A stretch of DNA of 64,000 nt. It comes from Physcia stellaris (Eukaryota; Ascomycota; Lecanoromycetes; Caliciales; Physciaceae). The DNA lies in assembly GCA_018902385.1 (NCBI GenBank), contig JABSSW010000020.1, positions 124,001 through 188,000 on the forward strand, in the 5' to 3' direction. This document shows, piece by piece, positions 1 through 64,000 of the stretch (its first letter is position 1; every line of letters starts with the position of its first letter). The notes under the pieces are model-generated. The model worked only from the letters and a program-made list of their open reading frames with translations. It ran no database searches and was not told where the DNA came from. Made by a program: the position numbers and the translations under genes.

Positions 1-296
1 ATTGCCTGTCTGGTCCAGGCGTCTAATCATCTGCATATTTAGGACAATTCGCATGCACAATGGCATGGCGCCTTGCATACTGAACTTGTAGAACGATCGA
101 TGGTTGGATGGAAGACGGCAGAGCTCCCGATATATTTAGTTTCGGACGACTATCATGAAATTGCATCTTCCATATATGGCTCTACACTCTCGTGTCTGTT
201 TCAATGCCTCAGTATCATTCTTGTTTGGAAGTCATTCCATCACTTTAATTGACCGACGCTGGTATAACGTCTTCGTCGCCCCCTTCAATTATCATA
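1..296. other. Upstream region, no gene seen
   Basis: I see no coding sequence here. It is presumably the 5' flank of the membrane-protein gene that starts at 297. Confidence 0.4.
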
Positions 297-1092
297 ATGT
301 CTTTCGATCCTCCCCCAACCTCTGCTGAGCAGGCACCAAAAAAACCACATTTATCAATCTTTCGATTCTCATCCTTCCGCCAAACCGCAAGCTTTGAACC
401 TCCCCCATACTCTCCTAATGATCTATACGCGGAGAGAAACCAGAAGCTTGCTGGTTATCTCCAGTGGGCCCGCATTGCCCTTTCTGCTGTTACATTTATT
501 GTTGGGGTCGTCATCATAGGCTGTATAGGAAGCTCTCTTCAATCATACTCCTCCACTCGCCTGGACTCTCAATACCTCCTTCCATTATGGCCCTCAACCG
601 TCGATCTCCGTCCTACACACACTATACTAGCATGCGGAGTCATTGTCACATCCTTTAGTCTAATATACTTAATCGCCGCTCTCGCTCCCACTGTAAGCTG
701 CCCGCCCTTGCCTATTACTGAGTGTTGATACTGACTCAAGCCAGCCCAGGCCTAAGCTCCGACTCCTTAACATTATTTCCACTCTCTTAGCCTTCCTGGC
801 CCTCTTCACCACAATCTTCACAACCGTTTTCGCTTCCAGCATCACGTCTCATCTAGCCGACAGCATCGATACCGGATCTCTCATGTCCTGGACTTGTAAA
901 TGGTCTAGCTATGAAGACATTGCCCCGATGAACTTCGTCAAGATCTGTACTCAGACTACTGTTGGCTCGGACTTGGTAATTTTCTTGATAATAGCCGAAG
1001 TCCTAGGTGTGGGTATCAGTGCCTGGGGCTGGTGGATCGAAGCAAGGATAAGGAAGGAGGGGAATGAAAAAGGACATGCGATTGCTGTCTAG
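297..1092 (+). CDS. Four-helix membrane protein, MARVEL-like
   Basis: Two exons, 297-692 and 745-1092, give a 247-residue protein. The 52-nt intron 693-744 has donor GTAAGC, a CTGAC branch motif at 731-735 and acceptor CCAG; phase 0 is kept across it. Four hydrophobic helices are visible: two in exon 1 (IALSAVTFIVGVV region and the segment ending LIYLIAALAPT) and two in exon 2 (LLNIISTLLAFLALFTTIF and DLVIFLIIAEVLGVG). A loop with paired cysteines lies between helices 3 and 4. A proline-rich cytosolic N-terminus of about 55 residues precedes helix 1. This layout is that of fungal MARVEL-like proteins of the plasma membrane or eisosome region; function is inferred only. The ATG at 297 is the first one in frame, since the frame upstream opens only with TTG. 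Confidence 0.72.
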
Positions 1093-1547
1093 AACGTAGT
1101 AGTACGGACTAGTATGTTGCTTCACAGCAGCATGAAGCTATATACGAGCTGCAGATAACTCGGGATTGGAAGCATGGACATTGAAGCTGCAGGCTGGCCG
1201 GTTAGCTTGTATGAGTAATGTATTATGGCGACCCATAGGATGCGATAGTCCTTTGATAATGGAATAATAAATCCTTATGCTTTAAAAAGTTTGAATCATG
1301 TTTGCTTTGTGGTACCATTGAGATCTGGTATTTCACAACCCGAGCTGGTGATGTTTTGACGCGTTCGGAATAGCTCTGTAATGCCAAGGACGGATATCCA
1401 CGTTCAAGTGTTCGAATTCGCACACATCACCGTAGTGATGCGAACATCATGAATCGTTGCAAGCTCGACTGATTCTAGGCTATGAGCGTTGGATCATTGC
1501 GAGAGCAACTCCCATTATTATCCCATACCTTCGCCGTCCCCCATGCA
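1093..1547. other. Intergenic, no gene seen
   Basis: This is the spacer between the membrane-protein gene and the Swc5 gene. An in-frame ATG at 1482 would add 22 residues to Swc5. The ATG at 1548 is preferred because the acidic Swc5 N-terminus begins there. Confidence 0.4.
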
Positions 1548-2683
1548 ATGGCGGCCCTCGTTCCAACCCTCGATCCCAATGCATCAGGCTCTGACACTGA
1601 CGACAGCGACTTTGCTACCTCCGACTCATATGGCTCAGACTACGAATCGTCTTCCTCAGAACCATCTGCCTTACGCCCGAAACCAAAAGGCGATAATGGC
1701 CATGCTGAAGAAGCATTAGCGTCAGGCGACGAAGGCATTGTGGAGTCCGGCAAACGGAAGAGGAAAAGGAAACACAAGAAGAATCATAGGGTTAAAGCCA
1801 GAGACTGGCAAGGCGCAGGTGAGCTTGGAGATGAGGACGAAGAGGGATATGAGGCGGAGGAAGGTGTTGGGGTCAGGTTGAGAAGAAGAAGGGAGGGAAG
1901 GGCGGAGCGGTGTGTCACCTCTATCCTATCAATGAATACTGCACTAAAACCTGGTTACTGATTCGTGCGTCGCGGCTGACTAGAGAGACCAAGACGAAAT
2001 CACTCGGAACCTTCGAGGCTGCTACTGTCGACGTAGACGACCTCTGGCAACGCCTAGCTACTGCTCCTACAGAACCCATCGCACCTCCACCTCCTGCCCC
2101 GGATGAGCATGAATATGGCAAAAAATCATCGGCAGCCGACGAAGCTTCCCCAAATGTGGCGCCCCCACCCGATGTGTCCGCTGACATGATAACTATCAAA
2201 CGAACTTACAACTTTGCTGGCGAGACTACTACAGAAGAAAAGCTTGTCCCGCGCGAGTCTGCCGAAGCCCGCCTCTACCTCTCTTCGAAACCCGAAAATG
2301 TTCCCAAATCTCCTACTCCGGATACTTCGAGCGCGGCTCCACGAGTACGTCGTCCCCTCAGGCGGCCTTCACGCTTCGATGACCCCAACCCTGCGCCTAC
2401 CTCTCTTCTCCAAACGACGGCCTCAATTAAATCTCATCTTGCCCCCACTGCAGTGAATACCGCTGGGATGAGTGCTGTGCAGAGGAAGTTGGCGCAAGGG
2501 CAAAAGTTGAACACTGTGGAGAAGAGCAAACTGGACTGGGCGGGATACGTAGATAAAGAGAAGCTCAAAGATGAGCTTGATATGGCCGATAAAGCAAAGG
2601 GGAGCTATTTGGATAGGATGGATTTCTTGGGAAGGTCCGAGCAGGCAAGGGACGATGTACTAAGAGAGGGAAGAAGAAAGTAG
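1548..2683 (+). CDS. SWC5: SWR1-complex subunit Swc5 (BCNT/CFDP1 family)
   Basis: Exons 1548-1909 and 1984-2683 encode 353 residues. The 74-nt intron 1910-1983 has donor GTGTGT and acceptor CTGACTAG and restores frame exactly. Swc5 is a nuclear subunit of the SWR1 remodeller, which replaces H2A-H2B by H2A.Z-H2B. Its acidic N-terminus binds H2A-H2B and its C-terminal BCNT domain activates the ATPase. Both ends are visible: an acidic, serine-rich start (SGSDTDDSDF), a basic KRKRKRKHKK stretch near residue 90, and a C-terminal BCNT core with KSKLDWAGYVDKE and KGSYLDRMDFLGR. Length fits the family (about 300 in yeast and human). The middle is proline-rich and probably disordered. Confidence 0.92.
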
Positions 2684-4916
2684 CCATACAGGTTCACAAT
2701 CGTATTGGCCCAAGAAAGCATTGTCAACTGGATCCACCCCCAGAAATGTTTGATCATGACGTTCTTCGAGACAGACGCAAGTCATGGCAAGAGAAAACGG
2801 ATCTCACGTCACCATCCGGCTTCATTGCTGAGCCGTCTCCCTCTGTCTACGACACATCTTCTCGCAAGACTCGTCAAGTCTAGCTGGTAGTGCCCCTCGG
2901 ACTTCCCTGGAAAAGACTTAGATCAGGATCTCCCAGTCTGTGAGCTTTCTAGGGTCGAGAATACTGGCGCTGTTGTATACCCTCTTGTTCAAAGGATAGA
3001 TCGAAATCTCTGGGCGTCAAAGCCTGGGATCGGTCGCTGCCTTCTTGACAGCACCTCTGCTTAATGCTGGGGCTACAACCTACAACACCCGTGGCTTTCC
3101 GTGGTTCATATCGAACGACTAGATCTAGGTGCTTACACTCTGTAGTACTCAAGCTTGGTTCACCGCTCACAACTTTATAAGTGTTAACCCAAGTATCTTC
3201 CCAGCAGCACCTTGATCCCACCGGCCTAGGGATGCGTAGGAAAACACTCCTGAACTTTCGATGAAGGTGGATTAGATATGTCTTCTGATACACTTGGAAA
3301 TAGCGAGTACAGGGGACATCGAATAGTGCACTAGGAGTCGAGTATTACTACAACAATGAGTGGCATTGATGTACTGCTTTTTACGGTACTGTTGATCGTT
3401 AACTCTAGATGGTAAGACAAGACACTACAAGCTAGAAGGCACGATGGTTCTTGGTGTATCAAACAATCGGTAGCTTCTCATCGGACTTTAAACTTCCCAG
3501 ACAGATCCAAAGAAGTTGGCCTTTATAAGTACCCTACAGGTAGGTACGTAGTACGTAATATCTTACTTGATATTGTGAGCCTCCGGAGATAGGAAACGGA
3601 AATAGGAAACATTCGTGAAAAGTAACGTCGATCAAACGTTTCAGTGATATGTTGACCTCAGATCTTCCAAATCTGCCAGGTATCCTTTTCAGACCTGCGG
3701 CTGGTGGTAGTTTGACATCTTAGTCTCTAAATATGTGTGAGCTTCATGTAGAGACTATCTTGGTGGCTCCTGCAGACCCCAAAGAGCAGAGATCGCATGT
3801 CGAAAGGCATTCCCACTTCTACACCATAAGAGAAAAGGCTTCCTTCTAATCGGCTATGGCGACTAGCTGGAGCTCCTTATACACTAGAGACACAGTCCGA
3901 CGTGGGGTACTGGATCCTGGTGAGTGATTGACTTTTGTTTGTGCAGGATGTCAATGTATATGTACACAACGTGTTGACTTGACAGATTGAACATGTCACT
4001 GTAGCCATAGAGCTCGTGCGATCGAGCAACCTAGGTATTCCATCTAATAGGACTCTCACCATACCCTGTGGCCTATAAAGGCTATCCGAACGAACAGCAG
4101 TAGTTGCTCGGTAAGGTATATGTCGCTGCTGATCTCCAGGACACTCGTGCAGCAATAGAACGGCGGCTCAGGCTTCAAAGTTGCTCGGGCCATTGAGCGT
4201 TTTGCTCTTTCCTCTTTTTTACTTATCTCGTTGGCGATGCTCTTTCCTCTTTCTAACAGATCGAGCTAGCCACTGCCCGCTCGAGTCAAATTCAGAATAA
4301 CTTCTCTCCCTATCATATCGATAGGAATTGTGTATCCGGTATGTAAACTCGTTTCATCCCTTATCGTAATTACACCTCGGAGCTCGGTACTCCATCTTGA
4401 GCAATAGAACCTTCTATTCCTATCACTAGCACTACCCTTTCTTTCTTGGGGGATTCAGCAGGGAAAACCCATTTTTGAAAACTTGAACGCTATTTAAGGC
4501 GCAAAAGAATGGACATAGCCTGATAGAGAGATGAGTCGGATCTTGGAGAATCACTACATTGCCAGCCTCCTCGGCTTGCACAATCTAGCTTAGCAGCAGC
4601 AGCCGGTTTCTGAAGAACATAGGGATGAGAGTCCTGGTCTAAGATCGAAGGTCTCTCCAACTTGTCATCAAGCATTAAGTTTAATTGCTAAAAACGGTGC
4701 TGGTGCAGTTTTCTTTCCATACAAGGTCATCAGAGGTTGGCTCTCTGGCTATCGCCTTGAGAGTTTTGCTTAATGGGATACAGTTGATGGTAAGGAGAAA
4801 GTAATAGAGATATAGAAGACAGAAGAGCTTCGTGTAGTCTACAACTGTTGGAATGAGACTGCTTCCTCAATACTAAAATTGACGGTCCAGCCAAGTTGGC
4901 TGTGCAATTAGCTAAA
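2684..4916. other. Intergenic, no convincing gene
   Basis: About 2.2 kb. The longest open frames, 2949-3293 and 3877-4155 on the minus strand, lack recognisable motifs or good start and splice context. I take them as chance frames. Confidence 0.4.
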
Positions 4917-6118
4917 ATGGAAGTGGACTCATCCACCAAAAGAGCCACACAACCGTCATCCTCCAACCATCAACAAACACCTCTACAAGAACCCTCCAGA
5001 CCGCCACCTACCTGTGTGGTAGATACCCTCGCATCCCCTACAGATCAGGCTCGAGAAGAAAGCGCGATTCTGGAAGAGTCAGAGATACTTACAGAGCCTC
5101 GATCATTAGCAAGACACACATCTGTGTCCTCCAGGCCTGCATCGGTACGATCGATCAAAAGCAAAGTAGGTAGCATTCCTCAAGTCTTGCATCATTTCTA
5201 ATGATAAAAGAGCGGCTTCACAATATCAAGGAAGCCGTTACCTGGATTTCTGGGTAGACACGGTGGCATTACCCAAAACGAGCTACACAGATCATTTTCA
5301 CTCTCCGTACATTTCCCACGATCAAGCTCTCTCGGCAGACAGAGTGTTGTAGAGCAAATTGAGCAGATCGACCAGAATCTCTTCATCGGCTCCGACCCAA
5401 ACGAGCCAGACGCGGTCGGTAAAACTCAGTTTCTCACAAGGTAAACTAACAGTTGGCAGTCCCGGAAGCAAGCTGCATACGTACCGCTCTATATCCGTCA
5501 GACTCGCACAGTAATCATGTCGTCGGACAACAACACGGTCGTGGGTAGTGACACTGCTAGCGTGGCTGCCTCGACACTTGCGCCAGCTTTACGTCGGGTA
5601 AGCCTTGACGATCCAGGACTGTTTAGTGATGCTTACAGGTTGGGCCGGCTTAGGAAGGCAGAACAACCCAAGAACCTGAGCCTGGTAATCGTGCGATGGT
5701 ATACCAGCCAGGGCTTGGGCAGCAGATACGCGAATCAGGTGGTCACCACGGTTCCAAAAGTGTGGAAAAAACCATTAAATCTGTCAAGAAGGCATTCTGC
5801 TGTTGCTTCTCAAGTAGAGCTACCGCTGTTCTAGTCTAAGCTCATTATTTCGCACATTGCTCTAACCAGGCCAACATATACGAGACTCGTCAACCCTTCG
5901 CCGACAAGGGAATCCAGTTCTTGAATCCTCAAAATAACACCCTCCAAGACTACTGTAACATTATCCGAAATGAACTCATCAACACCAGTGCCTACTTTTT
6001 CGACTTCGATCGCAATTTAGGACGGTTTTCAGGATTCCGAGGATCTAGCTCCCCGAGACCAAGTTCCTTTGCTTCTTCTTCTGACAGCCATTTATTTTTT
6101 TTCCCTTTTATTTCATGA
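4917..6118 (+). CDS. Hypothetical protein, four exons
   Basis: I do not recognise this protein. Exons 4917-5165, 5211-5414, 5460-5813 and 5870-6118 are all joined in phase 0 and give 351 residues. The introns are 45, 45 and 56 nt; the first and third have CTAAT and CTAAC before the acceptor, while the second has a weak GTCGGT donor, so that join is the least certain. The start has a good context (AAAATGG). The N-terminal third is rich in serine, proline and threonine and looks disordered. The middle contains a basic segment around DAYRLGRLRK, and the last exon has NPQNNTLQDYCNIIRNE. No signal peptide or membrane helix is seen. The last 127 bases overlap, antisense, the 3' end of the zinc-finger gene on the other strand. 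Confidence 0.55.
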
Positions 6119-7386
6119 GGACCATACATATGCGTATTTCTATAATGCGCATCCAAATTATCTCGCCGATTGAGGATCGCCGCCTTGCAGTCCTTAATTA
6201 TGCACGGAACTTTGTCTTTCTCATCACCGTGAACAGAATTAAGGTGCCGATTCAGATGTTCGGGTCGCTTGAATTGTCGCTGTTTGCATAAATGACAGGC
6301 GTGCTTTGACGCCGCTTCCTTCTTGATAGCATAAGGTAAGTGCCTCTGCGCTCGTTTTCGGCCAGACTCCGCTGATCCTCTTGTTTTTTTATACAAGGAC
6401 GGTGAGTCTGAGACTGGACTCTCATTTGTCGATTGACTTACAAGGGTCGATTCGTCGTCCCTATACTCGGACCTTTTTAAAGGATGTTGAAGCCCAAGGC
6501 TTTGCAAGATTGAGTCTTGCCCGGTGTCTGATGGGCTTGCATAAAGGGATAGGTCCTCCGATGGCTCTAGTATGCTGTCGAGCTCATCCATGGGCGAGCC
6601 CTCGAACGACCTCTTGGAAGGAGAAACAAAAGCGTCTCCAAGAATCCGAGGAGGTGTTTGCGGTACTATACACGCAGATTGGGGTATCTGGTAGGTCGTT
6701 TGCGACGGCATCACGGTCTGTGGTGTAGGGAGGGTATTGTGCCTGTGGGGATATATGGGCTCGGTAGGTAATCCTTGGTAAGCGAAAGCCCTGTCAATAT
6801 CTAGGGTAGTGGAGAGCTGATTGGTTGAATAGTTTGGACCCCATGACTTCGCATCCTGTCCAAGGCTGGAGGAACAGGCCTGCGAGTCGCTGCATGAACC
6901 GAAAGTTAACGAGTTCTGTAGCCTGTTCGAGAAGGTTGCATCCTCGTTATCCATGATGAACATGTTCTCTAGCTCTTGCGAGGATGGAGATGCGATGGAC
7001 GGGGTAAAGCTGTAGCCACTGTTCGTTAGGCCTTGCATGGCTGAGTACTGATCATCTAATTTCGACGGCGTCCTAGGTGTCCGAAAGCCCTTAATCTGGC
7101 CCTGGGTATCAAAGTTCGACGTTGGCTTCGTGGCAGAGCACACCAATGACTGCCTCCTGGATGTGGACGCCGATAAAGATGACTGAGGAGTCAGGCTTCC
7201 GCTTGTAAGACTCCCGCAGGAGAAATCTGAATTCGAGGAGGCGTATGAGTAGTCGAATGAGGTATCTCGACAATCGCCGGAGCTCCAGGTTTGATCGTCA
7301 AACTGTGCTATGTTCAGGTTCTTACTTTCCATACTCATAGGATGTATTGTTGCTCCATTGTGGACGTCGAAGGAGAAGGCAGACAT
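5992..7386 (-). CDS. C2H2 zinc-finger transcription factor
   Basis: A single exon encodes 464 residues starting at ATG 7386. Residues 1-350 are rich in serine, threonine and glutamine with no clear domain, as in many fungal activators. A basic stretch (KKTRGSAESGRKRAQRH) precedes two C-terminal C2H2 fingers at about residues 364-384 and 394-418: CHLCKQRQFKRPEHLNRH, then C-x4-C with RRDNLDAHYRNTH. The end of finger 2 resembles the BrlA-type tandem finger of ascomycetes, but spacing differs and the N-terminus gives no support, so I do not call it BrlA. A lysine-rich tail (RSKSKK) could be a nuclear signal. It faces the gene at 4917 and the two coding regions overlap antisense. Confidence 0.82.
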   Translation of the reverse strand: MSAFSFDVHNGATIHPMSMESKNLNIAQFDDQTWSSGDCRDTSFDYSYASSNSDFSCGSLTSGSLTPQSSLSASTSRRQSLVCSATKPTSNFDTQGQIKGFRTPRTPSKLDDQYSAMQGLTNSGYSFTPSIASPSSQELENMFIMDNEDATFSNRLQNSLTFGSCSDSQACSSSLGQDAKSWGPNYSTNQLSTTLDIDRAFAYQGLPTEPIYPHRHNTLPTPQTVMPSQTTYQIPQSACIVPQTPPRILGDAFVSPSKRSFEGSPMDELDSILEPSEDLSLYASPSDTGQDSILQSLGLQHPLKRSEYRDDESTLVSQSTNESPVSDSPSLYKKTRGSAESGRKRAQRHLPYAIKKEAASKHACHLCKQRQFKRPEHLNRHLNSVHGDEKDKVPCIIKDCKAAILNRRDNLDAHYRNTHMYGPHEIKGKKNKWLSEEEAKELGLGELDPRNPENRPKLRSKSKK

Positions 7387-10300
7387 CTGCTGGAAGGGTT
7401 AGCAGGGCCTTTAGATGCCGAAGTCTACAGCCTTACAGTGTCTCTGGAGGCTACTGAGATCAATCGTGCAGCACAATGAGATCTGAAAACCCGGTCTGGG
7501 GAATGGGCGCTCGGGAGTATGAGGTTCTAAGATGTGTGCGGACTCTACGACAACCCATCTTTAATAAGTTTCCTCCCATTGCGTGCAGTCGATTCTTTAA
7601 GATTTCAGCGAAAACGCGTTGCAGCTACCAGCAAGGCGATTGGAATGCCAGCAAATTTTGGGGACAGGCAGATCGACATCAGTGTCTCACGCAGAATACT
7701 GAGCTAGGTACGACCAGCCTCGAACTATACCTCACGGGAGAGTTCCTGACAGCCGTTGAAGACCCCACCGATAACCCCCAACCTTGCTTGTAGCACGTCT
7801 GCTAGGCCGTGGAAAGTCGGAACGAGGCGCAGAAGTGTGGGGATTTATCAAGGGGTTCAGGAAATTCCCCGATGGTCTGTGCAGTGGCAAAGCAGTTGCA
7901 GTGCTACCTTCGACATGACTGGCTTCTTGTCGTCACCAGATCGCGCGGGCAATCTTCATTTCTCCAGTCAACTTGAGTACTAGAGTCCGCTTCATGAGAC
8001 CGGTGCCATAAATCTCCGCTCGCGGAAACCATCAAATTGGGCTGAATACATTGAACCCGGTTGTCGGTACCATATGCACAAAACAAAATGAGGCTTACCT
8101 CTCACCCGGCTCTGGCTTCTTTTAGTTGCGTTGGAGGCGGCCAGTAAAGACGCCTCTTCGTACATGTTCAAGCTGCATACTGCGGGAAGCTTGCAGCGTA
8201 CATCAGGTTCCACATTTCTTCTGAAACATCCCACCATAAGGAATGTCGTTATCTTACTTTCATTGGTCGCTTGGAGGTGGTGAACATTGCCACAGCTGCG
8301 TACCTGGCATTAGGCTTTGTGCTGATCGAGTCAATCAAGTGTCCCCACCAACAAGCACGACTTTACCACCGCGAGCTCCAGCAAATACGGTACTATCAGA
8401 AAGACTATAACCTCCTAACGGCTGCAACCAGTTGCATACCTTCGAGAAGGCATTCCCAGTCGTTTGGGCTGACGCTAAGAGTCTTCCATGAGCCGATGAT
8501 CGACTTCGTCTACACTCCTGTGCAACACAAGCCTGAGCGAACCGAGGATGCCTTAATGGATCAAGTAAAGCGGCCGTCACGCCTCCATAAGTAGCTTGGA
8601 ACGTGCGAGCTGGGGGCCGTTATACCCTAGGCCCCCGACCTTGTCCATTGCACTCTTACGGACGAGGCAGCCGCGCGCTCGACATCTGGCAACTCGACAG
8701 AGCGCACAGACACAACTTCTTAATCACCCCACCAGATCATGTGTCGACGATCCCCATCGACGGAAAATATTGTCGTTCGGATGTACGGGAAAAGCTGCTG
8801 CTCCGAGTCGTACGAACCTGCAACTCTTATCCTATTGGTTGCTTGGAACGCATACATGACTTCCCAGCCCTGAGGCTCCGGACGTGATGCAATCCGCCTA
8901 CTTCAACGGTCGCGCAGCGCAAGCGCAGACGTCGTTGCTTGGAGCTAGTGGTTGCTGTCTCACCAATCGGAGGCGAAGTCAGGCATATTTCGACCTCAGA
9001 TTCCCCGTCCGATGACCTTTCTCTCCGGTTTCTTGGGCTCAACTGTCTGATATTCCAAAAGTTTCCAGGACGGCGGAGTCGGCCATTCACTGCCTCAAAG
9101 CAGGTTTTGGACTATCAGTGCCTCCATGGCCCGAGGCCATGATGGAGACAAGGCATGTACTACCATCAACAGAAGCGCTAACATCTGTCGGGAACTTTGT
9201 AGATTTCGAAGTCTTCTCTGCCATGGCTGTCAATCCTCGGGGGCCGACTGCCTTAGCAATGACCGACCCTTCAGATCTGTCATGCACAATACTGATCGAT
9301 GGCGCAAGAGCCGCGTCGTGTTCAGCAAAATAAATCCAAGGTCTTCAAGATCAGATCATGTTTGTGGAACAAAATGTGGCAACCGCGGGTCCGCGAGGTT
9401 GCGAAACCCCTCAAGCTTTCGTCAAATGCACCAACGTTGCTCGGATCGACGATCATGAGCGCTGGACACCGGTGTCTACATCACGAAAGGATCTCTGTAG
9501 CGAAGTCAACTTTGTCATTCGGTCACAAGCTGGGAGATATTCTACCTTCCTAGACGAACCCCTTTTCCTACCTTGGACAGCTTGGCGCTAGCCTGGTCGG
9601 GGTTCTTGTCCGTGTTACCGGTTTTCTGTTCTCAAGTCGAGGAAACAGTCATGGGGATGACTCGGAACTTAGACGTGATTCTACAGAAAGTATTTCTTTT
9701 TCCAAAGTGGCACTCACATTGATTCAAATAACTTTTATGGCTGTAGTGCTTCGATTCTGCCTTCCCGGAGTGGTGGAAGCGTTTGAAAGTACCTCAATCG
9801 AGGATGTATCCAACAAAATGAGCAGCATTGATACCAGATTCATCTGCAGCGCGGTGTCTCCATTTTACACCTTTTGTAGCTATGATGATGTATCTGCTAA
9901 AGCCTTCGGAACTACCGTGGTCTAAGTTCTTATTCCACTCTTGAGGGTTCCTGCTTAACCAAGCTCTAGGCTAAGACTGACAACAAAAGTCTTTTCAGGA
10001 AATATTAATGACGCAGCAAGAGACGTTCAGTACCCAAGGGGCGTCTTTGGCTTTTGAGGTACTCTTTAAATCACTATTCACGTTGTAGGGTCGTCAACAA
10101 TTTCTCTTGGCGGATCCATTCAGGGTTCAGTGCTGCCGAGGATATTTAATATCATAAGGGCAGTTGCGAAGGATTCAGAAGCAGGAACGGAGAGATGTAG
10201 GCTTGATACCTACATATCAGCTAGCAAGACGGCTGGACATGGAGAAACGTGTAGTCACTACTAAAATTTAACATACAAGGTTCCATGCGTCGCCCTTCCG

Positions 10301-11030
10301 GGGCTGAAGCATCATTGCATAGCACGCATTTGTTCGAACTTGTACATGTGCAACGCCTGCAGAGCTTATCGTCGATTGCGTCTCAATACTAAAGATCCGC
10401 TATTTGTCCAATAGACGAATTGTTCCCATACATGCTGACCGCTCGCCATGCCTTACTCCTTCTTCCGAGATCGCGAATCCGAGATTCCAATATTTTGCGG
10501 ACGTATATGGTCTTGTGCGAGCTAAGACACAGCGGAATATCGCGACGGTACGGAGTAAATCAACGAAAATTTTGCAGTTCAAATCAAATACTTGATAAAT
10601 GATGAGCACTGAAAAGTAAAAGATTCGCTTCACTTACGAATAATGTAATGTCGGTGTTTCTTTCCATGGTAGACAGCACGCTAGGGGTTTGATCTGACGT
10701 CCACTTGTCCGAGTATTGGTCTAAGCGGGTTTTTAGGACACAGCACCAGCCATTGGAAGATATGAAAAAGGCGTCTATCCGACGTCGCACGTTTTTAGTT
10801 TCGAGGCTTCGATAGTAATCCGCTACCATTCGCTGGCGCAACCCCGAAGCCGATAGCACAAGCGCGACAGCGATGCTGAAACCGCGGATGGCTGTGTTTG
10901 AGGGCACCACGAGTAGTCTGGATGGACATAAAACTCTGTGTCTCCACACCCCCGTACATCCTCATGGAATGCCACCAGCCATAGAAGCAGCTTCTCCACG
11001 CCCCGGCCCCTTCCTTCTACTCTCCTCAAG
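7387..11030. other. Long intergenic stretch, possible gene relics only
   Basis: About 3.6 kb of normal base composition. Several open frames of 60-110 codons occur on both strands (for example 8271-8594, 8603-8887, 8335-8580 minus), but none shows a known motif or a consistent splice structure. The region may hold a decayed gene. I cannot assign one. Confidence 0.4.
9554..9925 (+). pseudogene. Open-frame fragment with one hydrophobic helix
   Basis: The frame stays open for about 123 codons without an in-frame ATG near its 5' end. It contains a hydrophobic stretch (ALTLIQITFMAVVLRFCLP) followed by a polar segment with three cysteines. This could be the last exon of a decayed membrane protein, or chance. 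Very uncertain. Confidence 0.2.
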
Positions 11031-12005
11031 ATGCAAAGGCTCCACAATCCTCGCTCCATAGCCATTGCTAGCGCTGGCATTGGTATCGCCGCCTATGCCA
11101 CCTCATGCTACCTTCGAACCCCTGAGCGACTCGACGATGGCTCCCCCAAACGGACCTTTACTGGCCAGTGGGGCTTCCAAAGCCTGACGCTCGAAAGTGT
11201 AGAGCAAGTCAATCATAACGTTAAGCGCCTCCGTTTCGCCCTCCCTGACAAAGACGCAGTCAGCGGACTTACCCTAAACTGTACGCCCCTCGCTCCTCGT
11301 TGCCCCAACCCCTCGCCCTCAGCTTCAAAGCCTTCTAACACCACCGCAGCTGCACTTCTCTCCTACTCATGGCCCTCCACCTCCTACCTACCCGTCCTCC
11401 GCCCCTACTCTCCCATCACGCTTCCATCCACAGCGGGCCACGTCGACCTCCTCGTAAAACGCTACGAGCACGGCAAACAATCCACACACCTCCACTCCCT
11501 CTCCCCAGGGGACACATGCTCCTTCCACGGTCCACTAGTACACTATAACTGGACGCCCAATGCTTATTCGCATATCGCGCTCATCGCAGGCGGAGCGGGT
11601 ATCACGCCCTGTTTTCAGCTCATCAAGGGGATACTGAGTAACCCCGAGGAAAAAACGAAGGTGACGCTCGTATTTGGGAACCAGAGCCAGGACGATATGA
11701 TACTGAAGGCGGAGTTGGATGACTTGGAAAAGCGGTGGAAGGGGGAAGGCAGGTTTAGGGTTGTATATGCGGTTGGGAAGCATGAAGGGGACGGGGAGCG
11801 GACGAGGAAGGGAAGGATAACGAGGGAGTTGCTGGGGGAGGTACTGCCTAAGGAGCGTTTCGGGGAAGATGCAAAGATTTTTGTTTGTGGACCGCCAGGG
11901 ATGGAGGAGGCTGTGGCTGGGAAAAAGGGGTTCCTGGGTATTGGGGCGAAGGAGGGGATATTGGGGGAATTGGGATATGGGTGGGAGATGATACATAAGT
12001 TTTGA
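11031..12005 (+). CDS. MCR1: NADH-cytochrome b5 reductase, mitochondrial type
   Basis: This FAD flavoprotein passes electrons from NADH to cytochrome b5 or other acceptors; Mcr1 sits in the mitochondrial outer membrane and intermembrane space. The frame is open from 11031 to 12005, but 11281-11349 is best read as a 69-nt intron: donor GTACGC, CTAAC at 11335-11339, acceptor CGCAG. Splicing removes a proline-rich insert and restores the family pattern SGLTLNSALLSY. The spliced protein is 301 residues, the usual Mcr1 length. Motifs: N-terminal hydrophobic anchor (residues 9-24), FAD motif RPYS at 101-104, GGAGITP at 164-170 and CGPPGM at 263-268 for NADH binding. The first in-frame ATG is 11031; the frame upstream opens only with GTG. 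Confidence 0.92.
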   Translation: MQRLHNPRSIAIASAGIGIAAYATSCYLRTPERLDDGSPKRTFTGQWGFQSLTLESVEQVNHNVKRLRFALPDKDAVSGLTLNCTPLAPRCPNPSPSASKPSNTTAAALLSYSWPSTSYLPVLRPYSPITLPSTAGHVDLLVKRYEHGKQSTHLHSLSPGDTCSFHGPLVHYNWTPNAYSHIALIAGGAGITPCFQLIKGILSNPEEKTKVTLVFGNQSQDDMILKAELDDLEKRWKGEGRFRVVYAVGKHEGDGERTRKGRITRELLGEVLPKERFGEDAKIFVCGPPGMEEAVAGKKGFLGIGAKEGILGELGYGWEMIHKF

Positions 12006-14422
12006 GGGCTCACGTTGAACTACCAATATTTAGGTATACCTACCTTGCTGTGAAATAAGGTACCCCGTAGTATGTATGTGGTCTTGGTGAGGTTTGAATT
12101 AAGACCCCTCGGACCTCGGCGAGCTCGGTACTATTTTCTGTGACTCTTCGGGCCGGCTTTTCGCCGGAATCTTCCAAGCCACACTCTGCGAGATTTACTC
12201 GGGCCCAGTCGCAATTCACGCGTCTTTTTGCATTGAGATCATTATAACGAGATCCCTGGGCAAGAAGATGCTCGAAAATGCTTCGAGATCATATTTGCCA
12301 CCCACAACAATTCCCAAAAAGAGTACTAATAAGCATGTGATCGAACGAAAGATATGGAGTATTCCAATTGTAATGTCCTCGCTCAAGTTTTGATTGAACC
12401 CTATGGAACCGAGCCCCGAGTATACTTACAAGATGAAAATGGCTTGTAGGATTCCTACACAGCCGCATCGGCACCAACGGTTGTTTATCAAAGGCACTTC
12501 GGTCCCAATCTTTCTGGTTGCGGGGAGTTTCCCCTAGTCGCACATGGTTGTTCCTCTCATCTATTTACCAATAATTAAGGGTAAGGTAGGCTTCAATTCT
12601 ATCATACGTAGGTTCTTGTTATCAATCATCTCTCCAGTCGCCAGTATTATTATGCTATGCTAGTTAGGCTGAGAGGATCAAGAAACCCAGTTTTGAGATC
12701 ACTGCCTCTCCCACAGTCCTCCCTTGCCCTATACGTCGGACGGTTTCTAAAAGCGTCTGGAAACAATGCACTGGAAGAAGTACGTCTCGCGACCAAGCAA
12801 GAAACAGAAAGGGAAAGCAAGAGCAGTGCCAGAAAAGTCTTGGAAGAAACGTGTCAAAGCCATTGCCAAACAAGCATCGACAAGCCCCTACCTCACCACC
12901 ATCGGCTACTATTGCTATTTCGCGTAACGCCGAACGAAGTATAAGCCAGCGGCAAGGACGATTCTTTCCTCACCTAGCTCTTTCATATCCGCGCGATGAT
13001 AGGGACCCATGGACTGACCAATCATTGACATTTCCTATTTATACACAAGGACCGTTGGGGAGTTTGACCAGATCAGATGTGATCTCAAGCCATCGGATTA
13101 CAACTCTAACCACTACTTCTACGAGGCTCAACAAAACTCCCAGTGCTAACCAGCATTCACTGCCACCGGAGCACTAAAAGCCTTAAGAGAGTTGATAGGC
13201 GAACGACCAAGTTGCTGCATCTCTTTCCATGTGCCGAAAAGTGTAAGTCCTCGTCGATTTTGATAGTTTAGACATGCTTCTAAATTGTACATAGCTATAC
13301 AGAAGCCGTCGGCATGGTTTACAGCCGCAATATTTCCAGCTCCCACAAACTTCGCACTACGCGTCGTCTCTCATGTACCGATTTACCGACAGGGCTAGAA
13401 GTCTTGAGCGGAATCTACAGTTTCATTATATTGAACATGAAGAGTCCACGATCAGTAGAGCCCAGGCAAGGACCGCTTCGAAAGGACCCTTAAGTAACAA
13501 AGTAACAAGCTGAATCTTTACGGCTGATGGAGAGCCTTCAATTTGTGATCCACTCGCCCCGGAGAAACCAAGCGCCCTAAGGGTTTAATTAAGGAAGAAC
13601 CTCAAAAGGGCTCGTTCCAGAACTTTAGACAAAGTGTTGTGTCATGAGGTGATCACTGGAAGTCTGGAATTGACCTCGTTCCTAAGTCGGAAGACCACAT
13701 GTTCACGTTAATTCGGTGCTAAGCTTTGTCCGGCCCAATCGATTCCCTACTTATAAGACGGATTCTGATGGGACTATGAGCGTTTCGGAGCTGCATGCTA
13801 GAGTAAAGGTATCTCACTGATCGACACTATGGATCCTTGACTGCAGACGGATGCTGTGAGCAGTTCAAGAGATAGTGCCTTACAAGTGCAAGACATCAGC
13901 TAACGTCCGCAGTGAAGGCGATCATCAGCTTCTACCATGTCGGGGTTCATGGTTGCATCCCGTACCAGTTCTTGACTCCGGGTGTCAATCCTTTTCATGG
14001 CACACATTGTGTGACTTTGAAAGTCAGCTACTTGGAGCGATATTTAATGTCAATAAAGCTATCCGAATATGACTTACTAGGGGGTTGGCCAACTAAGCAT
14101 TTGATTGCCAGAATTTGAGATGGAATCTTGCTTTCATTCACAAATGAAATTTCAAGTAAAGGGAACGCACTTCATCTTGCTAGTTTAGAGAAATTTTCAC
14201 AGTTGAGTTCAGATCGTCTTTACGTCCATATGAGCTCACCTTCGCGTCCATCTCGACTCTATTACACATCTCGCCATTAGATCCATTGGTTGATAGCGTT
14301 CGTTTGGCCTCAGTCGATTTGACATCTGACGATCATACGGTCACCATCCTCTCACCTTATTTTCGACCCTTTACCTCTCGCCCTACTCCAGCAGCCTCTT
14401 ATCTATCAAGCAGGAATCTACA
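12006..14422. other. Intergenic, no convincing gene
   Basis: About 2.4 kb. A short lysine-rich open frame begins at ATG 12766 (51 codons), and a weak tRNA-like box pair lies on the minus strand at about 13030-13115. Neither is strong enough to annotate as a gene. Confidence 0.4.
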
Positions 14423-15524
14423 ATGAGCACTCCGATGAAATCAAGTCCCCACGCTTGCGCTCATTGTCACAAGCACGCTGCGCAGATATGTAAAGGATGT
14501 AAAGACGCACCAGACGGAAACACGCTCACTGGAGTCGTCACTACCTGGTACTGTGGTGCGGAGTGCCAGAAGAACGATTGGGGTAGACATAATGCCTTCT
14601 GCAAAAAAGCTCAACTCCGTCAGAAGGTCTATCGCGCGGGCAACATCGCACAAGATGTTTTCTACATCTTCAGTCGCATCACGAACATGATAGCAACTGA
14701 CCGCATCGACAAGGCGGGTGGAACTTGGTTTCTACACTTTCCCAAGAAGTATGAAGGGAAGAGCCAATTGATCCCCTTTCCTCCCTCCTGCGCTCAAAGC
14801 GAAGAGGAGCAGAAAGCGCTGCTGAGTCATCAGAAATGCGACACCGGCTTGTCGTTCCTTCACGGCCTCCTCAGAACCTTATTCCAGAGTATGTGCCTCT
14901 AGGTTCGATCGATCACATTGGTTGCTGAGGGACTGACGTTGCTGCAGATTTATGTACCGATTTGTCCGAGATACGCTTTCACACCAAAAATCAACAAGTC
15001 TCCCTCCGTCTGATATATCCGAATGGCATGATAGACGCCACCGACCGCCAGCACGCCGTCTTAAAGCTCAAACTGAGAAGCGGCGAGGAGTACGCGCTGG
15101 ACATGGCCGGGGCACAATTTGATGGCCCGAAGCCATCCTGCCCTGGAACGTCTACTCAGCATCACGGATCCGCTTCATTACAGAGACATCAAGTTTCGGG
15201 CAGGCAAGACGTGAAGTTCGTAAGGCAGCGATGAGCAGCGAGCCACAGCGCAAATGGATCCAAGAGATCCTGGAAGGGTTCCGGGAGTTACTCGACGTCA
15301 CCATTGGCGACTACCTGGCAGTCCGAACTGGTTTCAATACCTTGCTTGCACTGCCCAATAGCGAGTTTAAGACGCAAAAACTCGAATTTGTCAATCTTAT
15401 ACAAGAGCGACTTGAGGCGTACAAGAACTTCAGCGAAGAGCGTGGGATCTTTAAGGTTAGCAAGATGGAGCCGCTGTTACCCAGCGACGGGGTCATTGCT
15501 GTGGCAAAACATACCGATATTTGA
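14423..15524 (+). pseudogene. MYND zinc-finger protein with one frameshift
   Basis: Exon 1 is 14423-14888 and exon 2 is 14948-15524; the 59-nt intron has donor GTATGT and acceptor GCTGCAG. Residues 12-60 form a MYND finger (CAHCHKHAAQICKGC, then WYCGAECQKNDWGRHNAFC), a protein-interaction module common in fungal regulators. The rest matches the general layout of fungal MYND proteins of about 345 residues, with no second recognised domain. In exon 2 the frame changes near 15121-15125. Upstream the frame reads EYALDMAGAQFD; the good protein then continues one frame over as WPEAILPWNVYSAS and runs to 15524. One base appears to be missing (GATGG where GATTGG is expected). No splice sites are available to explain it, so this is either a broken gene or a sequencing error. 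Confidence 0.7.
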
Positions 15525-15824
15525 ACACTCCTTGTTTTCCTACTATGAGGTCCTCTCTATTTCAAGGCACCAAGCGCCGACGACTCAACATTGATAGGCC
15601 TTCGCAGAATCCGTTTCTTTGGAACGTATTCTCACAATTCAGCATAGATTGTAAACCTGATGGGATGTTGATCAATCATGAAGGACGCTACTAGTGCTCT
15701 GATAGTCATTTTGACGCTCACTAAGTATGCGAATGGTCATGATACGCACTGAAAGGAATGCTAATGCCGCCAAACCAATTGCAAGGCAAGGTCTCCACAA
15801 CAACCACATGAACACAGCTCTCTA
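15525..15824. other. Spacer between convergent genes
   Basis: About 300 bases between the ends of the MYND gene (plus) and the SRA gene (minus). I see no gene. Confidence 0.4.
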
Positions 15825-17247
15825 TCACTCCAGCTCTCCCCGCAACAAGTTCTTCCCCCATTCCGAGGTCAGACTGAAATACCCACTATCATTATCCTTC
15901 TTCCTCTCCTGATACGAGTCACCCCAGCGCAGACTCAGCAGGTTGGCCCCCTTCTCCTTGGCTTTCTCCCGTCGATAATCCTTCCAATCATCCATCTCGT
16001 CTGCTGTAGGATGTGCAAGCGCCGCTTCGATCCCCTCTTGTGGTGGATCTATTAGTCGTGCTAACTGAAAAGTGTAGATACAACGATCCTTGCCGTCAGT
16101 CGTTGAGGGCCCGACGCTGTAGGCTATAACGCGGTATCTACCCTCAGTGTCAGCCAGCTCTGGGTTTGAAGCGTTTGCAGAACGACGTTGGGAAAGAGAC
16201 ATACAACCCGTCATATCGCACCCCGACCCTTGGCGCTAAGGGAGATTTCAACTTCGCCATCCTTAGGACACGGATCCCATTGCCTCTAGAGATCTCCCTC
16301 GTGAGTTTGGGGATACCTGGATCACCTGGCGTGGGCAGGAAGCGAATGGTAGGTCGCTCCACGTTGTCGTGCTTGTGACACCACTTATTGACGCCGGAGA
16401 GCTTCAAGGCTGCAGCCTCAACCGGGTCGGAAGCTTCTTTCCCCTTGGCTTCTCTAGCTCCGGGTCTCTCCGAGTCTCCTTCCAAAAGGATTGCATAAGC
16501 GCCGAACTCGTCGGCTGTAATGCTGTGGTGTCGAGCGTCGATGATACCATCTCGAAAGGCAGCCGCAGGCTTGAGCCACCAGCTAGAGCATTCTTAGTCT
16601 TATCTCTGTTGCATCGAAAGCTCGTAAGCTCAAATACGACTCACGCTCCAATCTCGTTCCCCAGATGCCCATACGCATAGGCCTTCTCCCCCGCCCCAGG
16701 GAACTCAACCTCCCACGCCGAGCCCCTCCTCTGCAGACCAAATCAGCCTGATCTCTGCTTCTGCTCAAGCTATGGTTACCTCCTGTCCCAATCCCATCCC
16801 TTCTGCCTCCCAGCCCACATCCACTTTCCTGCACCCCTCCAAACGTCCTCCCTTTCCCCATAAATCCGCCTTGACGTTCTTCATCGGCCCCACCCTCTCC
16901 TCCCACCTATTCAGCAGCGTCTCAGCCATCAGACTCGCGTCCGCGGGCCATGCTCCGCCCCCGGACGCAACCACGGCTACGGCTTTCTCGATGCGGCTGT
17001 ACTGGAGCAGCTCGAGCGTTATGGGGATGGCGCTGATGGAGGCGAAGATCGACTTAAGGGTCGCGAGCTCTGTGGATGTAAGGGTGGCGCCCGGGATGGA
17101 GAGGTGGGGTTGGAGTGTGTCCCGGATGTAGCGGCTATGGGCTAGGAGATTGGACTTGATGGTGCTGATGTGTGTGATGACATTTGGTTGTAGGAAGGGA
17201 GCGTGCGGAGGTGGGTTGGGAGGGAGGGACTGGCCGGGGTTGAGCAT
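15825..17247 (-). CDS. SRA-YDG domain protein
   Basis: Four exons on the minus strand: 17247-16780, 16730-16645, 16582-16205 and 16137-15825 (414 residues). Introns are 50, 62 and 67 nt, with donors GTAACC, GTGAGT and GTATGT; all joins keep frame. Exons 2 to 4 build an SRA (SET and RING associated) fold: KAYAYGHLGNEIGAWW, FRDGIIDARHHSI, FGAYAILLEGD, then VGVRYDGLY (YDG motif) split by intron 3 from RVIAYSVG and CIYTFQLARL. SRA domains bind modified cytosine in DNA by base flipping, as in UHRF1 and plant SUVH proteins. No SET or RING partner domain is present; the N-terminal 156 residues are helical with no known domain. Nuclear location is inferred. Confidence 0.88.
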
Positions 17248-18701
17248 TGTAGGTTGGTGATGTTTGAGGCCTTGATGTGGTTCTAGGGTGGGGATGGACT
17301 GAAGTGGAGGGAAGAAACTAGACGTAGAGAGAGGGAGAGAATGGAGAAGATGTCTTTGAGTGGTTTAATGAGGATGAAGGAAATAAGGAAGGCATAGATA
17401 CTAATCGGAATGTAGGTGCTTAACGAGATGGTGAGGCAGGAGGGACTTTTAAGATGACGTTTCTATGCTTGACCCATAACGAGAAGTCACGACCCTCTCT
17501 GAAAGGCCTTCGATGCCCAGCTCCTCACATACCCGGTGAATGAACCTTCACTCAGACCATGCTTGGCCACCCGCAGAATCCCGAAAACTTACCACTGGTT
17601 CTTGGGCGTCATAATCTACTCTCGAGCCCTTGAAACCTCTCAGCAACCTGATCTCAGCTGGATTTTCCGTCTTTCAGCCTGGAGCACCTTGCTCGCTTTC
17701 TCACCGAGGGGAAGTGTCCGAGGATGCTCCAAGGCAAACACCGGTAGCCCTGGCCCCATCTTTCACTGTTGTCTGCTGTATGGCGATTGCTCTAGTATGT
17801 ATGAAGGGAATTCGGATTGTGGGACAGAATGAGTCAATGGAACGTCCAGCCTACACTGCTTGATCATTGGGATCCTCTGTAAACCGGGCCAGCATATTCC
17901 CCGGCAAATTTGTCAGCCGTCGTGGATGCCGTTTGCAAGAGCTATGGGGTTAGAGATGCACTGAGATGGGTGATTTGGATGATTCGTGAGAGGCCTCATC
18001 TCTCTGGTCAAGGCCAGAGATCATGACAGCACTGGCATAGATAATTATTTGGTATATGTGCGAGTTAAGGTTGTAAGTGGTTTAGACCCCGCTAGGAGAT
18101 ACAAATTAGATTGGCAAGGCTTGTTCCGTGCTAGTAGTACAGTAGCTTCGAGATACGCTGAAGACTTTGAACCGTCAATGGTGGCAATGTAGTCAATTAT
18201 TGACTCTTCTCCAAAGCCTCGCACGAGGCGAGGACATCGATGAAAAGCAGTAGCCTCTTGAGGTGAAGGCAGACCATCAAAAATTGCGCCAGCGAAGTGC
18301 CCGAAGACAATTCGATAACTCTTGCCTCCGCGATGTGCAATGCAGGGCTCGAATCATAGCAGACCGTCTTTTTGATCACGGTTGCTCCAACAAGGTAAGT
18401 ATGGAGAGGAAACGAATTGATGAGGAGGTGAAGAGTTTGTAAGTATTGGGAGCGGACTGCCGGGTAGCTAGGCGTGAAGGTGGCTACGCGCTAAGGGACT
18501 TCGAATTTCACGTCTTGTTTCTCTTCTGGTTGCTGACACTGCCACGAATCCTTCCGCTTGCAAGCCAGCCAGCGCCCCTTCACAATGATCGATAAGAGCG
18601 TCTAGCACTCCATGCTACCATGCAAGTGATTGCTGGGCATTTGTTCAAGCTGCCAATGCGCAAGCTACCGTCATCCTAGACGCAATTGTACAGGTTTGAG
18701 A
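17248..18701. other. Intergenic, no convincing gene
   Basis: About 1.45 kb between divergent genes. Short frames only, with no motif. It presumably holds the promoters of the SRA gene and the Arl3 gene. Confidence 0.4.
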
Positions 18702-19489
18702 ATGTACCACCTCGCCAAGTCCATCTACCTCTACGCAACGAGCAAGGAAGGTATAGCTATGGTTCTCTGCATTTCATGCTGACGGAACTATCACTGATCT
18801 TTCCAGAATACTCCATTCTTCTCCTCGGCCTGGACAATGCCGGCAAAACCACGCTCCTCTCCTCTATAAAGTCGCTTTACCTGCCCTCTGGCCCTCCTAC
18901 CGCCCAAAAGACCGTTCCTACGGTCGGCCAAAATGTCTCTACCATCGACTTAGGCGACATGTACCTCAAGATTTGGGATGTTGGAGGCCAACACTCACTT
19001 CGGAAGCTATGGACGAGCTACTACGAGAGCTGCCATGCTGTAGTCTTTGTAGTTGATAGCACCGACCTAGGCGACGGAGATTTGGACGGCCCGAACGAAA
19101 GCCCCACATCAAGAAAAGGAGACATCAATGGGCTAGAAAAGAACAAAGATGAAGGCGGCGACATTGAAGGCCAGACTGGCTCAACTCACATGGGTAGACT
19201 CCAAGAATGCAGGCTAGTACTGGAATCAGTGCTCGCCTCTTCCGCAACGCAAGGCGTACCCATCTTGGTCCTCGCGAACAAGCAAGACCGCGAAGACTGC
19301 GTGGAAACCGTGAGAATCAAAGAGGGGTTGGTTCGAAGAGTCTTCGAAGGCGAGAAGGGAGGCGGCGTGAGGGATAGCAGAGTCCTACCCATCAGCGCAC
19401 TGAAGGGTACGGGAGTGAAAGAAGCTGTTGAATGGGTCAGAAGCAGAGTCAAATGGAACAAAGAGGGTAGACCACCGGTCATGCGGTAG
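18702..19489 (+). CDS. ARL3: Arf-like GTPase, Arl3/ARFRP1 type
   Basis: Exons 18702-18750 and 18807-19489 give 243 residues. The first exon has only 16 codons plus one base and lies in a different frame from the long ORF, so an ORF caller would start wrongly at 18686. The spliced start MYHLAKSIYLYATSKEEYS matches Arl3/ARFRP1, which lacks the Gly2 of other Arfs; its acetylated N-terminus is recognised by Sys1 at the trans-Golgi, where it recruits Arl1 and golgins. GTPase motifs: GLDNAGKTT (24-32), PTVG (54-57), WDVGGQ (73-78), NKQD and a late SAL. An acidic, polar insert of about 45 residues follows DSTD (about residues 110-155), making the protein longer than the usual 180-200. Confidence 0.93.
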
Positions 19490-19856
19490 ATAGGATCGCT
19501 CAACTGGGTGAACATCGTCGTCAACCGAGACTTCGATGCACCACTCTGAAAATGACGGCATCTCAGTCAGCATTAATGATTGGCGTAGCACCGGGAAAAC
19601 TATTATACCTGGCTGAATGCGCGATTCGGACGCGCCTGCCGTTACTCTTTCGACCATTCACACATAATTATCCATCATGCATGTTTAGTGTTGGTTCTTG
19701 ATGCGACATCAACATTCACTCATTCGGTCGACTATTCTGAATATTGATCAGCAATCTCTATCGCTCTCAACTAAGTATCATTCAATATCGAGCCTACAAT
19801 ATCTTCATACAGCCTTGCTTCAGGGTAAACCTTTGATATACTTCAAAACCTCAAAA

Positions 19857-20816
19857 ATGGCCATAGTCAGTGAGCTGGAAGGCAACGTCTTGGATGCACC
19901 GCCAAATAGCGTCATCATGCGTATGGAACCACCTACCTCGATTGTACTCAACGCTAACATTAGGTAGATGCCTGCAATGCACAGGGAAAATGGGGCGCTG
20001 GCGTTGCAGAGGCACTGAAGACACGTGTGAGTAATTGTGGATCAAACCCAACCCACATCTGGCTATTCCTGCGGATTCTGAAATTTTACTTACTCATTTT
20101 CAAAGTTCCCGCTTGCATACCAGGAATACAGTGCGCAATGCAAGAAGATCCCTTGGAACCACCCAAAATCGCAGCAATATCGCCACAGCCTAGTCGGCAC
20201 GTGCATGATCACAACTATCACGAGCGGCAACAACCAATCTAAGTCCCAGATCTACGTTGCCTCCTTGATAACCTCCTACCACTACGGTAGACAGGTCGAT
20301 CCACCAGACGAGATACTAGCCCACACCGCCAAAGCTCTTGAGTCTTACGAGACACAGATTCGTCTAATCAAGGAACAAAATCGGAGATCTAATTTGGACC
20401 CGGTAGGGGACGTTTGGGCAGTGAAATTTAACAGTGGGTTGTTCAAGGTGCCGTGGGAGCAAACGAAAGCCATCATCGAGGCCAGCAAAATAAAGATGAT
20501 GGTTCTTGAGCCAGCAGATGACGCGACTCAGGGAAGAGTAAAGAAGCGTAAACGGACCGAGGAAGTCTCGAGACGATCGGATGCAAACCGTAGCCTTGGG
20601 AAGGGAACCGATCTGCCCAACGATGGAACTGAAGATCATGAGCATATGGGACCCGATGTGTGCGAAGATCAAGGTTCGCAGCGTCCAGCATCGCGGATTA
20701 ATCCATCAGCAACCGGTTCAACGCTAAGCAAGCCGACTCGTCCACAAAAGAAGACCTCATCAGAGCCACTCTCAACACGAGGAGTTGCTCGTCCTGTCAA
20801 GCGAAAGATCAAATGA
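19857..20816 (+). CDS. POA1: Poa1-type macrodomain protein (ADP-ribose 1''-phosphate phosphatase)
   Basis: Three exons, 19857-19920, 19968-20026 and 20106-20816, give 277 residues. Intron 1 (47 nt, GTATGG, CTAAC, TAG) and intron 2 (79 nt, GTGAGT, CAAAG) fit frame exactly. Poa1 removes the 1'' phosphate from ADP-ribose 1''-phosphate, a by-product of tRNA splicing. The macrodomain is clear once spliced: VSELEGNVLDAPPNSVIMHACNAQ, then GKWGAGVAEALKTR, FPLAYQEYSAQC, LVGTCMI, IYVASLITSYHYGR and FNSGLFKVPWEQT near the end. It resembles yeast Poa1 (about 177 residues) with an added C-terminal tail of about 80 polar and basic residues (VKKRKR, KRKIK) that looks like a nuclear signal. Its start lies 367 bp after the Arl3 stop. 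Confidence 0.9.
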
Positions 20817-23800
20817 ACAATTGCAGAATGGATTTGGCCAGGAACTCGAATTGGGTAGCAGTGACAATGAATACTCTCCAAGGGCCCGTGGAGCAACATC
20901 TTGAACCCAAGGGGAGAGGAAGCCGAGCTTACCCCACATGAATCTGTTCTCACTGAGAGCCACCGAGACGGATAATGTTACGACCATGAGTCCTTTAGGG
21001 CCGATTGAAGGGTATTAGAGGATTTCATGACTTATGGGAGCAAGACATAGAGAAAAAGCTGTTCCGAGTATCCACCTGGCCACGGAAACAACAGGCGTTA
21101 CTAAATGGCCAAGTATGTTTACGACTAACAAACGACTTTTCCTCTGAAAACTAGTGCAGCTTTCATTTGTTTCTGAGACCACTCGGCCCGGGTAGAGCTG
21201 ACCCCTCCCTACAGAAGTCTCACATGGTCACAAGTTTCTACTGAGAAGAAAAAGAACAAAAATAGCCCGACCTAGGAGACACGTTGAGTCTGAATCTCCT
21301 TTCACATAAATTGATGTTCGACATTTCAAAGACGGGTAATCTTCATCTGTCAAGCAATTTCTATCCTTGATCGGTACTCAGGTTTGTTCAGAAAGAGTGG
21401 ACTGACCAACACGATCGCGATTGTCTTGTTTTCTTCATCGTCAAGCCTCTGTCATTCGGGTACTGCTTCGAGTTACGTACTCTTCATCTTGAACCTCCAT
21501 TGCATTAGATCGTTAACCCTTGACCTTCCACGGAGTGAGTAATGCAGAGATCACTTTTGGATACACCGCTGTCCGACTTGAGGCGGAATCGGAGAATGAA
21601 GTCCCATTGATGTTGCATTCAAAGTCCCTGTTCCAAAGACGAAGATCTTTATCTATGATATACGCACTGGCCGTTTTCCTTGATGGTACCACACCCCCAC
21701 CATTCACCTCTTGTCTTGCTACCAATTGTTTACTCTTCTGCAACGCAACGCACTTCTGCGGCCACGCCTCATCAGACCAGCAGCCAAAAATGGCGCTGAG
21801 TATCGATGACCGCGGCCCATAGTCCTTTGAGATGTCTGGCTCTCTCTAGACTTTCCTTCAGCAGTTCTTCTAAGTTTCGGTCGTGCGGTCCATGCTCAGA
21901 ATTATATGTGGGATCTCTGCACAAGACCGCCGTCAAAGCGCGTTAAGAATCATTGGCAACTCTCAGTAATTCTGACCCGATTATTTCACATCAGTCTTCG
22001 AGGCACATCCAATCAGGCTTTCGAAGTTGCGAATGAAGGAGCATTTCATGCCACCTTTTCGCTTTTAAGGAACGCAATTCAATGTCTTCATGCGTTGAAT
22101 TTGGAAGATCAAGCGCAAGCAAGGTGTCACGATTTTATATACCCGATCGCAGTTTGCTTATAAGGCAGACTCACCCGGAAACGAAGAAAAAACGTTTGCG
22201 TTCGATCCATCCGGTCACTTCAATTGCTTCGTACGTGTCTGTTTTGGGAACATGTCTCGGAACGCCAAATGAGAGTCGCTGCCTCAGAGATTTCGCTGCC
22301 TGTATTCTCTTTCTGATGGGAGTGAGGTGTACAGTGCGGAACAGTATGACATCTTTCAGTAAAAGAAGTGTCATCCCGTTCCTCGGTCATTTGCGTCAAA
22401 AGACAGCGCCCACTAAGTCTTAACCGTTCGAAGTTCTTATTCCCGTCCAGCTCAACCTACTCTCACCCTCGGACAAAGCCTCGTAAACCATCAATTCAAT
22501 CAAGACGACCAAAGAATTGTGAGAACCCGAGTCACCGAGCAACTCTTCTCAAACGGGTAGAAGCTCGCTCAACGCTGTTAAGAGTACCTCAGCTTCGGCA
22601 AGCACCACAAGCCCCAACATGCAGCGCTGGCTCGGAGAGACCCCAGATCAAGGTTCCTGGACGGCTATGTCCCGCGTTGGCGAGCAGCCGACCAGTTGCT
22701 CGTCCAACACGACGAAGCGTGTTGATGGGGGTGGTGGTAAGTATGCGCAAGAAGGAAACAAAGGTGCAGTGCCCTAGGCGCTCATTGCTCTCCTCCGATG
22801 ACCAGACTGACGAATTCATCAGGTCAAAATGATGAGCCAACTATATGCATATTGCATGTTAGAATTTCTCAACCTTTCCCCTTGCTTAATCAGCTCGCTG
22901 TTAGTATGAGACTCCATTGCTAGGACTTATGATAAGTAATTAGCTTGTGAGCTCATGCTGACTTGTTGAGGAGACACAGTTTTATCTCACGCATCATATA
23001 TCACGGTTGTCTACCCCAAATCGTTGCACAGATGACTTAGGTTATCTGATAAGCCTCTGGAATACGCGATCAGTCTTTCGTAGCCGCATTGAGCAAAAAA
23101 GCAATATCAGGACACGAACATCAGACGTTATGCCACTGGCACCGGCCAATATACGTTCTAGCATTGATCCTTGTCGTTGATAATTATCCTCGGCCACCAA
23201 CATGGACAGTCTGGTGAAAAGCAAGGAGAGTGGTCACTCTTTCGCTGCACGGGAATAAAAGCAGAAGCGTCTCTTCCTCTTTTCTAGGCTTTGCAATGAT
23301 TCGGACTAAATTCTAGACATACCTATCCTTCTCATCATCAATTGAAAAGTAAAATTTCATTCCCGCCTTAATTATGTCTTCCAAGGGCCGTCAACCAAGT
23401 GTCAAGGACATGAGAGAGCGCTCATCTTTCACCGCGTTTAGATAACACGTGTTTAGGATGTCTTGTCTGTGTAGGATATGAATGGTCCTTTGAAAGTAAG
23501 ATTTTTTCCCTGTCGAGCTACCGTCTTTTCATCGCGGGACCGGCACTCACCACTGTCCGAAGTCAATCAGTGTTTCTTGCGAACTATCACCAAATATATC
23601 AATCCAAAGGCAAGGGGCTCACAGTCTACGCCATGCCTGGACCAATACTCAAGCTACTGGACAAGTTCAATTACGTCTTCTCTCCTCTGAGCGTTATTGA
23701 ATCATTCTTGGTGATCTCTCCTATCTGTCAATATTTATGGTAATATATCTACAGAGTGCTCAAAATCGTTGAATAGACGAATCGATTGTGAGCCCTCCAG

Positions 23801-25251
23801 TTGATATAGGCCAACTACAATTATGATAATGATGTTCATGTTTATGTCACATGATCAACCTCTATGAATAGCTCTAAACCACTTAATGTCAACTCCCGAT
23901 TCGGAAATTTCCAAGTAATATTCTTATAGTACCCTCTTCGTCAACTAGCACTTTAGGGGTTTTATCCTATAGTGTTCAATATATTTATCCATACCCTGTC
24001 TTAACTCTACTTTATATATTACCACAATAGCAAAATGCAAACGCCAAAATACCTGTCAACAGCTCATTTCAGTACCGTCTTGAACCTGCTTATCGACAAA
24101 GTCAACACTTCATCAATTGAGAGACAGCACCCCATCTACCTGCACCACCTTATGTCCATGTCGCTTAGATATCCCGAACGGAAATACGAACGGAAACATT
24201 GGTATCGTTCAAGCCAAGCTGAGAATGACGCTTCAGGATTCAATCTTTGTAACTGCTACGAACCGGAACCCTTGAGCGGTTAAACGGTGATCAGCTCAAT
24301 TCCAACCCAAATCTTACAGAAACTATCACTTCGTTCCCCGCAACAATGGCTAAGGGTAGTGCGCCGCTCAACTCAACAAATCCTCTAGCCGAACGCAAAG
24401 TCAATTCAAATTAGGAACAAAACAAGTCCAGACAGATAAAGGACGAACAGGCAATAGCAAAAGCGAGAAGAGAGACACTGCCCCCTATCTCGTACCAGAT
24501 CTGGAGAGATCGGAGGGAGGCAGCAGCAGCGGCAAAGGGGGCAGTACTCCAGGAAGAAAGCTTCGGTATCTATACCAAGTTTCTTATTGCTACTAGTCAG
24601 TAGCGAACGATCTTGCGCTCAGAATGCATCGATGTCGTTTCCATAAAGCCCTTCCCAATAAGATTCCGACCCTGGAAGATCTTCTTCTCAATCGTTTTGA
24701 GATCTGACGACCAGCAGCAGTCACTTGTTCATACTCATTTCTAGGAAATTCTATTAATATGTGCAGCTCGGACACTTCGAGTCTAACAAGCAACGCGCCT
24801 CTTAGCATAGCATGCCATAGGATTTTCTAGGTTGCGGCCTTCATATCTTTATACACTTAAAGAATTTGTAGATCCAACCATTTACATATAATTCAAGAAT
24901 AAGCATAATGGTTGGAACATGATCAGCAATGTCAAGAAGCAAACGCAATGGACGCGTCGCAGACCGCTTATGCGGTAAGTGAGCAACGTTCAGAGACCTG
25001 ACAGAGAATGACATGAGTGCACAGACCGCGCGAAGTGTTCTACTAAAGGAAGCACAACCATTCTCAAAAACACAGTCGTGAAGAGTATAAGATAGCCACA
25101 AAAATCCTAGATGGAATGAACAAGCAAGAAACCAAGAATTCAATAGGACACCATCAAAGGCTATCGATTCTTTCAGGCCAGATGGAACCCGGATGTGGCC
25201 TGCAATTTCTACTGATGGGCGATTGGCACTATCGCCGTAGCGGAGTGTTCC
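20817..25251. other. Long intergenic stretch, no confident gene
   Basis: About 4.4 kb. Open frames at 21520-21822, 21906-22163 and 24035-24283 lack motifs. One possible two-exon small gene is listed separately at 22619. An antisense frame at 24841-25320 overlaps the better-supported plus-strand reading and is treated as a shadow. Confidence 0.4.
22619..22923 (+). CDS. Possible small two-exon gene or gene remnant
   Basis: A canonical intron is visible at 22737-22822 (donor GTAAGT, CTGAC motif, acceptor ATCAG). Joining 22619-22736 to 22823-22923 gives a 72-residue frame starting MQRWLGETPDQG, serine- and threonine-rich and then glycine-rich across the join. An upstream frame with similar composition suggests the true gene is longer or is decayed. 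No family is recognised and confidence is low. Confidence 0.22.
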
Positions 25252-26415
25252 ATGGAGGAAGGCATTGGCGATATCATGTCCCATACGTTCCAGATCTGCG
25301 CGAACAGGACCTGGCGACATATCCTGGCGCCACGCCTCGAGAAACTCGAGGTAAGGTATGAACTATTTTCGTTCTCTGAAGGATTGCACAATCACTGACG
25401 ATGTTAAGGAAGCACATTGACAAGGCTTATATTCGGAGGAAATGATTTCGATCTATTGAGACGATGTTGGGAAGAAGTACTATCGCAAAACATGTCGTTT
25501 AATCAGCTATTTCCAGGATATGTAAGTCTCATCGCATCAGAAGAAGAGAGGAAACTTTCAGCAGGGTTGCTCCGATCTCCCTTTGACTATGAACCCGTCA
25601 TCGCCGTCGTTGACTATCAACGATTCTTATGTCACGCGTATCGTCGAGAGACCGATGTTCTGAGTGAGTTTATAAATCATATCTCTCATCTGTTATCCAG
25701 ATTGACAAATTTAGAACTTCCAACCGCGTACGATCGAGAGACTGGTGAAAAACTCGATCATGACCGGCATCAAGACGTTCTTTACCATGGCACCATGCTT
25801 GGAGAATCCTTTGATGCCAGCCTGTTCAGTCATTCGCATCATCAAGGGTTCTACACACCTTTCGCTTTGGGGGCAGCCATCAGTCTATACTTCTACCTCG
25901 ATTCTTTGCCTCAGTTCAACATTGCAACGCCGAGATCACCTCACTACTCTTGTGAGTCTGCCTGTGGTTGTGGACAAGAGCTGTTTTCACGGGCTCACGG
26001 GAAGATTTTATCGCCAGAAACTTCTCTTGGCCTTTCGAGCACCTTTCCTGCCCGACGATGATGAGACATACTCGCTTTCCGGCCCTCGTTTAGCGAAGGA
26101 GACTCCCTCCTCTAACCGCGCATTCTACAGTCGATGATAGCATACAACTTGACCAATATCTTCAAGTGGGGCTATCAACCCGTTATCATTGTAGTACATG
26201 GAGCGGCGGACCTCACAGATTTTGCGGGGCTGCCCCGTAGCCCGTTTCACTACAAATCGGTAATCGCAGTGGTCGACTACCAGAGATTCCTATGCCATGC
26301 TTACCGACGCGAGACCAGTGTCCCAATACTTGCTATTTATATCAGAGATACTCCATTCCAGCCACTGCAGCAACGGAAAAGTACCTTTGCTAAGAGTTTC
26401 ACTCTACCTAACTGA
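25252..26415 (+). CDS. Unrecognised multi-exon gene or gene pair with a duplicated 30-residue motif
   Basis: I do not recognise the family. Coding character is supported by a block of 30 codons at 25564-25653 that recurs at 26227-26316. The two copies share 26 of 30 residues, while only 7 codons are identical, so differences are nearly all synonymous. A plausible first exon is 25252-25355 (MEEGIGDIMSHTFQIC) joined over an intron (donor GTATGA, CTGAC, acceptor at 25412) to a long exon open to 26061. Further splice signals occur at 25957-26021 and before 26122 (CTAAC then CTACAG). I could not find one frame through the whole stretch, so it may be two tandem paralogues, an incompletely resolved gene, or a decaying gene. 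Extents are approximate. Confidence 0.42.
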
Positions 26416-26494
26416 CGAGTGTCGCTGGCTGAATACTCAGTGAGCGCTGAGGAGGAAAACTGCTACACTCGCAAACGATTGGGAGGCGTTCATA

Positions 26495-26815
26495 ATGAAG
26501 CTGGGGTTTAAGCAAGAGACTGCTGATGGAACAATCGATCATGGCTTCAATATGATAAGATTCGCAGAGTCTGCGAAATACTGGTTGCTGGCCATCTCAG
26601 GCCTGAGATGGAGAGCACTCGAGGAATTGCGGGAAGAGTCAAGGCTACGACTCAGGATGAGACAAGACAGGAACAAGAAGCGAGGGATTCACCATGCCAG
26701 CCTGTCTCAGATCAATTTCATGATGCATTGCCGAAATACTGATCATATTCTAGATCTATTTAGCAAACAGGGAGAGTCACTTTTTGAATGGCTCGAAGAC
26801 AGATTCATACGCTGA
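26495..26815 (+). CDS. Hypothetical protein of 106 residues
   Basis: An ATG-started frame just downstream of the duplicated-motif region. The product is charged and helical, with an arginine- and glutamate-rich stretch (ALEELREESRLRLRMRQDR) and no signal peptide. It may be the last exon of the gene at 25252 rather than a separate gene. No family is recognised. Confidence 0.35.
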   Translation: MKLGFKQETADGTIDHGFNMIRFAESAKYWLLAISGLRWRALEELREESRLRLRMRQDRNKKRGIHHASLSQINFMMHCRNTDHILDLFSKQGESLFEWLEDRFIR

Positions 26816-27633
26816 GACACACTTCAGTATGGTAAAAGGGGCGAACCTCGTTGCAGCGCCCTCAGACGTGATATATCTGAGGTACTAGCTACTCAACGAC
26901 TACGGCTGTTAGTTAAGGCAAAGGGCTCATCGCTGCTCGCGCGATTGAGCTGAAGACGCCAGATGCGTACCAATGAACACAAGGATGGAATTGTAGCGCC
27001 AAAATCCGGCACTATTTGGCAATGAGTCTCCTAAATTCAATTGTCAATCGTACGAAAAGCTCTCTCATCGTTTTCCCATGGCACTCATTTCTTCGTGAAC
27101 GATCTCTAAGTCATCCTCGGCATTGAGATAACCATCCTCAATTACGTTTAAATGATAGTGTTTGGTCTTTTGTGCGACCGTTGTGACCGTCATCACAATC
27201 TGAGAAAAGGACTCGCCGTCAATTGGCGGAGTCGAAGTTCGTCTCCCATTCATGCTCTTTTGTTATCTTCCTCGAAGATTTAGTTCCAGAGCAAAATTAA
27301 CTTCGAGAAGCGCAGACTAACAAATGCTCTCAAAGGCGTCGGAAATCCGAATGCTGATCGCTGCGTTTTCATCGAAAAGTATCATTTCATCGCTGCAATT
27401 GACTGTTGTTTCCGCTATAGCTTCTGCGGTTGTCGCAGCCAAGCAGCGCTCGCCACGCGGTATCTGACTAGACCGCAGGACTTGCCAGAGTGTGCTGTGA
27501 CTTTATGGCCTCTTCCTACGCAATATCAAGAAAGACCACTTTGACAGATAATCGCAATGTCGCAGCAACAGGCAATCACTCAGTGACTATTTCGAAGAGC
27601 TTGTTGTGAGTGATGTGTGATCTTTTTCGAACA
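26816..27633. other. Intergenic, no gene seen
   Basis: About 0.8 kb with only short frames. Probably the 3' flanks of the genes on either side. Confidence 0.4.
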
Positions 27634-29598
27634 CTAGATTGGACTGCTCTTTAATCTTGCCGCATCATCGCAAATGACTTGCAATCTAAAATGGATGGCA
27701 TGACTTGACAAACGATGATCTGGACAGGTCCGCAACATATAGTTCTCGATGATGTTGATTACTTCTTCAAACACGCTGCCCGGTTTCCAGTGATCCTTGC
27801 AATGAGATATCCAGGTTGTAACGCTTGGACGAACCTTGGCGCTAATGTACTTTTCCTCACTTGCCAACAGAGTGAAGAAATAATCATCTTGCACCCTGTC
27901 GCCAAAAATAGGATCCGCTTCAAGTCTTGCGTGCGCAAATTGATCAAGCCCTTGCCGCCCTGATGATAGCCAGATTAATAGTTCCAGGAATATGCATGCC
28001 AGCGACCATATATCGTAGACGGGTCCTGCGGGTTTCTCAAGCTGGCACTCTGGCGCCTCATATGTACCAACATCGTTTGGAACGCTGAACTCATGAATAG
28101 AGTGAGAGAATTCCGCTTGGCCCATGCTTGAGATTTGCAGAATGCCACGCGGATAGTCCGGTGTTTTGACAAGTAATATATTGAGCGGATGCAAATCACC
28201 ATGACGACCATGAGTGATGGTATCATTATCGGAAGGCGTTGGCCGATGGATTGTACTGAGACCTTGAGCCAGCCCCGTCAGCTGTGTCAGTACCCAGTTC
28301 TCCGCTTCGGTGCTTTGGAAAGGATCCGGATCTTGTGCAAAGACCTGCCGAAGGTTCATTTCCGCCCATGGAAATATAAGACCGTGGTGTTCCAAGGATG
28401 AGAAGGATGCGAGGAGTCTGATAATATGTGAGGATTGACTCCCGTTCAAGATACGAAACGTCTTCAGTTCATGCATAAAATTTTTTTCTTTGAGCTCATG
28501 AACAGTTTCAGCGCGATTGAAGGGCGAGATTTCTGCGCGCTCTGACGTTCGGAAAATATTAAAGCTGCAACCACTTCACCGAGTCTTTCAGAGTTGAATA
28601 CATCCTGATGTGCCTCGTATACCTGGATTTGACTAATTGTTGAATTCCTCCCATCCGTAGGTTTGGAAGCTTCGAAGACGAATGGGAGTGGCATGATAGC
28701 GGGTATGTCCATGGCCTGATTGACAATTTTCGCCCAAGAGGTGAAGGGCTCCCATTGCGCTTCATAAAACTGTACTGTAAGATCCTGGACCCGGTCCTTG
28801 ACAACGTGCATTCTTGCAGCCTCGATTTCATTGTTCGATGTACGTTCGGTATTAGATATTCTTCTTGTGAGCGAGAATCCCAAAGAGCTTGTAGGGCCGA
28901 TGTGCAGGAGCATGCAGCACAGTTGTCTCTCTGCTGCCGACGGCTGCTGCAACGAAATCAATTCGCCGGATCGAAGTGGATCTGTCGAGGCACGAGTACA
29001 AGATATCTGCTCTTTCTGCATGGCAGCTTGATGCCACCAGCTTTGTCAAGCGAGGCCGAATGGATTCGACGGGATAATATCAGTGCTTGCTGGAATTTTG
29101 TCTTGGAATATGAGGGCGTCCTTAGCGCGCAGTGACCGAATCTATCTGTTCCTATGTACAGAACTATCAGTGTGCACGTACGGTCAGACTGGTATTTGCG
29201 TACCTCGGTCAGTTTTTCGGGCACTTCGAGGTGATAACTATCGTCTTGTTGCTTAGCACAGAGCATTAGCGAATTAGAGGATACAGAGTAAAGATGCCCT
29301 ACCCGAACTATGAAATATTCGCCGAAAAGCTTTTGCAGTAAATCTAGTAAAGCCCTCCGGTCTACATATCGGCTTGGAATGATTTGCGACTTCAACTTCA
29401 TAGTGGTTTCTACAGATCCGCAAGTCTTGCAGTGTGTCTTTTGAGAGTTGCTCACGGAGATACTTTGATAGATATCGCTACATCTCGAGGGAAGACCGAT
29501 GATTCTGGAAGAAAAACGTCAGCTGAGGCGGGGTAATTGGAAGGAACAAATTCCGCTATGTTAATTAGCGTATCTCTTCTTTCGGCGTGAAATCTCAT
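27634..29598 (-). pseudogene. Degenerate protein-kinase-like gene at the island border
   Basis: Minus strand; approximate exons are 29598-29464, 29395-about 29300, about 29246-29200, then a long part from about 29050 to 27634. The C-lobe is clear: HGDLHPLNILL at the catalytic loop, YEAPEC for APE, DIWSLACIFLELL in helix F. The DFG position reads ISSMGQAEF, so the metal-binding Asp is missing, and the glycine loop (GRNSTISQIQVY) lacks its usual glycines, while SIALKLF keeps the VAIK lysine. N-terminal parts resemble fungal kinase-like genes (VDRRALLDLLQKLF, EAQWEPF). The frame changes at a run of seven A around 28480, consistent with one lost base. I call it a pseudokinase gene that is probably broken. 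Its 5' end lies about 140 bp from the LINE. Confidence 0.6.
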
Positions 29599-30818
29599 AC
29601 GTAAATCGTCTGCACTTACTCTACAGCGCAACCCTGAGCTCAATCCTGAATCGCGTTGCGCAATCTTGTTCAATACAGCCCTAACCCTGAAGTCGTTCGG
29701 AGAAATTTGCCTGCTTGTCACAGAATATCAGTTAAAATAGAGTCAAACTTTGTTTTTCGTGCGCTAAAATTCATATAATCTTAAAATGACAGATTTTGCA
29801 ATCGAATTTCGCAAACTGAATTTCGCAACGTTTAAAAAATAATGAGTTTCGTTCAGTCAAACGTAATTTTACAAACGAAATTTGTTTAGATTTTTGCTGA
29901 ACTAAAACGATTAAAAAACACAATTTATGTTACAAATTCAATTTTTGAAATAATTCAACAACGAAACGTGATATTGATTTGATTAACGCGTCATTCGAAT
30001 CGTCGAATTTTTGCGCATCGATTAATGAACAATTAATAATGATAAAAAAAATAACATAATCGTTGTTAAATTAAACGAACGAAAACGTTCACGAGCAAAA
30101 AACAATATTGTTAAAAAACATCAAAAAATGTCGAAAATTCGTTCGAACAAAAAAAAAGCATCATCAAAAATTATTGAAAATTGATTTACAATCGTCGTGA
30201 CATATTTTGAAAACACGCAATTTGTATTTATTCAAAAAAACATGATGAACGCAATGAATAAAATGATTGTTCAATTCAACAAAAAACACGCGAAAATGAA
30301 AAAAAAACAATGTTTTGATTCGTCATGAAATTACAAAAATAATGATTTTTTTCAAATTTTTTTTTTCACGATCAAAACGAGTTTACGCAATTGAGCAATC
30401 GTCGTTGCGATTTTTTCAACGTTCAAAATTATCGCAAACAAAAACATCGAAATCATAATACGTTTGAACGATAACGAAAAAAAACAACAATTGAATCAAT
30501 ACGAAATCAAACGTATCGTCAATGAAATCAACACGTGCATTACGAAAAAAAAACATACAAATCAAAAATATTCAAACGATCAAAAAATTTTCGAATAATG
30601 ATTTCGCGATACACGCGATAAACGCAAAAAAAACAAAAAAATTGCGAAACAACAATGCATGAACGACGATATTCGATAAAAAAACAAAAACGATCGTTTC
30701 GATTTACGCGATTATGATCAACGAAATAAAAATCAAAAATTCGATTTAACAACGACAAAAAATAGAAAAACGACGATACGTAAAAAAAAAAAAAAAAAAA
30801 AAACGAAAACTTGAAAAA

Positions 30819-31124
30819 TGTAAGACTCAAGGGGTGTGGCACCAGAGATGTATAGCAGAGACGATTGTATGACTAGACTAATAACTGCAGAACTAACTAC
30901 CTTACAGACTTCTGCTTATATAGTCAGTCAATCTGCTCAATCGTACACACATTCCGAAGCATATTCGAAAGTATGAGCTTGTTGAGTTCAACCGAAGACC
31001 TGATGCTGACGTGGCCAGACTGGTCGTCTCCATGGCCTACCCGCTTCGGTGGCCGAACTGCTTGATAGCCTTATCGGGATCCGGCCCGCAGTGCCCTGCT
31101 GGCCTGAACCCTGAGTGCCTTACA
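30819..31124 (-). repeat. Left LTR of element 1 (least mutated copy)
   Basis: 306 bp, TG...CA ends, with normal base composition. It serves as the reference copy for reading the mutation pattern in the other four copies of this LTR in the window (35206, 38913, 49839, 56006). Confidence 0.88.
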
Positions 31125-32260
31125 TGCGCCCCCTCCTTAGCACCGAAGTCCCTTGAGGTGACCTCCTTCCATATGCATTGCAGTAGAGGTCCTGGGCTTG
31201 TGTATCTGTATGCTTTATCCTTGAGGCTTGGAGGACCGCTGTAATCGCGACCTCCGCACCTGGCTTGAAACCCTGGGGCTTGGAGGAGCACTGTGGCCGT
31301 GACCTCCGCACCCGGGTCCATATCATCATTCTCCTCGATTCATAACCAGCCTGCGTTAAAAACCTGAAAACCACCTTCGTGAGTGACTCAGGAAAAGCAT
31401 GGTCTGGTGGCTCCACTGCCTGCTGCTTCCAGGATCGAGAGCCTGATTTCGTACAATCCACAGCCCCCGATCTGGTGACTGACAGCTGACTGAGTGACAG
31501 AAAGACCGAATCCGAGTCCTTCTTTACCTCCTCATCTCCCTACTCCCGAGCCCCCATACAGGAATCGAACGTTACAATGATGCTAGGCGAAATAGGGCCG
31601 AATAACCGCGACCTCCGCAGGTGATATATCGGGCTTTCGAAACCTCCTCGGTCTCCTACTTCTACCTCACCATGATACTCAACGCTCAGTTAGACCGGGC
31701 AGCAGCCTCTGGAGGTGCTTCTGGCACGGTTCAGCCCTCCATGCGCCGTAAGCCCTAGGCCGTAAGCAGCACAGAGTTCGTGGCATGAGGCCGTGATGCT
31801 TGACATGACTGTTCAAGTCAGTTGCTTCGTCAAAGGGATTATACCTATAGAGCGCTGAACGCGTCACGATATCGATGACTGCCCGAGTCAGTTGTATCGT
31901 CAGGAAGACTGCTGAACGCGTCACGATATCGATGACTGCTCGAGTCAGTTGTATCGTCAGGAAGACTGCATCTGCCGTGCTATTGGCTTCCAGGTACGTT
32001 CCTGCTGTATGGCTTTACTTCTTGGCTTTATTTCTTGTCACTGCCGATGTCTTCTGGCTGATGTATGGGGTGATGTATGGGGTTTAGCGAAGCTCTCTTC
32101 CCCCTTTTAGCTTTTTAACTTCCTCAGGAAGCGAGACGACGTCAGGACGACTTATCTTCGGAAGACTTTGGCATCCCTCACGCTCTACTCTCCGATGGAT
32201 CGCTATGAGATTCACGTAAAGTTAGCCCATATCAATTCTCGTTGGATTGAGACGATAGCT
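31125..32260. other. Unmutated patch inside element 1 with tandem repeats
   Basis: Internal part of element 1 next to its left LTR. Its first 80 bases align with the AT-saturated bases following the LTR at 49839, showing common origin. A direct tandem repeat of about 57 bp lies at about 31857-31968, with a more diverged third copy upstream near 31800. No protein domain is recognised in this patch. Confidence 0.5.
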
Positions 32261-32443
32261 TATCGTGTGACTTTGAACGAGATGCTTGCTTGCAGTCTCT
32301 GATCCATGCTCGCATGCCAAGGTCCTGTCAAGATGTCCACAGTGGCTCATATCTCGCAGTTTGCGACCGTGCTTGCATGCTGAACTCGTGCTCGGTGCCC
32401 TGATGGACCACCTCGCTCGCTTGCTTTATTTGGCCAACATATG

Positions 32444-32700
32444 CTCTGAGGTGCTTCTCATCAAAGTGCTCGACCAGGTGCGTTCCACATCGAAGGCTCG
32501 GCCAGAGGTTGAACGGCGTTCTCTTTCAACTTTTCTCGATCTTCAATACTTCTGTATTGACTCTGAGGTGCTTCTCATCAAAATGCTCGACCAGAAGTTG
32601 TCTGTATTGAACGTTTTCTCTATAACTTCATTCGATCTACAATACTTTCGTATTGACTTTGAGGTGCTTCTCATCAGAGTGCTTGACCAGGAATTGTATC
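32444..32700. repeat. Triplicated block inside element 1
   Basis: A motif of about 30 bp (starting CTCTGAGGTGCTTCTCATCA) occurs three times, beginning near 32444, 32561 and 32657. The spacings are 117 and 96 bp, both multiples of three, consistent with a repeat within a former coding region of the element. Confidence 0.6.
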
Positions 32701-35205
32701 ACGCGAATGACGTTTTCTTCTTTTAAGATTTTTTGTTGTCAATGCGAGTGTGATCATATCAAGAATAGCTAATTTTTGTCTCACAACTGCACACGGGACT
32801 TGCGGCAATGAACGAATCGACTCGACAGACTGCCAGCGATTTTATCGTTTTATGTCTACTTTACTTCAGGTTCTTGATATGCTCCTGCTCAGTCACTCAT
32901 TGGTCAGACTCGAGAATTCGCGCACTACCAGTATTACTTTTAGCAATGGACGGATCACTCGACAAGATTGTCAGTGATTTTATCGTCGTATGCAACATCA
33001 TGTTCTTGAATATGCTTTCGTGCAGTCGTCTCATTGATCGACTGAAAAATCGATGCACTATTCAGTATTATTGTCTTCTACTCGTCGGCGACCACGTCTG
33101 ATGCACAATCGAAAGCAGAAACGAGATCACTCGTAAAATTAGTTTCTCGTTGTCAAAAGTCGATCGAATTCTTTATTTCTCTTTGAAGATCACCCGAGCA
33201 CGAAATACTTTTTTCAGTTGAAAACCTTTTGTAGAACATAGTCTTTCTTTATTTTCTTCAGTTGAAAACCTTCTGTAGGACAAAGTTTTCTGATTTGATC
33301 TTTGTATCGTTGCTTGAATCGCATCGAAATGACTTGAAAAATCACTATGATCGTGATTTCCGCATTTGACAGGCTCGAATTGATCGAAACGTTTGCAAAA
33401 ACCGTCGCAAATACGTCAGACTGACGATTGCTTCTGAACTCTCTTTCTCAGTGATTTCATTTTTATCGGATCGTGCTTTCTGAAATTTCGATGATGTTAT
33501 GATCGAACGCTGTTTATGACTTACTGCGTTGTCGAAGTCATATTGCTTTATTCGAAGCGTCAGTTTTCACATTGGCAAATCTAATCGAATCGAACTATTG
33601 CAAAATAGTTGTTTTTGAGAGTGCGCTTCGTCGACGCGATTGACATTTGCTTTGACTTCTACTTATGAAGTCATTGATTTCGCTTTTTTTTATTTTCTTT
33701 CTTGTGAAGCTTTGCTGATCCTTTTAGCATTGAAATCAAAAGGCGAAATCTACTGACTGATCATTGCTTTCTTGATTCTCGATAAGATTGAGTCTATACA
33801 AGCTCACTGCTCAAGATGTGCTTTATGCGAAGTCGTATTTTCGCTATTGAGTATTCGTACGAATACATCAAAGATTTTGTATTGACTATAGATTGTAGAA
33901 TCAGTTGACTCTTCCAATCCGAAATGCTCGAAACGATTTATGATGAAAAGGTTTTGCATTACAGAATGTCAAAATCGAATTTTCGTCGATATATTCACTC
34001 TGATCTTGCTGCATTCAGAGCAATTTCACGAAATCGACTAATTCAGATCAACTCTTAGAAGCTTTCGTTCAGAAAGCGTCTGTGACCGTTCTTGTTCGAA
34101 AACGATACTCGTACGAAGCAGACGTCAATGATTTGAATTGACTGTTGTTCAATGTCGCAGCATCGTGACTAAAAGTCTGAAACGAAACTGCTTGTAATTC
34201 AGCAAAGACATTGATTCGAATTGATCTTTTCATTGCAATTAGTCATGTCAGAACTTTTTGCGACAACGCTTGATGATATTGTCAGCAGGACTCGTCGCGA
34301 AAAATTCATTGCGACTATTGCTCGTTGCTTGATTACTGAAATTTTCACTATGCGATGTGAACTTGATCGAAAATGATCGGATCATTCATTTGTTGTATCG
34401 TCTTCAAATTCAACTTTTGCATTGCTTCAGATGCAGTTCTGTTGTATACATTGACAGTTTTCGCTGCCGAAACGTCGACGATACAGTGTATCTTGACTGA
34501 CTTTCTGTTAGTCTTATCGAACGTGGATTTTTTATCACCTTCGTGACTTGAAACTGTATTGCATTCATATAATTTCTCGTCCTTGTGTTCTTGTTGAGAT
34601 CGTCGTTTGATTTGTTCTCAAGAACGTTCTTGCTCTTCCGACTTCTGAGACTCTGTAGTGAAAGTGAGGCGATCAAAGTCGATGCTCTCGAGTTGTTTCT
34701 AGATGACTCGAATATAGAAGATTCATTTTACATGAAAGCTTCGGCAAGTTGCGCAGATTTTTCCAATCGTCTTAACGTTCTTGACCTGCTGTTACTGTTG
34801 TGAATAATCGAGAGCTTGAAACGTTTGACACTTGTCGCTGAAAACGTCAACGAAATGAAATGCTTTGAAATCACTTGCTGTATAATGTAGACTTCGCATT
34901 GCATCGAGATAATTTGTTCTTGTAGTTTTGCGTTAAAGCTTCTGTCTTGTAACTTTTCAAGCTCGGGCTCGCTCTCTAGACTGAACAATACGTGCTAGCA
35001 GAGCGATACAACCAATCATGATTGCGATACTTAGCTGTATAATTGTAAACTTTGTATTCTCGATCGGCTTTTCGTTTCGACTTTTGTAGAATCGATTTCT
35101 CGTCTCGATCGAGCGTCGAGGACGTAGCACGTTCAGTCATTGAGCTGCTTAATTGTACTTATACACGAGTGATGCTAATCTGATGATTATGATAGTTATT
35201 AGAAT

Positions 35206-35510
35206 GTAAGACTCAAGAGGTGTGGCACCAGAGATGTATAGCAAAAACGATTGTATGACTAGACTAATAACTGCAGAACTAACTATTTTACAGACTTCTG
35301 CTTATATAGTCAGTCAATCTGCTCAATCGTACACACATTTCGAAGCATATTCGAAAGTATGAGCTTGTTGAGTTCAATCGAAGATCTGATGTTGACGTGA
35401 TCAGACTGATCGTCTCCATGATCTATCCGCTTCGATGACCGAACTGCTTGATAATCTTATCGGAATCCGGTCCGCAGTGCCCTGCTGACCTGAATTCTGA
35501 ATGTTTTACA
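35206..35510 (-). repeat. Right LTR of element 1
   Basis: 305 bp. In coding orientation (minus) this is the 5' LTR. Just inside it lies AGTTATTAG (35195-35203), the reverse complement of CTAATAACT within the LTR (35264-35272), a likely self-priming site. Compared with the left LTR it carries about 27 transitions, all at CpC or CpT contexts. Confidence 0.88.
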
Positions 35511-38500
35511 AAAAAATAAAAAAAAAATGAAAATTTTGTACGTGTTTTGAAAAAACAAATTCACGACAATGTAACAATATCATTTTTTGATTATTAAAAT
35601 CATTATTTCAAAAATGAATAACAATATGTTGAACAACAACATCATGATCGAAAAAAAATTGAAAATTTGTTCAATGTTCAACAAAACATGCAAAATTATT
35701 CAATGTTATAAATGTTATTATCACGAACACAATACAATTCAATGCAAAAAAAAAACGATACGATTATTGCGCAAATGCGCATATTACAAAAAAAAATGTA
35801 CAAAAAATTACAAAATCAAATGTTGCGTATGTGAAAAAACACATAATTCATGAAAAAAAAATGCAAAAAAAAAACAAAAAAAAATTGAAAAAATCATGTA
35901 TTAACGTTCGATTACGTCAACGAAATTCGAAATTTAAAAACAACAATACATCGTCGTTAACAAAATGATAACGATTTCGAAATCGATGAATACAATTCAC
36001 GAAAATTCAAAAACGACAATCGTTGCGAAAAAATTCAATCAATTAAAAGAATTACAACGACGAAACATCGAAAAATCACAAAAAAAATTTATTTAAACGA
36101 AATCAACAAACGCAAAAAAACGAACGCGCATGAATTTCACGTAAAAATAATTTTGTCGATCGAAACAATAATATTATCGCAATTATTTTCAAATTCACAA
36201 AAATTTCGAAACAAAAAAAATGATAAATCGACGTTATCGATCAAAAATAAAAAAACATCAATAAAAAAAAAATATGAAAAATTTGAAAAAAAAAAATTTT
36301 TCGTTCACGATTATCAAAACATTTTTATTTGACGTCACGAATCGAAATACGAAATTCAAAACAATGAAAAAATGTTAAAAAACGACATATTATCGATATT
36401 ACAATACAACGTCAACAATTCGAAAATTCAAATCATGATATCGTTGTTCGAAACAAAAAACATAAAAAAATTCGATATATTGATTATACAAAAATCATGA
36501 AAAAATTCATTTCAATTCACGACAAACAACAAATTTTTGCAACAATTCGAATTATTGTACATGTTTAATGCAATCACGAAAATGTGCATGTTCGTCAACA
36601 AAAAAATAACGAAAATCGAATATTTTCACACGTTTCACAATAGAAATTTAATTTCGTTAAAAATGCAAATCGCGAACGACAAAATTATCAACATTTACAA
36701 CATGTATAATTTATACAAAAACAACGAAAATTTTAACGCGATATTCAATTTTAAAAACGCGATGCAAAAAAAAATCAACGAAAAACACGTCGTCGTAAAA
36801 AATTTTAATTTGCATCATTTCAATTGAAAAAAATTATATGTGAAAACAAACGCGAACGTATACGAATTCATAATCATAATGAAAAAATATAAATTGAAAA
36901 AAATTACAACAATCGAATTAATTACATGAAATAAATACACGAACAAAAACACAATCGATTTCACATACGCAATATCGTTGTTTCGAAACAACATAATCGA
37001 AATCGATATCGACGAAAATATGAACAATCATTCGAATTATCGTTCAATTAAAATGATATTTAATTTGCGAACGAAAACGATCGCGTCGAAAATCACAAAA
37101 ATTTGAACGAAAACAAATATCAATATATTACGCGAAAAATTGCAAACGAAAATCACGAATAATGAAATATTTATTTTCAACAACGACATATACAACAATC
37201 AAACAAAAAAAATCGACGATCAAATCAAAAAATTAATAAAAATTATTCAAATAATTATCGAAACAATTATTTCGATCAACAAATCGAATGTTTACGCGAA
37301 ATCAAAATTTATCGAAAAATGCAAACAAACATCGAAAACGATCAAATCGATCAAAAAAAAATATCAAAACAACGACAAAATCGAAAATTTGTGAAAATCG
37401 TACAAAAAAATGAAAAATTGTTTGAATCACGTAATTTTTAAAATTATGAAAACACAATACAGAAAAAAAATCGAAAAAAAATGTAATACATCAAACAACA
37501 TATAAAAAACATGCAAATAAACGAAAAATCGAATTTTTAAAAAAATTTGTTTATCGATTTTACACGATTATTCATTCATGTTGTTCGAAATTGATTCAAT
37601 CAAAAAAACATTCATATTGTTGAAAATTTTTTTTTTTCGTCGTTTACAATTGTTTTAATCGACATACAAAAAATCACATACAATCAAAATTTGAAATTGA
37701 AAAACATACAATTTCACGAAATGACGAAAATTATAATCAAACAAATTTCGAACAAAATTTCAAACGACGACGACATAATCAATAAAATTTAAAAATAAAT
37801 AAATGATATTATTGTATCACATTTGCAACGAATATACAACGTCAATTTGAACGAAAATTATTGTTCGAAATATTTTCGAAAATCGATCACGATTGCATTA
37901 CGTAAATCAAACAAAAATATTTATTCGATGACGATTTCGTACAAATCAATAATTTTATTCAATATTATAAACAAATTCATGAAATTTATATTGATTAAAC
38001 GAATCAAATTTTTGACGAAAAAATACGATTTGTTGTCACGCACACATTTCGAAATCAAAAAAATCGTGTTTACGAAATACGCATTACATTACATGATAAA
38101 ACGAATACATTCGACATGAAACAAAAAATTGATAATCGTGATTATGTTTTTCGACGTGATGAACGTTTTCGACAATATAACGCGTTTAAAATTGTTACAC
38201 AATTTTAAAATGAAACATTTAAACAAAAAATTGATACGATATATTAATTTTTTTTTGTTCAATAAAATGACGATATTGAAAACGAACGAATACGATATCG
38301 AATAATTCGAAATATTCATAAAAATTTTACAAAATTCATTTATGTTATCGATTTTTTTTTACAACGCATTTCTATTGAAATTTTTGAAAAAAAAAATATT
38401 TCAACGAACGAATTCATCGACGATGTAAAAATGTTAACGAAAAATCACATTTTCGAAAAATGCAACGATATTATAATTAAAACACACGAAAAAATTTGCG

Positions 38501-38912
38501 TATCGTGAACATTGAAACATGAAATGAAATTTGCATTTTTAAAATATCAATTCATTTATTTCAATCGAAAAAAAAAACAAACGTCATCGAATCGATATTA
38601 TTTTTTGAATTCAATCAAAAAATCAAAACAAACAAAAAAATAAAATATTTGAACGTCATAATGAACGAAAAATTCAATTGAAAAACATTAATTAATCAAA
38701 ACAAAACGAAAACATTGAAATCAATAAAAACATTACGCAATTTTGACGACATTACATGAAATGTTAAATTTTCGAAAATGAAACAAATGATGCAAACGAT
38801 TTTCGTTTTACAATTTATATACGTATGTTCGATGTGATACACGTCGACGAAAAAAAAATCACAATAAAAAAATAACGAAAAAATTAACAAACGTTCAATA
38901 TCAAATCGAAAA

Positions 38913-39221
38913 TGTAAAATTCAAAAAATGTGACATCAAAAATGTATAACAGAAACGATTGTATAATTAAATTAATAATTGCAAAATTAATTATTTTACA
39001 AATTTTTGTTTATATAATCAATCAATTTGTTCAATCGTACACACATTTCGAAATTTATTCGAAAATATGAATTTGTTGAATTCAATCGAAAATTTGATAT
39101 TGACGTGATCAAATTGATCGTTTTCATAATTTATCGAATTTCGATGATCGAATTGTTTGATATAATTTTATCGAAATTCGATTCACAATATTTTATTGAT
39201 TTGAATTTTGAATATTTTATA
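38913..39221 (-). repeat. Outer left LTR of the composite element
   Basis: 309 bp copy of the element 1 LTR family, strongly mutated. It is followed by the same internal sequence as the LTR at 49839, until element 4 interrupts it at 39425. Confidence 0.8.
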
Positions 39222-39424
39222 TGCGTTTTCTTTTTAACATCGAATTTTTTAAAATGATCAACATTTTTCGACATGTTTCGCAATAAAAATTCGTTAAATT
39301 TGTGTAAATATGTTTTTTTTTTGAAATTTGAAAAATCGTTGTAATCGCGATTTTCGCATTTGAAATCGTTGAATTGAAAAATCATTGTTATCGTGATTTT
39401 CGCATTTGAATATTTTTATTTCGA

Positions 39425-39640
39425 TGTGACGAACGTGCATCGAATTCAACATTTGAAAAATTAACATCGATTTAACATCGTTATTTTATCACATCGAATG
39501 TTAAAATCGAAATTCGTTTTGACGCATTCGAAAAATCAAATTTTTTACATATGTTTATACAAATTTCATGTATTTGCTTTTCATTTCGATATTTTCGTGT
39601 AATTATGTAATAATATTATATTTTTGCATAATATTTCACA
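39425..39640 (+). repeat. Left (5') LTR of element 4
   Basis: 216 bp, TG...CA ends, preceded by TTCGA. Confidence 0.85.
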
Positions 39641-42600
39641 TTATATCGAAATCATTTTTTTTTCATGTTCGTTCATGATACGCGAACATTTAAATAAACA
39701 ACATTTTTTACAATTAAATTCAATGAACGAATAGAAACATAATAGATTCAATTTAATTTTGATCATTCAACGAAAAAAACAACGAAACATAATAGATTCG
39801 TTGTAAATTTAAAAAAACGAAACATAATAAATTCGTTTGTTTTGTTTTAAAAAACGTTCAAAACAGACGAATTCACGCGATAATTTCGATTTACAATACA
39901 ATAATTTTTTTTTTATCATTTTTGACGAAACATTCGTGTTTGAAAATCAAAAAATTATTAAATAAAAAAAAACATCAACAAACAAACATTTTTATTCAAT
40001 ATTCATTTGTTTCATTATAAACAAACATTTAGAAATTTCATTCAACATCACATCGAATTTGTCATTTTAAATGAAATTCAATCATCAAAATTTATTTAAA
40101 TCATTGTTTTGTTCATTTTTTCTTTTTTGTTTCAACAATTATTCGATTTCAATTCACAATCATGATTTTTTTTCAATTTTTTTTTTCGAAATCAATTTGA
40201 AAAATCGATTATTATTTAACGAAATCACACAATTGAACGTGTATGTTTTTGATCGAATAATCACAAATTTCGAACAACATATTATCGACATTTTTTTTGT
40301 CATAAATTTTAGTCAAAATGACGATGAATTTGATGAAAATAAATCGTTCAAAATCGTTAATTCGATAAACATTTTTTCGAAACAACAATTTCAATCAATG
40401 ATCATCAATTATCTCGACGAATTACGAGTTATTTTCGAAATTTTTCGACGAGATCGAGATCGAAAAATGATCGTCATTCGAATTTGAAATTTTCAAATAA
40501 AAAACATAAAAATCAAAATTTCGAATCATAATAAAAAAAAATATAAAATCAACGAGATTTTGCGTGTCGTCAAAATCGAAATTTTTGTTGTTCAAATTCA
40601 ATGTAATAAATTTTTCAAAATTCAACGAATTCGTGAAAATAAAAATAAACAACGAAAAAAAACTGTTAAATTATCAAAATTTGAAAAATTTTTTAATTTC
40701 GAAAAAAAATTTCGTTTTGAATTTAAAAAACGCTCGTTCAAACAATTTGATTTCTTTATTAAAAAATTTCGTTTTGATTTTAAAACGCGCTCGTTCAAAC
40801 ATTTTTATTTTTTTATTTTTTTTGAACATAAAAATTTCAATACGTTCGAATACATTCGTTATAATATTTGAAAAAATAAATGCATTGATAAATTGAAAAT
40901 CAATTTCGATTAATACGTCGATAAATTCAAAAAATTTTTTGCAATTATTGATTGAACAAAAAAAAAATTGCGAAATATATCGATATTCGACGCGAAATTA
41001 AATGCAATTTTTTCGAATCAATTGATCAAATTTTCAAATTTTTGAACGACATTTATATCGATGTTGATTATTTTCGAAACGTTCGTCGTCAATACGATAA
41101 TTTGAAAATGAAATTCATTGAAATTTTCAACGAATTTTATTTCGAATTTTTTTTTAATCAATCAATTGTTCAAAAAAAAATGAAAAAAACAAAATTCATA
41201 ATTTCGAAAAAAAAAATCACAACGAAATTTCAATATGTCGACGTTGTTTTGAACGATTATGAAATTTTTGACGATTATTTTCGCAAATTTCAAATTATGA
41301 ATAACAAACATCGTCGCATTAAAAACAACGATATTAAAATCAATATTTTTTTCATTAAAAACAAATTATCGATCAATCAATTAAATTTTCGAATTCGTCG
41401 CAATGAACAATATATAAAAAATTTAAAAATTAAATATACGATTTTTTTAAAAAAAAACGTATAAAATTGTCATTGTTCGTTTTAATCTGTTTAAATTGAA
41501 AAAAAAATGTCGAAAATGTGATGAAAAAAATCATTGATGAAAAAAATACATTTTTGACAAATCATTTGATAATTGAATCGACAATTTAATTAAACAAAAA
41601 ATGTTTAATTTGCAAATCATTTTTTTGATTAACGATAATTTTTCAAACATCGACGACGATAATATAAATTTCGATGTTTCAATCACATTCGACGTTGAAT
41701 CGAAAAATTAACAATTTTTTTCGAAAACGCGAAAAAAATTATCAAAATTTGTTCACGAAATTTTCAACATAACATCTTTAACGAATTTCATTGTAAATTT
41801 TTAATTAAAAAAATAAATTTTTTTTCAAATGATAAAAAAATCATGATTTATAATTTAATTGATATCGATGTTTTTGAATACGTTTTCATTAATGAAAAAA
41901 TTGCGCAAAAAATATGTCATAAATTAAAATTAATTTCAATTTTTTTATCGCGATTCAAAAAAATTTTTAATTTCGAAAAAACAAAAATTAAATTTATTAT
42001 TCATCAAATATTGTTCAAAATGACGATACAAAATCATTCGAAATTTTTCGTTTTTTTGTTTATTATCAAAATAAAACAGCATTCGTTGATTTTAAAAAAA
42101 TTTTGAATAAACAAACATGAAATGATTTTCAATATAATCAACGACGAATATTATTTTATTTCGAATCATTGTGATCACGTTGAAATTTTCTTTTTGTTTT
42201 TACGTTCGTTTATATTTCAAAAATTATTTAATTCGAACAAGCAATCGAATAAAACGTTATATTTGTTATTTTTTGAACGATTTTTAACGTCGTTTTCGTC
42301 GACAAACGTTCAAAAATATCAAATATTGCAAAAACGATCAATCTCGACATTTTTTCGAGTAATTTTTTTTCGTTTTATTGTGAAAAACTCGAAAAAAAAC
42401 GAACAATCAATAAAAAAATTTTTGATTTCAAATTTCAAATATGTCATTGAAAAAATAAACAAAAATTATTTTTCAAATAAATTTTTCAAAAAAAAACGAA
42501 AATTGAAAATCATACGCGAAATTCAAAAATCGATTTTGATCAACGTATCAATAAAAAAATTCGACATAATCAAAAAATTTACGCGTCGATTTAATCGACG

Positions 42601-45600
42601 ATTCAAAATTACAATTTTCGAAATAAAAAATGACGAACAAAATTTCGATTTCGATATATCGTTGAATGTCGTTTTTATTGACGCGACGATTTTTCAATTG
42701 TTGATCGAATTTAAAAAAAAAAAAATCAAAACATTTTCATTGATCATGAAAAAACTGAACGAAATTATTGACAACGTCAAAAAAAAATTAACAAAATAAA
42801 AATTGATTCTGATTTGAATTTCAAGAAAATTTTTAAAATCATGAAAACAATCGTCGAAAAATTAAAACGTAAAATTTTTGAATTTTTTAAACGATTCGAA
42901 AATGTATTCAATTCGAAAAAATTGACAAATTATTTTTTCATAAATTTTTCGATCACAAAATCGAATTGACGAAAAATTCGAATCAATTGTTTCGAAATCG
43001 AATTTATTTCTTATCGTCTAAAAAATTCGAAATTTTTCAAAAATATTTACACGATAATTTTCAAAAAAATTTATCAAATCAAACAAAACGTTTTATGTTT
43101 TATTCATTTTATTCGTCGTCAAATCAAACGAACAATTTCGTTTGTGTGTCGATTATCGAAAATTAAACGTTATAATCAAACGTAATAACTATTTTATTTC
43201 GTTAATTGAAAAGATTTTCGTTAAAATTATCGATTGTAAATTTTTGTTCAAATTAAATATTATATCGATTTTCAATAAATTTCGAATGAATTCACAAAGC
43301 GAAAATTTTATTATTTTTATATGTTCGTTAAACATTTACAAATATCATATGTTGTTTTTTGATTTTATCAATGATTCAATCAATTGATAATATTACATGA
43401 ATAATTTGCTGTTTGAATACATTAATCATTTTTGTCAAATGTATTTGAATGACATTATCATTTATAATAAAATTCGAAAACAACATGAACGACATTTCAT
43501 TCAAATTTTTCAAAAATTGAAAAAAATTGATTTTCAAATCGATATCAAAAAATGCGAATTTTTTCAAACAGAAATTTCATTTTTAAAAATCATATTATCG
43601 ACAAAAAATTTACGCATAAATTTCAAAAAAATACAAAACATCGTCAATTGAATTCGTTCAACATGTATTAAAAAAATTCAAACGTTTGTGAATTTTTGCA
43701 ATTTTTATCGACGTTTCATTAAAACGTTTTCGAAATTCGTCAAATTTTTAATTCGAATAATTAAAAAAAAATTGATTTCGAATGAATTAATTTCGTTAAC
43801 GAGACATTCGAAATTTTGAAAAAACAAATAATCGAAATTTTAATTTTTCGACATTACGATCGCAATCGTAAAATTATTTTGAAAATCGATTTTTCAAATT
43901 AATATTTAAATGAAATTTTATTTCAATACGACGACGACGAAATTTTTCATTCAATGATTTTTTTCAACAAAAAGATGATTTTTGTCGAATGCAATTACGA
44001 AATATATAACAAAAAATTTTTGATTATTATTCGATGTTTAAAACATTGAAAATTCGAATTCGAAAATATTAACGAGTCAATCGAAATTTATATCGATTAC
44101 AAAAATTTGAACATTTTTATGACAAACAAAAAATTCATTTTTCGTCAAATACGTTGAATCGAAATTTTAACGAATTACAACATCAAAATTCAATATTAAT
44201 TCGAAATCAAAAACGTCAAAACGAATGTTTTGATTAAAATGTTTGAATTTCGTTTCGTCGAAAACGACGAACGTGAATTTTATAAAAAACAAATTTTGTT
44301 GTCATTTTTTCGATTGCAATTATGTTCGATTGATGTTTAAAACGATTTATACGAACGCGTCATGCAAATCAATCAAAAAAACGAAAATTGTATTAATTAT
44401 CGTCAAATTTTGATCGACGAACAAATCATCAACGAAAAAATAAATTTGCAAAATTGTTTCGATCGAAACGAAATTTTTTTTAAAAACGAAAATTTATGAA
44501 TGTCAAATCAATTAAATTTAATGATTGAAATAATTCGTGACGTTCACGATCAATTTTTTTGTGCACATTCGAACATGAATTGTATTGAAAAATTCATTAA
44601 ACGTTATTATTATTGATTTAATATGAAATTATTCATCAAACGTTATATTCGTAATTGTCACAAATGTCAACGATCGAAATTTTCACATGATGATCGTCAC
44701 GAATTGTTAATTTTATTGTCGATTTCTAATTAACGATGAATTGATATATCGATGAATTTCATAATTGAATTGTTTGATTTCAAAAACAATAATGTCATTT
44801 GTATTATTATCGATCGTTTAATCAAAAAACGTCATTACGTTTTTTGCGTGATTGATGACGATAATTTAGCAATTCAAATTTGTGTCAAAATATTGTTTCA
44901 TTATATGTTTCGTATTCATGAATTATTATCATTCATTATTTCAAATCGAGATGATCAATTCGTAAATCGCGTTTGAAATTTTTTTTGTAAACGATTAAAA
45001 ATCAAATGTAAATTGTTCATTGTTTTTCAATTTGAAACAAACGATCAAATCGAACGAACAAATCAAAATATCGAAATTCGATTGCGTTTGTATTGCAATT
45101 ATCGTCAAAACGATTGAATTGATTGAATAAATATCATGAAATTCGTTGACAATAACGATGTTTCAACGATCATCGAATTCATTTCGTTTTTCATTAATAA
45201 AAATTATCATTTTCGAATGATTTTTGAATCGAATTTAGATGATTACGAAATCATTAAAAAACGTTTGTTGATTAAACAAGACGAATTCATTGTCGAAAAA
45301 ATGAATCGTATCATCGAATACGTCAAAATCAATGTTGTCGACGCGAAACAGAAAATAATTGTTCGAATCAACAAATTTCGTTTGTTTATAAATTTTGAAA
45401 TAGAAAATTATTTTTGATTAAATCGTCGTTATATAAAAACGATTCGTTCATCAAACAAACTCGATGACAAAAAATTGAATTCATACAAAATAATCAAAAA
45501 AAAATCTCGTTTATGAATTGAAATTGCTCGACGACATGCATATTCATTCAATTTTTCATTTCTGATTGTTGAAAAAAAATTTTAAAAATTCGTTGAAAGA

Positions 45601-45614
45601 ACAACATAACGATC

Positions 45615-45797
45615 TGTAAGATGTCATGCAATGATATGAATAAACAACAGGATTCTAGACTGCAGAACTAACTATGGGGCCTGGCAGGGCATATGTAGGT
45701 GGTTTGGTCATAGCCGGGATCCGGGCCAGGATCCCGGTGTGATAAGATAAGGGTCCAAACACCTACCAGGGTCCCAACACATAGTATGCTCGTCACA
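45615..45797 (-). repeat. Left (3') LTR of the Gag-only element
   Basis: 183 bp. The stop codon of the Gag-like ORF lies directly against its inner edge (45798-45800). Confidence 0.88.
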
Positions 45798-47396
45798 TTA
45801 CCCCCCGTTCCCTCCCAGCTTCGCCCCGAAGCGACTAACCATTCCTCCCACTCCTCTCATCGGCCGGCGGTTCGAGGGGTATCGTTGGCTAGGGCGTGGG
45901 TAGTTGAACAGGCCATTGCGAAAGCTGGAATGACCGAAGCAGGTGCAACAAACGTGATCTGGAGTCAGAGATCGAAAGAACGGCGGAGATGGAGGCGGAG
46001 ACGTAGGCGCAGGCCGAGGCCATGCGAATGAGGACCTTGACTGCAGAAATGAGGACCTTGGCTGCAGCGAGGTGTAGGAGATGCCTGCCATTTTGTATGG
46101 CGAATAGGCCGATTCCTCTGGCAGAGCAGAAGCAGGGCGGATCGGTTCCGCAGGCGTATGCTGCTGAAAACTCTTCGGATTCGGGCTTTTCAGGCCCTGA
46201 CTAATCGGTGCCTTCTGATTGGCTGCAGGCAGGAAGTAGGCGGTGATTCGTGACTGATAGGGAGAGCGTGGTTGACTAGGTGAACGAGTGCCGAAACGCT
46301 GCGGAGAAGCAGAGTATTTTCGGTGCGAATGTAGGCCAAATGGCCTAGGCTTTCCATGAAACATGCGGATCAGGTCATCGATAGTGAGATAAGGTTTCTG
46401 GGTGTGAGGTTCTTGGTGTTTTCGTACAGGTGTTCGAGGAGGTGAAGCCGTAGGTGTAAGTGAATTGGCTGGTAGTTTCTCCATCGATTTCGGTGTGATA
46501 TTGAGTGTCGCAATAGGGAGATGTGAACACTCTGGTGATATCGATGCAGGGCAGGATATCGGTTTTGGTGTTGCAGGGGGGGTAGGCGGAGCAGGCGGAG
46601 GAGGCGGGCAAATGACTGCTGGCTTCTCCTCGGTTTTGTACGTAGACTCTGGTGTAGGGGGTCGGAGATTCGAGTTCTTTGATGTGGCGGGCGGAGCGGC
46701 AGGCTTCTGAGCATGATGCTCGCGTATGTGATCGTGGAGCTTGTTCTTGGAGTTGAAGCTTTGCTCGCATTGCTTGCAGACGGCCCTGGAGCAAGCGTTC
46801 TCTTGCTTGGTATGCTCCAGAAGTCGACTTAATGAGGAGAATTGGGCGGAGCATTCGACGCACGAGTGATACTGAGGCGGAGGATTTGAGGTAGGGGTAG
46901 GTGATTTCGATGTAGGTTCGAGCGAAGTAGTAGGAAATGCACAGGCCAGGCCTCTGCCGAAGTCTTGTATGGTGGTGAAGGTCTGATCTTTGAACCATGC
47001 GAAAGCAGGGCCCCGAACGCATTTGGGCAATAGGTCGAGCACATCTGACTCCCGATATTGGTGTTGGATTTGCTGAAGGTGTTGCAGGAATCCCAACACC
47101 TTGCTGTATAGGCCAAACTCCTCAATATCACGCATTAATGTTGGATCAAAGATACCAATATTGACGGGAGTTGGTGTTGGTTTTGCGGCTTCAATGGCCT
47201 CAATTTCTGCCAGCTTTGCAGCTTCCTGCTCGGCCAATTCGGCTTCCTTTTGCCATTTTTGGCTGGCCAACTCGGCTTCTTGAATGTATTGTGCAATTCG
47301 ATGCCGAATAGCTCCAGGACACTTGGTTGATCGTTGATAATGCTGACGAATTGTAAGCGTTTCCGGAAGCTCACTGTCACAGTATTGACAATGCAT
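45798..47396 (-). CDS. Gag-like protein with C2H2-type fingers (retroelement ORF)
   Basis: Retroelement ORF of 532 residues from ATG 47396; the frame upstream has only non-ATG starts. An N-terminal CQYCDSELPE finger is followed by a coiled coil rich in Ala, Glu and Gln (about residues 45-75), then a segment typical of fungal Gag-like proteins (LLPKCVRGPAFAWFKDQ), then two further fingers (CVECSAQFSSLSRLLEH and CKQCEQSFNSKNKLHDHIREHH). The second half is proline- and serine-rich. The last codons (LGGNGG) are written by the purine-rich tract beside the LTR. The ORF is whole in this window. Related ORFs are common in Pezizomycotina and are often annotated only as C2H2 proteins. The role, packaging of element RNA, is inferred. 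Confidence 0.8.
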   Translation of the reverse strand: MHCQYCDSELPETLTIRQHYQRSTKCPGAIRHRIAQYIQEAELASQKWQKEAELAEQEAAKLAEIEAIEAAKPTPTPVNIGIFDPTLMRDIEEFGLYSKVLGFLQHLQQIQHQYRESDVLDLLPKCVRGPAFAWFKDQTFTTIQDFGRGLACAFPTTSLEPTSKSPTPTSNPPPQYHSCVECSAQFSSLSRLLEHTKQENACSRAVCKQCEQSFNSKNKLHDHIREHHAQKPAAPPATSKNSNLRPPTPESTYKTEEKPAVICPPPPPAPPTPPATPKPISCPASISPECSHLPIATLNITPKSMEKLPANSLTPTASPPRTPVRKHQEPHTQKPYLTIDDLIRMFHGKPRPFGLHSHRKYSASPQRFGTRSPSQPRSPYQSRITAYFLPAANQKAPISQGLKSPNPKSFQQHTPAEPIRPASALPEESAYSPYKMAGISYTSLQPRSSFLQSRSSFAWPRPAPTSPPPSPPFFRSLTPDHVCCTCFGHSSFRNGLFNYPRPSQRYPSNRRPMRGVGGMVSRFGAKLGGNGG

Positions 47397-47761
47397 CGTG
47401 AAAACAGAGGAGGATAATCGATTCGCTAGGTAATTGGGTAGGATTCTGAAGGATTCTCGAACAGGGAGGATGGCCAATACCGAAGAGACTGTGACAGGGT
47501 TTCTGGTACAGCCGTTCTTCGATGATGTAATGTATTGAAGTGAGGTCTTATTTAGAACTCGCGTACCTCGACGAGGGTGTAGGATAATGAGTAGATAGGG
47601 CCGAAGATAGGTGTACGGAGTGAGGTGGTGAGATTCGTTGGTGGCTCAGATACCGAGGCCTGGTCGACGAGCTTCAATGCTCAATCCGGTGCCTTACTTG
47701 CGGCTATGGTGGAGCATGTACGAAGACATACCCCGGTTGGGTTTGTAAGAGTCTAGAATAA

Positions 47762-47945
47762 TGTAAGGTGCCATGCAATGATATGGGTAAACAACAGGAT
47801 TCTAGACTGCAGAACTAACTACGGGGGCCTGGCAGGGCATATGTAGGTGGTTTGGTCATAGCCGGGATCCGGGCCAGGATCCCGGTGTGATAAGATAAGG
47901 GTCCAAACACCTACCAGGGTCCCAACACATAGTACGCTCGTCACA
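47762..47945 (-). repeat. Right (5') LTR of the Gag-only element
   Basis: 184 bp. Two bases inside it lies AGTCTAGAAT (47750-47759), the exact reverse complement of ATTCTAGACT within the LTR (47799-47808), at the same relative place as in element 1. Confidence 0.88.
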
Positions 47946-49124
47946 CGATCTTTCAAAATCAATCATTGCAAATGAAATGTTTGAATGAAAATTCGATAAT
48001 ATATTAAAATTTCGATATCATTATTATCGATTACAATATTGTTGCAATTGATTCGAATGAAAATTTCACGATCGAACATAATATTACGTCGACGACGACG
48101 AATTTCACAATGTTCAAAACATCGTGAATGTTTTTCACGATATTAATTCAAAAACAACAAAATTTGTTTTACGAAATGATTAAATCATGAATTTTATTGT
48201 TTATGATCGATCAAAAAATTGTCATCGAATTCGTTACAATTTATTTTTCAATTGATTTCATTAATTTTTTTTTGTCATTCGTTTCGTTATCATTTCGCGT
48301 TGTTTACAGTCAAAATTTACGTCGCATGAAAAATTGAATCGTGTCAAAAACATTTTCAAAAATTGTCGTCAAATTTTATTGAACAATGAATGATAATGAG
48401 AAATGTCATGCAATGAAATGAATGAACGCAAATTGTCAAAAAAATTCGAATATTTACGAATTTGTCAACAAAATTTTCAATTGTTTACTAATGACACGCG
48501 AAATTATTTGTAAAATTCGTTCAAAATATTTGTTTTTCAAAAAATTTAATACATGCATATTTCGTTGAATGCAATGTACGAATCAAACGTCGTATATGCG
48601 ATAACATCAACGCGTTAATCGTGATAATAAAAATTTTATCGATTTGTTCAAATTGTTCGTTTCGTGATATCAATTTGATGTTGCAAAAATTTTTGAATTT
48701 GTTGATACGCATTGTCGAATTTTTAATTGTTTGTTTATTAATGTTCGTCGAAATTATTTTTGACGAATTATATGAATCGATCATTTTTCAAAACATTCAT
48801 TACATTCACGTTTTGTCGCATGCAATGTACACATCGATTTTCGCATACACGAAAATATCATTGCGTTAAACATCGTTATCACGATTTCATTAACACGTTC
48901 AAATTGTTCATTTCAAAATGTAATCACATGAATGTTTTCATTTTGACGAATCAATTTCGTTAACGAAATTCATTTCGCGACGTTTCGCGTTTTTTTTTTG
49001 TTTCGACGATCAATCATTCAACATCATTCAATAACACATACACATCGCGCAAGACGTTCATCAATGAAAAAAACAAAAATCAATTAATCGTTTCGAAACG
49101 AAATTGAAAAAAAACGAAAAATAA
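47946..49124 (+). other. 3' internal part of element 4
   Basis: Sequence continuing element 4 after the nested insertion. AT-saturated; no domain is recognised. Two related blocks of about 200 bp (about 48.53-48.65 and 48.77-48.9 kb) look like diverged direct repeats. Confidence 0.4.
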
Positions 49125-49340
49125 TGTGACGAACGTGCATCGAATTCAACATTTGAAAAATTAATATCGATTTAATATCGTTATTTTATCACATCGAATG
49201 TTAAAATCGAAATTCGTTTTGACGCATTCGAAAAATCAAATTTTTTACATATGTTTTTGCAAATTTCATGTATTTGCTTTTCATTTCGATATTTTCGTGT
49301 AATTATGTAATAGTATTATATTTTTGCATAGCATTTCACA
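49125..49340 (+). repeat. Right (3') LTR of element 4
   Basis: 216 bp, same ends as the left copy, followed by TTCGA. Confidence 0.85.
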
Positions 49341-49838
49341 TTCGATTTCTAATTAATTTGCGTTAAAAATTTGAAAATACATTTTTTGATTTTTGAAAAA
49401 AAAATGATTTGATAATTTTATTATTTGTTGTTTTCAAAATCGAAAATTTGATTTCGTACAATTCACAATTTTCGATTTGATGATTGACAATTAATTAATT
49501 GACAATGAATTTTGAATTCGAATCATTTTTTTTTGTTTTTTTTTTGTATATCGAATTCATGAAAAATTTAAACGCGAAAAACGTCGTTGTCGCGATCGCA
49601 TTCGATATATCAAATTTCGAAAATTTTTTTGATTTTTTTTTTCATTTCACATTTTATTCGTCGTTCAATCAAATCGAACAACAATTTTTGAAAATATTTT
49701 TGACACGATTCAATTTTTCGTGCGTCGTAAATTTTAAACAATAAATAATATTGAATTACGTGTAAAAATTAAATTTTTTTGTCAACGATTTCATCGTGAA
49801 AATTACATTTATTTGACGTCGAACGCGTCGACGATTAA

Positions 49839-50147
49839 TATAAAATTCAAAAAATGTGACATCAAAAATGTATAACAAAAACGATTGTATAACTAAATTA
49901 ATAATTGCAAAATTAATTATTTTACAAATTTTTGTTTATATAGTCAGTCAATTTGTTCAATCGTACACACATTTCGAAATTTATTCGACAATATGAATTT
50001 GTTGAATTCAATCGAAAATTTGATATTGACGTGATCAAATTGATCGTTTTCATAATTTATCGAATTTCGATGATCGAATTGTTTGATATAATTTTATCGA
50101 AATTCGATTCGCAATGTTTTATTGATTTGAATTTTGAATGTTTTACA
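49839..50147 (-). repeat. Middle LTR of the composite element
   Basis: 309 bp copy of the element 1 LTR family. It has no matching duplication at its own left flank, which fits recombination rather than an independent insertion. Confidence 0.78.
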
Positions 50148-53100
50148 TGCGTTTTTTTTAACATCGAAATTTTTTGAAATAATCAACATTTTTCGACATG
50201 TTTCGCAATAAAAATTCGTTAAATTTGTGTAAATATGTTTATTTTTTGAAATTTGAAAAATCGTTGTAATCGCGATTTTCGCATTTAAAATCGTTGAATT
50301 GAAAAATCATTGTTATCGTGATTTTCGCATTTGAATATTTTTTATTTCGATTTTTAATCAATTTGCGTTAAAAATTTGAAAATACATTTTCTTGAATAAT
50401 TCAAAAAAAGCATGATTTGATGATTTCATTATTTGTTGTTTTCAAAATCGAAAATTTAATTTCGTACAATTCACAATTTTCGATTTGATGATTGACAATT
50501 AATTGATTGACAATGAATTTTGAATTCGAATCATTTTTTTTTTCGTATATCGAATTCATGAAAAATTTAAACGCGAAAAACGTCGTTGTCGCGATCGCAT
50601 TCGATATATCAAATTTCGAAAATTTTTTTGATTTTTTTTTTCATTTCACATTTTATTCGTCGTTCAATCAAATCGAACAACAATATCTGAAAATATTTTT
50701 GACACGATTTAATTTTTCATGCGTCGTAAATTTTAAACAATAAATAGCATTGAATTACGTGTGAAAATTAAACTTTTTTGTCAACGATTTTATCGTGAAA
50801 ATTATATTTATTTGACGTCGAACGCGTCGACGATTGATAATTTTGTTGACATTATTTTTTTTCGAATTATTCATGTGAAATTTTCGAAACATATTTTTTA
50901 AATGTTTAATTATTGCAATTGACTTTCAAATACGTTTTTCGTAATTTTTTCATTGAATCAAATAATAAAATTTTGATTCACTGTATGATTTATTCGAAAT
51001 TTGATTTTTTTATAAATTTTGCTGTTCAAAATGATTTCAATTCAAAATTTTTCGTTCGTGAATTTTTCGTCATTTTCGATATTCGACTGATACGTGAATT
51101 TTAACGAAACTTTTTTTTTAAATTTGATTTTTTTCAACAACGAAACGTGAAAAACGTCATGAATTCGTCAACGTTTGAATATTTCGAATTGATATGTTTG
51201 AATTTTTTATTGTTTTGAATATTTTGAATGAATCGAAAAATTTTCATTCGAATTTCTTGTTGCGTTTGATGCGAATGTTTTTGTCATTGACGTTGACGTA
51301 ATTTTTTACGTCGAAATTTTTTATTTTTGTTTTTGCATTTTTGTATTTGATTTGTTGTTTTTGTGTTTGTGTTAAATTGATTTTTAATATTTTTATCAAT
51401 TCGATTAGTTTTTCGACATGCTTTTTTGCAAATTTTGATTTAATTTTGAAATTTGCAAATTTTTCGAATGACATTTTCGAAATATATTTTTGCATTGTTT
51501 CAAAAAACGATATTTGCGTGAACGCATGTTTATTATTGTTGTAAACAAATTTAATCATCGACAATAATTTTATTCAATTATTCTGTTGAAAATTGACAAA
51601 AATTTTGAAATATTGTTTCATGATTGAATTTTGACGTTTCGTCTGATCATTTGTTTGCGAATGATAAATCGTGAATAATTTAAATTTGATTTTTAAAACA
51701 TAACATAAAACGTCGTGATATTTCGAAATAAAAATCGATTTTTTGTTTGTTGTTATCGATGAAAAAAAATCATGAAATTTAATGATTTTTCGAATCAATA
51801 TTTCGACGAGATTTTTTGCGATCATTGTTTTTTTGATCGAAATATAATATGTCATTTTCGTTAAACGATTTACGACAACGAATATTGAATTATACGTTGT
51901 TTCGTTTCATGTTTTGTTTTCAAATAAATCTGTTACGAAATTCATAATAATGTCAATTTATTTGAATTTCGATATAGAAAAAAAACGATAATTTTTCATA
52001 TGATTTGTGACGAAATATCTTGTTTCTTTTGCAAATTGCACATGTTTCGCAATATTTTTTTATTTGTGTTCGCATGTTTGAATTATGTTGAAATTTTTTT
52101 TTTTTTCGTTCGATTAATAATATTTTCGTCGTATTAATTTCAAAATGCGTGTTACATCGAAATGATTTGCGAAAAAATTGTTATGATTTGATTTTATGAC
52201 GTTTTTTTTCAAATTCGATGACACGTACAAACAATTTTCATGTCATAATATTTCGTTTTCGTTTTTTCAAAACGAATGTGATTTTTCAAAAATAATTAAT
52301 TTTTGTTTCATTTGAATCGCACAAAGATTTTTTTTTAACAACGAACGAATCAATTCGACAAAAATGTCAATGATTTTATCGTCGTATGTCGCATTATATT
52401 CATGAATATGTTTTCGCGCAATCATTTCGTCGATCGATTCGAAAATCGTTACATTATTCAATATTAATGTTTTTCACTCGTCGATAATTACGTTTGATGT
52501 ATTTGAAACGTTAAGAAAATCATTCGAAAAATTATTTTTTTCATTTTTTTCAAGAAATTCGCACGCGAATATTTCATTTTCATTGAATTCGAATTTCGTA
52601 ATTTTAATTTCGTTCACATAAGTCGAAAATTCGTTCGAATTTGTTTGTAAAAATTGTCGCAAACGCGTCAAAATTTGACGATTGTTTTCAATTTCATTTT
52701 TTGTGATCGTCATGTGATCAAATCGTTTTAACAAATCGTTCGCAAAATTCTTGTTGTCGAAACGATAATCGATGACAAAATTGTAACGTGATAATTTTTG
52801 TGTTCATCGTATTTGTCGAAATGATAATTTCGTTGTAATCATGAAACGATTGAGATTTTGATGATTCGTTAAAACGAAAATTTGATGTTTCGTTTTTTTC
52901 AAATAATGACGTCAATGTTTGAATGCGAAAATTATGATCAAAAATTTTTTGTCGTGAATTTCATAATTAAATTTCGCGAATATCATTTTTTTTGAAAAAT
53001 AAATTATCGAATGTCAATGATTTTTGTCGTTTGATTGACAAAATATTTTTTTTATTGTTTTATTCGAAACGTCGATTTTCACACGAATAAATTTAGTCGA

Positions 53101-56005
53101 ATCGAAATGTTGCAAAACAGAAATTTTCATAAACGTTTTACATAATCGTTTGAATAATTCGAAAATTTCGAAAATCAAAAATTCGTTCGATAATCGTTTT
53201 TTATTGTGATTTTTATTTCGATTTCGTTTTTTTTTAGTTTTTTTTTATGAAATTCTGCTGATTTTTTTAGCATGAAAATCGAAAATAATGTCAATTTACT
53301 GAAATTTTTGATAAATCGTTTATAAAAATTGCACAATTCGAAAATTTCGAGAATTTCGAACACGTTTTTGAATGCAAATCAATTTTGTATAATTTCGATT
53401 TTGTTTTGTTGCATTTGTACTTTTTTCGATGAAACGATAAAATTCAAAAATTCGATATTATTTTTGAAAAATTTACATTTTTTCATGTTAAGAAAAAGTT
53501 TGTGCTTTCTTAAACGATTTAGTATTCATTTGACGTTTTCGACGTGTTGTGTTTTCAATACATAATTATATCGTTCAAATAAACAATGATCGACAAATTT
53601 AATCGCTCGATCAAAATTTTGTTAACGAAATTTTGAAACGTTGCAAATACATTAATGAAATCGAAAAACATAACGATATATTCAAAATGTTCGTATCGTG
53701 TTTTAAACGTTGTTTTTCATTCGTTTTTTTTTTAATACGAAGTCGATTGTAAATCGTTATCATGTCAAAATTTGTATATTTACGAATTTTGTTTAGACGA
53801 TTCAGATTTTCATCGATTAATAATAAAGAATATTTATTTTTGATCGTTAGAAAATTAAAATTTCTGTAATTTACGCACAATCGTAAAATTTCGTTTTTTT
53901 TAACGAACAAAATCGAAACGTTCGCAAAAAAAATGAAAAATCGAATAAATTCGTTTTTCAAATGTTTATTCAAATATGTTCGCAAAATTTTGAATTCGTT
54001 TTCGAACAATGCGTAAATGAATTCATACAATAATTTTTTGTTTGATTTTAAATTTATTGCGTGATCGTCGAATTTATAATCAAATAATTCGTATGTTTTG
54101 TTTTCATTTGTCATGTCAACGAATTTTTTCAAAATTTCGAACAAAAAATTCTTGATTTTTATTTTTTTTATTTTCGCGAAAACAAAATCGATTTGCGATC
54201 GTCGTTCGATGTGTACGTCATTCAAATACTTTATTTCGTCAAAAATCATTTGTACGAACATGACGAAAACGTGTTTTTTTTCATTGAAAATTGCATTGAT
54301 TAATTTTTTTGATTCGATTTTTTCGATACGATTTGTGATAAAAAAAAACGATTTTACAATCATTGATCACGATTCGATTTTGTCGATGTTTCAATTTATA
54401 TCGATTTCAAATAATTGTATTCAAAATAAATTTAAAATCATGTTTCAATTTAGATTCGTTTCTAGAAAATTATCGTTAAAAAAACGATTCACATCGTTTT
54501 CGTTTTGTATTTCGAATTGTACAAAATAAATTTCATAATTTTTGAATGAATTGTTTTTTATGATTATTGTTTCGCAATTCGATACGTTGAATAATTTTAA
54601 TTCGAATCGTTTAACAAATTTCTGATTTATTAAATTGATTTTTGTTTTTGAATTCATAACGATTTCGAATTTCAATTTATTTTTCTCGTCAAATATTTTA
54701 TTTATTTTAATTTTTGTTTTTTTGCATTTGATCGTGCGAAATTTTCTAAAACGACGTTTTGCGTTTTTGATTTCGACAATGAACGTATTGAATTCGTTCG
54801 AATTTGAATCGATGCGATCATTTGTTATTGAATTTTTTTTCGTATCAATTTGATTGAAAATTATCAAATCGATTATTTTTTTGATTTAAAATTTGAAAAG
54901 ATTTTTTCGAAAAAAACGATATTCGATTTGATATTTTTACATTTTTTAATATTGCATTTCGATTTATCGCAATCGATGCATTTATTGTTATTTACGATAT
55001 TTTTGTATTTAATTTTGATTCAACGTTATAATTTTTTGAATTTGATTGTTTCGCGATTAAAATTGTCAAATTTGAATTTTTTATCGTTTTTTCGATTTTT
55101 TCGTCGATTTTTGTTAAATCGACGATTGTTTTTTTCGTTTTTATCGAAATTATTTTCGTTTTTTTTGCGTTTATTAAAATCGTTATCAAATTTATTTTGA
55201 TTGACGTTGCGTTGTTTTTTGCGTCGAAAATTTTTTCGTTGTTTGAAACGTTTCAAAATCACGTTTTTATTCTTTTCAATTTTTTGTTCGATCAAAAAAT
55301 TCTGATTATTCTGAATTAAATTCAATACGAAATTCTGTAATTTTATTGTTAATGAAAATTTCATAATTGAATGTAAATTCGAAAACAAAACGATGCGATA
55401 TGCATCGTAATTTTTTATTGATTGATTGATTTCTTGTCTGTAATTTTTATATTTTTCGAAATTATTTTTTTTTTTGATGAAAACTTTTTTGATGTTTTTT
55501 TTGAAAAAATCGACATATTTTTTTCAAATATAATTTTTTTGAATTGTTTTTGATTTTGACATTTCATAATAATTGTGCAATAAATTTTCTCTTTAAAAAA
55601 ATGACAACAAAAAAATTTGATTTTGTCAAAATTTTTGACGTAATCGTTCATTTGATTCATGTCGAATTGATTTTTCATTTTTCAAACGTATTGAATTCAT
55701 TTTTTATAATTGTTTTCAAAAAATAATTTTGATTTGTCGTTCATTATTTTGATATAAAACGATTTTTTTTTAATGACAAAAATTTGAGCGACTGAAAATG
55801 TAAATGTAAATGCATTTTGTAATGTTTTCATTCGAACATGTTGTTGTTGAATGTATGTTCGATATTTTTTATAATGATATTTGATTTTGATGAATTCAAA
55901 ATGAATTTATTTTCAAGATTCGTGAAAATATTCATATTAATGAAAAATGTAAACATGCTGTATACACGAATGATGTTAATTTATGAATTATGATAATTAT
56001 TAAAA

Positions 56006-56314
56006 TGTAAAATTCAAGAAATGTGACATCAAAAATGTATAACAAAAACGATTGTATGACTAAATTAATAATTGCAAAATTAATTATTTTACAAATTTTT
56101 GTTTATATAATCAATCAATTTGTTCAATCGTACACATATTTCGAAATCTATTCGAAAGTATGAATTTGTTAAATTCAATCGAAAATTTGATGTTGACGTG
56201 ATCAAACTGATCGTTTTCATAATTTATCGAATTTCGATGATCGAATTGTTTGATATAATTTTATCGAAATTCGATTCGCAATGTTTTATTGATTTGAATT
56301 TTGAATGTTTTACA
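56006..56314 (-). repeat. Outer right LTR of the composite element
   Basis: 309 bp. In coding orientation it is the 5' LTR. The self-complementary pair (AATTATTAA just inside, TTAATAATT within the LTR) is still recognisable after mutation of both arms. Confidence 0.8.
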
Positions 56315-57850
56315 GAAAAAATCATAACGAAAACATACAAAACGATTTCGAAAAAAACGTTTAATATCGAAATTAATTCAATATTCATGCATTTACGTTT
56401 GAACAAATTCATCAATGCGTTCGCAATGAAATTGATAACAAATTCAACATACGACACGATTATACGCGATCGTTTCATCAAAAAATCGAAAAACGTCAAT
56501 TCATTGAAAAAATTAATGAATAAATTCGAAAGAAAAAAACGAACATCAAAACACACGATATAAAAAAAAATTTATTTTTTGTCGTATCGTCATGATGAAC
56601 ATCGTCAATTGCACGTATCATGAAAAACAAAACAAAAATCAAAAAATATCACAAAATACAATTAGTAACGAATTCGATCAATTACATATACACAAATGAA
56701 AACGACATTAACGACAAAATAAATGCAACAACGATATTTTCAAAAACGAAATTTATTACAACGAAAACGTATTTGAAATTCATTACGTCATATACGATTT
56801 ATTTTGTTGAATTATATGACATCGTTTTAGCAATGAATATGCGATTGTATTCGTTTTTGAAATTTGCAAAAAAATCGAAATTCGTCATATGCATCGACAA
56901 TTAAACAACAATTTAAACGATGCACAATTCAAAAATCAATTTCGATCAATATTTGATGAAATGAATAATTTGATTGATCAACGAATTGCGAAACAAATAT
57001 ATTGAAATGAAATTGCATTAAATTTCGATTCATATCGATATCGAAAACAACGAACAAACAAACGTTGCGATCAAACAAATCACGAAATGAAAATTGAAAA
57101 AACGAAATAAAAAAAAGAAAAAAAATGAATATCGATCACAAAACACAACAAACAAACGTGCAAATGTTGAAAAACGTTGTCAAAATCGTGATAAATAAAT
57201 CGATAAAACAACAATGAAATCAAAAATGAAAAAATTGCAATAAAAAAAATTTGTACAAAATTACATCGAAATTCAATAAAACAATATTGCGATTACACGA
57301 AAAATTCACAAAAAAATTTAACGTCATAACAATACAATTTCGCACGATCAAAATAAATTTACGAACGTTTTTATACAACAAAAAACAAATCGAAATTTTA
57401 TGTGTTTATGCATGTGTAACAAACAAACGATCAAACACGTGTTTTTCGAATGCAAAAAATTGAAAAAATTTCGCAAAAATTTATGAATTGACGAAATTAA
57501 AAAAACGAAATAAAATAAAATAAAATTGATGAACGTATTGATCAATTCGATCAATTTGACAAAAACGATAAAATTTATCGTGAAATTCGAATTCATTGAT
57601 TATTTACGAGTTTCAATTACGAACGACGAGAAATAGAAATTGCAAAAAAAATGCATTGAATTGAAAATTTTCGTACAGAATGAAAATGAAAAAAAATCAT
57701 GAAAATAAAAATGTTTGAAGTGATTTGTTCGAATAAAAAAACAAAACATCAAAAACAAATAATTCTGTATAAAGTCAAGAATTTTTTAAAAAATGATTGA
57801 TTCGATTGTTTTTAATCGCATAACGAATTTTTAAAGTCGATTTCGAGTGT

Positions 57851-58625
57851 TTAATGAATCAATCAATCAAACAAACTAAAGCGACTAGCGCAGAAGAGTC
57901 TTGATTTTCGACTAGCAACAAAAACAAACGAGAATCTAATCTTTGTTGAGCGGAGACGATGCTCGAACGAGCAATCAACTTGCGAGATTGTTATGGGAGA
58001 GGAACAAGAAACTGATAATTGGTTCGCATGGCATGTTGCACGTGACTAGCCTTATATGTTTGGCATTCGGCCTTCTACAAAACCGCCTGTAGCACCCTTC
58101 TAGATAGTCAGAATCCACACACCTTACAACCAGGAGCATTGCACTCGATTGTAGATCTATCGGGCCTCGATTGGTGACCTCCTGCCCATGTGCTAATTAT
58201 TCTCTTTTCTGAGATTCACTGAATTTCGCAACCTGGCGCTTAATCAGAATCATCTGCCCGAACAGGCATGGTGCGCAAAAACAGCCGAGATCCAGTTTGC
58301 GAGATCCGGCTGCAAAACCTGTCAAACCAGCGAGAAAAGGGATATATTATGCTTAATGCTAAAACTTCGATTAATGATTACAAAGATTTTCAACTTTGAC
58401 TATGAGCTAAATTGATGATTCATTCGCATCATGACATTCTCTAGAGTTTGTAGATCCATGAGGGTCAGCAGTTCAATTATGAGTCGGAACCCAACCTTTG
58501 TCGTGACCTCGCAAAAAGATTTGGTCCACCACTGGATAAAGCAAAGGAGCCGAAATTCTTCCAGTACTTCTTTCTTCCTCTTGTTTACGATGATCAATTT
58601 CTCTTTGCCAAATATCACGCCGATA
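57851..58625. other. Island border and intergenic, no gene seen
   Basis: Base composition returns to normal near 57.88 kb. A short imperfect hairpin (CAGCCGAGATC with GATCCGGCTG) lies at 58282-58312 and may be a structured 3' signal or chance. No gene is supported. Confidence 0.4.
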
Positions 58626-60588
58626 TCAGAGCCTCCAGGAGTAAAGTACTATGCCAGTCAGTGTTGCAGCTATCACACAGAAGATCCAGACACTCGGCTG
58701 AACAGACGCCCGGTAAGAGTGTCCTTGCCAATCGAAAATGGGCATCGAGATGATAGCCTTCATAGATTTAGTAATGAACTCTGTACAGAAAGAAGACATG
58801 ATCTGTCAAACGACATGTTTTAAAGAATAAAACTTACTGCGGTTGCCGTAGAAGGCAAGAACGTCATTGTAATGAAAGCCAGTGCTTTCATCGCAGTACT
58901 GTCCCTTCCACTAGTCTTGGCGATGGTACGTGCTGAATCAGCGATACGTTGATTGATCAAGTTGGCCTGTTGGGCAAGCTGACTGTCTCTTTGCGAAATC
59001 AAGCTCCAGATCTGCCAGATGTGAGCCTCGTAGTCAAGAGCCACCAGAGCGCTACAAGACTTCCATCTACCCATGATGAATATACTCACAGTAGTCAGAA
59101 GAATTGACGCACCATCCGCTATAGTTCTTGTTTGTCCCTTGAGATCCTCATAATGCTGCAGGATTTCACGTAGACGGCCTATCATATTCAAACCCTCTGA
59201 GCTTGACAGCGGCTGATCACCCATCTTGATGAGAGTCTCCAAAGTTCGGCAAAAGGATTCAAGGTAACGATGAAGCTTGTGGTGCTTCTGATACATGCTG
59301 AAGACCTTTGCTAGCCAGTCAGAAATCTCAAGCCTTTCCACCGTATCCGTGTTAGCTGCCTCAGCCTGTGTTTGTTCCGATTTCGACTCGATCACGCGGA
59401 ATAGGGCGGTATATTCAGAATAGTATTTACGATAGATCTTTCCATGTCTCTCTAGCTGGATCTCGGCAAGGACGACTGCTGGAAGTAGAGGATGCCTTAA
59501 CGCATTCTGAGCTTTCTCAAGCCAAGCAGTGATGCGATTTGCTTCATCTTCGGTACAGCCATGCAAAACCGCCGTCACGAGCGCATGCTTTTCATCCCAT
59601 TTCACCACGAGTGCTAGATCAGATGGTAGGCCTCGCTCGGTACGCAGAATGTATTCGAAGCATCCAATCAGCTTAAGACCATCTGGAGGCTAGAGAACCT
59701 GGAGCATACTCATCCACTTGTCTTGATCTTTGTCGTGCCAATTGCCAGTGGCCGCAAATACCGACTCGTCCCGAAGACTACGAATGGTGGCCAAATAGCG
59801 ATTTGGTAAATCCAAATCTCTCATGACTGCTTTGAGCGTATCCCGCTTGAAGCAGAAGTAGCTAAGACCAAAAGATGATTCCAAGTCAAACAGCTCATTA
59901 GGCGGTCGGATTTTACGTTCATCATCCGACATTGGCTCGCGAAAGCTCAATCTCAACTGTCACTCAGCCGATAGGCCTTCAAGCATCCTGAGACTTACAC
60001 AAGGCGGAATCCCCAATCCGACGCCCCCTGTGGATCTAGCGCTGGTGACTGACAAGAGATGCGTCAGCTTAGGCACCATTGACCATTTCAGTAATACCCT
60101 ACATACTGACTGTACCCAATCACGGAGCTCCACGTCATCCTTAGTGAACGATTCGAGGGCACCTTGCCCGCCTTTCACGGCCAGATTCTGTGTCAAGCTT
60201 AGCTAAGCCTTGTGGACAGGTAAGTGGGAAGAGACAGTACCTTGCACCGATACTTTTGCACAACTCGGCATGCTTTTCGACTTGTCGGGTTTGGGTTGCT
60301 GTCAGAGAACTGCATGCGATCCAATGAATCATTCGTTGAGTGCAACGTCCATAACGGCCAGTCCATAGTCACTTTCAACAATAGTCACGACTAATGTACA
60401 TCTATGAGGATCAACGCTGCCTCGAGGTCCGTAGATTGTCTGCCTCATGCTGATCGCCTGGATTGGCCAGTCAGCATGAGACGCACTTCGCTGATGGAGG
60501 GCAGAGGCGCAGCTTGCATATTGCACTAAGTCCAGAGGTAAGTTTAGCCTAAGACTGATCACTCGAGCTTACCTTGGTAGGCACACAT
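58626..60588 (-). CDS. CorA-like membrane protein, seven exons, one in-frame TAG
   Basis: Minus-strand exons: 60588-60573, 60525-60356, 60309-60241, 60187-60107, 60048-60001, 59956-58838 and 58757-58626 (545 codons with stop). All joins keep frame; introns are 44-80 nt and several have CTGAC or CTCAAC branch sites. The protein has the layout of fungal CorA-like proteins: a long soluble N-terminal part, helical HPLLPAVVLAEIQLERHGK region, then two C-terminal helices, MKALAFITMTFLPSTATA (about 484-501) and VWIFCVIAATLTGIVLY near the end. The GMN motif of true CorA Mg2+ channels is not seen. Codon 217 (59690-59692) is TAG in the large exon. A 72-nt GT-AG pair ending there (donor GTATTT) would remove it in frame, but no good branch site is visible, so the gene may be intact or may carry a stop. 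Confidence 0.65.
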
Positions 60589-60680
60589 GGTGCGCGTTTA
60601 CTCAATGTTTGCGTGTGAAGATAAATTACTCGATTGTGGGTTTCATCTAGGCCTTGGTGGCCCTACCGCTGGCGCCATAT

Positions 60681-60786
60681 ACCAGGTGTGCGAGAGTCCC
60701 AGCATTGGATTGGATGCGGGTCATATTCTGCGGACGATGATACTAAGGCTACCTGTTCGGCCTGCACATATCCAAAGTTGAGCTAA
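60681..60786 (-). repeat. Partial duplicate of the secreted-protein gene (intron end and exon 2 start)
   Basis: About 105 bp nearly matching 61659-61765, including the block GTGTGCGAGAGTCCCAGCAT and the acceptor region of the intron of the gene at 61487. It does not continue into a full gene, so it is a fragment of an old tandem duplication. It overlaps no supported exon. Confidence 0.65.
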
Positions 60787-61486
60787 TGCTGCGTACTTCC
60801 TTCATTGCTATGTACGAAAACCTTGATGTTTTGGGCCTGGCCGGCCTGTAGGCCTCCTGCATAAGCGAACAGCCCAGCACAACAGCTTTCAAAACTTGAC
60901 TACTCTCTCTGTCTTTGCGATTGAGTTATGAAGCGAAAAGAAAAATACTCACAAAAAGATGAAAACACCAGTCGATTTGTCGATATCGAGTCGAATCGAA
61001 GTAGTAGCATATCCCTAGTAGCGGATCTTGACATGCACCCTTAAGGTCATTATTTCGGTCGTCTCGTCTGGCATCGTTCATCCAGTATCATTGCAGATCG
61101 ACAGCCCCAAAGCTTTGGTTCGCCATCGCCACCATCTGGCGAACAGAGTCGGGCCGCCCATCACTTAGATAAATCGCCAGGTGATGATGTGTTCCTATAT
61201 CGAAAGCGTTGGCAGGTCTTCACAGGAACGATATCCGCCACTTAAAAGCATCTCAAGACAGAAAAGACATGTACTCACCACGACTTCCCACCGATCCGCT
61301 TTTCCCAAGCCGCGCACACATACCCGCCATCGCCACCGCCGCCTGCCACACGTCGTAGTGAGTCATCGTGTCCGGAATCGGCGGTTCAGGCGCGAAAATT
61401 ATGATGCGGCAGTTGTAGGGTGCTAATCATGCCACATGCCCGGCGTCAGAGGTCAATGCTCAATATCCGTTACCAAAATTACGCTG
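60787..61486. other. Intergenic, no convincing gene
   Basis: About 0.7 kb between the duplicate fragment and the secreted-protein gene. The frame at 61181-61426 is arginine- and histidine-rich and lacks motifs. Confidence 0.4.
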
Positions 61487-62296
61487 TCAGTAGCCGGGCT
61501 TGGGAGAGTACGTACTAGTTGCTTCAGTCATCTTCGGAACGACGATATCAATACCTGGCCCAGGGCGAGGTCCCCATGTTTTCGCCGGCGCGCCAGAGGC
61601 GTCCATATGGCTCAGCAGATACTCGCATTTATCTTGGCCGTAGTGTTGGGGTCGTATACCCGGTGTGCGAGAGTCCCAGCATTGGATTGGGTGCGGGTCA
61701 AATCTGCGGACGATGATGCTGAGGCTACCTGTCTGGCCTACCCAGATCCAAAGTTGAACAAATGATGCTTTCAAATGAAAAGTGGTCTACACAAATGCAG
61801 GATCGAGGGCGATATACATACCAACACCGATCGCGATCCCACCTACTCCATTCTGGTCACGCACACACTCATTCATAAGCTTCCATGCAGCCCGCGCGAT
61901 TTCGAAACCTGTGGTCTCTTCCGAGACCGCAGTCCCTCGAAGAACGATGTCAAAGATACAGCTTCCGTCACGACTAATCCACCGCCAAGGTAGACTGTGA
62001 AGGTCGGTATCCCCTATCTGACGCCGCTGACCTACGCGGCGAGGCGCCTGGTCGCCTCCTTGTTTGAATGTGCCGAAGGCGTCGAGGCAGCTTTTGTAGT
62101 TGAGACCAGGCCCGATTGCGGTAGCTTGGCATTGGTTTTGGGGGTCTTGGAGAAGTGGAGATGAGGCGTTGGTGAGGGAGAGTGGCGCTGGGTTTGGAAG
62201 GAGGTTGATTCCGCCTGATGATGGGACAGTGAGTGCCACGCATTCATTATGGTGGAAATTGAGCAAAATTAGGAGGTAGACACACAATGTGACCAT
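61487..62296 (-). CDS. Secreted protein of unknown function, two exons
   Basis: Exons 62296-61822 and 61728-61487 give 238 residues. The 93-nt intron has donor GTATGT and acceptor GACAG and restores frame. The N-terminus MVTLCVYLLILLNFHHNECVALT is a likely signal peptide. The body has the pattern of a common fungal secreted family: a cysteine before NYKSCLDAFGTF, then SLPWRWISRDGSCIFDIV and ARAAWKLMNECV. Exon 2 adds DPHPIQCWDSRTPG and a C-terminal part with one more cysteine. No catalytic motif is seen. Part of the gene is duplicated 1 kb downstream (60681-60786). Likely extracellular; role unknown. Confidence 0.72.
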
Positions 62297-62742
62297 TTTT
62301 TAGGCGACAAGCTGATCGAATCTTTATGCAGCAGTGATGATCTAGGAAATTGAAGTTGCGGCGAACGCACTTTATCCGTCACTGCAGTATGCGCCTATTT
62401 CTATTGGCGATATATAGCCGATGGTAGGAGATTTTTCACTACATCTCCGTAGAGATATAGGCGGTTAACCAATAAGAGTCGTTTAACAAGTGACATATTG
62501 GCTGTGACTACCTTATTGGCTCCTTGAAGCAGACCTTTCCCGTTAGGGACTCTGTGTCTATCCATATACAAAGCATAGATGGCCCTTGTTTCCTTGGATA
62601 GACTGTCTACTTCTCCCCGACGCTTTTGTCAATGCCACAAAAATGTACGTTGCAAAGTGGTAAGTGGCGATGTCTGACTAAGAGTTGCGCGATTTGGCGA
62701 CATAGGAGATCCTGATAGCCTTTTGTAGGCATTAGCCCTCCC

Positions 62743-63060
62743 TCAGCTGCAACCACACCCACAAGCAGCGCACGATCCCTTTCCACAGTCCGAGTGCGCA
62801 GTCCAAGTACCAACACATTGACTATCGGAGCTGCAAGTAAGCCAAGGCCCATTTCCATAGCTCGTTGCCAGCCAGCACCATGGACCATTGATGATTCCGC
62901 CACCACATTTCGTCCAGCAGTAGCCCCCAGAACAGCCATAGTTTTTGTTGAGGGCGGGACAAACAGTTGCGTGTACGTTGGGGCCGCCGGGATGGGTCAA
63001 ATTCGAGGACAAAGTGAGGGCGGAGCAGCCGGCGGAGAAGAGAAGGGGAGAAAGCTTCAT
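62743..63060 (-). CDS. Small secreted cysteine-rich protein, effector-like
   Basis: A single exon of 105 residues from ATG 63060. Residues 1-17 (MKLSPLLFSAGCSALTL) form a signal peptide. The mature part of about 88 residues has 12 cysteines, enough for six disulfides, with clusters NYGCSGGYCWTKCGGG and SCAACGCGCS at the very C-terminus and several tryptophans (GPWCWL, GPWLTC). Size, secretion signal and cysteine density are those of fungal effector-like or antimicrobial secreted proteins. I do not recognise a named family. The GC-rich gene lies about 5 kb from the island border and next to another secreted-protein gene. Confidence 0.68.
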   Translation of the reverse strand: MKLSPLLFSAGCSALTLSSNLTHPGGPNVHATVCPALNKNYGCSGGYCWTKCGGGIINGPWCWLATSYGNGPWLTCSSDSQCVGTWTAHSDCGKGSCAACGCGCS

Positions 63061-64000
63061 GGTGATGGAGATGTTGGGAAATGGAGGATGAGGCTGGATG
63101 TTGGTGTAATTAGGTGGGTCGTTGATACTGATTTGGCTTCGGCCTCTGAGGTAATATTGTGGGGAAGATGAGAAGACGTAAGTAAGGGCGCTGGTATTCT
63201 TGGTATCTGACAGTTGAGAAGGGGGAAGAAGTCAGCTATATAAGTTCCCTCATACACCCCTCCGATCGGTCGTATCTCCTCGGTCAGTCCCATGGTCTAG
63301 CCATCTGACCATTCATGCTTACGCGCGACGACTGGCGGCGTAGAATCTGATTTCTCGACTCGAGGTAATGCTGTTGAAGATTGAAGGAGCTACTGATGAA
63401 AGCGATTTCAACCGTGGCTCAACGGTATAGGGAGTAGGGAGTACTTTTCTGAATGTTCCGAATATGTTGACTTCTTCCTGCTTTATTCTTTTCAACAGTA
63501 TATGACTCCGCTTGTATGTCTACTCTCTGAATTCCCTCACAACCACCTCATAGCTGCCACGACTAGCTCATTATGACAGCCATTCAGGAACTAGGAAAGG
63601 CCATCAAAAGCCCTCTTGGCATGGTCATCTTGAGAATTACTAAAACAGTCGGTGAGAAGACGGTGATTAATTAGGGTGATTCGGAGAATACATATCAGAT
63701 GAATAATGTAAGTAGCAAAGATTGGAGGGGTGCTAGGGGTCGTAAAGTACCTTATGGGTCTGTGAAGCTGATCTAAGCCTACTTAGGATCTTACGTCATC
63801 ATCTATGCCTCTGCTCTGGTCTTACCACTTCCCGAACACGAGACTGTGCTGACATGGTGGGTGGTACAGGGTCATGTGGTCACACAACAGCATACAGTGA
63901 TATGTAGCTTGTGCCTGACATCCGACTCGCAGCCAGAGTTCCACGGACGAGTATCAAACTCTTCTCATGAATGGGCGTCAGAGTCGTTCGAGTCTAACAG
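63061..64000. other. Terminal stretch, no gene seen
   Basis: About 0.94 kb upstream of the small secreted protein; probably its promoter and further intergenic sequence. Only short frames without motifs are present. Confidence 0.4.

Follow-up and report, generated by a model that had tools for sequence, protein, structure and literature searches.

The window, i.e. the whole 64,000-nt stretch analyzed here, originates from the lichen fungus Physcia stellaris and contains a repeat block hypermutated at CpC and CpT (Table 1). The edges of the block are sharp and its host flanks are unmutated and normal in composition. Counted per 250 bp, CC+GG drops at the left edge from 18 in the bin starting at 29501 to 0 in the next one (29751); at the right edge, it is 25 in bin 58001, 3 in bin 57751 and 0 in bin 57501. 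The two saturated stretches, 19.5 kb together, hold 0 CC, 0 GG, 151 CT+AG, 2245 CA+TG and 1103 CG; the observed/expected ratio of CpG is about 4, and TpA is depleted (TpA/ApT of 0.46 and 0.45). This composition is reproduced by simulated conversion of each CpC and CpT. Applied in silico to all such sites in 28 kb of host flank, conversion gave values of 0.236 for GC, 3.67 for CpG and 0.33 for TpA, compared with 0.229-0.243, 3.88-4.33 and 0.44-0.45 in the real blocks. In silico conversion of CpA gave the opposite of the observed blocks (TpA of 1.74 and CpA of 0).

The clean insertion carries direct repeats at 45676-45797 and 47824-47945 that are 99% identical, and is related to at least 20 loci elsewhere in the genome, the best other copy being 85% identical. 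Pfam searches with ten reading frames of the window identified one protein kinase and two matches below the cut-off in the frame at 45801-47645, with no match for the remaining frames, including the AT-rich ones. Rfam and tRNA scans of the 64-kb window found nothing.

Table 1. Features of the window and candidate methyltransferase genes of the genome.
Feature	Position	Strand	Remarks
CpC/CpT-hypermutated repeat block	29750..57800	.	Broken by two nested insertions, less mutated or clean
Youngest LTR element	30819..35510	+	Nested in already saturated DNA
5' LTR	30819..31124	+	C- or G-bearing copy at 27/27 differences
3' LTR	35205..35510	+	27 C-to-T or G-to-A changes: 20 CpC, 7 CpT
Saturated stretch 1	35800..45600	.	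GC 0.229; CC or GG = 0
Saturated LTR copy	38913..39212	+	Remaining: 0 CC+GG, 1 CT+AG
Clean insertion within saturated block	45600..48000	.	Unmutated; edges approximate
Saturated stretch 2	48000..57700	.	GC 0.243; CC or GG = 0
Saturated LTR copy	49839..50140	+	Remaining: 0 CC+GG, 3 CT+AG
Saturated LTR copy	56006..56310	+	Remaining: 0 CC+GG, 5 CT+AG
RID-A	contig C6		RID-type methyltransferase gene
RID-B	contig C5		RID-type methyltransferase gene
DIM-2-type gene	contig C3		DIM-2-type methyltransferase gene

Mutation context in the LTR copies

Mutations in the youngest LTR element are restricted to its 3' part. The CC+GG count of the element per 250 bp is 41-46 at 31001-31750, 18-27 at 31751-32500 and at most 10 from 32501 to the end. 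Since CC+GG is low in this last part, yet CT+AG stays at 22-36 per 250-bp bin from 32501 on, the 3' part represents a stage at which CpC is converted first. The 5' part has many genome copies (best 82%), and the extent of homology was therefore rejected as the reason for the half-mutated state. The A-rich flanks of the element are consistent with a 5-bp target duplication, although their complexity is low.

Comparison of the two LTRs revealed 27 transitions and no transversions. The first-pass annotation had arrived at about 27 transitions plus a 1-bp length change; the latter was a boundary effect (base 35205 is a T), and once this base is included, each LTR measures 306 bp and the alignment is gap-free. 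Its count of about 20 changes at CpC, seven at CpT and none at CpA or CpG was exact, corresponding to 20/34, 7/48, 0/45 and 0/26 of the available sites, respectively. The T or A is always found in the 3' LTR (27/27), and the changes are divided between the strands (15 on +, 12 on -). The probability that all 27 fall on CpC or CpT by chance is low (hypergeometric p = 4.4e-9).

In the three saturated LTR copies CpC and CpT are nearly exhausted while most CpA is kept, as had been noted before. Relative to the 5' LTR, the copy at 38913 is changed at 32/34 CpC, 46/48 CpT, 6/45 CpA and 2/26 CpG, and the copies at 49839 and 56006 show similar changes. The sparing of CpA and CpG noted earlier holds for CpG, which is near background, and is not absolute for CpA, where 39/226 sites are changed in the saturated copies of the window compared with 5/201 in the reverse comparison. 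At 17%, this share is above zero and not substantial. Some of the CpA changes, at positions 142, 216, 280, 53 and 187, recur across two or three copies and may be shared rather than independent.

Occurrence of the signature elsewhere in the genome

A second transposon family was represented by six copies, hand-picked among at least 20 genome loci related to the insertion at 45600..48000. Three of these are unmutated or nearly so, and the other three are changed at CpC (107/178, 127/165 and 168/180), CpT (48/173, 73/163 and 138/176), CpA (7/178, 12/164 and 14/179) and CpG (14/150, 14/153 and 11/155). The CpC/CpT signature was also carried by all 17 AT-rich 1-kb bins in a sample of 200 bins from 20 contigs. 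No repeats with an ordinary CpA signature were seen among the six copies or the 17 bins. A mutated rDNA copy differs from the Rfam consensus at 25/28 CpC, 17/33 CpT, 0/27 CpA and 0/28 CpG, as counted over ten alignment blocks; LSU blocks 454-635, where conservation is poor, were left out along with the SSU 3' end and the early part of the SSU. At the sampled loci, hypermutation thus affects two transposon families and one rDNA copy, and leaves gene flanks unaffected. CpG deamination or CpG-type (Masc2-like) mutation was rejected as a source of the changes, none of the 26 CpG sites in the LTR pair and none of the 28 in the rDNA being altered.

The proposal that this is not classical RIP holds up, and the same context is found in the second transposon family, the rDNA and the AT-rich bins. 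Genes of the RID and DIM-2 types are present and a weak CpA excess exists in the most mutated copies, as classical CpA RIP would have it; the absence of CpA changes in the LTR pair (0/45) and the rDNA (0/27), the depletion of TpA and the opposite outcome of simulated CpA conversion leave this explanation with a negligible probability, and it is refuted for the loci examined.

Of 66 alignments, 49 passed the cut-offs of 150 or more columns and 90% purine/pyrimidine identity. From these, 18 rows from 18 loci outside the window, with at least 300 columns and starting in the first 1000 bases, were pooled for counting of the 5' context. Changes were found at 1197/1378 CpC, 909/1576 CpT, 139/1428 CpA and 64/948 CpG. 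The CpC rate is about 2-6 times the CpT rate, and CpC is consumed before CpT. The CpA count compares with 69/1381 in reverse, and in the second family 84/1105 compares with 42/1083, an excess also present in unmutated copies. The most mutated copies show that CpA is not completely avoided and acts as a weak minor target. The mutator with a different context preference suggested by the first-pass annotation is supported, in the refined form that CpC is targeted first and CpA weakly.

In the pooled rows the 5' base is nearly neutral (0.83-0.91 for NCC, 0.55-0.62 for NCT); target choice is set by the 3' neighbour only. APOBEC/AID enzymes recognize the nucleotide on the 5' side of their target and edit a single cDNA strand. 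A cytidine deaminase of this kind, editing transposon DNA or cDNA, would account for CpC-type changes in retroelements, for which such enzymes are known. Given the neutral 5' base, changes on both strands (15 vs. 12) and the mutated rDNA, we regard this origin as very unlikely. Judged by the general habits of these enzymes, the 3'-base-only specificity is more in keeping with a C5-methyltransferase-type reader than with an APOBEC-type deaminase.

The copies form a graded series from clean through CpC-depleted to saturated. Nanopore reads were used in the assembly (PMC7513301), and base-calling errors at methylated cytosines, or another assembly artefact, could in principle mimic C-to-T changes. 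The assembly is a hybrid including Illumina reads (PMC7513301), and clean, half-mutated and mutated copies of one family occur side by side in the genome. Nine related proteins from other sequencing projects ('ena') also lack any proline or glycine. An artefact is accordingly extremely improbable. As a proxy for other lichens these nine proteins are weak, since the query itself lacks Pro and Gly and Trp is retained in two of them (5 and 2 residues); full CpC loss would not allow Trp, unless TGA is read as Trp there.

Candidate enzymes and relation to known systems

Three candidate methyltransferase genes are present in the genome, two of the RID type and one of the DIM-2 type (Table 1). The methyltransferase tree comprised 45 of 238 listed homologues and the three Physcia sequences, a set with no Neurospora RID; RID-A, the second RID copy, is shared with Heterodermia. 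With two RID-type genes and a DIM-2-type gene present, the departure from classical RIP most likely reflects RIP with a changed target rather than an unrelated system. The DIM-2-type gene would also fit passive decay, in which 5-methylcytosine at CpC and CpT in repeat heterochromatin deaminates slowly and spontaneously, with no active mutator involved. Such decay would yield an identical end product and graded copies, and a preference for CpT has been ascribed to Neurospora DIM-2 (PMC13297926). The changes in the LTR pair (20/34 CpC, no transversions, no CpA or CpG) are a large excess over ordinary mutation, and in Zymoseptoria, where both were measured, mutations reportedly did not track the most methylated context (PMC8016269). 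We consider passive decay unlikely.

Directly observed are the context, the order and the both-strand action of the mutations, their occurrence in an rDNA copy as well as two transposon families, and the graded copies. These are probably explained by a RIP-like, repeat-directed mutation system of P. stellaris that targets CpY (cytosine followed by a pyrimidine) via a methyltransferase-family enzyme and is present now or was until recently. In such a system, both strands of repeated DNA would lose CpC first, down to the last site, with CpT converted at a lower pace, CpA affected weakly at most and CpG near background. RID-A, RID-B or the DIM-2-type enzyme would methylate or deaminate the cytosines, its target-recognition region accepting a 3' pyrimidine, and targets may be found by repetition and acted on in the sexual cycle, as in Neurospora. 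The system appears to be incomplete, slow or now weak, since three of six second-family copies are unmutated or nearly so. The spared 5' part of the young element, despite its many genome copies, and the weak CpA excess over the reverse comparison count against this explanation. For the more specific reading, a RIP-type defence that nearly inverts the target choice by preferring CpC to CpT and leaving CpA and CpG largely intact, exerted by a RID-family or DIM-2-type enzyme, possibly RID-A, we have a slight preference only.

Both standard RIP indices score the saturated stretches negative. Because the composite index is lower in the blocks (-0.90 and -0.95) than in the flanks (-0.51 and -0.63), the most heavily mutated DNA scores as less mutated than genes. 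Index-based RIP surveys could miss lineages of the CpC/CpT type, and if the proposed system is real, some fungi called RIP-negative may run such a defence. It would also erase proline and glycine codons. According to the code table, TGG (to TGA) is the sole codon that CpC/CpT mutation can turn into a stop. Reading frames therefore mostly stay open, and gene prediction may yield long, spurious proteins devoid of proline or glycine. Physcia would represent a natural, high-contrast specificity variant of RIP targeting (0 CC/GG in 19.5 kb), through which the reason for the CpA preference of RIP and the region of RID or DIM-2 behind target choice would become testable.

No precedent for CpC-led repeat mutation was found in the literature searched. 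RIP in Cladonia rangiformis shares with Physcia the sharp AT-rich repeat blocks, nested younger elements of higher GC, and RID and DIM-2 homologues, with a GC peak near 16% compared with 23-24% in the Physcia blocks; that study defined RIP by GC content, and its main text does not use CpA, CpT, CpC or 'dinucleotide' (PMC12542154). Masc2-like mutation of repeats in Basidiomycota and Tuber is likewise a context-specific C-to-T change in transposons, but targets CpG (PMC4352252), which is spared in Physcia (observed/expected about 4). Frequent CpT-to-TpT changes are shared with the CpT-signature RIP of Magnaporthe, Botrytis, Sclerotinia, Anisogramma and Stagonospora. In M. oryzae and B. cinerea T4, CpT predominates and CpA comes second (PMC4352252), both are targets in A. 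anomala (PMC10998396), CpT exceeds CpA in Neurospora Tad1 and, in the short rDNA repeats of S. nodorum, is mutated while CpA is not (PMC2621366), and one survey names CpT the dominant form (PMC7882544). In these accounts, unlike in Physcia, CpC never leads and CpA is usually targeted as well; CpC and GpG are depleted in S. nodorum repeats, but so are CpA, TpG and CpG (PMC2621366). RIP in Neurospora crassa resembles the pattern in Physcia in C-to-T changes on both strands of repeats, spared single-copy flanks, AT-rich blocks, RID-type and DIM-2-type genes and a mutated rDNA copy. Whereas RIP of the N. crassa type is known to prefer CpA (PMC12543289), Physcia favours CpC over CpT, with CpA weak at most and TpA depleted, which nearly inverts the preference of the classical anti-transposon defence of fungi.

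Sequence contexts of the changes

The 5' LTR (30819-31124) and 3' LTR (35205-35510) of the youngest nested element differ by 27 transitions and no transversions, with every change in one direction, at 20 of 34 available CpC, 7 of 48 CpT, 0 of 45 CpA and 0 of 26 CpG sites. This agrees with the first-pass annotation, which had counted about 27 transitions, roughly 20 at CpC, 7 at CpT and none at CpA or CpG; the 1-bp length change it listed disappears once the 3' LTR start is set at 35205. Both the restriction of all 27 changes to CpC or CpT (p = 4.4e-9) and the preference for CpC over CpT (p = 4e-5) were significant, and both strands were affected (15 and 12 changes). The older copies at 38913, 49839 and 56006 also behave as claimed: no CpC and almost no CpT remains in them, and most CpA and CpG is retained. 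Hypermutation targeted to CpC and CpT is a real and strong observation.

The 45.8-47.6 kb element represents a second transposon family, and six further copies of it were compared. L047, L051 and L052 were hardly or not mutated, while L048, L049 and L050 form a graded series at CpC (107/178, 127/165, 168/180) and CpT (48/173, 73/163, 138/176), with no matching rise at CpA (7/178, 12/164, 14/179) or CpG (14/150, 14/153, 11/155). Pooled over the six copies, C-to-T changes in the forward versus the reverse direction were 84/1105 versus 42/1083 at CpA and 76/948 versus 71/952 at CpG. Since the CpA difference is equally large in unmutated copies (18/178 versus 5/169 in L051), it does not follow the mutator.

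A 5.8S match on contig C41 belongs to a mutated rDNA unit. Here the Rfam consensus was used as reference, which is independent of this genome and of transposons. With high conservation required at both the site and its 3' neighbour, C-to-T changes were found at 25/28 CpC, 17/33 CpT, 0/27 CpA and 0/28 CpG sites (CpC/CpT versus CpA/CpG, p = 4e-17); with conservation required at the site alone, the counts were 32/39, 22/43, 3/51 and 2/45. At C41:45899-46052 and in its flanks, the 3' SSU, 5.8S and 5' LSU all carry the signature, and such copies could mislead ITS barcoding.

In a pool of 18 rows outside the window, the 3' base decides the target: NCC was changed at 0.83-0.91 and NCT at 0.55-0.62 irrespective of the 5' base, CpA at 0.05-0.13 and CpG at 0.06-0.08. 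The CpC:CpT rate ratio was 5.6 between the two LTRs and ranged over 1.8-3.3 in the remaining comparisons. CpA is not entirely spared, with 39/226 versus 5/201 in reverse in four saturated window rows (CpG, 9/140 versus 4/141) and 139/1428 versus 69/1381 outside the window. Several positions of CpA changes recur among copies, so that shared history accounts for part of this; even when all of these changes are counted, CpA is affected over ten times less than CpC (218/229 in the four saturated rows).

Stages within the block and extent in the genome

The hypermutated block begins and ends abruptly, near 29,750 and 57,800, and the 30819-35510 element sits nested inside previously saturated DNA. 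Its CC+GG counts per 250 bp fall from 41-46 (31001-31750) through 18-27 (31751-32500) to at most 10 over the rest of the element from 32501 on, with CT+AG persisting there at 22-36. CpC is thus exhausted first and CpT afterwards. The same two-step state is seen on both flanking sides of the C22 copy (CC+GG near 0-6, CT+AG near 16-30). The two saturated stretches (19.5 kb) contain no CC or GG, 151 CT+AG, 2245 CA+TG and 1103 CG. With the insertion at about 45.6-48.0 kb free of these mutations, a single locus holds clean, intermediate and finished stages. This clean element, nested in saturated DNA at 45600-48000, carries 122-bp direct repeats 99% identical; with three of the six other fetched copies unmutated too, it belongs to a family that was active at a time when the block had already become saturated. 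The 30819-35510 element is mutated in its 3' part alone and C22:297725-304700 (L003/L007) in its 5' part alone, though in each the spared part has copies elsewhere.

The window (C20, 124001-188000) comes from a 44-Mb assembly of 147 contigs. Contigs C1-C20 were sampled with one 10-kb stretch each at the same position, giving 200 one-kb bins, of which 17, from 3 contigs, were AT-rich (GC < 0.36). CC and CT were under expectation in all 17, with observed/expected ratios for CC of at most 0.13 in 15 bins and 0.38 and 0.73 in the remaining two, for CT of at most 0.65, and for CpA of at least 1.05. The published genome of P. stellaris, a lichen-forming member of the Physciaceae, measures 46.57 Mb (GC 43.3%) and was assembled from Nanopore and Illumina data of an ascospore-grown culture (PMC7513301). 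This GC content would put the affected share of the genome at about one fifth, our sample at 8.5%, so the fraction is uncertain. In the accessible text of that paper 'repeat-induced' and 'AT-rich' are absent, and the three matches to 'rip' are to fungal-RiPP.

Converting all CpC and CpT in a 28-kb host flank by simulation gave GC 0.236, CpG 3.67 and TpA 0.33, near the observed blocks (0.229-0.243, 3.88-4.33 and 0.44-0.45), whereas simulated CpA conversion gave the opposite pattern.

RIP indices and coding outcome

The saturated blocks have TpA/ApT of 0.46 and 0.45 and (CpA+TpG)/(ApC+GpT) of 1.37 and 1.40, where the usual RIP thresholds given in PMC2621366 and PMC10998396 are ≥0.89 and ≤1.03, respectively (the second formula being printed there with variant letters). 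The composite index is lower in the blocks (-0.90, -0.95) than in the host flanks (-0.51, -0.63). Standard RIP indices miss these blocks; the RIPCAL CpC index, (CpC+GpG)/(TpC+GpA), as given in PMC2621366, would detect the signature.

By the code table, CpC/CpT editing yields a stop from TGG alone, as TGA, in contrast to CpA editing, which yields stops from CAA, CAG and TGG. Loss of CpC removes CCN and GGN codons and so leaves frames without proline or glycine. A 170-aa frame (40952-41461) and its nine protein-collection matches have neither residue, which suggests, at most, the same signature in other lichens, as all nine are of 'ena' source and two retain Trp. Long open frames occur on both strands of 35800-57700; they are probably spurious, since TAG is nearly lost along with ApG and TpA is depleted.

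Candidate methyltransferases and relation to RIP

Host genes of the window and RID-type methyltransferase genes of the genome
Feature	Location	Remark
MYND finger protein gene	14330-14899, left flank	ordinary host gene; Pfam
ARF-family GTPase gene	18680-19486, left flank	ordinary host gene; Pfam
Protein kinase gene	27637-28575, left flank	ordinary host gene; Pfam
RID-A (L021)	C6:791557-792528	manually spliced model, 513 aa
RID-B (L046)	C5:498500-502000	about 934 aa; region matches P. stellaris G7Y79_00005g016670 at 100%

A PF00145 profile search of the genome identified three genes: two divergent RID-type methyltransferase genes, RID-A and RID-B, and L022 on C3, which from its motifs we take to encode a DIM-2-type protein. 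The top full-length match of RID-A is a Heterodermia protein (72%), with a further 399-aa match at 96%. RID-A clusters (support 0.93) with DmtA-type proteins of Aspergillus, Histoplasma and relatives, and with a Heterodermia protein; it may have been acquired by transfer or may be an old paralogue. RID-B falls among Lecanoromycete homologues (support 0.92). By Pfam, both RID-B and the Heterodermia protein related to RID-A contain the methylase domain. APOBEC-type enzymes read the -1 base; dependence on the +1 base is more in keeping with a C5-methyltransferase.

Fungal repeat-mutation patterns reported in the portions of the literature consulted are CpA, CpT, CpA plus CpT, and CpG. The closest partial precedents there are Magnaporthe and Botrytis repeats led by CpT (PMC4352252), short Stagonospora rDNA repeats with CpT without CpA (PMC2621366), a survey calling CpT the dominant form (PMC7882544), and Monilinia, with CpC-to-TpT double mutations alongside CpA. 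No CpC-led, CpA-sparing case was found in the open PMC literature consulted. The first-pass view of a context preference distinct from classical RIP holds. Because the Physcia system operates like RIP but lacks its CpA preference, we class it as a variant within RIP-type repeat mutation, resembling RIP in its working and differing from it in the CpA criterion.
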